A stretch of 64,000 bases of DNA, from NCBI RefSeq assembly GCF_014524565.1, contig NZ_CP060139.1, positions 3,665,501-3,729,500 of the forward strand, written 5' to 3'. The DNA is from Croceimicrobium hydrocarbonivorans (GTDB lineage Bacteria; Bacteroidota; Bacteroidia; Flavobacteriales; Schleiferiaceae). This document shows, piece after piece, positions 1 to 64,000 of the stretch; the first letter of the stretch is position 1, and each line of letters opens with the position of its first letter. The notes beneath the pieces were generated by a model that saw only the letters and a program-made list of their open reading frames with translations, searched no databases and was not told where the DNA came from. The position numbers and the translations under genes were made by a program.

Positions 1-369
1 CTGCAGTACCTCAGCGGCGATATCATCTTGCAGGTCGAAGATGTCGGCCATTTCCCGATCATAGGATTCGGCCCAAAGGGTAAAGCCATCTTCAATGGCC
101 ACTAATTTGAGTCGTACCCGAACCCGACTGCCAGCCTTTTGCACACTGCCTTCCAGCAAATGGCTCACCTTGAGCTTTTCGCCGATGGTCTCCAAACTGA
201 GCTCTTGCCCCTTCAGGCTAAAAGCCGAAGTACGGGCAATGATTCCTAAACCTTCTATCCGACTAAGCACATTGATCAATTCCTCCGTTAATCCATCACT
301 GAAATATTCATTTTCCGGATCAGAGGAGAAATTCGCCAGAGGCAAGACCAATAGTGATTTGCGGGGCAT
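1..369 (-). CDS. TolB-N-domain regulator, partial (C-terminus beyond window)
   Basis: The minus-strand frame is open from an ATG at 369 to the window edge, giving 123 residues. It starts MPRKSLLVLPLANFSSDPEN and contains EYFSDGLTEELINVLSRIEG, LLEGSVQKAG and LWAESYDREMADIFDLQDDI. These are the hallmarks of the TolB amino-terminal-like domain (COG5616) found at the start of TPR-containing regulators and some adenylate cyclases. It is a clear paralog of the gene at 1338-3089, so the missing part probably carries TPRs and an AraC-type DNA-binding domain. That extension is inference. The start is well supported because the conserved domain begins within a few residues of it. Confidence 0.8.
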   Translation of the reverse strand, partial: MPRKSLLVLPLANFSSDPENEYFSDGLTEELINVLSRIEGLGIIARTSAFSLKGQELSLETIGEKLKVSHLLEGSVQKAGSRVRVRLKLVAIEDGFTLWAESYDREMADIFDLQDDIAAEVLQ

Positions 370-476
370 AGTTTGGTTTGGAGTGGATCAAAAATAAGGA
401 TTGCAAACTATTGCAAAAGCGAAAATCCGGCCCGCCTCCCGAATATATTTCGAGAAGCGTGGCCGGAACAATCCAA

Positions 477-1250
477 CTAAAACCTAAAGTTGGCACCGAT
501 TCCCAGGTGGGAGTCGCTAAATTGTAGTTGATTGGATTTAGACATTACCTGTAGATCTCCCTGATATAAAGCACTGAGAGCGAACCAGCTATTAAAGGCA
601 TACTGCGCTTCAAAACGAAGGTCGAAGGCGAAGTATTTATGCCAGCCCATAAATTGATTGGCACCGAATACATTGTTCAATAAATCGGAATTCAGCTCGG
701 CATTTTCAGAGGGTGCGCTGAGGTCTACCCAAGATAGCAAGGGCAAGCTGGCATCGGCCTTAAGGGTCCAGCTATTGTTTTGATAGCGAGATCCGAGACT
801 TAAATCAATACCCTGGCGACTGAAATGCTGGTAGGGCATGCCTTCATCAAAATTCGCTTGATCGGAAACCAAACGACCTAAGGCCTGGTATCGCAATCCG
901 CTGGATAAGGCCCAATGCTCCGTTTGAAGGAGATTAAATCCGTATTCTGCATTGAACTTAAATTGCATAAAGGCCAGTTCTGCTCCATTGTTGTTTTCGG
1001 GAGCTAAGCGACCACCGCTGTAATCCATGGATGCGCCCCAATATGCCAGATTATCACTTTGACGACGATAGGCTAAAGACCACATGCGACTATTACTAAA
1101 GTAGTCGGCCGAATTACGAGCCGGATTGTTCCAAATGCCTCCACCGGCACTGCTGTACAGGCTGATTTCATTTTTAGGCATACTGATTTGAGCAAAGCTG
1201 CTAAGAGTACCCATGGCAAGGGCGATCATAAGGGTGAATTTCATTTTCAT
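477..1250 (-). CDS. Secreted outer-membrane barrel-like protein, unknown function
   Basis: The 257-residue protein has a signal peptide (MKMKFTLMIALAMGTLSSFAQ, cleavage near residue 21). The rest alternates short polar and aromatic stretches (for example WSLAYRRQSDNLAYWGASMDY, FAFDLRFEAQYAF) and ends LGIGANFRF. A terminal aromatic residue after alternating hydrophobics is typical of outer-membrane beta-barrels. No named family was recognised. It lies between two paralogous TolB-N/TPR/AraC regulators on the same strand, so it may be controlled by one of them. That link rests on position only. Confidence 0.7.
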   Translation of the reverse strand: MKMKFTLMIALAMGTLSSFAQISMPKNEISLYSSAGGGIWNNPARNSADYFSNSRMWSLAYRRQSDNLAYWGASMDYSGGRLAPENNNGAELAFMQFKFNAEYGFNLLQTEHWALSSGLRYQALGRLVSDQANFDEGMPYQHFSRQGIDLSLGSRYQNNSWTLKADASLPLLSWVDLSAPSENAELNSDLLNNVFGANQFMGWHKYFAFDLRFEAQYAFNSWFALSALYQGDLQVMSKSNQLQFSDSHLGIGANFRF

Positions 1251-1337
1251 GTTTTAGTTATTTTGAATTCGAGGGCAAAGGTGCGGGGGATGTAGGCGCC
1301 AATCGTCCGAAAATGAAATTCAGGAAGAAGTAGGAGA

Positions 1338-3089
1338 TTAAGGAAGTTGCCGGGCTTTTAACCAGGCACGCGGACTTAATCCGGTTTGCTTTTTAAAGTA
1401 CTCGTTAAAGACGGATTTGGTATTGAAACCACTGTCGAAGGCCAAAGCTAGCAGGGTAAGGGATTTGTTTTCCGGCAGGAGGGCAATATGCTGGAAACGC
1501 TTCAGGCGGAAGCCATTGACATATTCATTAAAGTTTTGCCCCAAACCCTTATTGATTTGCCAAGATAGATAGTTAGGGCTGCAATTCAGGATTTCGGCCA
1601 ATTCTCGCAAGCTCAGCTTAGGGTTGAGGTAGAGCTCCTCCGCTTGAATTAATTCCTCAAGTTGTTTTAAGAATTGAAAATCCGGTTTTTCCTCTGCATG
1701 AGTCTGGACCTTTCGGTTTTGGATACTATCCCAACTCTCCAATTCGAATAGCGCTTGCGCGGAAGGATATTCTCTTAGGGGCTTTAGCAGGGGATCAAAG
1801 CGATAATTGATGCAGGTGCCAGCTTTCTGATGGATCATTTTCTGGAGATAAGCGGTGGCTTCTTCCAAATGATCAGAATGCGCCCAGAGGTAAAGGTTCC
1901 AGGGAAAGAGGCTGCTTTCGGCATCGCTGGCAGGCAGACTTAGCTTTTCCTTTTCGGTGGGGGAGCCATGCATACGCAGATAGAGCTCCTCCACTTTTTC
2001 CGGGGCAGCGCAATGCACTAAGCAGCTTGCCATTTCTGCCTTGCGCTGCAATTGAAGTAAGATTTGAATTTTATGTCCCCAAGCCAAACTGAATTTAGGA
2101 TTGAGCTCGAGGCAATAGTCATAGAGCTTCAGGGCCTCTTCCTGTTCTCCTTTAAAATTGAGGAGATGGGCCTTGGTAAACCAGTGATTTGGGGAAAGAG
2201 GATCTATCTCCAGACTTTGGTTGATGTATTGCAAGCCTTCCTCAAAATGACCGGAAGGCAGACAGAGCTCGGCCATGCTTTCGAGCATAGTGCTGTTATC
2301 CGGATCTAAGGCTAATGCCTGAAGTAAGAAGGCCCGCGATTTCTTGAAATCCCAATGGAGCCAAAAGGCTTCGGTGGCCATTAGGTAATAGTATTCTGCG
2401 GATTCCTGCACCAGGCTTTTACCTCGTCGGGCATAGGAATGTACCAGTTCTATCGTTTCCTCGGGATCAATATATCCCCAGGCGATAAGCATAATATAGG
2501 ACCAGGCAATTTCGAAATAGGCCTTAGCAAAGCTGGGATCTTCGGCGATGGCTTGCTTTTGATGGGCAATGGCGGTTTCCAGATTTTCGGCGGTCCACTC
2601 TCGCATCTTATGTCGGCCTTTTAGGTAATGCTCATAGGCCGAAATGCTGCTGGTGCTCTTATTTACCAAGTTATCCGAAAATTCAAGGTGCCCAAAATTC
2701 TCACGAATTCGATCGGCCACCACCAGGCTGATTTCATCTTGCAGGACGAAGATGTCGGATATATCCCGCTTAAAGCGATCGGCCCAAAGGCAAAAGCCAT
2801 CCTCTACATTGATCAATTGCAAACTGACGCGCAGCTGATTCCCGGATTTGCGGATGCTGCCTTCCAATAGGTTATCTACCCCCAATTGCGCACCAATATC
2901 TCTAATATCGAGGGCCTTTTCCTTAAAGCTAAAGGAAGAGGTTAGGGCACTCACCTTTAAGCCCGGAATTTTACTAAGGGAGAGGATTAGCTCCTCCGTC
3001 ATCCCATCGCTGATGTATTCATCCTCCGGATCACTGGATCGGTTCACCAGGGGTAAAACGGCTATGGAGAGTTTGCTACTTGCTTTCAT
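1338..3089 (-). CDS. TolB-N / TPR / AraC-HTH transcriptional regulator
   Basis: The chosen start is the ATG at 3089 (MKASSKLSIAVLPLVNRSSD), giving 583 residues. The open frame runs 57 codons further upstream, but that part is translated from a dispersed intergenic repeat. Residues 1-130 form a TolB-N-like domain (EYISDGMTEELILSLSKIPG, LLEGSIRKSGNQLRVSLQLI, LWADRFKRDISDIFVLQDEI). Residues 150-400 are TPR-like helices (AIAEDPSFAKAYFEIAWSY, SLEIDPLSPNHWFTKAHLL). The last 95 residues are an AraC-type double HTH (LRELAEILNCSPNYLSWQIN, GFNTKSVFNEYFKKQTGLSP). It is probably a cytoplasmic regulator; its signal and targets are not evident. Confidence 0.85.
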   Translation of the reverse strand: MKASSKLSIAVLPLVNRSSDPEDEYISDGMTEELILSLSKIPGLKVSALTSSFSFKEKALDIRDIGAQLGVDNLLEGSIRKSGNQLRVSLQLINVEDGFCLWADRFKRDISDIFVLQDEISLVVADRIRENFGHLEFSDNLVNKSTSSISAYEHYLKGRHKMREWTAENLETAIAHQKQAIAEDPSFAKAYFEIAWSYIMLIAWGYIDPEETIELVHSYARRGKSLVQESAEYYYLMATEAFWLHWDFKKSRAFLLQALALDPDNSTMLESMAELCLPSGHFEEGLQYINQSLEIDPLSPNHWFTKAHLLNFKGEQEEALKLYDYCLELNPKFSLAWGHKIQILLQLQRKAEMASCLVHCAAPEKVEELYLRMHGSPTEKEKLSLPASDAESSLFPWNLYLWAHSDHLEEATAYLQKMIHQKAGTCINYRFDPLLKPLREYPSAQALFELESWDSIQNRKVQTHAEEKPDFQFLKQLEELIQAEELYLNPKLSLRELAEILNCSPNYLSWQINKGLGQNFNEYVNGFRLKRFQHIALLPENKSLTLLALAFDSGFNTKSVFNEYFKKQTGLSPRAWLKARQLP

Positions 3090-3703
3090 TGGGGAGGGGC
3101 AAAGATGGGGAATTTGGGGATTGGAGTAGTAGGTAGTTGGTAGGTAGTCGTTTGTCGTTTGTTTGAGACGATAGTATATAGACCATAGACGGTAGATTTG
3201 ATTGAAGACAAGGAAATGGGATTTGTCTTTCAAATTTTGGTGCCGTGGGTTTAACCGCAAAGACGCGAAGGGGCACCTGCCTGCCGGTAGGCGGGTAGCG
3301 AAGCGGGCGGTGTATCTAACCGCAAAGAAGCAAAGTGGCTAAGGTTCGCAAAGCTTCTCAGTGTACCTCTGCGTCCTCTGTTCCTCCCTGCCTGCCGGTA
3401 GGCGGGTAGCGTAGCGGGCGGTGATTCTAACCGCAAAGACGCGAAGAAGCAAAGGTTCGCAAAGCATCTCCTTAGACCTCTGTGTAACTCCGCGCTCTTT
3501 GTGCCTCTAGCGACGAAGGAGCGGGCGGTGAAGCAATCGGTGAAGTAATCGGTGAAGCAACCGTTGAAGAAACAAAGAAATCACCCCCTTTTCCAACCCT
3601 ACAGCTCCCCCAAGCATCTTTAAAAAAGAAATATCCACCTCAGCAAATACCCCTAATTCAGGCTTTGCGTTTAAAGCCTTGAAAGAACCTAAAAAGCTTC
3701 CCC
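3090..3703. repeat. Intergenic region filled by composite dispersed repeat
   Basis: This 614-bp gap holds no gene I can support. From about 3120 it shows the modular repeat in its usual order: a GTAGTTGGTAGGTAGTCGTT-like simple tract; an ACGATAGTATATAGACCATA-type block ending GATTTGATTG; TTTAACCGCAAAGACGCGAAG; the hairpin CCTGCCTGCCGGTAGGCGGG (3276-3295 and again near 3389); a GGTTCGCAAAG...CCTCTGCGTCC block; and AGCGAAGCGGGCGGTG. From about 3565 to 3703 the sequence is non-repetitive and presumably holds the promoter of the barrel gene at 3704. Confidence 0.85.
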
Positions 3704-4378
3704 ATGTTAGCAAACCGAAATACTGCTATTCTCTTTTTATTCCTTTTTCTTTCCATGCATAGTGTGGCACAACATCGAGTAGGCTTGCAGATAATAGGAG
3801 GGGTCAACCAGATGGAAACCGATTGGAATACGGAATTGGAAACCTACACTTTGCTTTTAGCTCCCTATGCTGCTTTTGGAGCATTTTACCAATATGAATT
3901 ATCCGAGCATTGGACAACGGGTTGTGATGTGCAGTTTCAGCAGCTTTATGCGAAAGAGAAAGTGGGGATACCGCTTCGAGATCAGAATAATCAAGTGATG
4001 GGGGAGATCTATAATACCTACAATCGACAGTTTTTATACTACTCCATGCCGGTATATATTGCCTATTCCTGGGAGGATTGGCAAATTCAAGTCGGTTGGC
4101 AAACCTCCTGGTTATTAGGAAGTAGTGCCCGCTTGAGGAGCGAATTCACGGAAAATGGAACTCTGGTTCAGTCTGATATTCGTTATGATGATGTACCCAT
4201 CAAGGATTTGGATTTCGGTCCGCGCTTTGGGCTTGCTTATCAAATTACCGATCGTTGGCAAATAGAAAGTTTATGCTATCAAGGCATTGCTCAGGTAGCA
4301 TTGGATAATGCCCGATGGGAAGCCCGCTTTTGGCATGTGGGGCTGGGAGTGAGATATGGGCTGGGGGTCTTAAGGTAG
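3704..4378 (+). CDS. Outer-membrane beta-barrel (OMP_b-brl_2-like) protein
   Basis: The 224-residue protein has a hydrophobic signal peptide ending HSVAQ (about residue 23). A porin-like barrel of the type used by PorT-family proteins follows (VGLQIIGGVNQMETDW, YSMPVYIAYSWEDWQIQVGW, LDFGPRFGLAYQITDRWQIE, HVGLGVRYGLG). It is a paralog of the protein at 39333: both share the YDxxL/ETYTLL start, a KEK...Y region, the PVYIAYS/PIYYSYN strand and the LDFGPRFGLAY/LDFGPQVALLY strand. The function is unknown and outer-membrane location is inferred. Both flanks are composite repeat, so it is probably monocistronic. Confidence 0.75.
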   Translation: MLANRNTAILFLFLFLSMHSVAQHRVGLQIIGGVNQMETDWNTELETYTLLLAPYAAFGAFYQYELSEHWTTGCDVQFQQLYAKEKVGIPLRDQNNQVMGEIYNTYNRQFLYYSMPVYIAYSWEDWQIQVGWQTSWLLGSSARLRSEFTENGTLVQSDIRYDDVPIKDLDFGPRFGLAYQITDRWQIESLCYQGIAQVALDNARWEARFWHVGLGVRYGLGVLR

Positions 4379-4782
4379 TTGGTAGATAGTAGTTGGTATG
4401 AGACGATAGTAGATAGACTATAGACGGTAGATTTGATTGAAGACATGGAAGTTTGATTGGTCTTTCAAATTAGGGTGAAGTGGGTTTAACCGTATTCATC
4501 TGCCGGTATGCAGAAAGTTTCGCGAAGTTCCTCTGTGACCCTCTGCGACCTTTGCGCCTCTAGCAAAGCGGGCGGTGAGGAAATAGCGAAGCAGGCTGTG
4601 AATTAAACCGCAAAGAAGCAAAGAGGCAAAGGATCGCAACGCATCTCTCTGCTTGCCAGTAGGTCCCTCTGTGTAACTCCGCGTCCTTTGTGTCTCTAGC
4701 GACGAAGGAGCGGGCGGTGAAACAACTATTAAAGCCCTCCTTTTCTCTTAATAATCTATCTTCGTTCCAAGCTTCCTGCATC
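4379..4782. repeat. Composite dispersed repeat between two + strand genes
   Basis: The region begins directly after the barrel gene with a GTAGTTGGTAGATAGTAGTT tract. It continues with the ACGATAGTAGATAGACTATA block, the GGTTTAACCG block and a degenerate hairpin (CTGCCGGTATGCAG near 4500), then the CTCTGCGACCTTTGCGCCTC block, and a second set ending AGCGACGAAGGAGCGGGCGG near 4715. The last 60 bp before 4783 are unique. No gene is seen here. Confidence 0.8.
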
Positions 4783-5592
4783 TTGAAAAAAACCATTCTT
4801 TTCATCCTAATCCTGCTAGGGCTGAAACTCTCAGCGACGCCCGAATTGGATTCGTATAGCTACGACAGTCCCAATCTAAAGCTGGAAATTATTTACCGTT
4901 ATGATAATCCCTTGGATAGAGCATTATACAAGGCCATGGCGGCAAGCCTGGATTCGTATATCGATAGCTTAAAACATAAAGGTCACTTGCAGCGAGGCCA
5001 ATTGCATTTCGAAATAATGACCGCCCAATGGATGGACTCCACCAAAGGGGTAGAGATGTACCGCTATCCCAAAGGCTATTACTGCTATCTCAATGGATTA
5101 AAGCAAAAAATAAGTTTGAGCTATTTGCAATCCATTGTTCTGTATTTCAGTTCTGAGCAATGGTCATCTTTCTGCTATGATGAACTAAAATTAAAACCTA
5201 GTTTGGCTTTGCAGCTCTTTAATCAAAACTTGTTGCCTGTAGAGTCAATGCCTCAAACCAATGCTTATAATCTGGAGCAAATTGGAGCTTTAAGGATTTA
5301 CTTCAAGGAAGATGCCTTATACGCTCGCATTTCCAATGAAGAAATTGGGAAGCTTCACTATCTATTACCATTTGAAGCTCAGGCTTTAATTTTTATCAGT
5401 CAAGCTGAGGGGATAAAGGTTTATAAGGAAGGCCGGCTTCTTCAAGAGATGACTTTGAAACCTGAAGGTCTAGCTAAACCTTATTATGAGGCATTAAGAG
5501 TGGAGGTATTTCCAAAATGGATAAATATCGCCTCCAGAGATGTTTATCTATTCAGCTATTCGATAGAAGACAATCGTTTTTATAAGCTTTAG
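4783..5592 (+). CDS. Secreted protein of unknown function (TTG start proposed)
   Basis: The open frame can be read from an ATG at 4690, but its first 10 codons are composite repeat sequence. I prefer the TTG at 4783, which gives 269 residues starting LKKTILFILILLGLKLSA, a good signal peptide with cleavage before TPELDSY. The mature part is a mixed alpha/beta sequence (LEIIYRYDNPLDRALYKAMA, LHFEIMTAQWMDSTKGVEMY) without a recognised domain. The stop codon directly abuts the ATG of the next gene (5593), so the two are probably cotranscribed and translationally coupled. Confidence 0.6.
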   Translation: MKKTILFILILLGLKLSATPELDSYSYDSPNLKLEIIYRYDNPLDRALYKAMAASLDSYIDSLKHKGHLQRGQLHFEIMTAQWMDSTKGVEMYRYPKGYYCYLNGLKQKISLSYLQSIVLYFSSEQWSSFCYDELKLKPSLALQLFNQNLLPVESMPQTNAYNLEQIGALRIYFKEDALYARISNEEIGKLHYLLPFEAQALIFISQAEGIKVYKEGRLLQEMTLKPEGLAKPYYEALRVEVFPKWINIASRDVYLFSYSIEDNRFYKL

Positions 5593-6228
5593 ATGGAGGA
5601 TAAGGGGATTAGAATATTTCTTAGCGTGCTGTTGGTACTACTGGCATTGATCCTATATTATTGGGAAAGTAGCCCTTTACAAGGTTCTGAGGAAACTAAG
5701 GAAGTGGCACAAAAGGTTTCAGAGCCCCTAATAAAAGAGGAAAAGAACAGTGATACCCTGATTTTTAGTTTGGAGTCGGTCCTGGGTGTATCCGACTATG
5801 ATGTACGATTGATTCAAATCGATTCTAGTTTTGTGAGTGAAGACATTCCGAATCAGCGGCTTGAATTGGTTCATCAGGTGAATTCTACATTTCAAGTGAT
5901 TTATAGCGATCTCATTCATTCTGATTTTGAAAAGGTGCAGTTTAAAGATTTCAATAGTGATCATATTCCTGACCTCTTAATACAATGTATTTCAGATGTT
6001 CGCAGTAATTGGACCTATAATCTCTATTTGATAGAAAAGGATGGTCCAAGCCTTAAGAAGATTGAAGGTTTTAATAGGATTAAAAATCCAGAATGGGATT
6101 ATGAGACGGGACTAATTCGTTCCTATGTCGTATCTGGTCAGGATTATAAGGAGCTGTATCGCATTAACCGCAATGATAGTGTAGAACGATTTGAATGGGA
6201 GGTAGCCAGTCCAATTAAGGAAGAATAG
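5593..6228 (+). CDS. Membrane-anchored protein with an FG-GAP/Ca-binding-like motif
   Basis: The 211-residue protein has one N-terminal membrane segment (residues 7-24, IRIFLSVLLVLLALILYYW), probably an uncleaved anchor that places the rest outside the inner membrane. The exported part contains FKDFNSDHIPDLLIQ, a DxNxDxxxD loop as in FG-GAP/VCBS-type repeats and the XAC2610-like calcium-loop family. No catalytic motif is visible. It starts immediately after the stop codon of the upstream gene. The start is firm for that reason; the function is unknown. Confidence 0.65.
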   Translation: MEDKGIRIFLSVLLVLLALILYYWESSPLQGSEETKEVAQKVSEPLIKEEKNSDTLIFSLESVLGVSDYDVRLIQIDSSFVSEDIPNQRLELVHQVNSTFQVIYSDLIHSDFEKVQFKDFNSDHIPDLLIQCISDVRSNWTYNLYLIEKDGPSLKKIEGFNRIKNPEWDYETGLIRSYVVSGQDYKELYRINRNDSVERFEWEVASPIKEE

Positions 6229-6279
6229 TACTGATTTCGAAATCGTTTTTAGTAGTACAAGGAAAATTGATTATTCATA

Positions 6280-7293
6280 ATGCAAGTCAATATAAGCACA
6301 AGGCCATTTCTTCAAGTATTAGTATTTCTGAGCCCTTTATTAGTAGAGGCCCAATTTATATACCCTGCATCCTATGATAAAATCTTTCCTTGGCACTATA
6401 GCTTTATGCCCTCTCAACAGAATCTGGTTGAAAATCAAGTGTGTGAGATAGAAGAGTGGATTGAGGTAGTAGATACCAATACAAATAACTTAATGGATAG
6501 TGGATATCTTTTTTATAGGTACCGCTTTACAAAGAGTGGTTTACTAGAGAGTGTTCAAAACGACTATCAAATAAATCTTTCATATTGCTTTTCCTTAAAG
6601 CAGAAATTGGGTTGGTCCGATGCCAGGTTGGAGCGTGATTTCACATTTTATACTTATGATTCAATAGGAAGGTTAAGGAAAAGAACTGACCAACTTACAC
6701 GGAATTGGAAAAAGGCAAGACAAGAAAAAAGGGTAGTTTATTTTCAATATGATAGCCTTAGTCGACTTAGTCAGGAGAGAGTGCTAATCGACAGCTATTA
6801 TTTTAGGGATAAGGAAAATACCGATACGATATTCTTAGAGCGGGAGTCAGTTACCTTTCAATTTACTTATCCTAGTGATTCAACTATTTTTATAATCTGC
6901 GATAATCCCAATCCTATGGACAAGAGGGACATCGAATTGGCGAATGGTTTTACTTATCAGGGGAGTTTAAAAGATTACTTTTTAGAAGCAGGGTATTGGG
7001 AAGCTTCGGTTGATGATAGTTTAAACAAGTACGTACTAACTATACATTATGCCCGTCGTTTGCATGTTTTTGGTGGCGATTGTGAGTACCCTGAAAGTCC
7101 CTATGATAAACTGGAACATTATTATTACAACGATAGAAGAGAAATAAGTAGGATTGAAACCAGGTATAGATCTGGTGAATTACTTAAGTTTTCTGATTTT
7201 CACTTTGATATTGATGGACTGGTTCAAAAACAAACCTTTAGCGACAGTCAAACAGTGACTTTTTATCGATATAAGAAGTTTTCGGAGAATTAG
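6280..7293 (+). CDS. Secreted protein with YD/RHS-like repeats
   Basis: The 337-residue protein has a signal peptide ending LLVEAQ (about residue 25). It contains several YD-repeat-like units: FTFYTYDSIGRLRKRTDQL, VYFQYDSLSRLSQERVLIDS, FHFDIDGLVQKQTFSD. Each has the (Y/F)xYDxxGRL pattern of RHS repeats, but only a few degenerate units are present, so this is not a full RHS toxin. It lies 51 bp downstream of the 5593 gene and is probably in the same unit. The coding sequence of this three-gene block looks more AT-rich than most of the window. Confidence 0.6.
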   Translation: MQVNISTRPFLQVLVFLSPLLVEAQFIYPASYDKIFPWHYSFMPSQQNLVENQVCEIEEWIEVVDTNTNNLMDSGYLFYRYRFTKSGLLESVQNDYQINLSYCFSLKQKLGWSDARLERDFTFYTYDSIGRLRKRTDQLTRNWKKARQEKRVVYFQYDSLSRLSQERVLIDSYYFRDKENTDTIFLERESVTFQFTYPSDSTIFIICDNPNPMDKRDIELANGFTYQGSLKDYFLEAGYWEASVDDSLNKYVLTIHYARRLHVFGGDCEYPESPYDKLEHYYYNDRREISRIETRYRSGELLKFSDFHFDIDGLVQKQTFSDSQTVTFYRYKKFSEN

Positions 7294-7371
7294 CTGAATG
7301 GGGAGGGAGTAGGGAGTTTGTCGTTGGTAGTTCGTTTGAGACGATAGTAGATAGACGATAGATGGTAGATT
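7294..7371 (+). repeat. Composite repeat fragment, left of the IS3 insertion
   Basis: The TCGTTGGTAGTTCGTTTGAG tract and the ACGATAGTAGATAGACGATA block are present. The block runs into GATT, where the IS3-family element has inserted after a TGA that is repeated on its other side. The rest of the same repeat resumes at 8763. Confidence 0.8.
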
Positions 7372-7403
7372 TGATGATGCCGCCTGAAAATGGTTGTCAC
7401 TAC

Positions 7404-8360
7404 CTACTCAGATATTTCTACTAATTTATACTTTTTGTTTTTAGTTCTAGGCTTACTGGGCTTAAGGTTTAAAGTGTAATTACTTGGACTGGATTCCATG
7501 GATTTGATTTTCCATTCAAAGTCTATTGGAGTGCTATTATTCAATACTCGCTTTTGCTGGAACTTGTTATGGTGTTCCACTGCTTGTTTGAGGCATAGTC
7601 TGAGCTCATGAAGGTTAGTAGGCTTCCAGTAATTGAGGTATCGGTTTTTAATCAAATCATTGGTTTTCTCTGCATAGGGGTTTTCCCATGAATAGTAACA
7701 CATACTTTGCTTTAGGCCTTTGCCTTTGCAATACTCACGATAGCTACGCTCTTCATACTGTCGGCCTCCATCACTATGATGAATAAGACCGCTTAAGTTG
7801 GTGTAGCCGTCTTTCTTTCGAGTGGCAATGGCCTGCTTTAAAACCTCTTTGAAGTGGACTGCGCTAGCTCTGCTATAAGCCCCATAGCCTAGGATCCTTT
7901 GAGAATAAACATCCGTAATGAACATCAAATAATACCATTTTGATCCTTTCAGATAATAGGTCATATCGGCTTGCCAAACTTCATTGATGGATCGTACTTG
8001 TTTATCAATGAGAAGGTTGTCAAACTTACGTTGGTCGCTTTTGGTGGTTCGGATATACCTAGTATTCCTTTTAACCTGTAAGCCCAGTTCAGCAGCCAAT
8101 GCCTCGAACTTATCCCGTCCAATGGAAAGCTGATCCGCATGAGCATAATAGATGGGTCTACAACCTAAGCCAGGGCAGGCCACACGCGCGGACAGGATCA
8201 GGCTACGCAGGCCGTCTTCAAGCCCAACAAGCTCCCTTCTTAGAGCTTGGGGCTTGTAGTAGGCCTGCCGGCTAAAGCCCAGCAAATGACAACTTCTCCT
8301 GATCGACACTTCAGTCTTTGTCTCCAGCTTTATTTGCCTTTGGATGCTCTGGCGCCAAAA
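7404..8360 (-). CDS. IS3-family transposase OrfB (DDE integrase core)
   Basis: This frame holds the rve-type DDE catalytic core. NEVWQADMTYYL carries the first Asp, DVYSQRILGYGAYSRASAVHF follows, GLIHHSDGGRQYEERSYREY carries the second Asp, and MCYYSWENPYAEKTNDLIKN carries the Glu context. A GTG at 8309 could start a separate OrfB (VSIRRSCHLLG). The frame is also open upstream to the A8G run at 8369-8361, so expression as an OrfAB fusion by -1 frameshifting is expected. It catalyses transposition of the surrounding element. No frame damage is seen. Confidence 0.9.
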   Translation of the reverse strand, partial: FWRQSIQRQIKLETKTEVSIRRSCHLLGFSRQAYYKPQALRRELVGLEDGLRSLILSARVACPGLGCRPIYYAHADQLSIGRDKFEALAAELGLQVKRNTRYIRTTKSDQRKFDNLLIDKQVRSINEVWQADMTYYLKGSKWYYLMFITDVYSQRILGYGAYSRASAVHFKEVLKQAIATRKKDGYTNLSGLIHHSDGGRQYEERSYREYCKGKGLKQSMCYYSWENPYAEKTNDLIKNRYLNYWKPTNLHELRLCLKQAVEHHNKFQQKRVLNNSTPIDFEWKIKSMESSPSNYTLNLKPSKPRTKNKKYKLVEISE

Positions 8361-8743
8361 CTTTTTTTTAGATCCACCTTATATTCTTCTGAGGCCAGAT
8401 CTACGATATGGCGGTACAAATCGGCTTCTAACTGCTTTCGTCCTAAAGCAGCCTCCAACTCTTTGGTGCGCGCCTCTAATTCCTTCAGACGTTTGTCAAC
8501 ACTATTGTTTTCCACTACTATGCGTGTTTGTGTCTTCAAGGTACGAGAATACTTGTTTAACCAGTTATAAACCGTTTGCGGTGATTTAATCTCGAAAATC
8601 CTACAGGCTTGATATACCCGAAGTTCTCCCGATTCAATCTGTTTGACCACTTCCTTGCGCAAGGTCTCACTAAATACACGTTGACGTCTTAAGCTTTCTT
8701 TTTGTCCCATTTTTCTCTTGGTTTTAAAGAGAATAGGTGTCAA
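8330..8743 (-). CDS. IS3-family transposase OrfA (HTH)
   Basis: The 137-residue DNA-binding subunit has an HTH near the start (FSETLRKEVVKQIESGELRVYQACRIFEIKSPQTVYNWLNKYS). A coiled-coil or leucine-zipper-like region follows (VDKRLKELEARTKELEAALGRKQLEADLYRHIV). The gene ends just past AAAAAAAAG (8369-8361), where a -1 ribosomal slip would enter the OrfB frame. The first Met lies close to the element's right end, as is normal for IS3. Confidence 0.88.
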   Translation of the reverse strand: MTPILFKTKRKMGQKESLRRQRVFSETLRKEVVKQIESGELRVYQACRIFEIKSPQTVYNWLNKYSRTLKTQTRIVVENNSVDKRLKELEARTKELEAALGRKQLEADLYRHIVDLASEEYKVDLKKSFGARASKGK

Positions 8744-8762
8744 CTTTTTTCAGGCGCGGTCA

Positions 8763-9123
8763 TGATTGAAGCCAAGGAAGTTTGATTTGCCTTTCAAGTT
8801 ATAGTGTAGTCGGATTAACCGCAAAGAAGCAAAGAAGCAAAGGTTCGCGAAGTTCCTCTGCGTAACTCTGCGCTCTCTGTTTCTCTAGCGAAGCGGGCGG
8901 TAAAGCAATAGCGAAGCGGGCGGTGAATCAAACCGCAAAGAAACAAAGGGGCACCTGCCTGCCGGTAGGCGGGAAGGTTCGCAAAGTCACTCTTAAATCT
9001 CTCTGTGTACCTCTGCGCTCTTTGTGCCTCCCTGCCTGCCGGTAGGCGGGTAGCGACGGAGGAGCGGGCGGTGAAGCAATAGCGAAGTGGGCAGTGAATC
9101 AATCGATAAACCCTCTCTTAGAA
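8763..9123 (+). repeat. Composite dispersed repeat, right part split from 7294-7371 by IS3
   Basis: From the IS boundary the block GATTGAAGCCAAGGAAGTTTG continues, then GGATTAACCGCAAAGAAGC, CTCTGCGCTCTCTGTTTCTC, two AGCGAAGCGGGCGGT units and two copies of the hairpin CCTGCCTGCCGGTAGGCGGG (near 8952 and 9032). It ends near 9100, just past the 3' end of the minus-strand gene at 9124. No gene is seen. Confidence 0.85.
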
Positions 9124-11031
9124 TCAATCAATAGTCACCGTTCTTGGGTACCTCACCTGATAGGAAAACTTAAGCGTACGTGTTTCTTTAGCATCAAGGT
9201 CGATCTTCCACACGAGCTCCCCTGTTTTGCTATTTAGTTTGGCGCCACCAAGGTCTAAGGCTTTAACACGGATGTAATCTCTACCGCTAAGAGGAACTTG
9301 GTCGTAGACTAATAGGCTCACCATTTCATTTTTTAGATTACGGATTTCAATGTCCCAGGCCATTTGCTTCCCAATATCATCACCAAAGAAACCTTCTGCT
9401 TCTACCAGCTCATCTACCTTCCGCTCAACGTTCAAGCCTTTATCTTGACCCAAGCTAAGACGTAAGGTATCCTTAATTGTGCTGGGATCTACCTCAGTTA
9501 TACCTACATAACTTCCATATAAATACATGCGTGCCGGGCCTGGCAGTAATTGCAATTGCTCCCAATCACTGATTTCGGCAATGAGGTAGGCTCGGGGATC
9601 TAGCTTTGGAACGATCTGATAAACATAGTGAGTGGGTACTTTGGCTTCTTGCATATCAAAGCTGTAATCCTTGCCATCACTGGGAATGCTTTGCTGTTTT
9701 CGAATCTCATATTGTAGGTTGCTAATATCATTACTCGTACCAGTCGCCATAATGGGAACTTGCACAATTCGCTGATAAGATCCGCCTACCGTAGTAATAT
9801 CGCGCACCGCCATGTTTTGAATATCCTCGGCCGTTACTACTTTGGTGCTCTTGGTGGAATGGTTTCCTCCATCAACCAGTATCTGAGTTTTTTCCAGCTT
9901 GATATCGAATTTAACTTCTGGTCCGGAAATACGGAGGGATTGCCTAAACTCTTGGTAGGCAAAGTGATTTACCTTCACAAAGTAATTCCCTGTTGTTAGG
10001 GGTTTAAGGCTGTATTCTCCTTTGGCATCACTAAGAGTCTGATAAATAAGATTATCGAATGAACCCTGATAGATTTCGATGGGTGCATAGGGAACCGGCG
10101 CCCCTTCTGGACTTAAGACCTTTCCCAGCAGACGTGAAGCTTGTTGTGGCTTTTGATAACGTGAAGTCTGTTCCTTATTAGGTAATATCCAAGTGGCAAT
10201 CTTCGGAGCAATGCGGCTCAGTTGTGGGTTTTCAGTAGAAAGTTTCAACTTCACATGGCTCCAATCTACGCCGCTGGACTGATAAATATTGGCCTTGTAA
10301 ATTAGACTTATGGGCTGATCGAGGCTATTCACCCGAACATCATAGTGTGGGGTCCATCCCGCGAAAGCGGTATAATAGCTAAAGTTTAGACTATCCCGCA
10401 AAGGTCTCAAGCATTCTAATTTAATGGTGATCTCTAATTGAGAGCTCTTAATGGCAACAAAACGTTTATTGTATTTCAATTTCAGACTATCCCATTGATT
10501 ATGCAGGCTAGTAATCTGATTTTGAAGTTCTACTTGTTTTAAACTGAGTTCCATTAATCGCTGACGGTAGAAATCGGCGGCTTCCCGAATTTGAGCAGCG
10601 GTTAAACTACTTTCCCCATTGCTGAGTTTACTGTTTTCAATGATTATTCTTTTTTCAATATGATAGACTTCCTGCTTTTCACTTAAAGCTCCAATTTGAT
10701 GAATCAGTGCTTTTTCCTCTTCTTTAAGTCTACGTATTTCGGGGTCTTTCCAAGGTAAATGCTCCACAACTCGATGGTTAACCGAATGAATTAGCACTCC
10801 ATCCAAACCGCTCACCTTTATACTCTGGGGATCGGCATTAGGCGGTAGGTTTTCGATAATAATAAAATGCTCTCCCTTATTTACTTGCAGCTGAGCCTGG
10901 GAGAAGACCTCCGCACCGGAGAAGAATACTGTAACCCTATCAATTTTCGATTTCAACCGCAATGTATCTGCAGCCCTCAAGGCAATACTATTCAGGGACA
11001 AACAGGCTAATAGGACAATCCACTTTCTCAT
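9124..11031 (-). CDS. DUF4140/DUF4139 protein with inserted carboxypeptidase-regulatory-like domain
   Basis: The 635-residue protein has a signal peptide (residues 1-21). A DUF4140-like N-terminus follows (RVTVFFSGAEVFSQAQLQVNKGEH, ENLPPNADPQSIKVSG). Residues 100-190 form a coiled coil. The DUF4139 region of the MuiA family follows (YYTAFAGWTPHYDVRVNSLDQP, IYKANIYQSSGVDWSHVKLK, and the C-terminal WKIDLDAKETRTLKFSYQVRYP). DUF4139 is split at about residues 300-440 by a CarboxypepD_reg-like beta-sandwich (LLGKVLSPEGAPVPYAPIEI, GEYSLKPLTTGNYFVKV). After the sandwich comes VVTAEDIQNMAVRDITTVGG, which resembles the plug start of SusC-type receptors. It is probably periplasmic or surface-exposed; its molecular role is unknown. 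Confidence 0.82.
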   Translation of the reverse strand: MRKWIVLLACLSLNSIALRAADTLRLKSKIDRVTVFFSGAEVFSQAQLQVNKGEHFIIIENLPPNADPQSIKVSGLDGVLIHSVNHRVVEHLPWKDPEIRRLKEEEKALIHQIGALSEKQEVYHIEKRIIIENSKLSNGESSLTAAQIREAADFYRQRLMELSLKQVELQNQITSLHNQWDSLKLKYNKRFVAIKSSQLEITIKLECLRPLRDSLNFSYYTAFAGWTPHYDVRVNSLDQPISLIYKANIYQSSGVDWSHVKLKLSTENPQLSRIAPKIATWILPNKEQTSRYQKPQQASRLLGKVLSPEGAPVPYAPIEIYQGSFDNLIYQTLSDAKGEYSLKPLTTGNYFVKVNHFAYQEFRQSLRISGPEVKFDIKLEKTQILVDGGNHSTKSTKVVTAEDIQNMAVRDITTVGGSYQRIVQVPIMATGTSNDISNLQYEIRKQQSIPSDGKDYSFDMQEAKVPTHYVYQIVPKLDPRAYLIAEISDWEQLQLLPGPARMYLYGSYVGITEVDPSTIKDTLRLSLGQDKGLNVERKVDELVEAEGFFGDDIGKQMAWDIEIRNLKNEMVSLLVYDQVPLSGRDYIRVKALDLGGAKLNSKTGELVWKIDLDAKETRTLKFSYQVRYPRTVTID

Positions 11032-11512
11032 AATGCATCTTTACTCTTGGACGGAGAAGCGGGAAAAGGTGGCTTGGGGGGAAGTAGTAGTTGGTAACTG
11101 GTGGTTTGTCGTTGGGTTATAACCGCGGAGAAGCAAAGAAGCAGAGGTTCGCAAAGCATCTACTTGGACCTCCGTGACCCTCTGCGTCCTTTGTGCCTCC
11201 CTGCCTGCCGGTAGGCGGGTAGCGACGAAGGAGCGGACGGTGAATTAGGTAGCTAGTCGTTAGTCGTTGGTTGTTTGTTTGAGACGATAGTATCTAGACT
11301 ATAGACGATAGATTTGATTGGAGTCAAGGAAGTAGGATTGGTCTTTCAAATTATGGAGTGGTGAGATTAACCGCAAAGACGCGAAGAAGCACCTGCCTGC
11401 AGGTAGGCGGGAAGGATCGCAAAGTTTCTCTGTGCACCTCCGCGTCCTTTGTGCCTCTAGCGCAGCGGGCGGTGAGGCAATAGCGAAGCGGGCGGTTAAG
11501 CAACCAAAAATT
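11032..11512. repeat. Two composite repeat copies between minus-strand genes
   Basis: After about 55 bp of unique upstream sequence of the DUF4139 gene, two successive repeat copies occupy about 11086-11502. The first has GGTTATAACCGCGGAGAAGC and a hairpin near 11201. The second has the full ACGATAGTATCTAGACTATA block, GAGATTAACCGCAAAGACGC and a hairpin variant with A in the loop (CCTGCCTGCAGGTAGGCGGG, near 11394). It ends AGCGAAGCGGGCGGT. No gene is seen. Confidence 0.85.
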
Positions 11513-12571
11513 CTACTTTCCCCCCAAGCGAAGCACACTCACCCCAATTGCATAGCCCTTAGGTTTTTGGGCATCACTACGGTCGATACGGATTTTATTG
11601 CAGGCATAGCCAAGGTCGATTTTATGCCAGCTATGACCACCATCCAGGGTTTCGAAGCCAGTGCGCGTAGTTCCCACAAATCCATGCTGATCATCAATAA
11701 AGCCAATACCAAATTCACGCAAGCGATAATCATCTACTAAATCCATTTCCTGCCAGCTATTACCACCGTCAGTGGTTTTTACAATACGTTGCATACTTAC
11801 TGTAGTATCTGGGTTATAGGATTGGATGGTGGCGTAGCCTATTGAGTCGCTCGGAAAATCGAGTTTCCAAGTGGTTTCAAAGGGTCGTTCTGATTCATAA
11901 ACGACCTTCCAGGTTTTAGCTCCATCTTCAGTTTTTAAAACCACGGCATGGGATTGTCTTAGATCGTAACTGGAGGCAGCACAGGCAAAGCCCACTTTGG
12001 CACTCAGCATTTTGATGTCGAAGAGCATGGAGCAGTAGGGGCTCATGTCGCGAGAGGTCCAGGTGGCCCCGGCATCATGCGATTCCATCATAAAGGCCGG
12101 ACTGCCCACTCGACCCACGCCATAGATGTGGGTTTTATAACTCAATTCACCATGATTGATATAGGCTTCTTTGAAATGATCCATGGCACAAAGACCCTTA
12201 ACCGTTGGCCCACTGTATTCTACGGCCTGCCAGCTCTTACCGCCATCAATGGTTCTATAGAGAGGAACAGTGTCTTGAACATTCGGGAAATAGTCGGTGC
12301 CAATAGTGCCAGCAAAGCCATTAAGGCTGTCAATAAAGTTGATGCAGCGGAAAAAGGTTCCGGTTTTTTCCAATTGCATCTCCCAGCTCTTCCCATTATC
12401 CGCAGAATGGAAGATGCGACCGATGCCATTGATATACCAGGCTTCATCACCAATAAAGTAGATATCATCTTGCTTGCCCCTAAAGGCTTCGGTATCCAAT
12501 TTTGTCCATTGATATGGTTGTCCAAAAGCGAAGCCGCTAAGGCAAAGAAAGAGGAAGGTAAAACGTGTCAT
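11513..12571 (-). CDS. Secreted BNR/YCF48-like beta-propeller protein
   Basis: The 352-residue protein has a signal peptide ending FAFGQ (residue 18) and at least six Asp-box motifs of the SxDxGxxW type: SADNGKSW, RTIDGGKSW, ESHDAGATW, KTEDGAKTW, KTTDGGNSW, ETLDGGHSW. Their regular spacing predicts a six- or seven-bladed propeller like YCF48/photosystem-assembly-like or sialidase-like proteins. Sialidase catalytic residues are not evident. No type IX sorting domain is visible at the C-terminus. Probably periplasmic or surface-located; ligand unknown. Confidence 0.8.
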   Translation of the reverse strand: MTRFTFLFLCLSGFAFGQPYQWTKLDTEAFRGKQDDIYFIGDEAWYINGIGRIFHSADNGKSWEMQLEKTGTFFRCINFIDSLNGFAGTIGTDYFPNVQDTVPLYRTIDGGKSWQAVEYSGPTVKGLCAMDHFKEAYINHGELSYKTHIYGVGRVGSPAFMMESHDAGATWTSRDMSPYCSMLFDIKMLSAKVGFACAASSYDLRQSHAVVLKTEDGAKTWKVVYESERPFETTWKLDFPSDSIGYATIQSYNPDTTVSMQRIVKTTDGGNSWQEMDLVDDYRLREFGIGFIDDQHGFVGTTRTGFETLDGGHSWHKIDLGYACNKIRIDRSDAQKPKGYAIGVSVLRLGGK

Positions 12572-13139
12572 TTTCTAAGGTTTGGAGGCTGAGCCAGAGC
12601 TCAAATTCAAAATGACCGGCAAGGTTTTATTCTGCCTTTGGAAGGGCAATTTTATTATGCGATCAACCAATTATTGAGGGTAGGTGACGGGTTTTTTGTT
12701 GAGACGATAGATTTGATTGAAATGGTAGCTGGTCCTTAGTCGTTGGTCGTTTGTTTGAGACGATAGTATCTAGACCATAGACGATAGATTTGATTGGAGT
12801 CAAGGAAATAGGATTGGTCTTTCAAATTATGGAGTGGTGAGATTAACCGCAAAGACGCGAAGAAGCACCTGCCTGCCGGTAGGCGGGAAGGATCGCAAAG
12901 TTTCTCTGTGCACCTCTGCGTCCTTTGTGCCTCGAGCGTAGCGGGCGGTGAGGAAAACCCTAAAGTCATAAAAAGAATCCAACCCCTTCCCATCACCACT
13001 AATTAGCCCGGAATTATTCAATGCATGACTAAATTCAATCGACTATAATTCAAGGTCTTAAGTGAGCGTTTTCCTAGGGTAAGCTGTTGAGTACTCAAAT
13101 AGATCAGCTTAAAATGTTTAACCTATAATACGATTGATT
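12572..13139. repeat. Divergent intergenic region with composite repeat
   Basis: About 12695-12955 is a composite repeat (TCCTTAGTCGTTGGTCGTTT, ACGATAGTATCTAGACCATA, GAGATTAACCGCAAAGACGC, hairpin near 12867, AGCGTAGCGGGCGGTG). It closely resembles the copy at 11281-11490. The unique 180 bp before 13140 should hold the HU promoter; no convincing box pair was found. Confidence 0.75.
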
Positions 13140-13538
13140 ATGTCTGTTCAATTTAAAGTGATTCAGAGAAAGAATCCCCAGGATTTCAGTGCCGCTCCCT
13201 TGCATTATGCCTTAGCGGTGCGTGGTCAAAAGGTAGACCTGGATGGTTTATCGGCCTTAATTAGTGATGGTAGTACGGTGCGCCAGAATGATGTGTACGC
13301 AGTTTTAATTGGAATGGTGAATGCCATTATCCATGAATTGCAAAACGGAAGGGTGGTGCAGCTCGGTAAACTGGGCTCCTTTGCAATTTCCATTAGTGCA
13401 GAAGGGCGCCAGTCTGATGAGGAAGTTACTGCCGCTAGCATTAAGAAGTCGCGAATTTTGTACCGTCCGCAAAAAGAGTTGCAGGACATGCTTAAAACCC
13501 TCAAGTTCGAACGACAAAGTTCAGCAGCTAGCAGCTAG
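13140..13538 (+). CDS. HU-family DNA-binding protein (Bacteroidota HU-HIG type)
   Basis: The 132-residue protein starts at ATG 13140 (MSVQFKVIQRKNPQDFSAAP). A TTG two codons upstream is less likely. It has the HU/IHF fold pattern: an N-terminal helix pair (LSALISDGSTVRQNDVYAVLIGMVNAIIHEL), the beta element RVVQLGKLGSFAISIS, and the C-terminal KSRILYRPQKELQDMLKTLKF. The extended N-terminus VIQRKNPQ typifies Bacteroidota-specific HU-like proteins. It is expected to bend and package DNA. A strong terminator follows, so it is probably monocistronic. Confidence 0.9.
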   Translation: MSVQFKVIQRKNPQDFSAAPLHYALAVRGQKVDLDGLSALISDGSTVRQNDVYAVLIGMVNAIIHELQNGRVVQLGKLGSFAISISAEGRQSDEEVTAASIKKSRILYRPQKELQDMLKTLKFERQSSAASS

Positions 13539-13567
13539 TCGAGGAATTTTCAGTAGAAAATAGCTTT

Positions 13568-13603
13568 AACCTCCGGTTCCATTTGGGGCCGGAGGTTTTT
13601 TTT
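13568..13603 (+). terminator. Rho-independent terminator of the HU gene
   Basis: Stem ACCTCCGG / CCGGAGGT around the loop TTCCATTTGGGG is followed by a run of eight T. It lies 30 bp after the HU stop codon. Confidence 0.9.
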
Positions 13604-13622
13604 GGTCCTTATTTTAAGTCAA

Positions 13623-13704
13623 AAACATGCTGATGTTTAGCTTCAAACATCAGCATGTTTGGTTTCATCCTTCCGCATGTTTGGCTGTAAACATCAGCAT
13701 GTTT
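13623..13704. repeat. Perfect 16-bp inverted repeat plus third copy
   Basis: AAACATGCTGATGTTT (13623-13638) and its exact reverse complement AAACATCAGCATGTTT (13645-13660) are separated by 6 bp. A further exact copy of AAACATCAGCATGTTT lies at 13689-13704, preceded by a partial GCATGTTT. The hairpin is strong but lacks a T run. It could be a protein-binding site cluster or a small mobile palindrome. Confidence 0.8.
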
Positions 13705-14147
13705 ATGAAGAATTTCTGGTATGCCTCAATTCAGACTAGCGGAAACTTTTAAAGCATGAAAAATGTACAGAAGTTTTCGTAAGGAATTTCCCTGCTGGTT
13801 CTTTAGGAATATCCCTGTAATTCCTACTTGAATGGCCCCACTACTAGGGAATAAGTTTGAAATTATCTAGCTTTCAATAAATTAAACTTTTGATATTGGT
13901 GCTGCTTTGAGCGATAATAGAGACTGATTAACTATTGCTAGACTGTAAAATACTAAGGGCTCCGATTTTTAATAAGAATCTTTATCCAGTTTAAAAAATC
14001 TTAGATTTTGAATGATTTATTTTATTGAAAATACCTTGAAACCTAATATTTATTTATTGAATAAAATGAGTGGTGTCACGAGATTTTAACAAGTATAAAT
14101 AGTTTAAATTAACTTGATTCCATCCCACCAAACTAAACCTTAAACCT
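13705..14147. other. AT-rich intergenic region without recognised features
   Basis: About 440 bp with no open frame longer than a dozen codons that I can support and none of the dispersed repeat. The last 100 bp are strongly AT-rich and presumably contain the promoter for the gene at 14148. Confidence 0.5.
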
Positions 14148-14750
14148 ATGGAAATCGACTATGCTAAGCTTCAAGCGGTATATGCAGCCAAGGGCTACCG
14201 CTTTTTCGATCAGGGCTCTTTTAATCTCAATCTCTTTGGCATTCGCAATGCTTCCGCGCAGGTAGATGAGTTCAATGACTGGATGGGCGTGGCTTTTCGC
14301 GATGAATGGCTCAATCCCCGTTTATTGCTTTTTAAGGCCAGTACCAAGCCTGGTTTATATTATCTCAAGCATAAGATTCTCAATGTAAATGGTACCGCCA
14401 TCTTGATACCGGGGCAGTATAAGGGGGCCTGGAAATTAGGACATCACAATGGCTATGAAGCCTTGCAACAGCGCACAGAGGGCGTGTTTAAGGTGTGGCG
14501 AGATGCCGATCATGATGCACAATTTGACTATTCTGGTCCCATATATACCGATGTACAAGGCCTAAACGGACATACCACCAGCTTTCGCAGCGAGGTAGAG
14601 CGGGTTAATCGTTACAGTGCCGGCTGTCAGGTGATTCAGGATGACCTGGACTTTAATTGCCTGATGTTGATCGTAAAGAAATCTCTGGATTATTTCTCCA
14701 ATAGCTTTAGTTACACTCTTTTAGAAGAGGGGGATTGCCTATCCCTTTAA
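14148..14750 (+). CDS. Putative L,D-transpeptidase-like (YkuD-fold?) protein
   Basis: The 200-residue protein lacks a signal peptide. The C-terminal half shows a spaced H...SAGCQV pattern (LNGHTTSFRSEVERVNRYSAGCQVIQ, residues about 151-177). This resembles the HxxT...SxGCxx active site of YkuD transpeptidases and the related Bacteroidota and phage proteins with SAGCQV. VWRDADHDAQFDY and ILIPGQYKGAWKLGHHNGY are also typical of that group as I remember it. If correct, Cys and His act on peptidoglycan or a related peptide. Assignment is tentative. Confidence 0.5.
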   Translation: MEIDYAKLQAVYAAKGYRFFDQGSFNLNLFGIRNASAQVDEFNDWMGVAFRDEWLNPRLLLFKASTKPGLYYLKHKILNVNGTAILIPGQYKGAWKLGHHNGYEALQQRTEGVFKVWRDADHDAQFDYSGPIYTDVQGLNGHTTSFRSEVERVNRYSAGCQVIQDDLDFNCLMLIVKKSLDYFSNSFSYTLLEEGDCLSL

Positions 14751-14827
14751 ACAAAGGTTATATGAACTTCAAGCTTAGTCTAATAGCTCAATGATAAGTA
14801 AGGAACCCAAACCATAAATCAAAGACC

Positions 14828-15883
14828 ATGAATGTAAAACGATTAATCATGGCTTCAAACTTACTTCTGTTTTGTTTTGGAGCGAAGGCCCAGGAGGCCC
14901 TACAGAATTATATTAACGATAGCACCATTGCCCGGTACCGCTATCAATCTGAGTACTATTATCGGGCAGAAATTCCTGCGGGTACTAGCATCCAAGAGAT
15001 TGATCTGCTGGAAAGAGATGAGTTAAAACCTCAACAGCATAAAAGCATTATATGCATTGGCGTAAACAGTTCCAAGGAACCCTATTCTCAACAGCGAAAT
15101 CTTGAAATGAGCAAATTGGAGGAGTGGATGAATCCACCTTATTTGCAATTGATGACCCCCACCGCAAGCATGGGTTTTGATTCGCTGGGAAATCAATTGT
15201 ACTATTTCAAAAACAACGGAGCAGAGATAGGTTATATTGAAGAGAACACCTATTTCTACAGTACCGAAGGATTTCAGCCCCTTATGCTTTTCTTCCCCAG
15301 TAAACATGATGAATTTGTGCAGGACTTGATTAATGCTGGTGCTCACTTTACCCTTAATGCGGATAATTCCTTTAAGCTGAGCCTAAATCAAAATGAAATC
15401 CTTGTCGACCCCAATGATAAGAGTGTGGAGTTCAATTATTATGAAGAAAATAAGTACATCGAATCAAGGGTAGTGTACAGTTTATATGCCCCCTATGGTT
15501 ATGTTCCCAAATATGAGCAGGTACGCACAAAACGAGTGGACCTGGATTATCCCATCACCAGGGTTGAAACCACATTGTTTAGTAATCATGTAATTGAAGA
15601 CATGACAGGCCTTATTGATAAGTACACAGATCTGGCTCATATCGAAATTTATCCTAATCCCGTGGAAACGGAGTACGAAGTGCTATTGCAGGGTATTCCC
15701 GAGGCACAAGTATCTCAGGTGCAAATTCGAGATTATATGGGCAACATAATTCAAACCCATCTGAACCCCTACGTTGAGAATAATTTAATGGTACTGGATG
15801 GATCTACTTATCCTGTTGGTGCCTTAATTATTCTGGTTTACACTCAATATGGAATTTATTCTGAAACCTTAACCAAGATCTAA
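14828..15883 (+). CDS. Type IX-secreted protein (T9SS type A sorting domain)
   Basis: The 351-residue protein has a signal peptide ending GAKAQ (about residue 21) and a C-terminal type IX sorting domain. The domain starts IEIYPNPVETEYEVLLQGIP and continues VQIRDYMGNIIQTH to YGIYSETLTKI. The middle region (residues 22-270) has no recognised family. The protein should cross the outer membrane by the type IX system and be attached or released at the surface. Its stop overlaps the next gene's ATG by one base, so the two are coupled. Confidence 0.82.
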   Translation: MNVKRLIMASNLLLFCFGAKAQEALQNYINDSTIARYRYQSEYYYRAEIPAGTSIQEIDLLERDELKPQQHKSIICIGVNSSKEPYSQQRNLEMSKLEEWMNPPYLQLMTPTASMGFDSLGNQLYYFKNNGAEIGYIEENTYFYSTEGFQPLMLFFPSKHDEFVQDLINAGAHFTLNADNSFKLSLNQNEILVDPNDKSVEFNYYEENKYIESRVVYSLYAPYGYVPKYEQVRTKRVDLDYPITRVETTLFSNHVIEDMTGLIDKYTDLAHIEIYPNPVETEYEVLLQGIPEAQVSQVQIRDYMGNIIQTHLNPYVENNLMVLDGSTYPVGALIILVYTQYGIYSETLTKI

Positions 15884-17445
15884 TGAAACTAAGAAGCCTT
15901 TTTATTTTAAGCCTTTTGATGAATAGCCTCCTGGCGCAAGTGGATTATATATCCACCGACTCTTTAAGAATGATTGATTTTAATCCGGATATAAACCCTT
16001 TAGTGAATCCCGATACCGGGCAAGCAGGTTTTAAATTAGTTTTTTGGGTGCATGGTTTGGCTGGAAATCAGCATTCCTGGGGTCGCGTTCAGGAGGTTAC
16101 CGAAGTGCAAATTGGTAATCCCATACCAGGCTATCCGGTTCGAAATGTAGCTGGCTACGCCTTATCCTATCAAGGAGAAGAATATCGTAGAATATTCGGT
16201 TTAGCGACTTTCGTAAACAATTCCAAGATGGGGATATGGCGAAACAACCCTTTGTATGATACGGTGCCGGTAGCTAAAAATTTTGCCATTGCGCATAGTC
16301 AGGGGGGGATTGTTTCGCGAGCCATCCGCTATCAAAATGTAAATGATACTAATGCGGCTGGAGTGCATTTAAGCCCGGCGCATTTTTCACATTTAGCCAC
16401 CTTTGGTACTCCCAATGGCGGGGCCTATATTATCAATACCACTGCAACGGGTGGACCGGTGCAAGCTTGGATTGATGAAGGCTGCAGAGCTTTTGGCGCC
16501 GGCGTAGTGCAAGATTTTGTCAATTCGAAATGGTGGTTGGGTGCAATTATCACCCCGGCAATGGTAACTAGCTTTACTAATAAGGCCTGTGATGGATTTA
16601 ATAAATTGGTATTTCCTATGCTGGTAAATTCTATTCGCAAACCAGTAGGAATGGATTATGCTATGGGAGCCCCTAATTTAAATGAGTTGAAAAGCTTTGC
16701 GCAGCAAGACAATATGAAGGTAGTTACCTTTTATGGAGTGGAGGAAGAGCCTGTATTTTGGCGTGTTCTTCATACTATGACCAATACAGCCGATACGGAT
16801 TCCTCTAATCTTTCAGGATCCATATTGGCGACCAATCCCTTTGGATTGGTGAGTGATCAAGAGTTTGCGGATACCATTAACTATCGATACCACGATTATA
16901 TATCTAAAAAGAATGCCCAAAATACCATTTCCAGGAATTACAATGTTTTTGCGGCTTATAGCTATTTTAATCCGGGTGCCTTAATATCTTTAAGAGGTTT
17001 GGCCAATAAGGCAAGTGCCAATGCACGAAATTATGATAGAGCAGCCCATTGGTTAGGGCAGGCCAATATGAATTGGAAGAGGTTCATCGGCGCCAGAAAG
17101 GATACCACGATTTTAGAGGGTTATTATTGTGAATGTTTGATAGATTTAGGTGGTACCCAAGGATATTCCTTTACGCAAACTATCGTTCAAACACCTTTGG
17201 AGTGTAATCCACCCAATGCGGTCAATTGTTTTGTTTCGCCTAAAGTAAGTCACCAGGTGATAGAAGAACCCAATGATGGGGTAGTAACCGTATCTTCTCA
17301 AATTGATTATCCGAATGCAAAAGTTCCATTAGAAATGGAAAATACCAATCATATGCAGGAAAGGAATCATGAACAAACCCGCTTGCGATTAAATGAATTG
17401 TTTAATGGCGATTTGGGAGATGAATTTAAGCTCGATGAAAAGTAA
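15883..17445 (+). CDS. Secreted lipase-like alpha/beta hydrolase
   Basis: The 520-residue protein has a signal peptide (residues 1-19, ending LLAQ). The hydrolase pattern is clear: the oxyanion strand FWVHGLAGNQHSWGRV (residues 54-68), the nucleophile elbow IAHSQGG with Ser139, PNDGVVTVSS with a candidate Asp465, and NTNHM with a candidate His490. AHSQG instead of GHSxG is a tolerated variant. The architecture is that of PGAP1/lipase-type esterases with a long lid-like middle region. No sorting domain is seen. It starts on the last base of the upstream stop and overlaps the next gene by 11 nt (ATGAAAAGTAA), so it is part of an operon. Substrate unknown. Confidence 0.78.
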   Translation: MKLRSLFILSLLMNSLLAQVDYISTDSLRMIDFNPDINPLVNPDTGQAGFKLVFWVHGLAGNQHSWGRVQEVTEVQIGNPIPGYPVRNVAGYALSYQGEEYRRIFGLATFVNNSKMGIWRNNPLYDTVPVAKNFAIAHSQGGIVSRAIRYQNVNDTNAAGVHLSPAHFSHLATFGTPNGGAYIINTTATGGPVQAWIDEGCRAFGAGVVQDFVNSKWWLGAIITPAMVTSFTNKACDGFNKLVFPMLVNSIRKPVGMDYAMGAPNLNELKSFAQQDNMKVVTFYGVEEEPVFWRVLHTMTNTADTDSSNLSGSILATNPFGLVSDQEFADTINYRYHDYISKKNAQNTISRNYNVFAAYSYFNPGALISLRGLANKASANARNYDRAAHWLGQANMNWKRFIGARKDTTILEGYYCECLIDLGGTQGYSFTQTIVQTPLECNPPNAVNCFVSPKVSHQVIEEPNDGVVTVSSQIDYPNAKVPLEMENTNHMQERNHEQTRLRLNELFNGDLGDEFKLDEK

Positions 17446-18664
17446 AAGAATGTTTATACTCAATAGTTTTTTCTTGGTAGGCATTTTTTTCACCAGCTGT
17501 TGTGATCGGGATGAGCCACCAAAACCTCAATCTAAGCCAGCCTATGAAATTCTTTGGCAGCGACCTATTGTGCCTGACCCTGAACTCTATTTTAGTTTGT
17601 CAATTAATCCATTTCTCTATAAGGGAATGGTAATCGTGAGTTCAGAATATACCATGGAGGGGGTAGAGAGTCCCTTGATGTTCTTGGATTCTGCCGATGG
17701 CCATATTATTGACCTTTGGTCGGATTTTATTGATGGCGCGGTCCCTTATATAAATGAAAGTGCCAGTTCGGAAGGTGAATTTTTAGTTCTGAACACTCAA
17801 AGATCGGTGGACTGTGTGAACCTTGAGACCCGCAGCCGGCAATGGGCTTCTTTAATTTCTCGTAATCACCCTTATAACTATATTTATAAAGGTTATGTTT
17901 ATACAACCATACAGTATAATGGTGAAGATGGAGCAGCGGTATTGCGCAGCCCCTTATACCATGAAGATTGGCAGACAGTTTATTCCTTTATTCGTACCGA
18001 TGAGTATGATCCTTTTTTCTCCGCTTTGGGATTTGGTGAAACAGAGGATGGCCATGATATTGTAGTTTGGAAAAATCGCAGTAGTTATACCAATAAAGAT
18101 CAAACCGACATTTTCGCCTATGATCTCACCGCCGATTCCTTATTGTGGCGAAACCGCGATTTTAATGTGTTTGGTGGCATATTACCCCTGCAGGTAGATA
18201 ATCAAAGAGTTTACGGAGCGGTGGAACGCAGGGTTTTTTGCCTTGATTTAATGACCGGGGATTCGATATGGACTAATGATTTTAGCGGAATTATCGCCCA
18301 ACCACGTCTTAGTAATATTGATCAGGGGATGATGTATCTGTCCGACTACAAAGTCTATATAAAAGGGGTGGGACCGGAGCTGGTCATCTTACATAAAAGT
18401 GATGGCAGTCTGTTTAGATCGAATAATGAATTGCCTCGAGGCATTGAAGACCGGGTGACCTATTTTGAAGGCAAATTATTTATGTCTACCCAAGAATTGG
18501 TGATTGTAGACTTGCTTACGGGTGACCTTTTAAATGACCCCAATGCCATGCTTAGGACTTTTGGAAATATATACAGCAAAATAGTGATCGACCCTGATCG
18601 ACGGGTAATGTATTTTCATAATGGGAGAACTTTGTTTTGCGTGAAAATACCGGAGGATTTGTGA
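17435..18664 (+). CDS. Beta-propeller (PQQ-like) lipoprotein, tandem copy 1
   Basis: The start is taken at ATG 17435 (MKSKRMFILNSFFLVGIFFTSC), 409 residues. An ATG at 17393 lies deep inside the lipase gene and is less likely. The lipobox FTSC places the protein at a membrane surface as a lipoprotein. The rest repeats PQQ/Trp-blade-like units (GMVIVSSEYTMEGVESPLMF, SVDCVNLETRSRQWASLISR, RVFCLDLMTGDSIWTNDFSG, ELVIVDLLTGDLLNDPNAML). It is the only one of four paralogs translationally coupled to the hydrolase and the only one with this signal sequence, so it may be the ancestral member. Confidence 0.8.
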   Translation: MKSKRMFILNSFFLVGIFFTSCCDRDEPPKPQSKPAYEILWQRPIVPDPELYFSLSINPFLYKGMVIVSSEYTMEGVESPLMFLDSADGHIIDLWSDFIDGAVPYINESASSEGEFLVLNTQRSVDCVNLETRSRQWASLISRNHPYNYIYKGYVYTTIQYNGEDGAAVLRSPLYHEDWQTVYSFIRTDEYDPFFSALGFGETEDGHDIVVWKNRSSYTNKDQTDIFAYDLTADSLLWRNRDFNVFGGILPLQVDNQRVYGAVERRVFCLDLMTGDSIWTNDFSGIIAQPRLSNIDQGMMYLSDYKVYIKGVGPELVILHKSDGSLFRSNNELPRGIEDRVTYFEGKLFMSTQELVIVDLLTGDLLNDPNAMLRTFGNIYSKIVIDPDRRVMYFHNGRTLFCVKIPEDL

Positions 18665-19076
18665 GAAGGAGCGGGAGAGAAGATAGCTGGTAGTTGGTCT
18701 TTGGTCGCTGGTCGGACTGAGGACAAGAGATGTTGTTTTCTTCCCTAAATAGGGACTTATGGATTAAACTGCGACTGCCTGCCGGTAGGCGGGAAGGTTC
18801 GCAAAGCATCTCCTTAGACCTCTGTGAACCTCTGCGCTCTTTGTGCCTCCCTGCCTGCCGGTAGGCGGGTAGCGAAGCGGGCGGTGAATTTGGGTAGTTG
18901 GGAATTGGTCGTTTGTCGTTGGGTTTTTAACCGCAAAGAAGCAAAGGGGCTAAGGTTCGCAAAGGTTTCTCCCTGCCTGCCGGTAGGCGGGTAGCGAAGC
19001 GGGCGATGAAGCAAAATTCGACTCTGGCTTTGGACCTTTTGCTAGAACGAGTATTAGTATTTTATGAATTAGCTAA
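18665..19076 (+). repeat. Composite repeat between lipoprotein copies 1 and 2
   Basis: After GAGAAGGAGCGGGAGAGAAG, shared downstream of all four copies, come a GGTAGTTGGTCTTTGGTCGC tract, hairpins near 18775, 18850 and 18972, the CTCTGCGCTCTTTGTGCCTC block and AGCGAAGCGGGCGGTG. From about 19012 to 19076 is the upstream block shared with copies 3 and 4 (AATTCGACTCTGGCTTTGGA ... ATGAATTAGCTAA). It probably contains their promoter: TTTTG, 16-18 bp, TATTTTATG. No gene is seen. Confidence 0.8.
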
Positions 19077-20318
19077 ATGAAACTGATCCCTAATAATAAC
19101 TCCCCTAGAATAAGTCCTTTATTCTTAGTCCTGCTTTGCCTGATGCTGGTGACTTGTAAAGATAAGGAGCCACCAAAACCTCAGTCTAAGCCAGCCTATG
19201 AAATTCTTTGGCAGCGACCCATCGTACCAGATCCCGAAATGTATTTTAGCATCTCTATCAATCCAGTTTTGTATAAAGGTATGGTGATAGTGAGTTCAGA
19301 ATATACTATGGAGGGGGTAGAAAGTCCAATAATGTTCTTAGACACCGCCGATGGCCATATAATCGACCTTTGGTCCGATTATATAGATGGCGCTGTCCCT
19401 TATTTAGAAGAAAGTTCAAGTTTTCAAGGTGATTATTTGGTCTTAAACAACTTGAGATCGGTAGACTGCATCAATCTCGAGACTCGCAGTCGGCAGTGGG
19501 CCACATTAATTTCACGCAATAGTGCTCATAATTATATTTATAAGGGTTATGTCTACACAACTATAGGTTTTAATGGTGAGGATGGAGCAGCGGTATTGCG
19601 CAGCCCCTTGGATCATGAAGATTGGCAGACAGTTTATTCCTTTATTCGTACCGATGAGTATGATCCTTTTTTCTCCGCTTTGGGATTTGGTGAAACAGAG
19701 GATGGCCACGATATTGTGGTTTGGAAAAATCGCAGTAGTTATACCAATAAGAATCAAACCGACATTTTCGCTTACGATCTCACCGCCGATTCCTTATTGT
19801 GGCGAAACCGCGATTTTAATGTATTTGGCGGCATATTGCCCTTGCAGGTAGATAATCAAAGAGTTTACGGTGCCGTGGAACGCAGGGTTTTTTGTCTTGA
19901 TTTATTGACTGGAGATTCAATTTGGACTAATGATTTTAGCGGAATTATCGCCCAACCACGTCTGAGTAATGTTGATCAGGGGATGATGTACCTGTCCGAC
20001 TATAAAGTCTATATAAAAGGGGTGGGGCCGGAGCTGGTCATCTTACACAAAAGTGATGGTAGTCTATTTAGATCGAATAATGAATTACCCGATGGTATTG
20101 AAGATCGGGTGACCTATTTTGAAGGTAAATTATTTATATCTACCCAAGAACTAGTGATTGTAGACCTGCTTACAGGTGACCTTTTAAATAATCCCAATGA
20201 CATGATTTCAACCTTTGGTTATATCCAAAGTAGGATTGTGATCGACCCAGATCGACGGGTAATGTATTTTCATAATGGGAGAACCTTGTTCTGCGTGAAA
20301 ATACCGGAGGATTTGTGA
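19077..20318 (+). CDS. Beta-propeller (PQQ-like) lipoprotein, tandem copy 2
   Basis: The 413-residue protein has a signal peptide and lipobox LVTC (MKLIPNNNSPRISPLFLVLL...LVTCKDKE). The same blade pattern as copy 1 is present. Residues 45-150 are the most divergent among the paralogs (MYFSISINPVLYKGM, DTADGHIIDLWSDYIDGAVP, SSSFQGDYLVLNNLRSVDC). Residues 190-345 are nearly identical to copy 1. The C-terminus again differs (NNPNDMISTFGYIQSRI). The alternation of divergent and identical blocks points to gene conversion rather than uniform drift. Confidence 0.8.
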   Translation: MKLIPNNNSPRISPLFLVLLCLMLVTCKDKEPPKPQSKPAYEILWQRPIVPDPEMYFSISINPVLYKGMVIVSSEYTMEGVESPIMFLDTADGHIIDLWSDYIDGAVPYLEESSSFQGDYLVLNNLRSVDCINLETRSRQWATLISRNSAHNYIYKGYVYTTIGFNGEDGAAVLRSPLDHEDWQTVYSFIRTDEYDPFFSALGFGETEDGHDIVVWKNRSSYTNKNQTDIFAYDLTADSLLWRNRDFNVFGGILPLQVDNQRVYGAVERRVFCLDLLTGDSIWTNDFSGIIAQPRLSNVDQGMMYLSDYKVYIKGVGPELVILHKSDGSLFRSNNELPDGIEDRVTYFEGKLFISTQELVIVDLLTGDLLNNPNDMISTFGYIQSRIVIDPDRRVMYFHNGRTLFCVKIPEDL

Positions 20319-20633
20319 GAAGGAGCGGGAGAGAAGGTAGCTGGTCTTTGGTCGTTGGTAGTTTGTTTGAGACGATAGTAGATAGACCATAGACGATAGA
20401 TTTGATTGGAGTCAAAGAAGTTTGATTGGTTTTTCAAATTTTGGTGCTGTGGGTTTAACCGCACCCGCCTGCCGATAGGTAGGAAGAAGCAAAGGGGCAC
20501 CTGCCTGCCAGTAGGCGGGTAGCGACGAAGGAGCGGGTGGTGAAGCAATAGCGCAGTGGGCGGTGAAGCAAAATTCGACTCAGGCTTTGGACATCTTACC
20601 AGAACGAGTAGTACTATTTTATGAATTAGCTAA
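20319..20633 (+). repeat. Composite repeat between lipoprotein copies 2 and 3
   Basis: This gap carries the long form of the repeat (GGTCGTTGGTAGTTTGTTTG, ACGATAGTAGATAGACCATA, GATTTGATTGGAGTCAAAGA), unlike the gaps after copies 1, 3 and 4. It has hairpin variants near 20466 (CCGCCTGCCGATAGGTAGG) and 20502. The shared upstream block of the next copy follows, here with changes inside the putative promoter. No gene is seen. Confidence 0.8.
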
Positions 20634-21878
20634 ATGAAACTGATCCCTAATAATAACTCCCCTAGAATAAGTCCATTATTCTTAGTCCTGCTTTGCCTGA
20701 TGCTGGTGACTTGTAAAGATAAGGAGCCCCCCAAGCCCCAGCTTAAACCAGCCTATGAGATTCTTTGGCAGCGGCCCATCGTACCAGACCCTGAACTCTA
20801 TTTTAGTTTGTCAATTAATCCATTTCTCTATAAGGGAATGGTAATCGTGAGTTCAGAATATACCATGGAGGGGGTAGAGAGTCCCCTGATGTTCTTGGAT
20901 TCTGCCGATGGCCATATTATTGATCTTTGGTCCGATTTTATTGATGGCGCGGTACCATATATAGATGAATGTGCCAGTTCGGAAGGTGAATTTTTAGTTC
21001 TGAACACTCAAAGATCGGTGGACTGTGTGAACCTGGAGACTCGCAGCCGGCAATGGGCTTCTTTAATTTCTCGCAATCACCCCTATAACTATATCTATAA
21101 AGGTTTTGTCTATACAACTATACAGTATAATGGTGATGATGGCGCGGCGGTATTGCGCAGCCCCTTAGACCATGAAGATTGGCAGACGGTCTATCCCTTT
21201 ACTCGTACCGATTTTTATCATCCTTTTTTCTCTGCTTTGGGATTTGGTGAAACAGAGGATGGACATGAAATCGTGGTTTGGAAAAATAGGAGTAGTTCAG
21301 GAGGTATAAAAAATCAAACTGACATTTTTGCCTATGATCTTACCGCCGATTCCTTAATGTGGCGAAATCGAGATTTTAATGAATTTGGCGGCATATTACC
21401 CCTGCAGGTAGATAATCAAAGAGTCTACGGAGCGGTGGAAAGCAGGGTTTTTTGCCTTGATTTAATGACCGGGGATTCGATATGGACTAATGATTTTAGT
21501 GGGATTGTATCCAAACCAAAGCTCTATAATTTTGATCAAGGGATGATGTATCTGTCGGATTATAAGGTTTATTTAAAGGGGGGAGGACCAGAGCTGGTCA
21601 TCTTACATAAAAGTGATGGTAGTCTGTTTAGGACTAATGATGAATTACCCGATGGTATTGAAGACCGGGTGACCTATTTTGAAGGCAAATTATTTATGTC
21701 TACCCAAGAACTAGTGATTGTAGACCTGCTTACAGGTGACCTTTTAAATGATCCCAATGCCATGCTTAGGACTTTTGGAAATATATACAGCAAAATAGTG
21801 ATCGACCCAGATCGACGGGTAATGTATTTCCATAATGGGAGAACCTTGTTTTGCGTGAAAATACCGGAGGATTTGTGA
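20634..21878 (+). CDS. Beta-propeller (PQQ-like) lipoprotein, tandem copy 3
   Basis: The 414-residue protein has the same signal peptide and LVTC lipobox as copies 2 and 4. It is one residue longer because SSYTNKDQ is replaced by SSSGGIKNQ (around residue 222). Its second half is the most divergent (LMWRNRDFNEFGGI, AVESRVFC, GIVSKPKLYNFDQ, VYLKGGGPEL, FRTNDELPDG), while its first half is nearly identical to copy 4. Role presumably the same as its paralogs; substrate or partner unknown. Confidence 0.8.
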   Translation: MKLIPNNNSPRISPLFLVLLCLMLVTCKDKEPPKPQLKPAYEILWQRPIVPDPELYFSLSINPFLYKGMVIVSSEYTMEGVESPLMFLDSADGHIIDLWSDFIDGAVPYIDECASSEGEFLVLNTQRSVDCVNLETRSRQWASLISRNHPYNYIYKGFVYTTIQYNGDDGAAVLRSPLDHEDWQTVYPFTRTDFYHPFFSALGFGETEDGHEIVVWKNRSSSGGIKNQTDIFAYDLTADSLMWRNRDFNEFGGILPLQVDNQRVYGAVESRVFCLDLMTGDSIWTNDFSGIVSKPKLYNFDQGMMYLSDYKVYLKGGGPELVILHKSDGSLFRTNDELPDGIEDRVTYFEGKLFMSTQELVIVDLLTGDLLNDPNAMLRTFGNIYSKIVIDPDRRVMYFHNGRTLFCVKIPEDL

Positions 21879-22175
21879 GAAGGAGCGGGAGAGAAGGTAG
21901 CTGGTAGTTGGTCTTTGGTCGCTGGTCGCTGGTCGGACTGAGGACAAGAGATGTTGTTTTCTTCCCTAAATAGGGACTTATGGATTAAACTGCGACTGCC
22001 TGCCGGTAGGCGGGAAGGTTCGCAAAGCATCTCCTTAGACCTCTTTGCACCTCTGCGCTCTTTGTGCCTCCCTGCCTGCCGGTAGGCGGGTAGCGAAGCG
22101 GGCGGTGAAGCAAAATTCGACTCTGGCTTTGGACCTCTTGCTAGAACGAGTATTAGTATTTTATGAATTAGCTAA
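21879..22175 (+). repeat. Composite repeat between lipoprotein copies 3 and 4
   Basis: Nearly identical to the gap after copy 1 (GGACTGAGGACAAGAGATGT, CCCTAAATAGGGACTTATGG, hairpins near 21997 and 22071). This shows that the duplication unit included the downstream repeat. It ends with the shared upstream block AATTCGACTCTGGCTTTGGA. Confidence 0.85.
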
Positions 22176-23417
22176 ATGAAACTGATCCCTAATAATAACT
22201 CCCCTAGAATAAGTCCTTTATTCTTAGTCCTGCTTTGCTTGTTGCTGGTGACTTGTAAAGATAAGGAGCCACCAAAACCTCAGTCTAAGCCAGCCTATGA
22301 AATTCTTTGGCAGCGGCCCATCGTACCAGACCCCGAACTCTATTTTAGTTTGTCAATTAATCCATTTCTCTATAAGGGGATGGTAATCGTGAGTTCAGAA
22401 TATACCATGGAGGGGGTAGAGAGTCCCCTGATGTTCTTGGATTCTGCCGATGGCCATATTATTGATCTTTGGTCCGATTTTATTGATGGCGCGGTACCAT
22501 ATATAGATGAAAGTGCCAGTTCGGAAGGTGAATTTTTAGTTCTGAACACTCAAAGATCGGTGGACTGTGTGAACCTGGAGACCCGCAGCCGGCAATGGGC
22601 TTCTTTAATTTCTCGCAATCACCCCTATAACTATATCTATAAAGGTTTTGTCTATACAACTATACAGTATAATGGTGATGATGGAGCAGCGGTATTGCGC
22701 AGCCCCTTAGACCATGAAGATTGGCAGACGGTCTATCCCTTTACTCGGACCGATGAGTATGTCCCCTTTTTCTCCGCTTTGGGATTTGGTGAAACAGAGG
22801 ATGGCCATGATATTGTAGTTTGGAAAAATCGCAGTAGTTATACCAATAAAGATCAAACCGACATTTTCGCCTATGATCTCACCGCCGATTCCTTATTGTG
22901 GCGAAACCGCGATTTTAATGTGTTTGGTGGCATATTACCCCTGCAGGTAGATAATCAAAGAGTTTACGGAGCGGTGGAACGCAGGGTTTTTTGCCTTGAT
23001 TTAATGACCGGGGATTCGATATGGACTAATGATTTTAGCGGAATTATCGCCCAACCACGTCTTAGTAATATTGATCAGGGGATGATGTATCTGTCCGACT
23101 ACAAAGTCTATATAAAAGGGGTGGGACCGGAGCTGGTCATCTTACATAAAAGTGATGGCAGTCTGTTTAGATCGAATAATGAATTGCCCGATGGTATTGA
23201 AGACCGGGTGACCTATTTTGAAGGCAAATTATTTATGTCTACCCAAGAATTGGTGATTGTAGACCTGCTTACAGGTGACCTTTTAAATGATCCCAATGCC
23301 ATGCTTAGGACTTTTGGAAATATATACAGCAAAATAGTGATCGACCCTGACCGACGGGTAATGTATTTCCATAATGGGAGAACCTTGTTCTGCGTGAAAA
23401 TACCGGAGGATTTGTGA
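22176..23417 (+). CDS. Beta-propeller (PQQ-like) lipoprotein, tandem copy 4
   Basis: The 413-residue protein has signal peptide and lipobox LVTC. It reads as a chimera. Residues 1 to about 190 match copy 3 (YIDESASSEGEF, YKGFVYTTIQYNGDDGAAVL, VYPFTRTD). From about residue 200 to the end it matches copy 1 (HDIVVWKNRSSYTNKDQTDI, RRVFCLDLMTGDSIWTNDFS, IIAQPRLSNIDQ), apart from NELPDG. This is the clearest recombination product in the array. Confidence 0.8.
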   Translation: MKLIPNNNSPRISPLFLVLLCLLLVTCKDKEPPKPQSKPAYEILWQRPIVPDPELYFSLSINPFLYKGMVIVSSEYTMEGVESPLMFLDSADGHIIDLWSDFIDGAVPYIDESASSEGEFLVLNTQRSVDCVNLETRSRQWASLISRNHPYNYIYKGFVYTTIQYNGDDGAAVLRSPLDHEDWQTVYPFTRTDEYVPFFSALGFGETEDGHDIVVWKNRSSYTNKDQTDIFAYDLTADSLLWRNRDFNVFGGILPLQVDNQRVYGAVERRVFCLDLMTGDSIWTNDFSGIIAQPRLSNIDQGMMYLSDYKVYIKGVGPELVILHKSDGSLFRSNNELPDGIEDRVTYFEGKLFMSTQELVIVDLLTGDLLNDPNAMLRTFGNIYSKIVIDPDRRVMYFHNGRTLFCVKIPEDL

Positions 23418-23495
23418 GAAGGAGCGGGAGAGAAGATAGCTGGTAGTTGGTCTTTGGTCGCTGGTCGGACTGAGGACAAGAGATGTTGTTTTCTT
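23418..23495 (+). repeat. Truncated downstream repeat; end of the duplicated block
   Basis: GAGAAGGAGCGGGAGAGAAG ... GGACTGAGGACAAGAGATGT is shared with copies 1 and 3. Identity stops at about 23495, where CTTCTATGAATG replaces CTTCCCTAAATAGG. This marks the right edge of the tandem amplification. The following 130 bp to 23627 show nothing recognisable. Confidence 0.75.
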
Positions 23496-23627
23496 CTATG
23501 AATGATGTGAGGCGAGTTTAACCTCGCTAACCTTTCGGTAAGCTGTGCAGTAGCCAGTTTTTATCAAAAGGTATAAGCCTAACTGAAATGTGTCAAACCT
23601 ACATAAGGATAGGACAGCTTTAAGTGA

Positions 23628-23849
23628 TTAGTCTTTTAGAAGTTCGGCCAGACTTATTTCAAGGCCTGCTGCGATTTTTAAGAGGGTTAGAACCCGTGGG
23701 TTGGTTTCAGCTTTTTCTATTTTGTGCAATTGAGTACGACCTATATCGCAATGGAAAGCAAAAGCTTTTTGATCTAAGCCTTTTATTTCGCGAAGTTCTT
23801 TGATCCTGGAACCTAAGAACTGTAGATATTTCTCATCTGATTTGTTCAC
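23628..23849 (-). CDS. Small XRE-family regulator, likely partner of SymE-like gene
   Basis: The protein is a compact HTH_3 domain: LGSRIKELREIKGLDQKAFA, FHCDIGRTQLHKIEKAETNP, RVLTLLKIAAGLEISLAELL. The open frame reaches an ATG at 23948, but that would overlap the divergent SymE-like gene and cross the inverted repeat at 23883-23900. A GTG at 23849 (VNKSDEKYLQFLGSRI, 73 residues) or a TTG at 23867 is more plausible. It probably binds the shared intergenic operator and represses one or both genes. Antitoxin function is inference. Confidence 0.75.
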   Translation of the reverse strand: MNKSDEKYLQFLGSRIKELREIKGLDQKAFAFHCDIGRTQLHKIEKAETNPRVLTLLKIAAGLEISLAELLKD

Positions 23850-23882
23850 TATTCCAAACTTGATCAAATCTTTTTTATATTG

Positions 23883-23900
23883 TGTTCGCTTTAACGAACA
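23883..23900. promoter_or_regulatory. Inverted repeat, candidate operator for the XRE protein
   Basis: TGTTCG and its exact complement CGAACA are separated by 6 bp (CTTTAA). They sit between the divergent XRE and SymE-like genes and end 3 bp before the ATG of the latter. Size and spacing fit a dimeric HTH regulator. Confidence 0.6.
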
Positions 23901-23903
23901 GAT

Positions 23904-24089
23904 ATGACTCGCAATAGAACTCTTAAAATACATGCCAAGCATCGCCAACGATCTTATGACTCTACCAAAGTACCTGAGATCCGCCTGGAAGGGAAATGGC
24001 TGGAAAGCCTAGGCTTTGAGATAGGAGGGGAGGTAAACTTGGACTTGAGGGAAGGGGAGATTAGGATAAGGTGTAAAGGAGCATTGTAG
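23904..24089 (+). CDS. SymE-like toxin-family protein
   Basis: The 61-residue protein matches the SymE toxin domain (AbrB-like swapped-hairpin fold): RSYDSTKVPEIRLEGKWLES, LGFEIGGEVNLDLREGEIRI. The pattern IPxIxLxGxWLxxxGFxxGxxVxxxxxEGxI is the family signature. In E. coli, SymE is an SOS-induced protein controlled by an antisense RNA and linked to RNA cleavage or nucleoid condensation. Here the partner appears to be a divergent XRE protein instead. It is the last gene before the CRISPR array, about 80 bp from its degenerate first half repeat. Confidence 0.8.
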   Translation: MTRNRTLKIHAKHRQRSYDSTKVPEIRLEGKWLESLGFEIGGEVNLDLREGEIRIRCKGAL

Positions 24090-26397
24090 AACCGTTTTCT
24101 TCTTAATATTTTAAAGGAGGTTTTAAAAATTATTTTCCTTTAGTTTCTTATCTTTTGGTGTTAAAAAATGCAAATAGTTCTGTCACAGGGCATATCCGCA
24201 ATGGAAACCACCCCCGGAAGTTGTGATTAGCTTTCAAATTGAATTGTAAATAGTTCTGTCGCAGGTTCATTATAATACGCGTGTGCGGGTGAGCGGGTTG
24301 TGATTAGCTTTCAAATTGAATTGTAAATAGTTCTGTCACAGGTTGAATGGTTAATCTCAGAGCTTGAAAGTAGTTGTGATTAGCTTTCAAATTGAATTGT
24401 AAATAGTTCTGTCACAGGAAGGCCATCTAAACGTAATATTTAACGGTGGTTGTGATTAGCTTTCAAATTGAATTGTAACTTAGTTCTGTCACAGGCCTGC
24501 GTTGCACTCTTACAAGTGATAACATGTTGTGATTAGCTTTCAAATTGAATTGTAACTTAGTTCTGTCACAGGTTTTACCTCCGTAAACTTTAACCCGGTG
24601 TAGTTGTGATTAGCTTTCAAATTGAATTGTAACTTAGTTCTGTCACAGGTCATTTGTTGGCCGTTTCCTTTTCGCACTCGTTGTGATTAGCTTTCAAATT
24701 GAATTGTAACTTAGTTCTGTCACAGGCACGTTCATCAACTTCTTCTCTAGAGATAGGTTGTGATTAGCTTTCAAATTGAATTGTAACTTAGTTCTGTCAC
24801 AGGCAGATTCAATACGTTTAATTTTGTTTTCAAGTTGTGATTAGCTTTCAAATTGAATTGTAACTTAGTTCTGTCACAGGTACTTTCAGAATAACGACTA
24901 CCACCACGAGGTTGTGATTAGCTTTCAAATTGAATTGTAACTTAGTTCTGTCACAGGGTACCATTTTCACTAGCCCAATGTAAACAAGTTGTGATTAGCT
25001 TTCAAATTGAATTGTAACTTAGTTCTGTCACAGGATCTGGGGGTAGATGGTGATCGTAGTGTGCGTTGTGATTAGCTTTCAAATTGAATTGTAACTTAGT
25101 TCTGTCACAGGACAAGAGTTAAAATCAAAGGTATATAAATAGTTGTGATTAGCTTTCAAATTGAATTGTAACTTAGTTCTGTCACAGGAATGATAAACAC
25201 TCCTTAGTTCAGTTGCAAGTTGTGATTAGCTTTCAAATTGAATTGTAACTTAGTTCTGTCACAGGTCCTTTTGAGTGTACATAAAAGAATTGCCCGTTGT
25301 GATTAGCTTTCAAATTGAATTGTAACTTAGTTCTGTCACAGGCATCCTTTGCTTCTTGAGCAGTGTAAAAGTGTTGTGATTAGCTTTCAAATTGAATTGT
25401 AACTTAGTTCTGTCACAGGGATTTGACAAAGCTTAGAATCTCTTTGGTCGTTGTGATTAGCTTTCAAATTGAATTGTAACTTAGTTCTGTCACAGGTACT
25501 AATAAAGTCATCCGCTGTGCCGTAAAGTTGTGATTAGCTTTCAAATTGAATTGTAACTTAGTTCTGTCACAGGCTGCCCTTGAAATGATTGCCAAGCATA
25601 TTGGTTGTGATTAGCTTTCAAATTGAATTGTAACTTAGTTCTGTCACAGGTTTTTTCTGTTTAATATCAGTATATTTTAAGTTGTGATTAGCTTTCAAAT
25701 TGAATTGTAACTTAGTTCTGTCACAGGTGGATCCGGTACTACACTGGTGTCATACCAGTTGTGATTAGCTTTCAAATTGAATTGTAACTTAGTTCTGTCA
25801 CAGGAATCGCTGCAGGTATGTCCAAACCTTGCAAGTTGTGATTAGCTTTCAAATTGAATTGTAACTTAGTTCTGTCACAGGATTGATTTTACACAAATAA
25901 ACAAAAATATTGTTGTGATTAGCTTTCAAATTGAATTGTAACTTAGTTCTGTCACAGGATGCTAACAGCTGACAACCACTATTATGCTGTTGTGATTAGC
26001 TTTCAAATTGAATTGTAACTTAGTTCTGTCACAGGCGGAAAAGAACTCCTATTTTTAACGACCGGTTGTGATTAGCTTTCAAATTGAATTGTAACTTAGT
26101 TCTGTCACAGGTCTAAAAGACACAGACGAAACCCTTTGGCAGTTGTGATTAGCTTTCAAATTGAATTGTAACTTAGTTCTGTCACAGGCTACTCTAGCAT
26201 CTTCTGTCACCTCGATATGTTGTGATTAGCTTTCAAATTGAATTGTAACTTAGTTCTGTCACAGGGATGCCTTTGAAAGCGCACGAGAACATTTTGTTGT
26301 GATTAGCTTTCAAATTGAATTGTAACTTAGTTCTGTCACAGGGGTGGCCCCGGATGTGTAAGTCCCCCATTATTCCAACAGGTCTAAATTATCGATT

Positions 26398-27222
26398 TTA
26401 GGCAATAAGCCTTTGTTTAAATTCTCTTGGAGACATGTCTCCAAGAGAAGAATGCGGATGGTTTTGATTGTAGTCTTCCATCCAATGATTGATTAACTCT
26501 TGCATCTGCGTCTTCGTTTCAAAGAGATAAGCGTTGAGCACGTCTTCTCTCAGGGTGCGGTTAAAGCGTTCACAAAAGCCATTCTGCATAGGTTTTCCTT
26601 TCTGTATTCTTAAGTGTTTTATCTGATGTCGTTTGCAAAACTTTTGAAAGGCTTCTGCCATAAACTCTGTTCCGTTATCAGTTCTTATGGTAAATGGCTT
26701 ACCGTGCCACTCTATTAGCTGCTCAAATTGCTCTACTACATGTTCGGAAGGGAAACTGCTGGATACCTTGCAAGCCAAAGCTTCGCGGTTGTAGTCGTCA
26801 ATAATGTTGAGCACACGCATTTTCACACCATTCTCTAAGCGGTCCTGCATGAAGTCGGCACTCCAACATAGGTTAGGAGCTAAAGGCTGCAGCAACACCT
26901 CTTTGTCAGGGTTAGGAATACGTCGCTTCCATTTCCTCTTGCGCTTGTTCATCCCCAGTTTGATGTACACCCTGCGGATACGTTTCTTGTTCCAGGCATA
27001 ACCCTCTTTACGAATACGCTTGGTATAAAATGGGCAGCCACGCGCAGGATAATGCTCCGCGTACCAGCGTAGCTTTTCCTCTACCTCCTTATCGTCTCGC
27101 TTGGATATATAGTAATATCCAGAGCGCTCAAGGCTAATGATTTTACAGGCCCTGGCAGTACTGACAGCGTAATCCGCTTTAATCTGCTTTGCTAAAAACC
27201 TCTTCTGACAGAGCCCTAGAGC
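26398..27222 (-). CDS. IS3-family transposase OrfB, expressed by -1 frameshift
   Basis: The rve-type DDE core contains LCWSADFMQDRLENG (first Asp), VLNIIDDYNREALACKV, FTIRTDNGTEFMAEAFQKFC (second Asp) and MQNGFCERFNRTLREDVLNA (Glu). A GTG at 26970 gives only the core, but the frame is open without a stop up to the slippery A7G at 27229-27222. The extra region reads SLERSGYYYISKRDDKEVEE and YAEHYPARGCPFYTKRIRKE, the normal IS3 OrfB HTH_21 region. The product is therefore probably the OrfAB fusion. Confidence 0.88.
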   Translation of the reverse strand, partial: ALGLCQKRFLAKQIKADYAVSTARACKIISLERSGYYYISKRDDKEVEEKLRWYAEHYPARGCPFYTKRIRKEGYAWNKKRIRRVYIKLGMNKRKRKWKRRIPNPDKEVLLQPLAPNLCWSADFMQDRLENGVKMRVLNIIDDYNREALACKVSSSFPSEHVVEQFEQLIEWHGKPFTIRTDNGTEFMAEAFQKFCKRHQIKHLRIQKGKPMQNGFCERFNRTLREDVLNAYLFETKTQMQELINHWMEDYNQNHPHSSLGDMSPREFKQRLIA

Positions 27223-27482
27223 TTTTTTTCCACCACATCCTTAAGGATCCTGTGGTCTAAGCTCAAATCCGCATACATCTGCTTTAGCTTCGTGTTTTCT
27301 CGCTCTAACTCCTTGTACTTGCGTAGCATTGCTGAATCCATGCCCCCGTACTTCTTGCGCCAGATATAAAAAGTATTGGCGCTTATACCTAACTCCTTGC
27401 AGATATCCTGTACTTTCTTACCAGCCTCATGCTCCTTTAAAGCCTGGCTGATCTGGCTTTCACTAAATCTTGATTTTTTCAT
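27216..27482 (-). CDS. IS3-family transposase OrfA
   Basis: The 88-residue protein from ATG 27482 (MKKSRFSESQISQALKEHEA) is preferred over an upstream Met at 27506 because this start is universal in IS407-group OrfA. The HTH_8-type fold (KVQDICKELGISANTFYIWR) is followed by KYGGMDSAMLRKYKELEREN and a leucine-zipper-like helix. It ends HRILKDVVEKKL just after the slippery run that leads into OrfB. Confidence 0.88.
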   Translation of the reverse strand: MKKSRFSESQISQALKEHEAGKKVQDICKELGISANTFYIWRKKYGGMDSAMLRKYKELERENTKLKQMYADLSLDHRILKDVVEKKL

Positions 27483-29145
27483 AGTCAACAGTTTAAATTT
27501 ACACACTTTTAAACTGTTGGATTTTTTGGGGGACTTACAGATGGCCCAGGTGAAAGCTTGTTGTGATTAGCTTTCAAATTGAATTGTAACTTAGTTCTGT
27601 CACAGGATTCCTGTTTGGCGAAGGGTTCAATGATGAGTTGTGATTAGCTTTCAAATTGAATTGTAACTTAGTTCTGTCACAGGTGCGGCGGCTAGCGCGA
27701 CGGCAGCTGAAAAGTTGTGATTAGCTTTCAAATTGAATTGTAACTTAGTTCTGTCACAGGATTAAGGGAGGTTGTTAAACAGGCCGTGCCGTTGTGATTA
27801 GCTTTCAAATTGAATTGTAACTTAGTTCTGTCACAGGTTAAAAAGGATTCAATAAGCTCTTCAGGCAGTTGTGATTAGCTTTCAAATTGAATTGTAACTT
27901 AGTTCTGTCACAGGGCCTTCGGCCCAAGCTACAGGCTCTGCCATGTTGTGATTAGCTTTCAAATTGAATTGTAACTTAGTTCTGTCACAGGTAAGAGCGT
28001 ACCAGTCAATGTTACCTTTAGGTTGTGATTAGCTTTCAAATTGAATTGTAACTTAGTTCTGTCACAGGGGATTAATATTGTAAATCCCGTTTGGATCAGT
28101 TGTGATTAGCTTTCAAATTGAATTGTAACTTAGTTCTGTCACAGGCATAATGAGCGCATTAAGCTCATTCAGGGTGTTGTGATTAGCTTTCAAATTGAAT
28201 TGTAACTTAGTTCTGTCACAGGGCCTCAATCATACTGCTGAAGGGATTATAAGTTGTGATTAGCTTTCAAATTGAATTGTAACTTAGTTCTGTCACAGGT
28301 ACACTATTCTCTAAGCGCGCCTGGTTTTGGTTGTGATTAGCTTTCAAATTGAATTGTAACTTAGTTCTGTCACAGGGCTCGCCTAAAATGTCCGCCGTGC
28401 TCAATGGTTGTGATTAGCTTTCAAATTGAATTGTAACTTAGTTCTGTCACAGGTATTCATATCCCCTTCAGTGGCGGCCATATGTTGTGATTAGCTTTCA
28501 AATTGAATTGTAACTTAGTTCTGTCACAGGAAAATTGCGCATCACCTGCGTATTTCTGAGGTTGTGATTAGCTTTCAAATTGAATTGTAACTTAGTTCTG
28601 TCACAGGCTTTCAGAAGCACATTAAGCAAGGACAAATGTTGTGATTAGCTTTCAAATTGAATTGTAACTTAGTTCTGTCACAGGACTTCCTCGGTTTGCC
28701 CCTTGAAGCTAAAAGTTGTGATTAGCTTTCAAATTGAATTGTAACTTAGTTCTGTCACAGGGGCCGTTGCCGCTGGGCTCATTACTTAAGGGTTGTGATT
28801 AGCTTTCAAATTGAATTGTAACTTAGTTCTGTCACAGGTTACGCGCTCATAGGGGCCTATCGGTGCAAGTTGTGATTAGCTTTCAAATTGAATTGTAACT
28901 TAGTTCTGTCACAGGTAATATTTGGAAATAGGCGAATTAGTGATGGTTGTGATTAGCTTTCAAATTGAATTGTAACTTAGTTCTGTCACAGGAGCACTCC
29001 CTTGCGGCGCTACATTCAGTATGTTGTGATTAGCTTTCAAATTGAATTGTAACTTAGTTCTGTCACAGGTAATTGATTCGTTTTGTCTTACAAATGTAGT
29101 TGTGATTAGCTTTCAAATTGAATTGTAACTTAGTTCTGTCACAGG

Positions 29146-29209
29146 GTACTGTGACGGACTAGGTTGACAATCAGGCGGGTAGGCTCCGATTTTGGAATTG
29201 AAAAATGAC
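29146..29209. promoter_or_regulatory. Candidate adaptation leader between last repeat and cas2
   Basis: The 64 bp between the right-most, perfect repeat and the cas2 stop codon are unique. Because repeats degenerate at the opposite end, new spacers are probably inserted here. No promoter box is evident in it on the + strand. This is inferred from repeat decay only. Confidence 0.45.
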
Positions 29210-29557
29210 CTAGAATAGCTCCAATTGCTGCGGGGTATCTGGTTTTTCTATTTCTGATTTACCACGAAAAAATTCCATCATGCCAAACTGTTTATCTGTA
29301 AGAGAAAATAGTATCACTTCCCCCTTGGGCGGTAAGAAGCTTTTTACCCTTTTTATGTGAACATTAGCATTATCTCGACTGGAGCAATGTCGTGTATAAA
29401 TCGAATATTGCATCATCGTAAACCCATCCTTTAGAAGGTTTTTTCTAAAAAGCGCACCTTGCCTTCGGTCTCTTTTTGTATCAGTCGGTAGGTCATAGTG
29501 CACAAATACCCACATGATGCGATAAGCATTAAACTGATCGTGGCTTAACATTGCCAA
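29210..29557 (-). CDS. cas2: CRISPR-associated endonuclease Cas2
   Basis: The 115-residue protein has the Cas2 ferredoxin-like start after a short extension (FNAYRIMWVFVHYDLPTDTK) with the conserved first-strand Asp. FTMMQYSIYTRHCSSRDNAN and VKSFLPPKGEVILFSLTDKQ follow. It bridges Cas1 dimers during spacer integration. It overlaps the end of cas1 by 29 nt, so cas9-cas1-cas2 form one operon reading toward the array. The first Met is plausible; MLSHDQ two codons later is an alternative. Confidence 0.95.
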   Translation of the reverse strand: MAMLSHDQFNAYRIMWVFVHYDLPTDTKRDRRQGALFRKNLLKDGFTMMQYSIYTRHCSSRDNANVHIKRVKSFLPPKGEVILFSLTDKQFGMMEFFRGKSEIEKPDTPQQLELF

Positions 29558-30464
29558 TTTGTATTTTAGGGTAAGCTATTTTGCGACGTTCACCTTCATA
29601 ACATTGCATTAAGCTGGCCGTTGTTCGCTGCATTCCTACCATTAATGGACTTTTCATATCGTCAATGTAAACATCGATTGTAGGCAAGGCTAGGAGCTCC
29701 CTCTTTATTGCTGGGCTTAAAACCTCAATATCTTTAGTATCAAAATTCTCAACAATGTCAAGAACTAATAAGTCCACAAATGGTCGATAGGGTTCCATGA
29801 TATCATCCGCAAGGCAAAAAGGATTGTATTTATTGCGATGATGAATGCCTACTGCAGGAAGCATTCCACTCGCAACTAAGCTTCGTGCGACAATGGCACG
29901 CAAAATGGCGTAACCATAGTTCAAGAGATTATTGGGAACATCTTCATATCGACCTCTCCTAAAAGGGAAATCGGACTCGATTAGCTTTACCCAATAATTC
30001 GCTGCTGCACGTCCTTCATAATTATCAGGATCCCCACTTCGAACCTTAGAAGCCCAGTTTTCCATATTGCTGGCCTCTTTTCCTATACCCTTAAGGACCT
30101 GTGCTTGATTCTCAATTTTTGATTTTACGGTCTGTTGCCAAAGGTTTTTTCGCAAGGGTTCTGATGATTCTAATTGAAAGCGCAATTTCTCTGTGAAGGT
30201 ATGATTAGCGCTCATTGGCATAAAGAGACCCGCCGGTAAATGATGGCTGTCGCAGCTAAGTATAGCTGCATTATGATCAATTAGATCTGCTAAAAGAGCC
30301 TGTGAAATAGTGATCCTCGGATGGTCCAGGATTAAAATTCCAATATCTTCAATAGGAATTGTTTTGGCTGATTTCCCCTCTTCTGATGGGAAATCTACTT
30401 TGAGTTGCAGCTTTTCTTTATGTAAGTAAGCCGGGTTACCGAAGTATAAGGTTCGCTTAATCAA
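29529..30464 (-). CDS. cas1: CRISPR-associated endonuclease Cas1
   Basis: The 311-residue integrase has the N-terminal beta domain (RTLYFGNPAYLHKEKLQLKV, EDIGILILDHPRITISQALL). The alpha-helical catalytic domain contains NNLLNYGYAILRAIVARSLV, GIHHRNKYNPFCLADDIMEP and YRPFVDLLVLDIV. The Glu/His/Asp metal-binding set sits within these. Length and sequence type fit type II Cas1. It starts 4 nt inside the end of cas9 (ATGA-type overlap). Confidence 0.96.
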   Translation of the reverse strand: MIKRTLYFGNPAYLHKEKLQLKVDFPSEEGKSAKTIPIEDIGILILDHPRITISQALLADLIDHNAAILSCDSHHLPAGLFMPMSANHTFTEKLRFQLESSEPLRKNLWQQTVKSKIENQAQVLKGIGKEASNMENWASKVRSGDPDNYEGRAAANYWVKLIESDFPFRRGRYEDVPNNLLNYGYAILRAIVARSLVASGMLPAVGIHHRNKYNPFCLADDIMEPYRPFVDLLVLDIVENFDTKDIEVLSPAIKRELLALPTIDVYIDDMKSPLMVGMQRTTASLMQCYEGERRKIAYPKIQIGNVKPRSV

Positions 30465-33400
30465 TACTCTCCAACTTGAACAATTTCACCTAAATAATTA
30501 ACTCGCACTTTTACAATTTGCTTTAGTGGTTCTAAGCTTTTTATCTTTTTATAGGTAATGTTTTGTAATGCTTTATTCGTTTCAACTAGCGTTTCAAGAT
30601 GGTGACGGAAAACATATTCCCGAATAATGGCAGTGCCATATGCTAAGCGTGAAACTGCTTGAACACGATAAAGATTTGGGCTTATTATCGAATAATTTTC
30701 AGGATCCCTTAAATCTATTTCTAGAGGATCAAATCCTTCAGCAGGGAATACGAAGTATTCATTTTTCTTTAGAGTGAACTTCAGTGGGTGCCCAAGGCTA
30801 TTTGGATTCCAAACTACTGTTTTATCCTGCTTGTACCGCTGCACTGCTTCGTAGAAAGACACTACTTCATCATAAAGGTTTCCTTCAGAATCCTCATAAA
30901 TGGCCGCATGGTGATTATTGCCTGTACTCACATAACTAGTTGGTATTTCCTTACCTTGATCATCTAAGATCAGCTCTCCATCTATTCCTCTTTTACGATG
31001 CAAGGCTTCCGCGTTTTTTACCCCACTAATCTTTACACTTTTTATCGAAATTCGTTTTTCCTCATTTAGCCATATGGGATTTTCTTCCAGATCGGAGAAA
31101 GCTGTTTTAGCATCATTAGATTCTTCGAGCCTTTTTTCTAATGCCCTCCGAGCTCCGGCGTCAATTATTTTTTCTAAACTCTTAACATTTTTAAAGTTCT
31201 CAGGGTTTACATCTTTACGAATGCTAAACTCCTCTTCCAGATAGCTGATCTTTACTTTAGAAGGTAAAGTTTCTATCCCCCCCTTAAAAAGGATGGGCTT
31301 TTTAGATGGGCTATTCTTGCCTGAAAATGCCTTCTTTGGGTCATTGTCATTTTCCTCTAATCTTAATAGTAAGGCTTCGCGATGTCCTTTATTGGCAACT
31401 TTTAATATGGTTTCTAAGTCTAAACTGGCATTAATCGGAATCAACTTAGTTTTATACCTTTTTAAACTTCCATATATAGTTTCATTGTGCAATTGGCCAC
31501 GGGGAGTTTCAATGATCTGTTTGCGGAATTTTCCTGACCCAATCTTAATCTTATTGACGTTTAAGGTTACCACTTTGTTATTGGCTTTCCTCGAAACGAG
31601 AATCTCTTCAAGGTGCTTTTTAGCTTCATTCCTAAAGCCTGGCATCGGTGACTTAAACCGCCATTTATTGGCATCATCCTTAAAGAGTTCTTTGGACTGA
31701 ATACCGAAAACCTCCTTGCCAATTTGGTCATGACGATCTCTGGCATTTAGGTAATTCAGATATTGTATAAAACTTGGTTTGGTAAAAGCCACCGTCAGGG
31801 CGTCCATAGCATGATGTCGATGATCATTCCGCTTATTCCAATCCCTAATTTTCCTGTGTTTTTTGCCAGTTTTATCAACTATTTCTTCCGTTAACCCCAA
31901 TGACTGATATTTATTCCAATTGAGTTCCTTCATAACGTCTACTAAGCCCCAATCTGTTCTCAAACGATCAGTTATTGGCCCAATGGTAGTGCTTACTTTA
32001 AGGCTTATTTGTTGAAGAATCTCTTTAGCTTTTCGCGCGATATATTGACTTTCCTGTAATTGTCTCTTTATGAAGTCTTCAGGGATGTCAGCGCTGTCCC
32101 AGCTGAGTTTTAAAAATTTAGTTTTGCTAATACCTTCTTTTTTAGCTTTTAAATCTTCAATTCTCTTCAGGTAGCTTGCAAAATCATCGGCACTGAGCTT
32201 TACTTCTAAGAATTCCTTGGCCGTTTTATTGCCCTTTTCTTCATTCCAAGCTCTTTCACAAAGTACTTTATTACTATACGAGTCGTCAAATAGTTTAGAG
32301 CGGGGGATAATATGGTCGATATCATATTTATTACCGAACAATTCGGATTTGGGAATAATTTCGCCTGAGTATATTGAAACATAGCCACACTCCTCCCAAA
32401 GTTTATAGCGAATAATATCGTTCTTGGACACTTTTTGAATTCCAAACTCAGAACTTAAGAGTTTACGTATACGATCATTATTTGCCGTTGCATCGGCAAT
32501 TCCTTTGGTCATATCACGTCTTTGCTCTGCATTCTTTTTTAACTCTCGCGCCAATTCTATCCGTATTTCATCCGGACGTCCCATTTCAGGATGCTTGAGA
32601 ATTGCATTAATTAGATTGATTACTTGATTAAGTACTTTTTCAACCACTGGATTTCGAAGGGCACCTAACTTAAGGAGCTCTAATTCTTCAATAATTTCTG
32701 GTTTGATTTTTTGGTAACCAATTAAAGCTAAGGATTCAGATAAATCATTACCCTCTTGCATAAGGGGAAGTAATTTTCGAATCGCTCTACTGCTGTACCG
32801 CCCGTAGTCGGATTCAAAACTAATATTGGCTAAAATGGCAGAGGCAGATTCATTAAAACCGTATTTATTGGCTAAAACATCTTTAAGCTTGCGATCATCT
32901 TCTGCAGAATAGAGGAGGTGCCAAAGTTGGAAATTCGGATGTTTGTCAAATCCTTCATCCTTAAAAGGAATATCAAATTCTAAAACCTGAGTGTCAAAAT
33001 TTAAGGAGGAGAAAATTGCTTTAAGATCTATAAGAAGAGTTTCAGAATCGGGATTTAATTCATATCCTTCGTGCTCCACAATTCTTAAAAAGGCGGACAA
33101 CATTTTACAATTCGTCCTATTCCCTTCTATTTTGCTGAAATTACACTTCCAGCCTTTTTCTAGCTTTAGTTCTTTTACCAGTTCAGCTCCTGAGATTTGC
33201 TCTTTAAAACTAAGTTTATGCCCTAGAATATTCAATTGCTCTTCATTCAATACGTATTCCCCTTCATTAGTTTTAGAGAGCCTGATGTTCAAAAGGTTAT
33301 GCCAAATTCTAAATTCTTGAAAGAGGGGAGAGGACTTTGGTATTGCTTTATGATATTTCTCTAGCTCGCAATCTGTAATTAAGTGCTTTTGGGATTTGAG

Positions 33401-34552
33401 TCTTCTCTGATAAAAAACTACAGTATCTCGTATTTCAGTCTTTAATTTTTTAGTCAATATAGGATGTGCTTTTGCTTGTACCTCCCATATTTTCTCAAAT
33501 TCATCTAAATAATCCTGGCGGTAAAAAACTTGTTTTTTTAATTGTGCATGTGGGTTATTTGCCACTTGCTCATAGAGATACTGACCGACCGTTATCCGTT
33601 TGAAATAGAGTTCTTTACTCCGATCACTAATTGCACCTAAATAGCCACTTGAATTAGAAATATCACCATTTATTTCAGCGAATACATGAATCAGATCTTC
33701 TAGGGGAAGTTTTTCATGTATCGCTTTTGCTCGTAAACGATATTTCGCTTCCTTTTTTTCCTTTGGATTACCTACAAGCTTGGACGAGTCCGTTTGTAAT
33801 TGATTGAGGAAATATTTTGTCGTTTGAGATCTGCTAAAATTATTTAAGTCATTAAGAACCTTCGCAGTCAATACTTCAGGATAATGAGTGCTTTGATACT
33901 TCCAAATGCTTTCAAATTCGGCTCTTAAATCTGAAGGGTAAAACTTAGGAATGGTTGTTTTTCCGTTTTCAATTAGTTGGACCACATATTCTCCAGGGCT
34001 TAAATTGTGATCATATAACTGCTTTGCAATTCCCATTGAATCAATAGCAGCACCTTCTTCTTCATTCTTAGCTTTCCGACTGCTTTTGTATCCTCTCTTT
34101 TTGTTGATCATAAGAAGAACTCGAGCAAATTCCTCTAATTCAATTCGATCTTCAGCTGCCTTTGCTCTCAATCTAAGTGTTTCGAATGTAGAATTCTTAG
34201 TAGCTTCAAAGAGGGCGGTTATATCGGTAATAAGGCCATTTTCTTTTAATATCGCTACTAAATTTTCTCTTCGCAGTTTGTAGCGTTGCAAATTTCGGCG
34301 CATACCTCTCATTTGGGTCCGCCTAGCATTAAGAGAAAGTGCCATACCTTTTTCAAAGTCCTTAATTGGCTCCTTAGAAGTAGAAATATTTCCTAAGGCA
34401 TCTTTTTTCACCATATTGTCGCCATAAGGCACAACTCGAACTCCAAGCTTTACAATTTTTGATAATCCTTTTGGATCATTGTTTTCAGCTTCATTTACAA
34501 ATGCCCAGCCAATGCTGCCAGAGCCAATATCAAGTCCAAGAATTTTTTTCAT
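30461..34552 (-). CDS. cas9: CRISPR-associated endonuclease Cas9 (type II-C, long Bacteroidota form)
   Basis: The 1363-residue RNA-guided nuclease has RuvC-I LGLDIGSGSIGWAFV (Asp8), an Arg-rich bridge helix RRTQMRGMRRNLQRYKLRRE (residues 77-96), RuvC-II EIRIELARELK (Glu666), HNH KYDIDHIIPRSKLFDD (His747, with Asn761 in NKVLC) and RuvC-III HRHHAMDALTVAF (His914, Asp917). All catalytic positions are present, so both strands should be cut. No csn2 or cas4 accompanies it, which gives subtype II-C. Residues 1040-1363 form the PAM-interacting part. Start ATG 34552 (MKKILGLDIG) is firm. Confidence 0.98.
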   Translation of the reverse strand: MKKILGLDIGSGSIGWAFVNEAENNDPKGLSKIVKLGVRVVPYGDNMVKKDALGNISTSKEPIKDFEKGMALSLNARRTQMRGMRRNLQRYKLRRENLVAILKENGLITDITALFEATKNSTFETLRLRAKAAEDRIELEEFARVLLMINKKRGYKSSRKAKNEEEGAAIDSMGIAKQLYDHNLSPGEYVVQLIENGKTTIPKFYPSDLRAEFESIWKYQSTHYPEVLTAKVLNDLNNFSRSQTTKYFLNQLQTDSSKLVGNPKEKKEAKYRLRAKAIHEKLPLEDLIHVFAEINGDISNSSGYLGAISDRSKELYFKRITVGQYLYEQVANNPHAQLKKQVFYRQDYLDEFEKIWEVQAKAHPILTKKLKTEIRDTVVFYQRRLKSQKHLITDCELEKYHKAIPKSSPLFQEFRIWHNLLNIRLSKTNEGEYVLNEEQLNILGHKLSFKEQISGAELVKELKLEKGWKCNFSKIEGNRTNCKMLSAFLRIVEHEGYELNPDSETLLIDLKAIFSSLNFDTQVLEFDIPFKDEGFDKHPNFQLWHLLYSAEDDRKLKDVLANKYGFNESASAILANISFESDYGRYSSRAIRKLLPLMQEGNDLSESLALIGYQKIKPEIIEELELLKLGALRNPVVEKVLNQVINLINAILKHPEMGRPDEIRIELARELKKNAEQRRDMTKGIADATANNDRIRKLLSSEFGIQKVSKNDIIRYKLWEECGYVSIYSGEIIPKSELFGNKYDIDHIIPRSKLFDDSYSNKVLCERAWNEEKGNKTAKEFLEVKLSADDFASYLKRIEDLKAKKEGISKTKFLKLSWDSADIPEDFIKRQLQESQYIARKAKEILQQISLKVSTTIGPITDRLRTDWGLVDVMKELNWNKYQSLGLTEEIVDKTGKKHRKIRDWNKRNDHRHHAMDALTVAFTKPSFIQYLNYLNARDRHDQIGKEVFGIQSKELFKDDANKWRFKSPMPGFRNEAKKHLEEILVSRKANNKVVTLNVNKIKIGSGKFRKQIIETPRGQLHNETIYGSLKRYKTKLIPINASLDLETILKVANKGHREALLLRLEENDNDPKKAFSGKNSPSKKPILFKGGIETLPSKVKISYLEEEFSIRKDVNPENFKNVKSLEKIIDAGARRALEKRLEESNDAKTAFSDLEENPIWLNEEKRISIKSVKISGVKNAEALHRKRGIDGELILDDQGKEIPTSYVSTGNNHHAAIYEDSEGNLYDEVVSFYEAVQRYKQDKTVVWNPNSLGHPLKFTLKKNEYFVFPAEGFDPLEIDLRDPENYSIISPNLYRVQAVSRLAYGTAIIREYVFRHHLETLVETNKALQNITYKKIKSLEPLKQIVKVRVNYLGEIVQVGEY

Positions 34553-34686
34553 GTGATAATATTTAGGTTAAGGTATAGGGTAAAAGGAGCTTTAATCTTA
34601 TTTAAAAATAGTAATTGATGCTTGTTTTTTGGAATTCCCAAAGTGTTCAATTGCGACTTGGACTCAATTTTTTAAATCAAAATTTG

Positions 34687-34694
34687 TATGTTTG
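34687..34694 (+). promoter_or_regulatory. Candidate -7 box of the tracrRNA promoter
   Basis: TATGTTTG matches the Bacteroidota -7 consensus TAnnTTTG exactly and ends 3 bp before the anti-repeat. The expected transcription start would fall at about 34700, at the beginning of the anti-repeat. A TTG at 34658-34660 is the nearest -33-like element, but the spacing of 26 bp is longer than usual. Confidence 0.55.
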
Positions 34695-34697
34695 AAG

Positions 34698-34772
34698 TCA
34701 ATTTGAAGCTAATCACAATAAAGATTATTCTGTTGTGAAAACATCTAAAGCGGCCCTAGGGTCGCTTTTTTT
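34698..34772 (+). ncRNA. tracrRNA
   Basis: TCAATTTGAAGCTAATCACAA (34698-34718) is complementary to the first 22 nt of the CRISPR repeat after its initial G, with a single-base bulge (GAAGC against GAAAGC). The tail AAAGATTATTCTGTTGTGAA follows and then a terminator hairpin (AGCGGCCC/GGGTCGCT) with seven T. The RNA would be about 75 nt. It lies in the 218-bp gap upstream of cas9 on the opposite strand. It should pair with crRNA repeats, bind Cas9 and allow RNase III processing. Confidence 0.9.
34749..34772 (+). terminator. Terminator of tracrRNA, overlapping the HNH gene's stop
   Basis: The stem AGCGGCCC/GGGTCGCT (one G-T pair) is followed by T7 at 34766-34772. The convergent HNH gene ends at 34771, so the structure may stop transcription from both sides. 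Confidence 0.85.
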
Positions 34773-35649
34773 AGTTTGAATCAAGAGGATTTTGGCATTG
34801 AATTTTTTCTTTCAATGAATCTGTACTATTGTAGCTTCCATCTTCCAATTTGCGATGTAGCATTCTATGGCAATTGGAACAAACTAGGGCCAAGTCTTCA
34901 GCTTTGGTGATCCTTTCACCATCCGCAATGTGTTTTTTATGATGACATTCAATAAAATTGGCCCCGATTGGTCCATAAAATTCCAAAAAGTCAAAAGAGC
35001 AACATTCGCATTGCAATTTCCCATGTTTCTTAAGTGTTTGTTCTTTTAGTTTTTGAACTATCGACGCATCACGTCGACTTAATTCTAATTGAATATGCTC
35101 TTTAATAATTCTGTCCCCTTCTACTACACCAAAATCTTCTAAGGCTTCGGGGGTAATCCTTAAGTCCTCATCGGACTTTATACATAGATGATCACTAAAT
35201 AGTCGCCAGAGATCTTCCTGCGTTTGTGCTTGATCCCACCCTCTGTCATTTTCAAGATTGATTATTGGATTTGTTAGTCCCCGATTAGGCTTAAAAAAAT
35301 TGTAGTAACCTGGATTCGAAATGGCGTAAATTGGATTTGCTTTTGCAATTAATTGAACTTCTCTACACCATCTATGATCAGGCCTATCTGGATCTTCTAT
35401 TACCTTTTCCGAAATAGGACTAACCAGATGTGTTAGGTGAACTAGATAATTCTTACGGCCATTAATTTTATTAGGCTTTTGAAACAAAACAATAATGTCA
35501 CCAACATTTGGAGTACGAGCACTACCTCCTTTAGCACTAGGCCAGTTTAATAGAAATGGTTTCTTGCAATCTACCTCTTCATAAGCCCAATCATTTCCTT
35601 GATTTCGTTTGACATTTTTAATCCAAACTATGTTTTTAGCATTATACAT
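34771..35649 (-). CDS. Probable modification-dependent HNH endonuclease (EVE/PUA-like + HNH)
   Basis: The 292-residue protein has two parts. Residues 1-165 (IVWIKNVKRNQGNDWAYEEV, VGDIIVLFQKPNKINGRKNY, LVHLTHLVSPISEKVIEDPD, REVQLIAKANPIYA) resemble the EVE/PUA-like modified-base-reading domains. Residues about 210-275 are a zinc-bound HNH nuclease (LQCECCSFDFLEFYG, IECHHKKHIADGERITKAED, LALVCSNCHRMLHRK) with two Cys pairs and the HH-H catalytic pattern. EVE-HNH proteins are known modification-dependent restriction enzymes. The HNH call is firm; the N-terminal fold is inferred. It lies convergent to the tracrRNA inside the defence island. Confidence 0.75.
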   Translation of the reverse strand: MYNAKNIVWIKNVKRNQGNDWAYEEVDCKKPFLLNWPSAKGGSARTPNVGDIIVLFQKPNKINGRKNYLVHLTHLVSPISEKVIEDPDRPDHRWCREVQLIAKANPIYAISNPGYYNFFKPNRGLTNPIINLENDRGWDQAQTQEDLWRLFSDHLCIKSDEDLRITPEALEDFGVVEGDRIIKEHIQLELSRRDASIVQKLKEQTLKKHGKLQCECCSFDFLEFYGPIGANFIECHHKKHIADGERITKAEDLALVCSNCHRMLHRKLEDGSYNSTDSLKEKIQCQNPLDSN

Positions 35650-35819
35650 GTATTAGGTTTTTTTATTGAGTTTAAAGCAAATTAAATCAGGAATTTAGGG
35701 TTTTATGAGCTGGTAATTGAGGTAGAAGCTGTAAAATGGGGGTTTTTCCTGTTTTTTAATGTACACCCAGGAAATCTTGGAAAAAACTAGCCTTATTTGA
35801 TGAATAGATTTAGACCTCT

Positions 35820-36344
35820 ATGGTTCTTATAAATTTTAGACTTGATTTAGAACAGAAAATACTTCAATGCACGCAAGCTTTCTGTTCAAATTATTCCGAT
35901 CTCAAGCATAATGGAATCCAGCCTGATTTTACAAAGGACTATGTACAGGCCCTTGGTACGCTCATGGAATCCTTTCGACTGGAGTATTGTCCCAGTACTA
36001 AAAATGCCGAATGGCTCTATGATTTTGTTGCTTATTCCTTAGATGAACATGGGGAATTGGAAAGGGTTGTCCTTTGTTTGGAAAGTGAAGTAAGCGACCG
36101 AAAGCTAGAAGGTATCCGTTACGATTTTCAAAAGCTGTTGCTCTGCAATGCACCCATAAGGGTAATGTTAACGGTGGTAAAAGATTCGGAGGAAAATACC
36201 CTAAATGGTTTATTCCAAAGTTTTCAAAACTGGATTGAGGCTTGCGAAAACCCCAAACCGGGAGATCGTTTTCTTATTCTATTATGGGATGATTGTGATA
36301 CCGGGGAGGTACATCATCGGGTATTGCTTAAGGGGGGAGTTTGA
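35820..36344 (+). CDS. Unknown protein, possible PD-(D/E)XK nuclease fold
   Basis: The 174-residue protein has no signal peptide. The middle (YDFVAYSLDEHGELERVVLC, LESEVSDRKLEGIRYDFQKL, LLCNAPIRVMLTVVKD) shows a beta strand ending in an LESE acidic pair, a helix with Asp-Phe-x-Lys, and a hydrophobic strand. This order recalls restriction-endonuclease-like folds, but a canonical ExK is not clear. Its place between the HNH nuclease and the HipA-like pair supports a defence-related role only by association. Confidence 0.45.
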   Translation: MVLINFRLDLEQKILQCTQAFCSNYSDLKHNGIQPDFTKDYVQALGTLMESFRLEYCPSTKNAEWLYDFVAYSLDEHGELERVVLCLESEVSDRKLEGIRYDFQKLLLCNAPIRVMLTVVKDSEENTLNGLFQSFQNWIEACENPKPGDRFLILLWDDCDTGEVHHRVLLKGGV

Positions 36345-36886
36345 GACGATAGTAACTACTATAGACGATAGATTTGATTGAATTGGTAGCTGGTAGTTAG
36401 TCGTTGGTAGTTTGTTTGAGACGATAGATTTGATTAGAGCCAAAGAAGTAGGATTGGTCTTTCAAATTATGGTGCAGCGGGTTTAACCGCACCCGCCTGC
36501 CGATAGGTAGGAAGACGCGAAGAAGCACCTGCCTGCCGGTAGGCGGGAAGGATCGCAAAGTTCCTTTGAGTAACGCTGTGTAACGCTGCGTAACTCTGCG
36601 CTCTTTGTACCTCCCTGCCTGCCGGTAGGCGGGGAGCGACGAAGGAGCGGGCGGTGAGGCAATAGCGCAGCGGGCGGTGAATCTAACCGCAAAGATGCGA
36701 AGGGGCAAAGGTTCGCAAAGTTTCTCTGTAAACCTCCGCGTCCTTTGTGCCTCTAGCGACAAAGGAGCGGGCGGTGAGGCAATAGCACAGCGGGCGGTGA
36801 AGCAAATCGTAAATCTTCCTTCTTTTTAAAGATGATTCCCGGAGAAAGGCTAATTTCCGAATTGCAAGCCTAAGGTTTTTTGGAAA
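36345..36886 (+). repeat. Composite dispersed repeats, two to three copies
   Basis: Truncated ACGATAGTAACTACTATAGA and ACGATAGATTTGATTAGAGC blocks are followed by GTTTAACCGCACCCGCCTGC, hairpins near 36492 (GATAGGTAGG variant), 36530 and 36616, CTCTGCGCTCTTTGTACCTC, and two AGCGGGCGGTGA sets ending near 36800. The last 85 bp are unique and presumably hold the promoter of the HipA-like gene. Confidence 0.82.
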
Positions 36887-37684
36887 ATGGAAATACGGTC
36901 CAGTCTTCAGCTTATTGAAAAAAGAGCTACCCATAGCTGGCCTATTTTACTATTGGCCTCGGACTTTTCGCGGTACTGGACCAAATTCCCTTCTCCACGA
37001 ACGGATACCATCGACCTGATCTATGAATACACCGCTAAAATAGTAGGGGATCACTTTGGGCTGCCCATTCCCCCCGTAGCTTTAATTAAGGCCGAGGCGG
37101 GTTCTTTTCGCGAGCGAGATTATCCCTGGCTTAAAGTCGGATCGCTAGGTTTTGGCTCCCAGGAAGTCCTTCAAAATGATGCGCTGAGTCAACATAGCGC
37201 CTTGATACGAAGCAAGCATGACTTTAACTGTATTCAAAATCCACTGGATTTAATTCGTATTGCCATTTTCGACCTGCATATGGCCAATACCGATCGATCT
37301 GATGCCAATTTTAACCTACTCCTAAAAAGGGGCTCGGGAGATCAAATAATAGCGATTGACCATGCCCAAATTTTTAAGGGTCCTAATTATAAAAATGACT
37401 TTAAGGCAGTGCCAGAAACTTCGATCGGCAATTCTGTGCTGCGTACGAATTACGGGCATTCCATTTTAAAGTATATAGATCAAAGTTATTTTAAAGCCGT
37501 ACTGCAGGATTATGAAAACCGACTGCCTTCCTTGGCCCCCAAATTGGCCCGTCTTAAGCAATCTATTCCTGAAGAATGGGCATTAAGCCCAGAACTGCAC
37601 CAGCGAATTAGCGAATTTCTGCTAAATGAAGAGCGATGGGATTCGATAGCCCGCGCCTTTCGTAGATTTTTTGGATTTTTGTAA
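36887..37684 (+). CDS. HipA-like kinase-family protein
   Basis: The 265-residue protein has the catalytic half of HipA-related kinases. LDLIRIAIFDLHMANTDRSDANFNLL (residues 120-145) carries the DxxxxNxDR...N catalytic-loop pattern. IIAIDHAQIF (154-163) is the metal-binding D-H-A segment equivalent to DFG. The N-terminus (TDTIDLIYEYTAKIVGDHFG LPIPP) lacks the HipB-binding extension of classical HipA, as in the short HipA_2 family. It probably phosphorylates a protein or other substrate; target unknown. The next gene starts 11 bp after its stop. Confidence 0.75.
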   Translation: MEIRSSLQLIEKRATHSWPILLLASDFSRYWTKFPSPRTDTIDLIYEYTAKIVGDHFGLPIPPVALIKAEAGSFRERDYPWLKVGSLGFGSQEVLQNDALSQHSALIRSKHDFNCIQNPLDLIRIAIFDLHMANTDRSDANFNLLLKRGSGDQIIAIDHAQIFKGPNYKNDFKAVPETSIGNSVLRTNYGHSILKYIDQSYFKAVLQDYENRLPSLAPKLARLKQSIPEEWALSPELHQRISEFLLNEERWDSIARAFRRFFGFL

Positions 37685-37695
37685 ATACTAAGGCC

Positions 37696-38571
37696 ATGAA
37701 CACTTTTATAAGCAAACTCTACATACGCACCAATTCCCTCAACGAGGAGAAAATCTGCGTGGGCTTATATGCCGTATCTGAAAGCTTTGTTCATTTTGAT
37801 TTTTCGAAACGAAAATTGCATTGGATGCGTCCTTTTTTGGAAAAGGATGTCTTAAATAGCCTGGAACGTAATTTAAAGTCTTTAAGAAAAGAAATTAGAG
37901 ATCTGGAAAAGGATTCGGGTATCTTTAGGTCCGAGTGGAAAAATCGTTTTTTAAGTCCGGGTCATTTTAATTATTTAAACACCTATTCTGCGGGTTTAAT
38001 GGCAATCGATAAGCCTCATCCGATTGCTTTGGAATTAAATCTAGATTCTTATCTGCAACTTTTTCGCACTTATGTGGATGAAGGCTCTGATTCCATAAGC
38101 GCGGAGAAGAAGCCCAGTTTCAAGCGTCATTTTTCAGAATGTTTGAAACGTCCTGAGTTTGATCGTATAGATAAAGAGTATACCCTAAGTCCTAAATTTA
38201 TCAATAGCATTTACCTAGAGCATAAGGTAGATTTTATAGGTAAAAACGGAGCCCTGCTAGCAGGCTTTTCCATCGACTTCAATACCGAAGCTCATACCAT
38301 AGAGCGTCACTTAATAGAGTTTGCTTCCATTAGTCGCGGTTTGAATGATTTTTCTAAACTGCATAAAATGAAAGGGGGTAATTATTATGCCTTCTTTAGT
38401 GAACCATCAGGAAAAGAGGCCCGGAGTTTATTGGATCGTGCCAGAGCAGATCACAGCAAAGGATTCGAACTGCGCGAAATTGACTATTTGGATGTACTTG
38501 CTCCTCATCTGGAAAGGGAGGAGTTTAGCAAGTTCTCAGCTTTTGTGAACTCCTTAGAACCGGGACGATAA
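37696..38571 (+). CDS. Unknown partner of the HipA-like kinase
   Basis: The 291-residue soluble protein has no signal peptide. The start NTFISKLYIRTNSLNEEKIC VGLYAV has the feel of DUF3037 proteins, which often sit next to short HipA-like kinases, but the match is not strong. There is a helical, charged middle (LERNLKSLRKEIRDLEKDSG). The protein is rich in Lys and Glu, and no catalytic motif is seen. The 11-bp spacing indicates one operon with the kinase, so a substrate, regulator or antitoxin role is possible. Confidence 0.6.
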   Translation: MNTFISKLYIRTNSLNEEKICVGLYAVSESFVHFDFSKRKLHWMRPFLEKDVLNSLERNLKSLRKEIRDLEKDSGIFRSEWKNRFLSPGHFNYLNTYSAGLMAIDKPHPIALELNLDSYLQLFRTYVDEGSDSISAEKKPSFKRHFSECLKRPEFDRIDKEYTLSPKFINSIYLEHKVDFIGKNGALLAGFSIDFNTEAHTIERHLIEFASISRGLNDFSKLHKMKGGNYYAFFSEPSGKEARSLLDRARADHSKGFELREIDYLDVLAPHLEREEFSKFSAFVNSLEPGR

Positions 38572-39332
38572 ATTGGATTGAAGCCAAGGAAGTAGGATTG
38601 GTCTTTCAAATTTTGGTGCCGTGGGTTTAACCGCAAAGACGCGAAGAAGCAAAGATTCGCAAAGCATCTCCTTAGACCTCTGTGCACCTCCGCGCTCTTT
38701 GTGCCTCGAGCGACAAAGGAGCGGGCGGTGATGCAATAGCGAAGCGGGCGGTGAATTAGGTAGTTGGTAGTTAGTCGTTGGTAGTTTGTTTGAGACGATA
38801 GTAGATAGACCATAGACGGTAGATTTGATTGGAGCCAAGGAAGTAGGATTGGTCTTTCAAAATTTGGTGCAGCGGGTTTAACCGCACCTGCCTGCCGATA
38901 GGTAGGAAGAAGCAAAGAAGCACCTGCCTGCCGGTAGGCGGGAAGGTTCGAAAAGTATCTCTCTGTCTGCCAGTAGGTCACTCTGCGTAACTCTGTGCTC
39001 TCTGCATCTCTAGCGAAGCGGGCGGTGAAGCATACCACAAAATACCTCTGTGTACCTCTGCGCTCTTTGTGCCTCTAGCGACGAAGGAGCGGGCGGTGAG
39101 GCAATAGCGAAGCGGGCGGTGAATCTAACCGCAAAGAAGCGAAGGAGCAAAGTTTCGCAAAGGAACTCTAAGGTCCCTCCGTGCACCTCCGCGTCCTTTG
39201 TGCCTCTAGCGAAGCGGGCGGTGAGGCAATAGCGAAGCGGGCGGTGAAGCAACAACCTATCCAATTCTCCCCTTATATTCGTAGCTCAAAACCTAATTTG
39301 AATTAGTTGTAAGTTCAAACCAGTTTTAAAAC
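38572..39332 (+). repeat. Longest block of composite dispersed repeat
   Basis: About 680 bp (38571-39255) consist of at least three joined copies. Two ACGATAGTAGATAGACCATA/GATTGAAGCCAAGGAAGTAG blocks are present (38575 and 38797), with hairpins near 38886 (CCTGCCTGCCGATAGGTAGG) and 38923, a degenerate CTGTCTGCCAGTAGG near 38965, and four AGCGAAGCGGGCGGTGA units. No gene is seen. The final 75 bp before 39333 are unique and AT-rich. Confidence 0.85.
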
Positions 39333-40016
39333 ATGAAAACCTTCTTCTGCCTCGCCTTATTTATCCTCGGTTTCAATTTGCAAGCACAATACCGCTATGG
39401 CCCTATAGCGCAATTGGGTTTAAGTCATATTTGGACAGACTATGATGCCGATTTGCAGGAACAAGAGCGCTTTTTGGGTGCCGCCTATTCCCTGGGAGTT
39501 TTTGCCGAAAGGAGTCTTAGCGAAAAATCCAATCTTGGATTTAGCTTAAACCTCCAGCAAATAGGCAGTAAGGAAAAGACCATTGGCCCTTATTATAAAA
39601 TTCCAGCCAATAATCGGGATTACCAGGATTTAAGAACCGAACATCGCCTATTGGGCTACCTAAGCTTGCCTATTTACTATTCCTATAATTTGGATAAGTT
39701 TCAGCTTCAGCTAGCCTGGAACACCTCTTTATTATTGGCCTATTATGTGCGAACAGAATACGCCTGGAGACGAGACAATGGTGAAGCCCATCCGGCAGGA
39801 GAGGATCAGTTCTACAGGCTTAGTCCGAATAATCTTGCCTATAAGTATCTTGATTTTGGTCCACAAGTCGCTTTGCTCTACTCCCTTAGTGATCGTTTGC
39901 AAGTTCAGGCTAGCTATTACCATGGATTGCAGCAAATTATCTATGAAGGCATTAGTAGCGAGGCCTATATACGATCCTTGCAATTTGGATTTCGTTGGGT
40001 GATTAATGAAGAATAG
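39333..40016 (+). CDS. Outer-membrane beta-barrel protein, paralog of the 3704 gene
   Basis: The 227-residue protein has a signal peptide ending NLQAQ (residue 20) and barrel strands YGPIAQLGLSHIWTDYDADL, SNLGFSLNLQQIGSKEKTIG, YLSLPIYYSYNLDKFQLQLA, YLDFGPQVALLYSLSDRLQV and LQFGFRWVINEE. It aligns over its whole length with the 3704 protein, including the KEK region and the LDFGP strand. Function unknown; outer-membrane insertion inferred. Confidence 0.75.
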   Translation: MKTFFCLALFILGFNLQAQYRYGPIAQLGLSHIWTDYDADLQEQERFLGAAYSLGVFAERSLSEKSNLGFSLNLQQIGSKEKTIGPYYKIPANNRDYQDLRTEHRLLGYLSLPIYYSYNLDKFQLQLAWNTSLLLAYYVRTEYAWRRDNGEAHPAGEDQFYRLSPNNLAYKYLDFGPQVALLYSLSDRLQVQASYYHGLQQIIYEGISSEAYIRSLQFGFRWVINEE

Positions 40017-40020
40017 CTCG

Positions 40021-40131
40021 GGCTTGAATTACAAATTCAAGCCATTATTACAAATTCAAGCCAGTATTGACCCTGAATCGAATTTGCAACTGGATCGAAT
40101 TTGCAACTGGATCGAATTTGCAATTCGATCC
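40021..40131. repeat. Short palindromic repeats (GATCGAATT family)
   Basis: Two palindromes occur: GGCTTGAATT, 3-nt loop ACA, AATTCAAGCC at 40021-40043 (followed by a partial copy), and GGATCGAATT, loop TGC, AATTCGATCC at 40109-40131, preceded by two half copies (ATCGAATTTGCAACTGG). The same pair recurs at 41519-41592 on the other side of the next gene, and one member at 53518-53540. Confidence 0.8.
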
Positions 40132-40135
40132 AGTT

Positions 40136-40177
40136 TAAAATACTAAAGCCACGATCATCGTAATGATGGACCGTGGC
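40136..40177 (-). terminator. Terminator of the type IX-secreted protein gene
   Basis: Read on the minus strand, GCCACGG ... CGTGGC forms a hairpin followed by TTTAGTATTTT. It lies about 30 bp beyond the stop of the 40208 gene. Confidence 0.6.
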
Positions 40178-40207
40178 CTTAGGATTGCTATGCGAACAAA
40201 TTAATCT

Positions 40208-41392
40208 TTAGAGAACCTGAATCTTTTGCATCTTCAGTACTTCTCCTTTTTGGTTTTTGATTTGCACCAGGTATAAACCAGGATGTGCAGGGGGGAGGAT
40301 ATTTATTTGCTTGCCGCTGTTAGCAATTTCGCTGCGATTGATTTGACTCAATACTTGACCATTGAGGCTCAGAATTTCGATTTGCCCTAATTCATTTTCG
40401 TTCTCAAGCGCAATGCTTAAGGTCTCACCACTTTGAATAGGGTTAGGGTAAACCTGGATATTAGAAGCTTGATTCTCTTCTAATCCAATTCCCAAGGAAT
40501 TACGCACTACGTAAGGACGGTAAAAGAAGCCAGTAATATTATTAAGTCCATCTAAATTGTAGCTAAGAACGGGGTAGCCCGATCCTGTTTTAGCATAAAA
40601 CACTACAAAGTGGGTAGTTTGTGAATTTCCCTGAGTAAGTCCAAAGGCATTCATTAAGGCTGGAGGTGCAGGCTGTCCACCTAAGAAAAAGCTATCGGTG
40701 GTGGTATGCATTACGTCGATCATATATGCATCTACCGGAGGCATGGCATTTCCAAATTCATCAGGAATAATAACCTGACCTTCACCTACCACAGTACGAG
40801 TTTCTTGATCGGTGTTTTTGATGTATCCAGGAGCTTGGTTTAATCCAAAACCGGCAATGGTTAAATCGAAATTAACGACACGATTATTAGAGCGAGACCA
40901 GCTACTTTGTGAGTTTACTGGGAATTTTAATAGATAAACGGTGTCTTGAAAAGGAATACGCTGTTTATTGATCACCAATTCATCGCCGGCATTTCCAGTA
41001 AAAACCCCTAAACTCTCCCAATAGTCTTCTACATAAAAGGCAGCTACATAAAAGCCACTGGCATTAATATTATAGAATTCATAGCCATCAATACTGGCTC
41101 CACTAGGGCTGTTCAGATCATCGTAAACGAAATTGTAAACATCAGGATAGCCGGTGGTACTATCCTTGGCATCAAAATAAACTAAGGAGTCGAATGACGT
41201 TGGGATCAAGGTAGAATAGTCCCAGGTTTGACCGCTACCCGGAGTAGCTGGACTCACCGAAGAAACATTAGCTCGGTGGTAAATATCCGAGCCGGCTGCC
41301 GGAACCGAAAAATTCGAAAAGTCGATGATTTGAGCGTTTAAGTTGCTCACTAGGGTCATCGCGGCTAAAGCGGAAAATAGTAGTTTTTTCAT
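40208..41392 (-). CDS. Type IX-secreted protein (T9SS type A sorting domain)
   Basis: The 394-residue protein has a signal peptide ending LNAQ (residue 21) and a C-terminal sorting domain. The domain starts IQVYPNPIQSGETLSIALEN, continues IEILSLNGQVLSQINRSEIA, and ends GLYLVQIKNQKGEVLKMQKIQVL. The 300-residue middle (SGQTWDYSTLIPTSFDSLVY, QTTHFVVFYAKTGSGYPVLS) has no recognised domain. It is expected at the cell surface. It is a single gene, flanked on both sides by short palindromic repeats. Confidence 0.85.
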   Translation of the reverse strand: MKKLLFSALAAMTLVSNLNAQIIDFSNFSVPAAGSDIYHRANVSSVSPATPGSGQTWDYSTLIPTSFDSLVYFDAKDSTTGYPDVYNFVYDDLNSPSGASIDGYEFYNINASGFYVAAFYVEDYWESLGVFTGNAGDELVINKQRIPFQDTVYLLKFPVNSQSSWSRSNNRVVNFDLTIAGFGLNQAPGYIKNTDQETRTVVGEGQVIIPDEFGNAMPPVDAYMIDVMHTTTDSFFLGGQPAPPALMNAFGLTQGNSQTTHFVVFYAKTGSGYPVLSYNLDGLNNITGFFYRPYVVRNSLGIGLEENQASNIQVYPNPIQSGETLSIALENENELGQIEILSLNGQVLSQINRSEIANSGKQINILPPAHPGLYLVQIKNQKGEVLKMQKIQVL

Positions 41393-41518
41393 AGGTATTG
41401 TTTTGAAAGATTTACTGCCGCAAAGGAGCGAATAGTCCCGGATTCTGGATATTAAAATCGAACCAGGCTTTATAAAATTTGAAACCTATATGTTCTTAGG
41501 TGTTGATAATGAGGATTC

Positions 41519-41592
41519 AGGCTTGAATTACAAATTCAATCCAGTATCGAATTCAATCCGGTACTGCACTAGATCGAATTTGCAATTCGATC
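41519..41592. repeat. Short palindromic repeats (second locus)
   Basis: GGCTTGAATT-ACA-AATTCAA (from 41519) and GATCGAATT, loop TGC, AATTCGATC (41572-41592) occur in the same order as at 40021-40131, with a degenerate unit in between. They lie between two minus-strand genes. Confidence 0.75.
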
Positions 41593-41601
41593 GGTAATCG
41601 A

Positions 41602-44292
41602 CTATAAGTACTGTCCTGGAGTTTCTTCGAATTTATCCTTAAAGCATTTCACAAAATAGGCAGCACTATTAAAGCCACAGGCAAAGGCTATCTCCGAAAC
41701 ATTGCCTTCCTTTTGCTGCAGCATTTCCTTGGCCTTATCCAAACGGAAATTCTGGATAAGCTTATTGGCAGATATGCCTAAGAGGGCCTTAAGCTTTCGA
41801 TTGAGATGGGTTTTACTCATGGCCACTTCATCGGCCAAATTCTCCACGCCAAAGCTTGGGTTGCTGAACTCCTTATCCAGGCAAGTTTCCAGTTTTTGCA
41901 AAAAGGCTTTATCTACCTTATTAACAGTATTCTCCTGTACTTGCTGTAAGTTTTCCTGTGCTTGCTTTTGCAACCAGAGCGCTCTTTGCTTTAAGATATT
42001 CTTGACTCTCAACAGTAGTTCTTCCGAATCAAAAGGCTTGGCCAGATAGTCATCAGCGCCAGCGGCTAATCCTTCATTAACGGCCTGCTGTTCGCTTTTG
42101 GCAGTTAGCAGGATAATAGGGATATGACTGGTTTGGGGATGGTTCTTTAATTTCAAGGTTAGTCCCTTGCCATCCAATTCGGGCATCATTAAATCGCTGA
42201 TGATCAAATCCGGCATTTGCGCCTGGGCTATCTCCCAACCACTGTTTCCGTTTTCGGCAACCAGGACTTCAAAATCAGAGACCAGGCAAGATTTAAGGTA
42301 TTTCCTCAAGTCTGGATGGTCTTCTACTACTAGTACTGTAGCCTTATGGCTTGGATTGATTTCTCCAGAATCTGGCTCTGATCCATCTTCTTCTATAAAC
42401 TCTAATTCGGTATGGTCTTTAAAGTTTTCAGGATAAGGGATTTCAATGCTAAAGAGGCTACCCTGCTTAATTTGACTTTCCACTTTTATGTCACCTCCAT
42501 GTTGCTCAACCAGCGCTTTGCAGAGAGCTAAGCCAATACCGGTGCCGGCCATCGGATTGCGAGGAGCATCTGGATCCTGGTAAAATCGATCGAATACATA
42601 GGGAAGGGCCTTGGCGCTTATTCCCGCACCTTGATCTTCCACTTGTATCCGTACTTTCTGATTCTCCAAGCTTTGCAGTTTTAAGCTCACAAGCGCATCG
42701 CTGCCACTGAACTTTATAGCATTGCTCAGCAAATTGGCAATAATCTGCTGCATTTTCTCCCCATCAAAGGGAAAGAAGAGGGGATTCTCGGTACCATGAT
42801 ATTTCAGTCGAATACCACGCTCCTGAGCCAAAGAGCTAAATTGACTTAATTGATAATTGAGGAAGGCGTTTAAGTCCTGCTTCTTTAAGATCAGCTGAGG
42901 AGGGTTAAACTCTTGTCGGCTTAAATCTAAGATTTGGTTCACCAGATTTTGTAAGCCTTCTGTAGCATTTTTAGCGATACCCAGGGCCTCTTTCTGATCG
43001 CCTTCTGGCAGATCTTGCCAAACTCGCTTAACCGGATCAGCCACCAATGTAAGGGGACTGCGCAATTCGTGGGAGATGTCTTCGAAAAAGCGACTCTTAA
43101 TATGGATCAATTGTTGGGCTTCTCTTCGCTCTTGCTGGATTTTAGTCACCTCGGCCGCCAGTGAGAAAAAGAGGATTAAAGAGAAGATCAATGTTCCGAT
43201 CTGAAAGAAATAAGGACTAAAGTAGGAATTGGGAACCCAGCCCAATTCGGTGATAGTCATTAATAAAGCGCCGACCAGTAAAATCACGAAAGAAATTAAT
43301 AATCGCTGAGCCGCTTCCACTTTTTGGATACTGTAGTAGATCACCATAAACAGATGCACCACCAGTACATAGGCCAGAGCATAATTGATCCAATAGAGCA
43401 GAGGACCAAAGATGGAGATAAGTAAGAGGCCCAAGGTAATAAGGTGGCTAATACTGAAAAACCAAAAGGCTTTTTTACTCCTCTTCCTCAGTTGTAGGTA
43501 TTCCTCCACAAAAAGCCCTCCAAAAAGAGTAAGGAAGGAAAGTACAATTAAACTGGGTTTAAAGGGATCAATATCCTTGAACCAGCTTAGCCAAAAGGGA
43601 TTTAAATTGCTGCGAATCTGGAAATAAGGAATCCAAAAAAGCATATGCAAGCCAAAATAAACCAGCGCTCGATATTTGATTAGATAGGCCGCTACAAAAG
43701 CAAAGAGACCGATCAAGAGTATCATACCAGCATAAAGGTTTTGAATGCGAGTTTTTTGATAGTATTCTGCTCTTAAAGCCGAGGCCTCGAAGAGGAATAA
43801 TTCTGTGTAATGGGGATTGGTATTTGAGGGCTCAAATTCCTGATAAACCAATAAGGCCTGGCCTTCATCAGACCCTAACTGTAATGGCAAATAATGATGC
43901 GCGCTGGGTAACGCATTTTTAGCTTGACCTAAACTATCAACCTGAATTCCCTTTTCCTTAAAATGGAAAAGCACAATGCGATTCGCGAGTCGGCAAAAGC
44001 GAAGAAACAAACTAAGATCTGCTCCACTGCGATTATCCAATCGAAAATAAAGGAATTGCCCCTGGTTATGATCTCCCAGTTCTTTATTGATGAAGCTATA
44101 TTGATCCGCATTTAAGGGAATAGATTCTAAATCCTCAATTACGACTAGTGAATCCCTAAAGTCGGCATTGTAGATTTCAGGATCTGAGATGCTAAAGCTC
44201 TGAATACCATGATGACCCTGACTCCATAAGCCAAAAGGCAAGAGGAATGCAAATAGTAAAAGCCTAAAGAGCTTAATGGGGGGCAAAGGCAT
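41602..44292 (-). CDS. Hybrid sensor histidine kinase / response regulator / AraC HTH
   Basis: The 896-residue one-chain two-component system has a signal peptide (1-25). A 7TMR-DISM extracellular beta domain (about 35-170) and seven membrane segments (about 182-382) follow. HisKA has phospho-acceptor His408 (FFEDISHELRSPLTLVADP). HATPase_c has N box QQIIANLLSNAIKF, G1 VEDQGAGIS and G2 GTGIGLALCK. A receiver domain has VLVVEDHPDL, phospho-Asp700 (IISDLMMPELDG) and TAK. A C-terminal AraC HTH follows (FSNPSFGVENLADEVAMSKT, IAFACGFNSAAYFVKCFKDK). It senses an unknown signal and binds DNA itself. No obvious target is adjacent. Confidence 0.92.
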   Translation of the reverse strand: MPLPPIKLFRLLLFAFLLPFGLWSQGHHGIQSFSISDPEIYNADFRDSLVVIEDLESIPLNADQYSFINKELGDHNQGQFLYFRLDNRSGADLSLFLRFCRLANRIVLFHFKEKGIQVDSLGQAKNALPSAHHYLPLQLGSDEGQALLVYQEFEPSNTNPHYTELFLFEASALRAEYYQKTRIQNLYAGMILLIGLFAFVAAYLIKYRALVYFGLHMLFWIPYFQIRSNLNPFWLSWFKDIDPFKPSLIVLSFLTLFGGLFVEEYLQLRKRSKKAFWFFSISHLITLGLLLISIFGPLLYWINYALAYVLVVHLFMVIYYSIQKVEAAQRLLISFVILLVGALLMTITELGWVPNSYFSPYFFQIGTLIFSLILFFSLAAEVTKIQQERREAQQLIHIKSRFFEDISHELRSPLTLVADPVKRVWQDLPEGDQKEALGIAKNATEGLQNLVNQILDLSRQEFNPPQLILKKQDLNAFLNYQLSQFSSLAQERGIRLKYHGTENPLFFPFDGEKMQQIIANLLSNAIKFSGSDALVSLKLQSLENQKVRIQVEDQGAGISAKALPYVFDRFYQDPDAPRNPMAGTGIGLALCKALVEQHGGDIKVESQIKQGSLFSIEIPYPENFKDHTELEFIEEDGSEPDSGEINPSHKATVLVVEDHPDLRKYLKSCLVSDFEVLVAENGNSGWEIAQAQMPDLIISDLMMPELDGKGLTLKLKNHPQTSHIPIILLTAKSEQQAVNEGLAAGADDYLAKPFDSEELLLRVKNILKQRALWLQKQAQENLQQVQENTVNKVDKAFLQKLETCLDKEFSNPSFGVENLADEVAMSKTHLNRKLKALLGISANKLIQNFRLDKAKEMLQQKEGNVSEIAFACGFNSAAYFVKCFKDKFEETPGQYL

Positions 44293-44371
44293 GGTAGAGT
44301 TTTCCCAGCGAATTTAGCACAATTCTATGCTGAAAGCCGCAGGGAAAAGCCCCATTTATTGTCTTTCAGCT

Positions 44372-45997
44372 TTAAGCTTGAATTATGCCCGGGTTGTAAG
44401 CTCTTTCAATAGGAGCATGATTGGCCATTTCAATTCCCATGCTAATCCAAGTACGGGTGTCTAAGGGATCAATAATAGCATCGGTCCACAAACGAGCAGC
44501 GGCATATTCCGGCTTCATTTGCTCTTCGTAGCGATCCTGAATTTTCTTGAGCATCGCTTCTTCCTGCTCCTTACTGATTTCCTCACCTCTGGATTTTAAG
44601 CTGGCTTTTTCGATTTGCAAGAGCACCTTCGCGGCTTGAGCTCCGCCCATTACCGCCAGCTTACTGTTAGGCCAAGCTACAATAAGTCGGGGATCGTATG
44701 CCTTACCACACATGGCATAATTACCGGCACCAAAGCTATTGCCAATGATTACCGTAAACTTGGGTACCACCGAATTACTCATGGTGTTCACCATTTTGGC
44801 GCCATCTTTAATAATACCGCCGTGCTCACTGCGCGATCCTACCATAAAGCCGGTAACATCTTGCAAGAATACCAATGGGATTTTCTTCTGATTGCAATTG
44901 GCAATAAAGCGAGAAGCCTTATCGGCTGAATCGGAATAAATTACTCCTCCAAATTGAGTCTCGCCCTTTTTGGCGCGCAGTAATTCGCGGTTGTTCGCCA
45001 CTATACCTACCGCCCAGCCATCGATACGGGCATAGCCGGTAATGATTGTACGACCGTATCCCGCTTTATATTCTTCAAATTCTGAATTGTCTACCAGGCG
45101 CTCAATAATGTCTAAAGTCTTATAGGGCTTGCCATCCCGTGGAATTAAGCCGTAAATTTCTTTAGGATCCTTAGCCGGCTTTTGGGCTTTGGCGCGATTA
45201 AAACCAGCTTTATTGGTATCGCCCATTTTATCGACAATATTCTGGATGCTAGTTAAGGCATCCTTATCGTCTTTAGCCTTATAATCAGTAACTCCTGAAA
45301 TTTCGCTGTGCGTTGTAGCTCCACCCAGGCTTTCATTATCAATATCTTCACCAATGGCTGCTTTCACTAAATAGGAGCCTGCTAAAAATATAGATCCGGT
45401 TTTATCCACGATCAAAGCCTCATCGCTCATAATAGGCAAATAGGCACCACCGGCAACGCAGGAACCCATGATGGCGGCAATTTGACTAATCCCTTTAGAG
45501 GATAGAATGGCATTATTTCTAAAGATGCGTCCGAAGTGTTCTTTATCCGGAAAAATTTCATCCTGCATTGGCAGATATACTCCCGCACTGTCTACCAGAT
45601 AAATGATAGGAATATGGTTTTCCATGGCCAATTCCTGGGCCCTTAAGTTTTTCTTGCCGGTAATAGGGAACCAGGCGCCAGCCTTAACCGTGGCATCATT
45701 GGCTACTACTAAGGTCATGCGGCCCTTGATATAACCCAACACAACTACAACTCCGCCACCAGGACAGCCTCCATGCTCGGCATACATATCGTAACCGGCA
45801 AAGGCACCAATCTCAATTTGAGGTTTCTTCGAATCTAATAAATAGGCAATACGCTCCCGAGCTGTAAGTTTTCCTTGCTCATGTTGTTTGGCAATCTTTT
45901 TATCGCCGCCGCCTTTGTGGATTTTATGGAGTTTGGTTTTTACTTCCGAAACCAGAAGTTTCAGATGGTCTTCGTTCTTGTTAAATTCCAAGTTCAT
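44372..45997 (-). CDS. Biotin-dependent acyl-CoA carboxylase, carboxyltransferase (beta) subunit
   Basis: The start at ATG 45997 (MNLEFNKNEDHLKLLV, 541 residues) overlaps the upstream stop by one base; an ATG four codons earlier is less likely. It shows the carboxyltransferase crotonase-fold halves: KLTARERIAYLLD, VVANDATVKAGAWFPITGKK, IMGSCVAGGAYLPIMSDEAL, LAGSYLVKAAIGEDIDNESL GGA, VFLQDVTGFMVGSRSEHGGI, IIGNSFGAGNYAMCGKAYDP. The pattern is closest to methylcrotonoyl-CoA carboxylase beta (leucine breakdown), with propionyl-CoA carboxylase as the alternative. The biotin-carboxylase subunit is not in the window. Confidence 0.88.
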   Translation of the reverse strand: MNLEFNKNEDHLKLLVSEVKTKLHKIHKGGGDKKIAKQHEQGKLTARERIAYLLDSKKPQIEIGAFAGYDMYAEHGGCPGGGVVVVLGYIKGRMTLVVANDATVKAGAWFPITGKKNLRAQELAMENHIPIIYLVDSAGVYLPMQDEIFPDKEHFGRIFRNNAILSSKGISQIAAIMGSCVAGGAYLPIMSDEALIVDKTGSIFLAGSYLVKAAIGEDIDNESLGGATTHSEISGVTDYKAKDDKDALTSIQNIVDKMGDTNKAGFNRAKAQKPAKDPKEIYGLIPRDGKPYKTLDIIERLVDNSEFEEYKAGYGRTIITGYARIDGWAVGIVANNRELLRAKKGETQFGGVIYSDSADKASRFIANCNQKKIPLVFLQDVTGFMVGSRSEHGGIIKDGAKMVNTMSNSVVPKFTVIIGNSFGAGNYAMCGKAYDPRLIVAWPNSKLAVMGGAQAAKVLLQIEKASLKSRGEEISKEQEEAMLKKIQDRYEEQMKPEYAAARLWTDAIIDPLDTRTWISMGIEMANHAPIERAYNPGIIQA

Positions 45998-47088
45998 TAG
46001 TTCGCGCAATTTTCAACGGTAATTACCGCTTTGAGAGAGAAAAGTTGAGGTGAGAAAGCATCACTTTGCAATAAGCTGAAGACATTTTGCTCTTCACGCA
46101 CACTTACAAAAATGATTTCGGGTAGGCCATCACCACTAAGGTCGCCATACCAGTATAATTCGGGGATGCTGCAGCTACCATAGTCGCCCAGCACTTCTTT
46201 GAGGTCTTGTGTTTTGGTTTCGGCACCAAAGCCCATACTAGCTACCAGCTTATAGTTTTCGGCTTTGGGGCAAGGTCCAGCTTTAGTGATGGAACCGGTT
46301 GCACTGAGTTTCAATCCGTTTTGGGGATCTAAAGTCCATTCTTGCCCTGGGAATAAGCGCTTACCGCGGATGCTAATCGTTTTTAAAACATCGGCTAATT
46401 GCACTTCCTGATAAGGGTAGGAGCCGGGTACGCCAAAAAGGAATAAGCTTCGTTCATCCTGATCCGTAAGTACATCAAATTCCATGGTTTGGCTATTCTG
46501 ATTCTTACTTAAAACCACATTCAGGTTTAAAGGTTTAATGGCCATGGTCCCAGTGGGATTAATTTCATCATCCAGAAAAACCCCATACCAATAGAGTTTT
46601 AAATTTATATCCTGCACCGGACCGCAGTAATTATAGGTCTCGGTTAAGAATTGGAATTCAGGATTGGGTAAATAAATATGTGGGGTTTTTAGTACTTCTT
46701 CTTGGGCTGCTATTATGGTGTCCCCCAAGCTATCACCCGCTAGCAATTTTTTAGAAGCCTCAATAAGGCTGTCAGTTTCAAAGCTGAGATCAATGGTTTC
46801 CAGAAATCCATCGAAGGAGTAGCCCTGCTGACCTTTATAATTTACCTGGCGCCAAAAGCCTTTGATGCCTTCATATTGCAATTCGCCATAGCTGCTGTCG
46901 GCACAATAATGTACGGTGTCATTTTGCGGAATGGTGCGGATAAATCCTTTACCGGGCGCTTTACGAAGAATTAAACCACTAGGGGCTGTAACCTTGGCCC
47001 AGGTTTTTGGGCATTCTTGTGCGAGAAGAGCGGGGCTCGCCATAAGGAAGCAGAGCAGCACCGCAATGATGGGGAACCTTTGGAGCAT
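45997..47088 (-). CDS. Secreted SH3-like (SH3b) domain protein
   Basis: The 363-residue protein has a signal peptide ending ALLAQ (residue 23). A bacterial SH3-like domain follows (WAKVTAPSGLILRKAPGKGF IRTIPQNDTVHYC, FWRQVNYKGQQGYSFDGFLE, residues 28-97). The rest is unassigned, with SCSIPELYWYGDLSGDGLPE (a DxxGDGxPE calcium-loop-like motif). SH3b domains usually bind cell-wall or protein ligands. It is coupled to the carboxyltransferase by a one-base overlap, although a functional link is not obvious. Confidence 0.7.
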   Translation of the reverse strand: MLQRFPIIAVLLCFLMASPALLAQECPKTWAKVTAPSGLILRKAPGKGFIRTIPQNDTVHYCADSSYGELQYEGIKGFWRQVNYKGQQGYSFDGFLETIDLSFETDSLIEASKKLLAGDSLGDTIIAAQEEVLKTPHIYLPNPEFQFLTETYNYCGPVQDINLKLYWYGVFLDDEINPTGTMAIKPLNLNVVLSKNQNSQTMEFDVLTDQDERSLFLFGVPGSYPYQEVQLADVLKTISIRGKRLFPGQEWTLDPQNGLKLSATGSITKAGPCPKAENYKLVASMGFGAETKTQDLKEVLGDYGSCSIPELYWYGDLSGDGLPEIIFVSVREEQNVFSLLQSDAFSPQLFSLKAVITVENCAN

Positions 47089-47103
47089 GCGCGAAAATAC
47101 AAA

Positions 47104-47709
47104 TTATAGCTGCCTTAAATAGTCGTAAGCTGCCGGACCTTCATTGAAGATTAAATCCAAAACCGAGAGCTCCGATTTGAAAGCGGTTTTATGATCAAAT
47201 ACCTGCGGGTATGCCGGATTTTGCTGTTCCGAGCGCAGTTTAGGGGAGAAGCTTTCGCGGAAGTCGTTTTCCACAGGATTAGGTTCCAACCAACTTTCAC
47301 TGAGCTGTACAATACCATCAAAGCGCAACCATTTTAAGATGAGTTGAGTTGTAGCCAGATTAAGCTCCGCTAAATTTTGAGGCGCTTGGGCAAAGAGGGC
47401 TTCAATCTCAGGTGCCAGAGCATCGAAGAAAGGACTGCCCCCATAGGAGGTGTTTAAGGCTTGCCAATGTTGCTGTGGCCAGTGATCGCGCTCACTGATT
47501 TGGGTATCTCGCATCAAGCCCCGACTGTTTTTATCGATGGCCAAATTGAGCATGAGCTCGCCATTAGGTCCGTCGATATAGCAACGGTTGCGATAGGTCT
47601 GCTTTTGAAAGCGATCGTATTGTTCCAGAATAACTTGATCACAGCGGATGAGCTGCGCATAATAGGAGACAGGCCCCCAGTAAGTTAAGCTGAACAATCC
47701 TTGAATCAA
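47104..47709 (-). CDS. WbqC-family protein
   Basis: The 201-residue cytoplasmic protein starts FSLTYWGPVSYYAQLIRCDQ VILEQYDRFQKQTYRNRCYI, continues NGELMLNLAIDKNSRGLMRD, and has WQQHWQALNTSYGGSPFF-like DHWPQQHWQALNTSYGGSPF. These are the conserved blocks of WbqC-like proteins, which occur in O-antigen or sugar-related contexts and have an unproven biochemical role. It overlaps lepB by 4 nt and lies in the conserved parA-parB-DUF5683-dapB-lepB-wbqC string of Bacteroidota. Confidence 0.85.
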   Translation of the reverse strand: MIQGLFSLTYWGPVSYYAQLIRCDQVILEQYDRFQKQTYRNRCYIDGPNGELMLNLAIDKNSRGLMRDTQISERDHWPQQHWQALNTSYGGSPFFDALAPEIEALFAQAPQNLAELNLATTQLILKWLRFDGIVQLSESWLEPNPVENDFRESFSPKLRSEQQNPAYPQVFDHKTAFKSELSVLDLIFNEGPAAYDYLRQL

Positions 47710-49361
47710 GCGGCTTGCTTTTTCTTATTCCGCCAGTAACGGAAACCATAGAAAGCCGCCACTGCTCCAATAAAGTACCAGAAATAAGAGCGACGTTCGC
47801 CTTCGCCACTAACGGTGGTAAATACACGGTCGGTACGAATCTTATCCATGCCACTAGCGTATTTGTCGTAGCTCATCCAAATGAAAACCGGCTTTCCTAC
47901 GATATGGTCGGCGGGTACAAAACCCCAATAACGACTATCCAGCGAATTATGACGGTTATCACCCATCATCCAGTAGTAGTCCTGGGCAAAGGTGTAATGC
48001 GTTTGTTCTTCACCGTCAATAATAAACTTATGACTCATCCCTTGTTTGGGCGAAACTACTTTAAAGTCATGCCCCTCATAAACCTCAATTATACGCTTGT
48101 AGAGATGGTAATTATTGATGGTGAGCTCCACTTGTGATCCGGCCGATGGAATTTGAATAGGGCCGAAATTATCGCGGGTCCAATGGTAAGGGTTTCCGGG
48201 AGGGAAGATCTGAGAACCATTGTCGTGATAAGCAGCATAATAAAACTGCAAACTGGAAGGAATGGACTTATCTAAATACTTGTGATTAAGTACAAAGAGG
48301 GTGTCGATATTTGAAATCTGCTTAAAAGTCTCAATAGCCGCATCACTAATGGTCACTACATAATCTTGCATGCCTTGAGGGATCTCAATCTGGCCAACTC
48401 GATTTCCATAGTTGCGCACAATGTTCGCGTGTAATTCACGTAAATCGATAACATCGTTAGCATCTCCAGTGGTATTGATGTCGAAGTCCTCCTTAAGCTT
48501 ATTTTCATTTAAATAACCCTGGGTCCGCACAAAGTACTGGAACTGCTTAATGGTGCGATCCGGCATTTCCTGGGTTTCTCCATTAATGTAAACCTCACCG
48601 TCTTTAATATTCAACTGATCCCCGGGTAAACCCAAGCAGCGCTTTACATAATGTTCGCGCTTATCAACCGGATAATAGTCTTCCATGGGATAATTGAATA
48701 CCACCGGATCATTGCGCTTTACATCGCTAATCTTGGGTAAGCGTAAATAAGGAAAAGTCACCGCATCACTAAAGGATTTCACTTCGGTAAAAGGAATCTT
48801 ATTGTGCATCAGCGGAAGCGAGAAGGGAGTCATGGGCAAACGACTGCCATACTGCAATTTGCTCACGAAGAGGAAGTCACCCACCATCAGCGATTTCTCC
48901 ATCGATGGAGTAGGGATGGTAAAGGCTTCGAAGGTATAAGCGCGAATTAAAGTAGCGGCCACCACAGCAAATACGATGGATGCAAAGCCTTCACTGATGT
49001 ATTTACGGATGATTTGAATATCACGATCCTGATACTTCAATTTGCTGGTATAACCCAGATATCCGAAATAGAGACCGAGGGTAATAACCCCCAATACGGT
49101 ATTGATGATATTGGCGATGCGATACATGTGCATCAGCTCAAAGAAGATCACCACCATCATTACATTACCTACAACTGGTAAAATGGCCAGGATGGTCCAC
49201 CACCAAGGACGGTGAATCACCTTGGTCATGATGTAAATATTGTAATAGGGCAGCAGGGCTTGCCAACTTTTATAGCCGGCGCCGGTGATAAAGCGAAGGG
49301 CTAAAACTCCATAATATACTTGCAGGAGGGTAAGAAAAATCAGCGTAAGGCCTATACTCAT
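47706..49361 (-). CDS. lepB: Signal peptidase I
   Basis: The 551-residue inner-membrane protease removes signal peptides from exported proteins. Residues 1-110 contain three to four membrane segments of the DUF5684 type. A further membrane segment (about 124-140) precedes the catalytic FTIPTPSMEKSLMVGDFLFV with Ser153. The general-base region is EHYVKRCLGLPGDQLNIKDG (Lys in VKRC). The C-terminal box is WMMGDNRHNSLDSRYWGFVP. The 200-residue insertion between boxes is usual for Bacteroidota LepB. A last membrane segment and KKKQAA tail end the protein. It overlaps dapB by 4 nt. Confidence 0.95.
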   Translation of the reverse strand: MSIGLTLIFLTLLQVYYGVLALRFITGAGYKSWQALLPYYNIYIMTKVIHRPWWWTILAILPVVGNVMMVVIFFELMHMYRIANIINTVLGVITLGLYFGYLGYTSKLKYQDRDIQIIRKYISEGFASIVFAVVAATLIRAYTFEAFTIPTPSMEKSLMVGDFLFVSKLQYGSRLPMTPFSLPLMHNKIPFTEVKSFSDAVTFPYLRLPKISDVKRNDPVVFNYPMEDYYPVDKREHYVKRCLGLPGDQLNIKDGEVYINGETQEMPDRTIKQFQYFVRTQGYLNENKLKEDFDINTTGDANDVIDLRELHANIVRNYGNRVGQIEIPQGMQDYVVTISDAAIETFKQISNIDTLFVLNHKYLDKSIPSSLQFYYAAYHDNGSQIFPPGNPYHWTRDNFGPIQIPSAGSQVELTINNYHLYKRIIEVYEGHDFKVVSPKQGMSHKFIIDGEEQTHYTFAQDYYWMMGDNRHNSLDSRYWGFVPADHIVGKPVFIWMSYDKYASGMDKIRTDRVFTTVSGEGERRSYFWYFIGAVAAFYGFRYWRNKKKQAA

Positions 49362-50074
49362 GATGGTAAATTTAATACATCGCGCATGCTGTAAACGCCT
49401 TGTTTGCCATTTAGGTATTCAGCAGCAATTACAGCACCTAATGCAAAGCCTTGGCGGTTATGCGCAGTATGGGTAATTTCAATATCGTCGATGGCACTGC
49501 TATAGCGAATGCTATGGGTGCCAGGTACTTCGTTTTCACGGATGGCTTCGATACTCAGATCAGAATCTGATTGAGCATTTTCTTTTAAAGCCCATTTATC
49601 TTTTTGAGGAAGACCTTTAATTAAGTCTTCAGCCAAACTAATGGCGGTTCCGGAGGGAGCATCCAATTTATGGATATGATGAATTTCGGTCATCTCCGCA
49701 TTGTAATCGGAATAAGGAGCCATCAAATCGGCCAAATAACGATTGAGCGCAAAAAAGAGATTCACGCCTAAACTAAAGTTAGAGGCATAAATTAATCCAC
49801 CATTCTTCTCCTGGCAAAGGGATACAATTTCATCATATCGATCGAGCCAGCCCGTGGTACCGGTTACTATGGGTACTCCAGATTCCAAGCAAGTTTTAAG
49901 GTTGCCATAGGCTGCTTCCGGAACGGAGAACTCAATGGCCACATCGGCCTTTTTCAATTCGGAAACTTGTGTGCCTTCCGAACCAAAACGGGCCACTACT
50001 TCATGACCGCGATCCACTAAAATCTTTTCCAGGGTTTTGCCCATCTTTCCGTATCCTACTAAGGCTACTTTCAT
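49358..50074 (-). CDS. dapB: 4-hydroxy-tetrahydrodipicolinate reductase
   Basis: The 238-residue cytoplasmic enzyme reduces the dipicolinate-pathway intermediate with NAD(P)H toward lysine and meso-diaminopimelate. The nucleotide fold starts VALVGYGKMGKTL. VTGTTGW is the conserved loop. MTEIHHIHKLDAPSGTA (residues 128-144) carries the catalytic His132/His133 and substrate Lys136. The C-terminal blocks EVPGTHSIRYSSAIDDIEIT and AHNRQGFALGAVIAAEYL are typical. It overlaps both neighbours by 4 nt, so this is a tight operon. Confidence 0.95.
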   Translation of the reverse strand: MKVALVGYGKMGKTLEKILVDRGHEVVARFGSEGTQVSELKKADVAIEFSVPEAAYGNLKTCLESGVPIVTGTTGWLDRYDEIVSLCQEKNGGLIYASNFSLGVNLFFALNRYLADLMAPYSDYNAEMTEIHHIHKLDAPSGTAISLAEDLIKGLPQKDKWALKENAQSDSDLSIEAIRENEVPGTHSIRYSSAIDDIEITHTAHNRQGFALGAVIAAEYLNGKQGVYSMRDVLNLPS

Positions 50075-50682
50075 GGATCGAGATTTATTTTGAGACCAAT
50101 GCCTACGGCCGAGAAATTGCCCATGGGGATAATTCGCGGTTCGAGGTTAAAGCTCAGGTCTTCGTTTACATTGTAATAAAAGAGGTGGGCATCTACATGG
50201 GCATCTACCACATTTAAGGCCCAAATAGCAGCGCCAATAATTAGGGATAGATCACGCCAATCGCGGTAAATATTTTGCAATTCTACCAATTGTCGATCCG
50301 AGTAAATCCCTTGATATTGATCAACACCCGAACTATCTGCCCGAATTAGAAAAGCATCCAGATACTGGCGGTACAAACGGTGATTATCAATAGCGAAATA
50401 AGCACAGGCGCCAATTCCACCATAAATGATGGGCATTTTCCAATACTTGCCATTATAGGCTTGTCCGGCTCCGGGTAATAGGGTAGAAAGCCAGGTTGCC
50501 CTGCTAACTGAATGCAGCTGGGAGCTGTCTAAAGGCTCCTTGCGGCTATCTTCATAGCTAAGACTATCATTGTTTTGGCCACTAAGCTGAAAGCTTGCCA
50601 AACAAATTATGATATGAAGGATGTACTTGGAAATGACCTTAGTTTTGGAGTTGCTCCAGAATGCGATCCAATTCGGCATCAT
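50071..50682 (-). CDS. DUF5683-family membrane-associated protein
   Basis: DUF5683 blocks are clear: RATWLSTLLPGAGQAYNGKY WKMPIIYGGIGACAYFAIDN, and IIGAAIWALNVVDAHVDAHL. The protein has one N-terminal signal-like segment (YILHIIICLASFQLSGQ) and further membrane-associated helices. The open frame begins at 50715, but that start lies 77 nt inside parB. The ATGs at 50682/50679, or a non-ATG start near 50634 just after parB, are more likely. I use 50682 but the start is uncertain. Function unknown, conserved beside parAB in Bacteroidota. Confidence 0.75.
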   Translation of the reverse strand: MMPNWIAFWSNSKTKVISKYILHIIICLASFQLSGQNNDSLSYEDSRKEPLDSSQLHSVSRATWLSTLLPGAGQAYNGKYWKMPIIYGGIGACAYFAIDNHRLYRQYLDAFLIRADSSGVDQYQGIYSDRQLVELQNIYRDWRDLSLIIGAAIWALNVVDAHVDAHLFYYNVNEDLSFNLEPRIIPMGNFSAVGIGLKINLDP

Positions 50683-51538
50683 TGCGGAAGCTAATGCTGA
50701 TTTTCCCACGACCACGCTTGCTACGGCTTAGGTCCACTTTCATCTGAAGTTTTTCAGAGAGATTTTCCTGGGCTTGCGCATAGTTTTCGGGTAATGGGCT
50801 GGAGCTAGTACTGGCTTTGCTTGTACTTTCCGTTTTGGAAGTTTTCAGCTTGCGCACGGCTTCCTCAATTTGACGCACACTCAAATCTTTCTTGATGGCA
50901 TCATGGTAAAGCTCTACTTGCTCCTCTTCCTGCTCTACATTGATTAAGGCTCGGGCATGACCCATGCTAATCATTTTGTCGCGCAGTCCCGCCTGAATCA
51001 AAGGCTGTAATTTAAGGAGGCGTAAATAGTTGGTAATGGTCGAACGCTTTTTACCTACGCGCTCGCTCATGGCTTCCTGAGTAAGATCACATTCCTCAAT
51101 CAATCTCTGATAGCTCAAAGCAATCTCAATGGGATCGAGTTCTTCCCTTTGAATGTTCTCCACCAGTGCCATTTCCAAAGTGGACTGATCATCCGCCAAA
51201 CGGATATAGGCAGGAATACTGTCCAGACCTGCGATTTTAGAGGCCCTGTAACGACGTTCACCAGAGATAATTTGGAAATTATCCCCCTCAACCTTGCGAA
51301 CAGTTATGGGCTGAATGATGCCGAGTTCCTTGATAGATACGGCTAGTTCTTCCAGCGCCTCAGGGTCAAATAGGGTACGGGGCTGATCGGGATTGGCCAC
51401 GATCTGCTCCAATGGGATTTCGGCAATGCTGCCTAATACTTTATCTGCATTTTGATCTTTACCGGTGCTAACATTACCGGTGTCATTTAAGAGGGCGGCG
51501 AGGCCCTTGCCCATAGCCTTACGTTTAGGTGTAGCCAT
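50639..51538 (-). CDS. parB: Chromosome-partitioning protein ParB
   Basis: The 299-residue protein has a basic N-terminal ParA-interaction segment (KRKAMGKGLAALLNDTG). The ParB/Srx CTPase domain follows (IPLEQIVANPDQPRTLFDPE, IISGERRYRASKIAGLDSIP with GERRYR at 93-98, ALVENIQREELDPIEIALSY). Next are an HTH (CDLTQEAMSERVGKKRSTIT NYLRLLKL) and a C-terminal dimerisation region. It binds parS sites and loads partition complexes near the origin. I did not find a convincing parS consensus by eye in the window. Confidence 0.95.
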   Translation of the reverse strand: MATPKRKAMGKGLAALLNDTGNVSTGKDQNADKVLGSIAEIPLEQIVANPDQPRTLFDPEALEELAVSIKELGIIQPITVRKVEGDNFQIISGERRYRASKIAGLDSIPAYIRLADDQSTLEMALVENIQREELDPIEIALSYQRLIEECDLTQEAMSERVGKKRSTITNYLRLLKLQPLIQAGLRDKMISMGHARALINVEQEEEQVELYHDAIKKDLSVRQIEEAVRKLKTSKTESTSKASTSSSPLPENYAQAQENLSEKLQMKVDLSRSKRGRGKISISFRNDAELDRILEQLQN

Positions 51539-51561
51539 TCAGTACTTTTTCAAAAGGATGC

Positions 51562-52344
51562 TTAGGCTTCTGCCTCGATCTCTTCGTTTTTCTCTAAAAA
51601 TTCGCGGGCCAAATTTAAGTAATTCTCCGCGCCATTACTGGAAGCATCATACATGATGATGGTTTCTCCATAACTTGGCGCCTCACTTAAACGCACATTA
51701 CGTTGAATTATGGTATTGAAAACCATTTTACTGAAATGGGTTTTCACTTCTTCAACTACCTGATTGCTCAATCGTAAGCGCGAATCGTACATGGTTAGCA
51801 GTAATCCTTCAATATCCAGATCAGGATTGTGCAGGTTTTGTACACTTTTAATCGTATTCAATAATTTACCCAAACCTTCCAATGCGAAGTACTCACATTG
51901 GATAGGGATAATCACGCTATCCGCAGCCGTAAGGGCATTCAAGGTGATCAATCCTAAAGAAGGAGCGCAATCAATAAAGATATAGTCGTATTTGTCTTTT
52001 ACTGATTCCAGAGAACGACGCAGCATTTGCTCCCGCTGATCTTTGTCGACCAATTCGATTTCTACCGCCACCAAATCAATTTGAGCAGGAATTAAATCGA
52101 GATTCGGATTCTTGGTACTTACAATGGCCTCAGCGGCATCAATCTCATGCTCCAGCACCTGATAGGTACCTACTTTAACCTCGTCGGGATTAAAGCCTAA
52201 AGCCGAAGTGGTATTGGCCTGAGGGTCCGCATCGATTACTAAAACTTTCTTCTCCAGCACGCCGAGGCTGGCCGACATATTTACAGAAGTGGTAGTCTTA
52301 CCTACGCCGCCTTTTTGGTTGGCAATGGCAACAATTTTACCCAT
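51562..52344 (-). CDS. parA: Chromosome-partitioning ATPase ParA (Soj)
   Basis: The 260-residue deviant Walker ATPase has AIANQKGGVGKTTTSVNMSA (Walker A, residues 6-25), VLVIDADPQANTTSALG (Walker A'), YIFIDCAPSLGLITLNAL (Walker B) and VIIPIQCEYFALEGLGKLLN. It moves ParB-bound origins along the nucleoid. Its stop lies 24 bp upstream of parB's start and it is the first gene of the leftward parA-to-wbqC operon. Confidence 0.96.
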   Translation of the reverse strand: MGKIVAIANQKGGVGKTTTSVNMSASLGVLEKKVLVIDADPQANTTSALGFNPDEVKVGTYQVLEHEIDAAEAIVSTKNPNLDLIPAQIDLVAVEIELVDKDQREQMLRRSLESVKDKYDYIFIDCAPSLGLITLNALTAADSVIIPIQCEYFALEGLGKLLNTIKSVQNLHNPDLDIEGLLLTMYDSRLRLSNQVVEEVKTHFSKMVFNTIIQRNVRLSEAPSYGETIIMYDASSNGAENYLNLAREFLEKNEEIEAEA

Positions 52345-52500
52345 TGATAGAATATTTTGATCTTTTTAGAGCTTCGCTTGTTCCTAATTTTGCACGACGG
52401 AACCGCCGTATCGCGCCCGATTTTTTTCGGATGCCTAAAATACAAATCTAATTGCTTAACCTTTCGATTTCGATCGGATTTACAAAGATTATTGAACAAG

Positions 52501-53022
52501 ATGATAACCGTAATTTGTGGAACCCACAGACCCAAGAATATAACTCGAAAAATTGTAGATAAGTATTGTCAAATGCTCCGCGCCGCCGGGCAGGAGATTA
52601 ACTTATTTGAACTAGAAGAATTGCCACGTGATTTCGTTTTTGGCGATAGCTTCGGTAATAGAAGTCCTGTTACTGAGGAGATTATCAAAACTAAAATCAT
52701 CCCTGCCGATAAACTGGTTATCATTAGCCCGGAGTACAATGGCAGTTACCCTGGCGTTTTAAAAGCCTTTATGGATGGCATGGATCCACGATTGTGGAAA
52801 GGGAAAAAGGTTGCTCTAGTAGGAGTGGCTTCTGGCCGAGCTGGAAACATCAGGGGGATGGATCATTTGACCCATGTTTTGCATTATCTGCGGATGGAGG
52901 TTTTCTCTAATAAAGTGCCTATCTCCAAGGTTAATGGTCTTTTAAATGATCAAGGTGAATTGGAAGATGAAGAAACCCTGCGCGTATTGCAAAGGCAGGT
53001 AGATGAATTCTTAGAATACTAA
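52501..53022 (+). CDS. NADPH-dependent FMN reductase-family protein
   Basis: The start is ATG 52501 (MITVICGTHRPKNITRKIVD, 173 residues). The open frame reaches back to 52357, but only the downstream part is conserved. It is a flavodoxin-like fold with the FMN phosphate loop CGTHRPKNITRK, then LVIISPEYNGSYPGVLKAFMDGMD, the family signature SPEYNxSxPGxLKxxxD, and KKVALVGVASGRAGNIRGMD. It reduces FMN or quinone-like substrates; the physiological substrate is unknown. Divergent from parA. Confidence 0.88.
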   Translation: MITVICGTHRPKNITRKIVDKYCQMLRAAGQEINLFELEELPRDFVFGDSFGNRSPVTEEIIKTKIIPADKLVIISPEYNGSYPGVLKAFMDGMDPRLWKGKKVALVGVASGRAGNIRGMDHLTHVLHYLRMEVFSNKVPISKVNGLLNDQGELEDEETLRVLQRQVDEFLEY

Positions 53023-53024
53023 AT

Positions 53025-53054
53025 GAAAAAAGCTCCCTTATGAGGAGCTTTTTT
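53025..53054. terminator. Bidirectional terminator between convergent genes
   Basis: AAAAAAGCTCC, loop CTTATGA, GGAGCTTTTTT: A and T runs on both sides let it act for the FMN reductase gene and for the DUF3276 gene. Confidence 0.9.
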
Positions 53055-53072
53055 GTGGAATATCTTAAGCTT

Positions 53073-53468
53073 TTAGATGTCTTCGAAAGAAACATCGGTA
53101 TAGCCTGCAGTATTATTTTCTAGAGTCGTTTCCAATGCGCCTTCTTCGTGATTGTAGTCCTCAGCTCTGCTGTGGAAGTCGGGCTCATGTCGATCGGAAA
53201 TTACCTCTTCACCTCTTTTATCGATGATGTAATCGGTAGCGGCATTCAACATTTCACTGAATTGCTCAAAGTCTTCTTTGTACAGGTAAATCTTGTGCTT
53301 CTTGTAGTACACATTGCCATTCTCGGCGGTGTGTTTCTTGCTCTCCGTGATGGTTAAGTAGTAATCGTCAGCTTTAGTCGCCCGTACATCGAAGAAATAA
53401 GTTCTTCGCCCTGCTCTTAAAACCTTGGAATGGATTTCCTCCTGCACGTTTTGTCCTTGATCACTCAT
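53073..53468 (-). CDS. DUF3276 / PUR-alpha-like nucleic-acid-binding protein
   Basis: The start at ATG 53468 (MSDQGQNVQEEIHSKVLRAG, 131 residues) is preferred. The frame extends 21 codons upstream without conserved sequence. The core RRTYFFDVRATKADDYYLTI TESKKH and KKHKIYLYKEDFEQFSEMLN AATDYI is the PUR-repeat-like DUF3276 domain found throughout Bacteroidota and spirochetes (BpuR in Borrelia binds DNA and RNA). The acidic C-terminal tail (HEEGALETTLENNTAGYTDV) is presumably disordered. Confidence 0.88.
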   Translation of the reverse strand: MSDQGQNVQEEIHSKVLRAGRRTYFFDVRATKADDYYLTITESKKHTAENGNVYYKKHKIYLYKEDFEQFSEMLNAATDYIIDKRGEEVISDRHEPDFHSRAEDYNHEEGALETTLENNTAGYTDVSFEDI

Positions 53469-53517
53469 CGCAATTGGGTTTATACGGGCAAAGCTAAAAA
53501 AATATGGATTCGTCCAT

Positions 53518-53582
53518 GGATCGAATTGCAAATTGGATCCAGTTAAGTCTATTGTCTACCGTCTAATATCTATCGTCTCTTA
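53518..53582 (-). repeat. Short palindrome and an inverted fragment of the composite repeat
   Basis: 53518-53540 is an imperfect member of the GATCGAATT palindrome family (GGATCGAATT, GCA, AATTGGATCC). Next to it, 53548-53582 read on the minus strand gives AGACGATAGATATTAGACGG, the ACGATAG block of the composite repeat. It is the only copy found in that orientation. Confidence 0.65.
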
Positions 53583-53620
53583 GCAACCTAATCAACAAAC
53601 CAGACTCCAAAACCCAGCTA

Positions 53621-55408
53621 CTAACTACCTTTTTCCAACTCCAGCAACTGCTGCTCGTACATCTCTTGATAGTAGCCACCTTCTTGCATTAAGGTATCGT
53701 GGTTTCCTTCTTCGATTACGCGGCCGTTTTCCAGAACCAGAATATGATCCGCATTTTTAACGGAGCTTACGCGATGACTGATAATCAAGCTGGTGCTTTG
53801 ATCGATTAGTTTCTTGAGATTGCTAAGAATGGCTTCTTCTGTTTCGGTATCTACAGCCGAAAGACAATCATCGAAAATAAGCAGGGGTGGAGCTTTAATA
53901 ATGGCTCGGGCAATGCTCACCCTTTGTTTTTGGCCTCCGCTAAGCGTAACTCCACGCTCACCAACTTTGGTTTGGTAGCCATCGGGGAAGTCCATTATAT
54001 TATCGTGAACATGAGCATTTTTGGCGGCTGCAATAATCTCTTCTTCCGAGGCCCCATCACGCCCAAAGGCGATATTCGCACCAATACTATTGGAGAATAA
54101 GAAGGCTTCTTGCGGTACATAACCAATATTTTGGCGCAATACATCCAGATTCACCTTACGGATATCCTGCCCGTCGATGAGTAGTTCTCCCTCATCTACA
54201 TCGTATAGTCGACCAATTAAATTGGCCACGGTACTTTTTCCGCTCCCGGTTCGGCCTACAATGGCCAATGATTTTCCGGGTTCCAGCTTAAAGCTCAGTT
54301 TATCGATTGCTTTAATACCCGTATCGGGATAGGTGAAGCTCACCTCCTTAAAGTGGATTCCGCCTTTAAAGGCCAGTTCTTCTTCACTCGGATTTTTGAT
54401 TTCAGGCTCTACCCTTAGGAACTCATTAATACGCTCCTGACTGGCCGCTGCTCTTTGCACTAAAGAGGTTACCCAACCAATGGAGGCTACCGGCCAGGTA
54501 AGCATATTCACATAAATGATAAACTGGGCAATCACCCCGGTTTCAATCTTCCCGGCAATGGTTTCTTGTCCGCCAATGTAAACCGTTAAAATGGTGGACA
54601 ATCCAATTAAAAGGATCATCAGAGGGAAGAAGAGCGCGTTTATGCGGAATAATTCCTTGTTGCGATCGAAATAGTGATTGGCCTCTTCATTAAATTCTTG
54701 CAAGGATTTTTCTTCTCGAACATAGGCCTTTAAAACGCGGATGCCCGAAAAAGTTTCCTGAACAAAGGAGCTAATGGCACTAAGCTGACGCTGCACCTGC
54801 TCGCTCTTCACATTAATCTTGCGACTTACATAATAAATGGAAGTAGCAAGTAAAGGCAGGGGAGCGAGTACATATAAAGAGAGTCGGGGACTCCAATAGA
54901 TCATAATAGGGATAATCAGCAATAAGGTCATGCCCACGTTCATGGTATACATAATGGCGGGACCCACATACATTCTTACCCGACTCACATCTTCACTGAT
55001 GCGGTTCATCAGGTCACCGGTACGATTACGTTTGTAAAAAGCCAGTGAAAGCTTTTGGTATTGATCGTAAATTTCATTCTTCATGTCGTATTCAATATGC
55101 CGACTTACCACTATAATGGTTTGGCGCATGAAGAACATAAAGAGGCCTTTGAGTAGGCTGGAGCCGATGATAATTACACCGTAGAGAATCAGTTGATTTC
55201 GCAGATCACTGTAATCGAAATCAGGATTTTCGCGGTAAGCGGCAATGGCGTCTTCTACAATATTAAAACTCTCGCGAACCAGCTCTGCGGGCAAGATGCC
55301 GAAGATCACTGAGATGGCAACGAACAGTAAACCAGCCAGAAGCTTCCAGCGGTATTTGTAAAAGTATTTGTTAAGACTGAGGAGGGACTTCATCAATTGT
55401 TGACTCAA
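53621..55408 (-). CDS. ABC transporter, fused permease/ATPase (MsbA/lipid-exporter type)
   Basis: The 595-residue half transporter has six membrane helices in residues 20-320 with the coupling-helix sequence SLAFYKRNRTGDLMNRISED. The nucleotide-binding domain follows: Walker A GRTGSGKST (385-393), Q-loop YVPQEAFLF, signature LSGGQKQR, Walker B LLIFDDCLSAVD and H-loop SHRVSSV. It functions as a dimer and probably exports lipid or a hydrophobic compound. Divergent from leucine dehydrogenase across a 92-bp gap that must hold both promoters. Confidence 0.93.
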   Translation of the reverse strand: MSQQLMKSLLSLNKYFYKYRWKLLAGLLFVAISVIFGILPAELVRESFNIVEDAIAAYRENPDFDYSDLRNQLILYGVIIIGSSLLKGLFMFFMRQTIIVVSRHIEYDMKNEIYDQYQKLSLAFYKRNRTGDLMNRISEDVSRVRMYVGPAIMYTMNVGMTLLLIIPIMIYWSPRLSLYVLAPLPLLATSIYYVSRKINVKSEQVQRQLSAISSFVQETFSGIRVLKAYVREEKSLQEFNEEANHYFDRNKELFRINALFFPLMILLIGLSTILTVYIGGQETIAGKIETGVIAQFIIYVNMLTWPVASIGWVTSLVQRAAASQERINEFLRVEPEIKNPSEEELAFKGGIHFKEVSFTYPDTGIKAIDKLSFKLEPGKSLAIVGRTGSGKSTVANLIGRLYDVDEGELLIDGQDIRKVNLDVLRQNIGYVPQEAFLFSNSIGANIAFGRDGASEEEIIAAAKNAHVHDNIMDFPDGYQTKVGERGVTLSGGQKQRVSIARAIIKAPPLLIFDDCLSAVDTETEEAILSNLKKLIDQSTSLIISHRVSSVKNADHILVLENGRVIEEGNHDTLMQEGGYYQEMYEQQLLELEKGS

Positions 55409-55500
55409 AAAATTAGCCTAATTTCGCGACCGAAATAGACAGGTCGGCAAAGGTAAAAATTAGGTGGCTTGTCTTACTCTATCTCTCATAGCATTTAAAA

Positions 55501-56595
55501 ATGAACGATCTTAAACTTACTGACTCATCCACGGTAGACGGCGCAGTTTTCTCTGCAAGCGCCTTCAAGGACCACGAACAGGTGGTTTTTTGTAATGACC
55601 GTGAGACTGGCTTAAAGGCCATTATTGGTATTCACGACACCACTCTGGGACCGGCATTAGGCGGTACTCGTATGTGGAATTACAATCACGAGTCGGAAGC
55701 CATCCGCGATGTTTTACGTCTTTCCCGTGGTATGACCTTTAAGGCTTCCATCAGTGGATTGAACCTGGGAGGAGGTAAAGCAGTAATTATCGGCGACAGC
55801 CGAAAAGATAAGACCGATGCTCTTATGCAGAAGTTTGGTGAATATGTAAATTCACTTTCCGGTCGCTATATCACCGCCGAAGATGTGGGTATTAATACGC
55901 ACGATATGGAAATGGTTAAGAGCAAAACCGACCATGTAACTGGTATTCCAGTAGAAATGGGTGGTTCTGGTGATCCTTCTCCAGTTACGGCTTACGGTGT
56001 GTTTATGGGCATGAAAGCTGCCGCTGAATATAAATTCGGTTCCAGCGATTTAGGTGGTAAGCGCGTGATGGTGCAAGGTATTGGCCATGTAGGCGAAACT
56101 TTGGTAAAACACTTAACTGAAGCGGGTGCCACAGTATTGATTAACGATATTCATCGCGATCGCATGGAAGAAGTTGCCAATCAATACGGCGCACAAATCC
56201 ATGAAGGAGATGTGTTCGCAGCTGAATACGATATCTATGCTCCTTGTGCTTTAGGTGCAACTCTAAATCCAGAAAGTATTCAAAAATTAAGTGCTCAGGT
56301 AATTGCCGGTGCTGCTAACAACCAGTTGGCTGACGAATGGCGCGATGGCGAAACCTTGAAGCAAAAGGGTATTCTTTACGCTCCTGACTTCTTGATTAAT
56401 GCCGGTGGATTGATTAATGTATACTCTGAAATCGTAAAATACGATCGCGCAGAGGCCTTACGTCGTACCGAAAACATTTACCATACTACTTTGCAAATCT
56501 TCCGTACTGCCGAATTGGAGAACATTACTCCTCACCAGGCTGCATTGAAGATTGCTCAGGAACGAATTGAACAAGCGAAAGCCCAGCGAAATTAA
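55501..56595 (+). CDS. Leucine dehydrogenase (Glu/Leu/Phe/Val dehydrogenase family)
   Basis: The 364-residue NAD-dependent enzyme deaminates leucine and related branched-chain amino acids to keto acids. The substrate domain contains LGPALGGTRMWNY, MTFKASISGLNLGGGKAVII (candidate catalytic Lys81 and Lys93) and YITAEDVGINTHDMEMV. The NAD domain contains VMVQGIGHVGETLVKHL, then INDIHRDR, APCALGATLNPESI and AGAANNQL. It sits 3 bp upstream of nusB, probably one transcript. Confidence 0.92.
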   Translation: MNDLKLTDSSTVDGAVFSASAFKDHEQVVFCNDRETGLKAIIGIHDTTLGPALGGTRMWNYNHESEAIRDVLRLSRGMTFKASISGLNLGGGKAVIIGDSRKDKTDALMQKFGEYVNSLSGRYITAEDVGINTHDMEMVKSKTDHVTGIPVEMGGSGDPSPVTAYGVFMGMKAAAEYKFGSSDLGGKRVMVQGIGHVGETLVKHLTEAGATVLINDIHRDRMEEVANQYGAQIHEGDVFAAEYDIYAPCALGATLNPESIQKLSAQVIAGAANNQLADEWRDGETLKQKGILYAPDFLINAGGLINVYSEIVKYDRAEALRRTENIYHTTLQIFRTAELENITPHQAALKIAQERIEQAKAQRN

Positions 56596-56598
56596 AAT

Positions 56599-57540
56599 AT
56601 GCTCACACGACGCCACCTGCGAATTAAGGTTTTCCAGGCGCTATATGCCTATGCTTACGATCCTCAAAGGGGATTGATTAAAGCAGAAAAGCAATTGCGT
56701 CAGTCTATTGACGAGATTTATCGATTGTATCTCTATGATTTGGCTGCTTTGGTTTTAATCCATCGCTTTGCCAAGGAGCGCATTGAGGTTAATCGTCAAA
56801 AACGATTACCCAGTCAGGAAGACCTCAATCCGAATTTGCGCTTTGTTGAAAACCGCTTTTTAAGTTGGTTAGAACGCAATCCACGTTTTAAGCAGGAGGT
56901 AGAAGATCTGCATATTAAGTTCGGCGACGAAAAGGAATTGATTCGTAAGATTTTCCGCGAATTTCTGGAAGATGAGCGCTACCAGCTCTATATGGAGGCA
57001 GATCACAATGATCTAAAGGAAGACCGTAAATTGGTGAAATACCTCTACGGCACTTACCTGGCAGAGAATGAAGATTTGCATGAAGTGTATGAGGAGCGCA
57101 ATATGTTTTGGTCTGATGATTTAGATGCAGCCCAAGCCATGGTGGTGAAAACCATTACCAGCTTCGACTCTAAACGCGAACAAGAATCAGCTTTGATTCC
57201 TTTGATAAAGAATCAAGAGGATTTAGACTTTGCCCTTAAGCTTTTCCGCATTAGCGTGAATGAAGGGGATAAATTCGAATCCAAGATTTTAGCCAAAGCC
57301 GAACATTGGGAAGGAGACCGTCTTGCAGCTATTGATCAGGTTCTCATGAAAATGGCTTTAGCTGAATTGGTAACCTTCAATCAGATTCCCGTTAAGGTAA
57401 CCCTGAATGAGTACATCGAATTGGCTAAGCAATATAGCACTCGCAGAAGCGGTCAATTCGTCAATGGAATTTTAGATAAGCTTCAACAGGAAATGACAGA
57501 TGCAGGAGAAATTCGCAAAATTGGCAGAGGTCTCTTGTAG
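56599..57540 (+). CDS. nusB: Transcription antitermination factor NusB, extended form
   Basis: The 313-residue protein has the start LTRRHLRIKVFQALYAYAYD and the C-terminal NusB core: DRLAAIDQVLMKMALAELVT FNQIPVKVTLNEYIELAKQYSTRRSGQFVNGILDKL (residues about 233-290). E. coli NusB is about 140 residues. The long helical insertion between start and core is normal in Bacteroidota. It binds NusE (S10) and boxA RNA in rRNA antitermination. Confidence 0.9.
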   Translation: MLTRRHLRIKVFQALYAYAYDPQRGLIKAEKQLRQSIDEIYRLYLYDLAALVLIHRFAKERIEVNRQKRLPSQEDLNPNLRFVENRFLSWLERNPRFKQEVEDLHIKFGDEKELIRKIFREFLEDERYQLYMEADHNDLKEDRKLVKYLYGTYLAENEDLHEVYEERNMFWSDDLDAAQAMVVKTITSFDSKREQESALIPLIKNQEDLDFALKLFRISVNEGDKFESKILAKAEHWEGDRLAAIDQVLMKMALAELVTFNQIPVKVTLNEYIELAKQYSTRRSGQFVNGILDKLQQEMTDAGEIRKIGRGLL

Positions 57541-57588
57541 CATAGTTCTTGATGAATCTTTAATATTGCTAACAGTAAAAACAACAAA

Positions 57589-58125
57589 ATGACCAGAAGA
57601 CTCCTATTTTCCGGTATGATCGGATTAGCTATGATTAGCAGCTCTTGTGATAATGCCGCCAGCAAGATTCGCAATGGTGCTGACGACAGTGCAAGTAGCC
57701 CTGCCAATAGCAGCAATTCTGTAAATGCCGCAAATCAGAACTCTAATCAGGAAATCAGCGTTAATGTTGATCCCAATGCTAAGCTTCCTGAATTCAAATT
57801 TGAAAAGGAGAACCACGACTTCGGAACTATCGAAGAAGGTACTTTGGCGAAATACGATTTCGAATTTACCAATACCGGTGAGGCTCCTTTAATTATCTCA
57901 AATGCCAGTGGAAGCTGCGGATGTACCGTTCCACAATGGCCTCGTGAGCCAATCGCTCCAGGTGAAACCGGAATTATTCACGTTGAATTCAATTCTAACG
58001 GTCGTCCTGGAAACCAGGCTAAAACCGTTACGCTTAACGCGAACACCGTTCCTAACAAAAAGATTCTTCGCATCAATGCTATGGTAAATCCTAAGCCTAA
58101 GCAAGCGGAAGAGCAACAAGGATAA
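57589..58125 (+). CDS. DUF1573 lipoprotein
   Basis: The 178-residue lipoprotein has lipobox ISSSC (Cys near residue 21). A low-complexity Asn/Ser/Ala linker is followed by one DUF1573 immunoglobulin-like domain (FKFEKENHDFGTIEEGTLAK YDFEFTNTGEAPLIISNASG SCGCTVPQWPREPIAPGETG). SGSCGCTVP is the family signature. Conserved position between nusB and yajC in Bacteroidota. Function unknown. Confidence 0.88.
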   Translation: MTRRLLFSGMIGLAMISSSCDNAASKIRNGADDSASSPANSSNSVNAANQNSNQEISVNVDPNAKLPEFKFEKENHDFGTIEEGTLAKYDFEFTNTGEAPLIISNASGSCGCTVPQWPREPIAPGETGIIHVEFNSNGRPGNQAKTVTLNANTVPNKKILRINAMVNPKPKQAEEQQG

Positions 58126-58126
58126 A

Positions 58127-58486
58127 ATGATGAATTATATTTTTTTACAAGAAGCAGCTCCCGGAATGATGAACAATCAGTTGATTATGTTCGCTCTGGT
58201 GATTCTGGTGATGTACGTTTTCTTTTTCCGTCCTCAGATGAAACGTCAGAAAGAGGAGCGTAAATTTCAGCAAGAAGGCCTTCAGAAGGGAATGCGCGTA
58301 GTAACAACTTCCGGCATTCATGGTAAAATTCTTGAGGTTCAGGATAATATCCTGATCATTGAGAGTGAAAACAGCCGTTTGAAGATTGATCGTGCTGCTG
58401 TAAGTAAAGAGCAAAGTGCTTCTTATTTACCTGATGAAAAGAAGGATAAGAAAGCCAAGAAAGAAGAAAAAGAAGACGAAAAATAA
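58127..58486 (+). CDS. yajC: Preprotein translocase accessory subunit YajC
   Basis: The 119-residue protein has one membrane segment (QLIMFALVILVMYVFFFRPQ) with the invariant FFRPQMKRQKEERKFQ right after it, then GMRVVTTSGIHGKILEVQDN and a Lys/Glu tail. It associates with SecDF and SecYEG. It starts one base after the stop of the DUF1573 gene. A second ATG one codon later is also possible. Confidence 0.93.
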   Translation: MMNYIFLQEAAPGMMNNQLIMFALVILVMYVFFFRPQMKRQKEERKFQQEGLQKGMRVVTTSGIHGKILEVQDNILIIESENSRLKIDRAAVSKEQSASYLPDEKKDKKAKKEEKEDEK

Positions 58487-58505
58487 AACGTCTCAAGCTT
58501 ATAAA

Positions 58506-58531
58506 GGCCTCGGCATTGCCGGGGCTTTTTT
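58506..58531 (+). terminator. Terminator after yajC
   Basis: GGCCTCGGC, loop ATT, GCCGGGGC followed by six T. The ATG at 58532 directly abuts it, which is one reason to prefer the GTG at 58556 as start of the next gene. Confidence 0.88.
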
Positions 58532-58555
58532 ATGCAATATTGTATCTTCAACCCA

Positions 58556-59554
58556 GTGAAACAACAAAGCGAAAACAAAGGCTTTAAGCTGCGCATTCCA
58601 CCCTGGCTCTTAGATGGGAATACCAGGATACGTTTGCTTTTCATCGGCCTCTCTCTAATCCTCTGGTTTTTGATTAAGCTTTCGAAAACCGGCTATGTAA
58701 GCACCATCGATTTTGCCATCGATTACAGTGACTTACCCAAGGGAATGGTCTTTACTGAAAAACCACCAAAATCTCTGAAAATCAAAGTACAGGGTAGTGG
58801 TTATAATCTGATTAAGTACGCCTGGTTTAATTATCGGGATTTAGATGTGGATTTGCAGAATTTGGAGAGCAATCGCAAAGGTCAAAACTATTGGACCAGT
58901 GGCTCTTCACGTAATTATCTGGAAGCTCAATTGAGTGATGAAACTACTCGTATTCTGGAGATTCATCCCGATACGGTCTTTTTCAAAATCAGTCAATTAC
59001 TAACAAAGGCGGTACCCATTAAGGTGCGTTATAAGGCCCTCTTTGATACCAATGCTTATGTCTTGTATGGCGCACCTAGATTAGCGCAGGATTCCGTTTG
59101 GGTGGAAGCACCGGCCAATGTTTTAAATCAATTGGAATATATCGAAACGGAGCAAGTGAGTATTGCTGAAGCTCAGGACAGTCTTGATTTTGAATTGAAA
59201 TTAATAGCGCCAAATTATCCCCATCTGCATTTAAATCAAGAGTCGGTAGAGCTGCAATTGTATTTCTCCGCTTTAACGGAAGGTAAGGTGCAAATTCCTA
59301 TTACGGCTATTCATTTGCCGGATACCGTGCAAATGGAGCTGTTCCCTTCGCAGGTAGAGCTAACCTTTCGCTGCGCTTTGAGGGACTATAAAGACATAAG
59401 ACCAGAGGAATTTGAAGTCTATGCAGATTTTGAGGAAATAGTACGAAATCCCGAAACCCGATTTTTATCCTTGAGCACGGAGAATCCTCCCTCTCAAATC
59501 CGAGCCCTACAATTGCAGCCTAAGCGCGTAGAATACTTAATTAGCAAGCCATGA
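58556..59554 (+). CDS. YbbR/CdaR-like domain protein
   Basis: From GTG 58556 (VKQQSENKGFKLRIPPWLLD) the product has 332 residues. From the ATG at 58532 it would have 340, but that codon touches the terminator's T run. One membrane segment (IRLLFIGLSLILWFLIKLS) anchors an external part with YbbR repeats (FAIDYSDLPKGMVFTEKPPK SLKIKVQGSGYNLIKY; VPIKVRYKALFDTNAYVLYG). YbbR/CdaR proteins in Firmicutes regulate the diadenylate cyclase CdaA; no cdaA is seen here. It overlaps coaE by 4 nt. Confidence 0.8.
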   Translation: MKQQSENKGFKLRIPPWLLDGNTRIRLLFIGLSLILWFLIKLSKTGYVSTIDFAIDYSDLPKGMVFTEKPPKSLKIKVQGSGYNLIKYAWFNYRDLDVDLQNLESNRKGQNYWTSGSSRNYLEAQLSDETTRILEIHPDTVFFKISQLLTKAVPIKVRYKALFDTNAYVLYGAPRLAQDSVWVEAPANVLNQLEYIETEQVSIAEAQDSLDFELKLIAPNYPHLHLNQESVELQLYFSALTEGKVQIPITAIHLPDTVQMELFPSQVELTFRCALRDYKDIRPEEFEVYADFEEIVRNPETRFLSLSTENPPSQIRALQLQPKRVEYLISKP

Positions 59555-60144
59555 TTGTTGGTCTGACCGGTGGTATTGGTAGTGGGAAAACTACGGTGGC
59601 CCAGATTTTCCAGCAATTGAAAGTGCCGGTATTTGTGGCGGATGAAGAATCGAAAAGGCTCCTGGATACCGATGCAGACTTACAAGCACAATTAGTAGAA
59701 TGGCTGGGGCCCGAACTTATTAAGGAGGGAAGGGTAGATCGTGCTTATATGGCATCGCGTATCTTTAAGGATGAAGATTTATTAAAGAAGGTAAATGCCC
59801 TTATTCATCCGGCGGTTGGCAGAGCTTTTCAAACTTGGTATCAAAAGCAAGAGGCGCCCTATATTATTCGCGAGGCAGCTATTTTGTTTGAGAGTGGTAC
59901 CCATAAAGATTGCGCGAAGATCATTGTAGTTTCTGCTCCGGAGGAATTGCGCTTGCAAAGGGTGATTAAACGATCAGGCGAAAGCCCAGAGCAAGTAAAG
60001 GCACGCATGGCTAAGCAATGGCCGCAGGAGAAGAAAGAAGCCTTGGCCGACTATATTATTCATAATGATCATCAGGAAATGTTGATTCCTCAAGTTTTGC
60101 AAATTCATGAAGATCTTATCCATATCGCAAACACAGGCCGCTGA
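59551..60144 (+). CDS. coaE: Dephospho-CoA kinase
   Basis: The 197-residue cytoplasmic kinase catalyses the last step of coenzyme A synthesis. The P-loop is VGLTGGIGSGKTTVAQIF. VADEESKRLL is the CoA-binding Asp region. LIHPAVGRAFQTW follows, and IIREAAILFESG and VVSAPEELRLQRVIKRSGES (lid) complete the family pattern. It overlaps ybbR by 4 nt and the next gene by 38 nt. Confidence 0.95.
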   Translation: MIVGLTGGIGSGKTTVAQIFQQLKVPVFVADEESKRLLDTDADLQAQLVEWLGPELIKEGRVDRAYMASRIFKDEDLLKKVNALIHPAVGRAFQTWYQKQEAPYIIREAAILFESGTHKDCAKIIVVSAPEELRLQRVIKRSGESPEQVKARMAKQWPQEKKEALADYIIHNDHQEMLIPQVLQIHEDLIHIANTGR

Positions 60145-61591
60145 TCGCTATACGATTGAGCATGAGCCTATCGCTTCCCTGGATTTAATGGAAAGAGCCG
60201 CGCAGGCCTTGCTAGTCTGGTTTCTCCAAAATATAGATCCAGCACGACCCATTGTTTTGCTTTGCGGTAAAGGAAATAATGGCGGTGATGGATTGGCGCT
60301 GGCCCGTTTATTAAGGGCCAATGGCTATTGGGATCTAAGGGTATTTCTAGTAGATCATAAGGGTTCCCCTGATTTTGAGGCGAATTTAGATCGACTGGGA
60401 AAGGATATACTTCAAGAGCTACTCCAAGATCAATTAAAACAAGAGCATTTCCCAGCCGATATTGTTTGGGTAGATGCTCTTTTTGGATCCGGACTTAGTC
60501 GAGTTTTAGAAGGTCGCTATGCCGAGTGGATCTACCAAATAAATGAACGTAGTGGCACTAAAGTGTCTATCGACTTGCCCAGTGGCTTAATGGGGGATGC
60601 GATTGCCCAAACAGATTTATTGCGGGTTTTTAAGGCGGATTACACGCTTACTTTCCAATATCCCAAATTGGCATTGGTGCATCCCTATACTGCGGCTTTG
60701 GCCGGACAGCTCGAAGTCTTGGATATCGGCTTGCATCCCGATTACCTTCAATCCGCTGAAAGTTCCTATTCCTGGATGAGCCTTGCTGATATTCAGTCTA
60801 TTATCAAGCCCCGAAAAAAGCATTCGTATAAAGGCGATTACGGTCATGCCTATTTATTGGCGGGTAGTCCCAATACAATGGGCGCTGCTTTAATTGCGGC
60901 GGAAGCTTGCGCGCGCAGCGGGGCAGGCTTATTAAGTTTAAATACCGCCAAAGAAACTTTTAGGGCTTGCAACAGCCGTTTGCCGGAATTGATGCTTCAA
61001 GAACGTAGTTCTCACGCTCCAAATTTAGAGGCCTACAAAGCCATTCTTTGCGGCCCAGGTTTAGGTCAGGATGAAGGGGTGAATAGCCTCTTGGCTGAAC
61101 TTTTGCAAAACTGGCAGGGCCCCATGGTTTTGGATGCGGATGCCTTAAACCTGATTGCTAAAAATCCATCCTATTTGGAATGGGCTAATGAAAATTGGAT
61201 TCTGACACCGCATCCTGGCGAGTTTAAACGCTTATTAGGCTTGAATCAGCTTGGTCCAGATCAATTGGATCTAGGGATTGAATACTGTCGCAAACATCAA
61301 CTTAATCTGCTATTAAAGGGAAGTATCTCGGTTTTTATAGAATCTGATGGTCATTGTACATTTTATGATTTTGGCACATCAGCTTTAGCTAAAGGAGGAA
61401 GCGGAGATCTATTGGCCGGCCTGATTTGCGGCTTATTGGCACAGGGCTATACTATCAAAGACTCAGTAAGTTTAGGCCTGGCCTTGCAAGGCAGAGCAGC
61501 GCAATTAGCCGAAAGGGAATTGGGCTCAGCTCATGCGGTACTGAGCTCAGATATCTTAAAACAAATAGGAAAGGCTTACGCTAGTTTTTAG
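60107..61591 (+). CDS. nnr: Bifunctional NAD(P)H-hydrate epimerase / ADP-dependent dehydratase
   Basis: The 494-residue repair enzyme is for hydrated NAD(P)H. The N-terminal YjeF_N epimerase (1-215) has VLLCGKGNNGGDGLALARLL and VWVDALFGSGLSR, then KVSIDLPSGL. The C-terminal ribokinase-like dehydratase (225-494) has KHSYKGDYGHAYLLAGSPNT MGAA, ILCGPGLGQDEG, MVLDADALNLIA, WILTPHPGEFKRLLG and LAKGGSGDLLAGLICGLLAQ G with the catalytic Asp in GSGD. The start overlaps coaE by 38 nt. The end overlaps the convergent gene by 11 nt. Confidence 0.93.
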   Translation: MKILSISQTQAADRYTIEHEPIASLDLMERAAQALLVWFLQNIDPARPIVLLCGKGNNGGDGLALARLLRANGYWDLRVFLVDHKGSPDFEANLDRLGKDILQELLQDQLKQEHFPADIVWVDALFGSGLSRVLEGRYAEWIYQINERSGTKVSIDLPSGLMGDAIAQTDLLRVFKADYTLTFQYPKLALVHPYTAALAGQLEVLDIGLHPDYLQSAESSYSWMSLADIQSIIKPRKKHSYKGDYGHAYLLAGSPNTMGAALIAAEACARSGAGLLSLNTAKETFRACNSRLPELMLQERSSHAPNLEAYKAILCGPGLGQDEGVNSLLAELLQNWQGPMVLDADALNLIAKNPSYLEWANENWILTPHPGEFKRLLGLNQLGPDQLDLGIEYCRKHQLNLLLKGSISVFIESDGHCTFYDFGTSALAKGGSGDLLAGLICGLLAQGYTIKDSVSLGLALQGRAAQLAERELGSAHAVLSSDILKQIGKAYASF

Positions 61592-63020
61592 GGGCATCCG
61601 GAAAAGGGTAGCGCTCATTGGCCTCTAGCAGGATATACTTTCGACCGCCCATTTCCCAAGATTGAATTTTGCTTAACCATTCTATCTCTCCGATTTTCTC
61701 TTCATTGAGTCCGGTGTAGAAAGGCACATTGTGACTATCCCAAATAAAAAGACTGGAACGATGCATCTGCTGCCAAATTTCCTTTTGTACTCTTTGCCAA
61801 TTCGACTGTTCCTTAATATTAAGAGGATTATGGCCGCTCAGCATGGCTAGGTAAGGCAAATCATTTACCAAATGGCGTGATTCTAAATCGGGATAGCGCT
61901 CCTTTAAAAATGGATATACTTCATTAAGAATATAGGTTTGATAGGGCCCTAAATCCCAGGCAGTCTTACGATAAGGCTTGGCCCGACTATCTGTGACCAT
62001 AGTAAGGACACCAAGGATCGCAATGAGTCCTAAAATAGCATAGCCTTGCCTTGCTTTTATTTTAGACCAAAATAGTTGGAAGGGTAGAAGGGCCATTAAC
62101 CAAAAGAGAGGGAAGACCATGATAAGTACTCGCTCTAAACCGGCGGAAGCATATAAACCTAAGGCCCAAACCATGGTGTGCGCGGCAAAGAATCCCCAAG
62201 CACTGCCAAAAAGCAAGAGAAAGTCTTGGCGCCACCAGTCTTTCTTTTTAAAAAGCCAGTAAATGCTGATGATGGAACCGGCTAGTATAAGCAGGAAATA
62301 GAGGGCGCCCATCATTATTCCCATGCGTTCAAAATAATGCGTCCAATCGCCTTTGCCATACACACTGGCCCCGGCTACATAGGCTTTTTGGTAGAACCAC
62401 AGCCAATCGCCTTGATGGTAGAAGGAGCCTAAGAAACCATAAATTAAGGATCCAACTAAGATTAATGGCAGATAGCGATACTGCTTATTAAGCAAGCCAT
62501 ACACTAAAAAGACCGGAATCAGAACCTGTGCTTCGCCTCTGCAGAAAGGGAGAAAGGAAACTAGGCTATAGGCAGCAATTAAGTACGTCTTATTCGTCTT
62601 AGCCAATTCCAAAAAATAGAGACAGAGTATGAGACACAAGGCGGCAAAGGGTTCGGTTAAGCCGCTATTGAGGTAGGAGCTGAATGCCGGACTTAAGAAA
62701 GCTAAGATGGGAATAAGCCATAAGGCCTGCCAGCCTTTGCGAGCGGCATAAAGACTTGCGAAAAGTGAGGTGGCTACCCCGCAGAGTATATTAAAGATTT
62801 TTATGCCGGTAAAGCCAAAATAGGAGAAGGGGCTAGCGAATAGGGTGAAAAAAGGTTTGGCCCAAGAGTTAAATAAGGCAGCGGGATCTGTCCACACATG
62901 CTGCGCCCAAAAGAAATGCATAAGGGTATCGCCCTCACCACCAACCGCCGGACTCTGGATAGCCAGAATGGCTAATATTCCAAAGATGAGGCCGTGTATC
63001 CAATAATATATTTTGGGCAT
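61581..63020 (-). CDS. Multi-pass membrane protein, GT-C glycosyltransferase-like
   Basis: The 479-residue protein has about ten hydrophobic segments in residues 1-350 and a C-terminal soluble domain. The first loop after TM1 has GGEGDTLMHFFWAQHVW, an acidic motif in the position used by GT-C mannosyltransferases and dolichol-sugar-type enzymes. FCRGEAQVLIPVFLV lies later. The soluble tail has RHLVNDLPYLAMLSGHNPLN. It may transfer a lipid-linked sugar, but substrate and family are unproven. It starts one base before the end of the Sua5 gene, as the second gene of that operon. Confidence 0.65.
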   Translation of the reverse strand: MPKIYYWIHGLIFGILAILAIQSPAVGGEGDTLMHFFWAQHVWTDPAALFNSWAKPFFTLFASPFSYFGFTGIKIFNILCGVATSLFASLYAARKGWQALWLIPILAFLSPAFSSYLNSGLTEPFAALCLILCLYFLELAKTNKTYLIAAYSLVSFLPFCRGEAQVLIPVFLVYGLLNKQYRYLPLILVGSLIYGFLGSFYHQGDWLWFYQKAYVAGASVYGKGDWTHYFERMGIMMGALYFLLILAGSIISIYWLFKKKDWWRQDFLLLFGSAWGFFAAHTMVWALGLYASAGLERVLIMVFPLFWLMALLPFQLFWSKIKARQGYAILGLIAILGVLTMVTDSRAKPYRKTAWDLGPYQTYILNEVYPFLKERYPDLESRHLVNDLPYLAMLSGHNPLNIKEQSNWQRVQKEIWQQMHRSSLFIWDSHNVPFYTGLNEEKIGEIEWLSKIQSWEMGGRKYILLEANERYPFPDAPKN

Positions 63021-63644
63021 TTACAGCAAGTCGAGGGAACCTTTGCCTTCGCGAATTATTTCCGGATATCCTTCTGTGAGGTCAACTACAGTAGAGGCGA
63101 AGAGATCGCCCATGCCGCCATCTACCACCAAATCTACCTGCTTATCGAATTTCTCCGCGATTAATTCAGGATCAGTAGTATAGTCGATTATTTCATCTTC
63201 ATCGTGAACGGAAGACGCGATAATCGGGCGACCTAATTCCTTTACTATTTCCCTGGGAATGCTATTATCAGGAATCCGAATTCCTACCGTTTTCTTTTTC
63301 TTTTGGAAAATCTTCGGGATGGAACTTCCGGCCTTAAGAATAAAGGTATAGGGGCCGGGCAAGCAGCGATTAAGGATTTTATAGGTAGGAGTGTCTACCG
63401 ATTTGGTATAGGAACTTAAAATGCTGAGATCGGGGAAAACCAGGGCGAACTCTGCTTTTTCAGGCTTTAAGCCTTTTAAACGCGCTACCCTTTCTATGGC
63501 CTTCGGCTTACTGATATCGCAACCGAAAGAGTAAACAGTATCGGTAGGATAAACAATAACACCCCCGCGATCTAATACCTCGACTACACGGGCTATTTCG
63601 CGGGGGTTAGGGTTTTCTGGATAGATCCGAACGATCTCAGCCAT
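63021..63644 (-). CDS. L-threonylcarbamoyladenylate synthase (Sua5/YciO/YrdC)
   Basis: The 207-residue protein has the YrdC fold: GGVIVYPTDTVYSFGCDISK (residues 28-47), AIERVARLKGLKPEKAEFAL, LPGPYTFILKAG, VGIRIPDNSIPREIVKELGR PIIASSVHDEDE, and STVVDLTEGYPEIIREGKGS. It supplies threonylcarbamoyl-AMP for tRNA t6A37 modification, or is the related YciO. The stop abuts the start of the downstream membrane-protein gene. Confidence 0.9.
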   Translation of the reverse strand: MAEIVRIYPENPNPREIARVVEVLDRGGVIVYPTDTVYSFGCDISKPKAIERVARLKGLKPEKAEFALVFPDLSILSSYTKSVDTPTYKILNRCLPGPYTFILKAGSSIPKIFQKKKKTVGIRIPDNSIPREIVKELGRPIIASSVHDEDEIIDYTTDPELIAEKFDKQVDLVVDGGMGDLFASTVVDLTEGYPEIIREGKGSLDLL

Positions 63645-63649
63645 TTTTC

Positions 63650-64000
63650 TTATCCGTTTCCTTTACGGTAATCAGCTAAGAATTTCTCTAAGCCAATATC
63701 GGTTAAAGGGTGATTTAATAATCCAGTGATGCTAGACAATGGTCCGGTGATCACATCAGCGCCAATTTTCGCGCATTCTAATACGTGCATGGTATGACGT
63801 ACAGAGGCGGCTAAGATTTCAGTTTCGAAATCGTAGTTATCATAAATCAAGCGAATTTCTTCGATCAATTGTAATCCATCGGTAGAGATATCATCTAAAC
63901 GACCGATAAATGGAGATACATAAGTAGCACCTGCTTTGGCCGCTAATAAAGCTTGACCAGCGCTGAATACTAAAGTGCAATTGGTTTTAATTCCTTGATC
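63650..64000 (-). CDS. Fructose-6-phosphate aldolase / transaldolase-like protein, partial
   Basis: The frame is open to the window's right edge, so the N-terminus is missing. The 116 visible codons read [85 protein letters not shown]. These are the second half of the small transaldolase/FSA family, including the GRLDD loop and the LxHPLTDxGLxxFxxD tail. The Schiff-base Lys should lie just outside the window. It is 5 bp upstream of the Sua5 gene, same operon. Confidence 0.9.

Follow-up and report, generated by a model that had tools for sequence, protein, structure and literature searches.

The kind of event described here, including a case in a relative in which both array halves are transcribed, is already published. 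In Flavobacterium psychrophilum CN46, an IS256 element with a target-site duplication lies inside a type II-C CRISPR array, and RNA-seq detected transcription of both truncated parts (PMC10309648). That locus is like ours in being a type II-C array of a related bacterium, divided into two parts by an insertion sequence (IS) with a target-site duplication; it differs in the IS family and in having a second IS (IS982) between tracrRNA and cas9 (PMC10309648). In Xanthomonas citri pv. citri LG097 an IS element occupies spacer Xcc_18, and in other strains an IS lies in a repeat; as in our case, the LG097 element is within a single spacer and 4 bp are affected at the insertion, but the host is a proteobacterium and the element belongs to the IS21 family (PMC6889575). 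In Mycobacterium tuberculosis, IS6110 has long been known to lie in the direct-repeat (CRISPR) locus; this too places an IS element within a CRISPR array, whereas that element sits mostly in the repeat, makes a 3-bp duplication and lies in a locus that no longer acquires spacers (PMC7708916). In the available part of a report on the type II-C array of Flavobacterium columnare, the repeats share with ours a TTG close to their start but are 36 bp long, and no IS interruption is described there (PMC8092290). Loss of immunity through an IS landing in a cas gene has also been published (PMC10359306).

We analysed a 64,000-nucleotide stretch of the Croceimicrobium hydrocarbonivorans genome (contig NZ_CP060139.1, positions 3,665,501 to 3,729,500; the window), in which an IS3-family element interrupts a CRISPR array. 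We consider it very likely that an IS407-group-like IS3 element recently transposed into one type II-C spacer and broke one guide, with the remaining array most likely working. The array and the element consist of the following features.

24166..26342, + strand: left, older array segment; some four degenerate or partial repeats precede 25 perfect ones
26343..26352, + strand: left 10 bp of the split spacer, GGTGGCCCCG, followed by GATG to 26356 (from the sequence)
26353..26356, + strand: target-site duplication GATG, copy 1 (from flank comparison)
26357..27539, - strand: IS3-family (IS407-group-like) insertion sequence, 1,183 bp; the transposase reads leftwards
26398..27228, - strand: OrfB, intact DDE transposase (NF033516 transpos_IS3, 220 bits against a cut-off of 160 bits; Pfam rve and rve_3)
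27216..27482, - strand: OrfA, 88 aa, N-terminal part of the transposase (IS3-family match)
27223..27229, - strand: A7 run in the OrfA/OrfB overlap, likely -1 frameshift site (inferred from the sequence)
27540..27543, + strand: target-site duplication GATG, copy 2 (from flank comparison)
27544..27559, + strand: right 16 bp of the split spacer, GCCCAGGTGAAAGCTT; repeat-proximal, the seed side of the guide (from the sequence)
27560..29145, + strand: right, newer array segment on the cas2 side, with 21 perfect repeats

Direct reading of the sequence places the last repeat left of the element at 26296-26342 and the first repeat right of it at 27560-27606. Removal of the element and one GATG restores a 30-bp spacer (10+4+16; GGTGGCCCCGGATGGCCCAGGTGAAAGCTT) between perfect 47-bp repeats. 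With this reconstructed spacer included, the 46 perfect repeats delimit 45 spacers (43 of 30 bp and two of 29 bp), all distinct and without a 14-mer common to any two. The initial annotation had proposed that a transposon lies inside a single spacer of standard size, in an array that was built as one and interrupted later. All parts of this proposal held: GATG is present on both flanks and the halves total exactly 30 bp, the length of 42 of the 44 other spacers (the remaining two are 29 bp), and the empty site is exact, with perfect repeats on both sides. The G+C content of the split spacer (0.67) is the highest among the 45, in a tie, and the other insertion sites of the element show no clear G+C richness; a preference of the element for G+C-rich targets may at most be offered as a suggestion.

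The ends of the element are 13-bp perfect terminal inverted repeats (TGTAAGTCCCCCA), and together with the OrfA/OrfB arrangement and the DDE integrase core these identify an IS3-family element. IS6110 is also a member of the IS3 family, in which an A7 run at the OrfA/OrfB junction is the usual place of the -1 frameshift. The element had been described as IS407-group-like from the start, and this description agrees with IS3-family membership and the 4-bp duplication, a length linked to the IS407 subgroup (PMC10045372) and the basis of the group call. A 28-bp perfect palindrome (26422-26449), close to the end of OrfB, is common to all seven copies of the element in the genome and is nearly complete also in a relative's fragment.

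The genome (4,035,598 bp, one contig) contains six identical copies of the element and a seventh, near-identical one that is 3 bp shorter with few differences. Matching 4-bp sequences flank five of the six identical copies (GATG at the array copy; GTGA, GACC, CGAC and CCAC elsewhere), and for this reason a chance origin of the GATG pair was rejected. The sixth (L005:1501-2683) has the unmatched flanks AACC/AAGT, and a right-end remnant of the element (L018) lies ~2 kb from it; together these suggest a local rearrangement. Across the family's 87 further genomes, the element gave no more than partial matches. Since six copies are identical, the element must have been active recently, and the proposal that the insertion is recent is well supported, four of the other five identical copies having a 4-bp duplication of their own. 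A genome with seven copies would have one or more of them in the array by chance with a probability of ~0.7%, which across many genomes is unremarkable.

The array is followed by the cas genes and a predicted tracrRNA.

29210..29557, - strand: cas2 (TIGR01573)
29529..30464, - strand: cas1, type II (TIGR03639)
30461..34552, - strand: cas9, 1,363 aa (TIGR01865)
34699..34775, + strand: predicted tracrRNA; anti-repeat 34699-34719, terminator-like stem 34747-34768 with a T run

As in type II-C systems, cas9, a type II cas1 and cas2 fill 29210-34552, csn2 and cas4 are absent from the operon, and the predicted tracrRNA combines an anti-repeat to the array repeat with a terminator. The anti-repeat differs from the array repeat by two edits and is located just upstream of cas9 on the opposite strand. 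Most of the relatives, identified through their Cas9 (best-segment identity 41-57%), share this position and strand. The RNA of the window is predicted to adopt a tracrRNA-like fold. The next gene after cas9, adjoining the predicted tracrRNA, encodes a 292-aa HNH endonuclease-domain protein (34771-35649). In type II guides, the 5' part of the repeat pairs with the anti-repeat. Given this pairing and the strand of the anti-repeat, crRNAs must be plus-strand transcripts, with the array read from left to right. This direction opposes the cas genes and the transposase gene and runs toward cas2.

The polarity of the array was judged from repeat degeneration. The degenerate or partial repeats, about four, are confined to the far left (24166-24418), and the right end is perfect. 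Among 45 arrays including that of the window, a script scored the cas2-distal end as the more degenerate in 34 and the near end in 2, the other 9 being ties; one array (L081), in which the extra distal copy is perfect, was recounted as a tie, leaving 33 of 45. Because degeneration is at the cas2-distal end in the window and in the relatives, new spacers enter at the right, cas2-side end. The 21 units right of the element are thus the younger part of the array and not a tail supplied by a left leader. Their acquisition may predate or postdate the element's arrival, with the identity of the IS copies favouring a late arrival. The initial annotation had considered the case of transcription starting only at the left end. 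The direction survives, with crRNAs read left to right on the evidence of the anti-repeat strand, but the left end is the old end and not a leader. The annotation had further argued that intact repeats on the distal side suggest either a recent insertion or internal promoters. This was a false choice: both are likely, and intactness proves neither, because each repeat arises as a copy at the growing end and requires no transcription to remain intact.

We asked how the right-hand part could be transcribed. Of the 49 distinct repeats, that of the window among them, 26 have an exact TAnnTTTG on the crRNA strand; the repeats are related to one another, so that the occurrences are not independent events. 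Each of the 26 has a copy 18-21 nt past a TTG at positions 2-4, the other strand has the motif in 0 of the 49, and it occurs anywhere in 5.7% of shuffled repeats. The arrangement TTG-N18-21-TAnnTTTG in Bacteroidota II-C repeats is promoter-like in its sequence. The nearest sites in the window's own repeat are TTG-N23-TAACTTAG, which has an unusual spacing, and, five bases further, TAGTTCTG, with one mismatch each; one-mismatch matches occur in ~58% of shuffled repeats and so are no evidence by themselves. An exact copy (TATGTTTG) is present at 34687-34694, just upstream of the predicted tracrRNA, and none was found inside the element on either strand. Internal promoters in the array are likely, backed by the relatives and the literature, the motif in the window's repeat being imperfect. 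Bacteroidota II-C repeats are thought to carry their own promoters, reading toward the cas2-side growing end, and since each repeat would have one, the 21 newer units would be independent of read-through from the left. From the relatives and F. psychrophilum CN46 we infer that both array halves are probably transcribed.

If transcription came solely from an external promoter at the left end, the element would silence the 21 newer units. The left-to-right crRNA strand and the weak promoter-like motif of the window's repeat would fit this, but in published II-C arrays transcription starts from promoters within the repeats, the TTG-TAnnTTTG arrangement is widespread in the repeats of relatives, and F. 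psychrophilum CN46 transcribes both parts despite the IS in its array (PMC10309648); we regard silencing of this kind as quite unlikely. Alternatively, the two halves could derive from two spacers, if two elements had inserted and recombined with deletion of the intervening units. In M. tuberculosis, IS6110 provides a documented case of IS-mediated loss of CRISPR units (PMC7708916). A recombined pair would, however, normally have unmatched flanks, like the L005 copy in the same genome, whereas here the two 4-bp flanks agree and the halves add up to exactly 30 bp, making such an origin very improbable. Six identical copies could also confuse an assembly and lead to one of them being misplaced in the array, but a misjoin would produce neither the clean 4-bp duplication nor a spacer of exactly 30 bp, and an artefact is hardly credible.

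The preferred reading is that a recently active IS407-group-like element jumped into one spacer of what had until then been a long, continuous II-C array, duplicating GATG (4 bp) and breaking one guide. Most likely, only this one guide was lost. What is left of the spacer is 14 nt ahead of the element and 20 contiguous original nt (GATG plus 16) ahead of the right repeat. As the right fragment is on the seed side, a transcript leaving the right end of the element could give a working guide, and a promoter in the left repeat could produce RNA antisense to the transposase; we think this unlikely.

Targets of the spacers and comparable interruptions were searched for. The reconstructed spacer and its parts gave only chance-level matches (16-19 bases) in phages, none in viral contigs and none elsewhere in the own genome. 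When four other single spacers were searched against phages, one gave weak but consistent matches. This spacer (26266-26295), directly left of the element, has near-full-length matches of 86-89% to genes for adenine-specific methyltransferases in several unrelated phages, which suggests that it may target a conserved phage gene. Among 88 genomes of the family (own included), the array repeat was found in the own genome only, and no uninterrupted strain was found. The arrays of relatives contained no clear IS interruption, only one AbiE cassette and runs of N, in a survey biased by the breaking of draft assemblies at repeats. The cassette (L057:18750-20580, Flavobacterium sp. xlx-214) comprises genes for an AbiEii-type toxin and a DUF6088 protein and sits between the degenerate far-end repeat of a II-C array and one further perfect repeat. 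Left of the array in the window, four adjacent genes of 413-423 aa (17393-23417) have weak PQQ_2 (BamB-like) matches, the last three forming nearly tandem units of ~1.54 kb. Immediately to the left of the array, at 23628-24089, a small minus-strand ORF (helix-turn-helix-like) overlaps a 61-aa SymE-like ORF on the plus strand, a possible toxin-antitoxin pair.

The finding is real, neat and ordinary. That about half of the distinct II-C repeats of Bacteroidota contain the motif is a useful detail in support. With its newest 21 units physically separated from the older ones, the array is a natural experiment on whether the units of II-C arrays are transcribed independently; the close published case points the same way, which makes this one more example and not a new idea.
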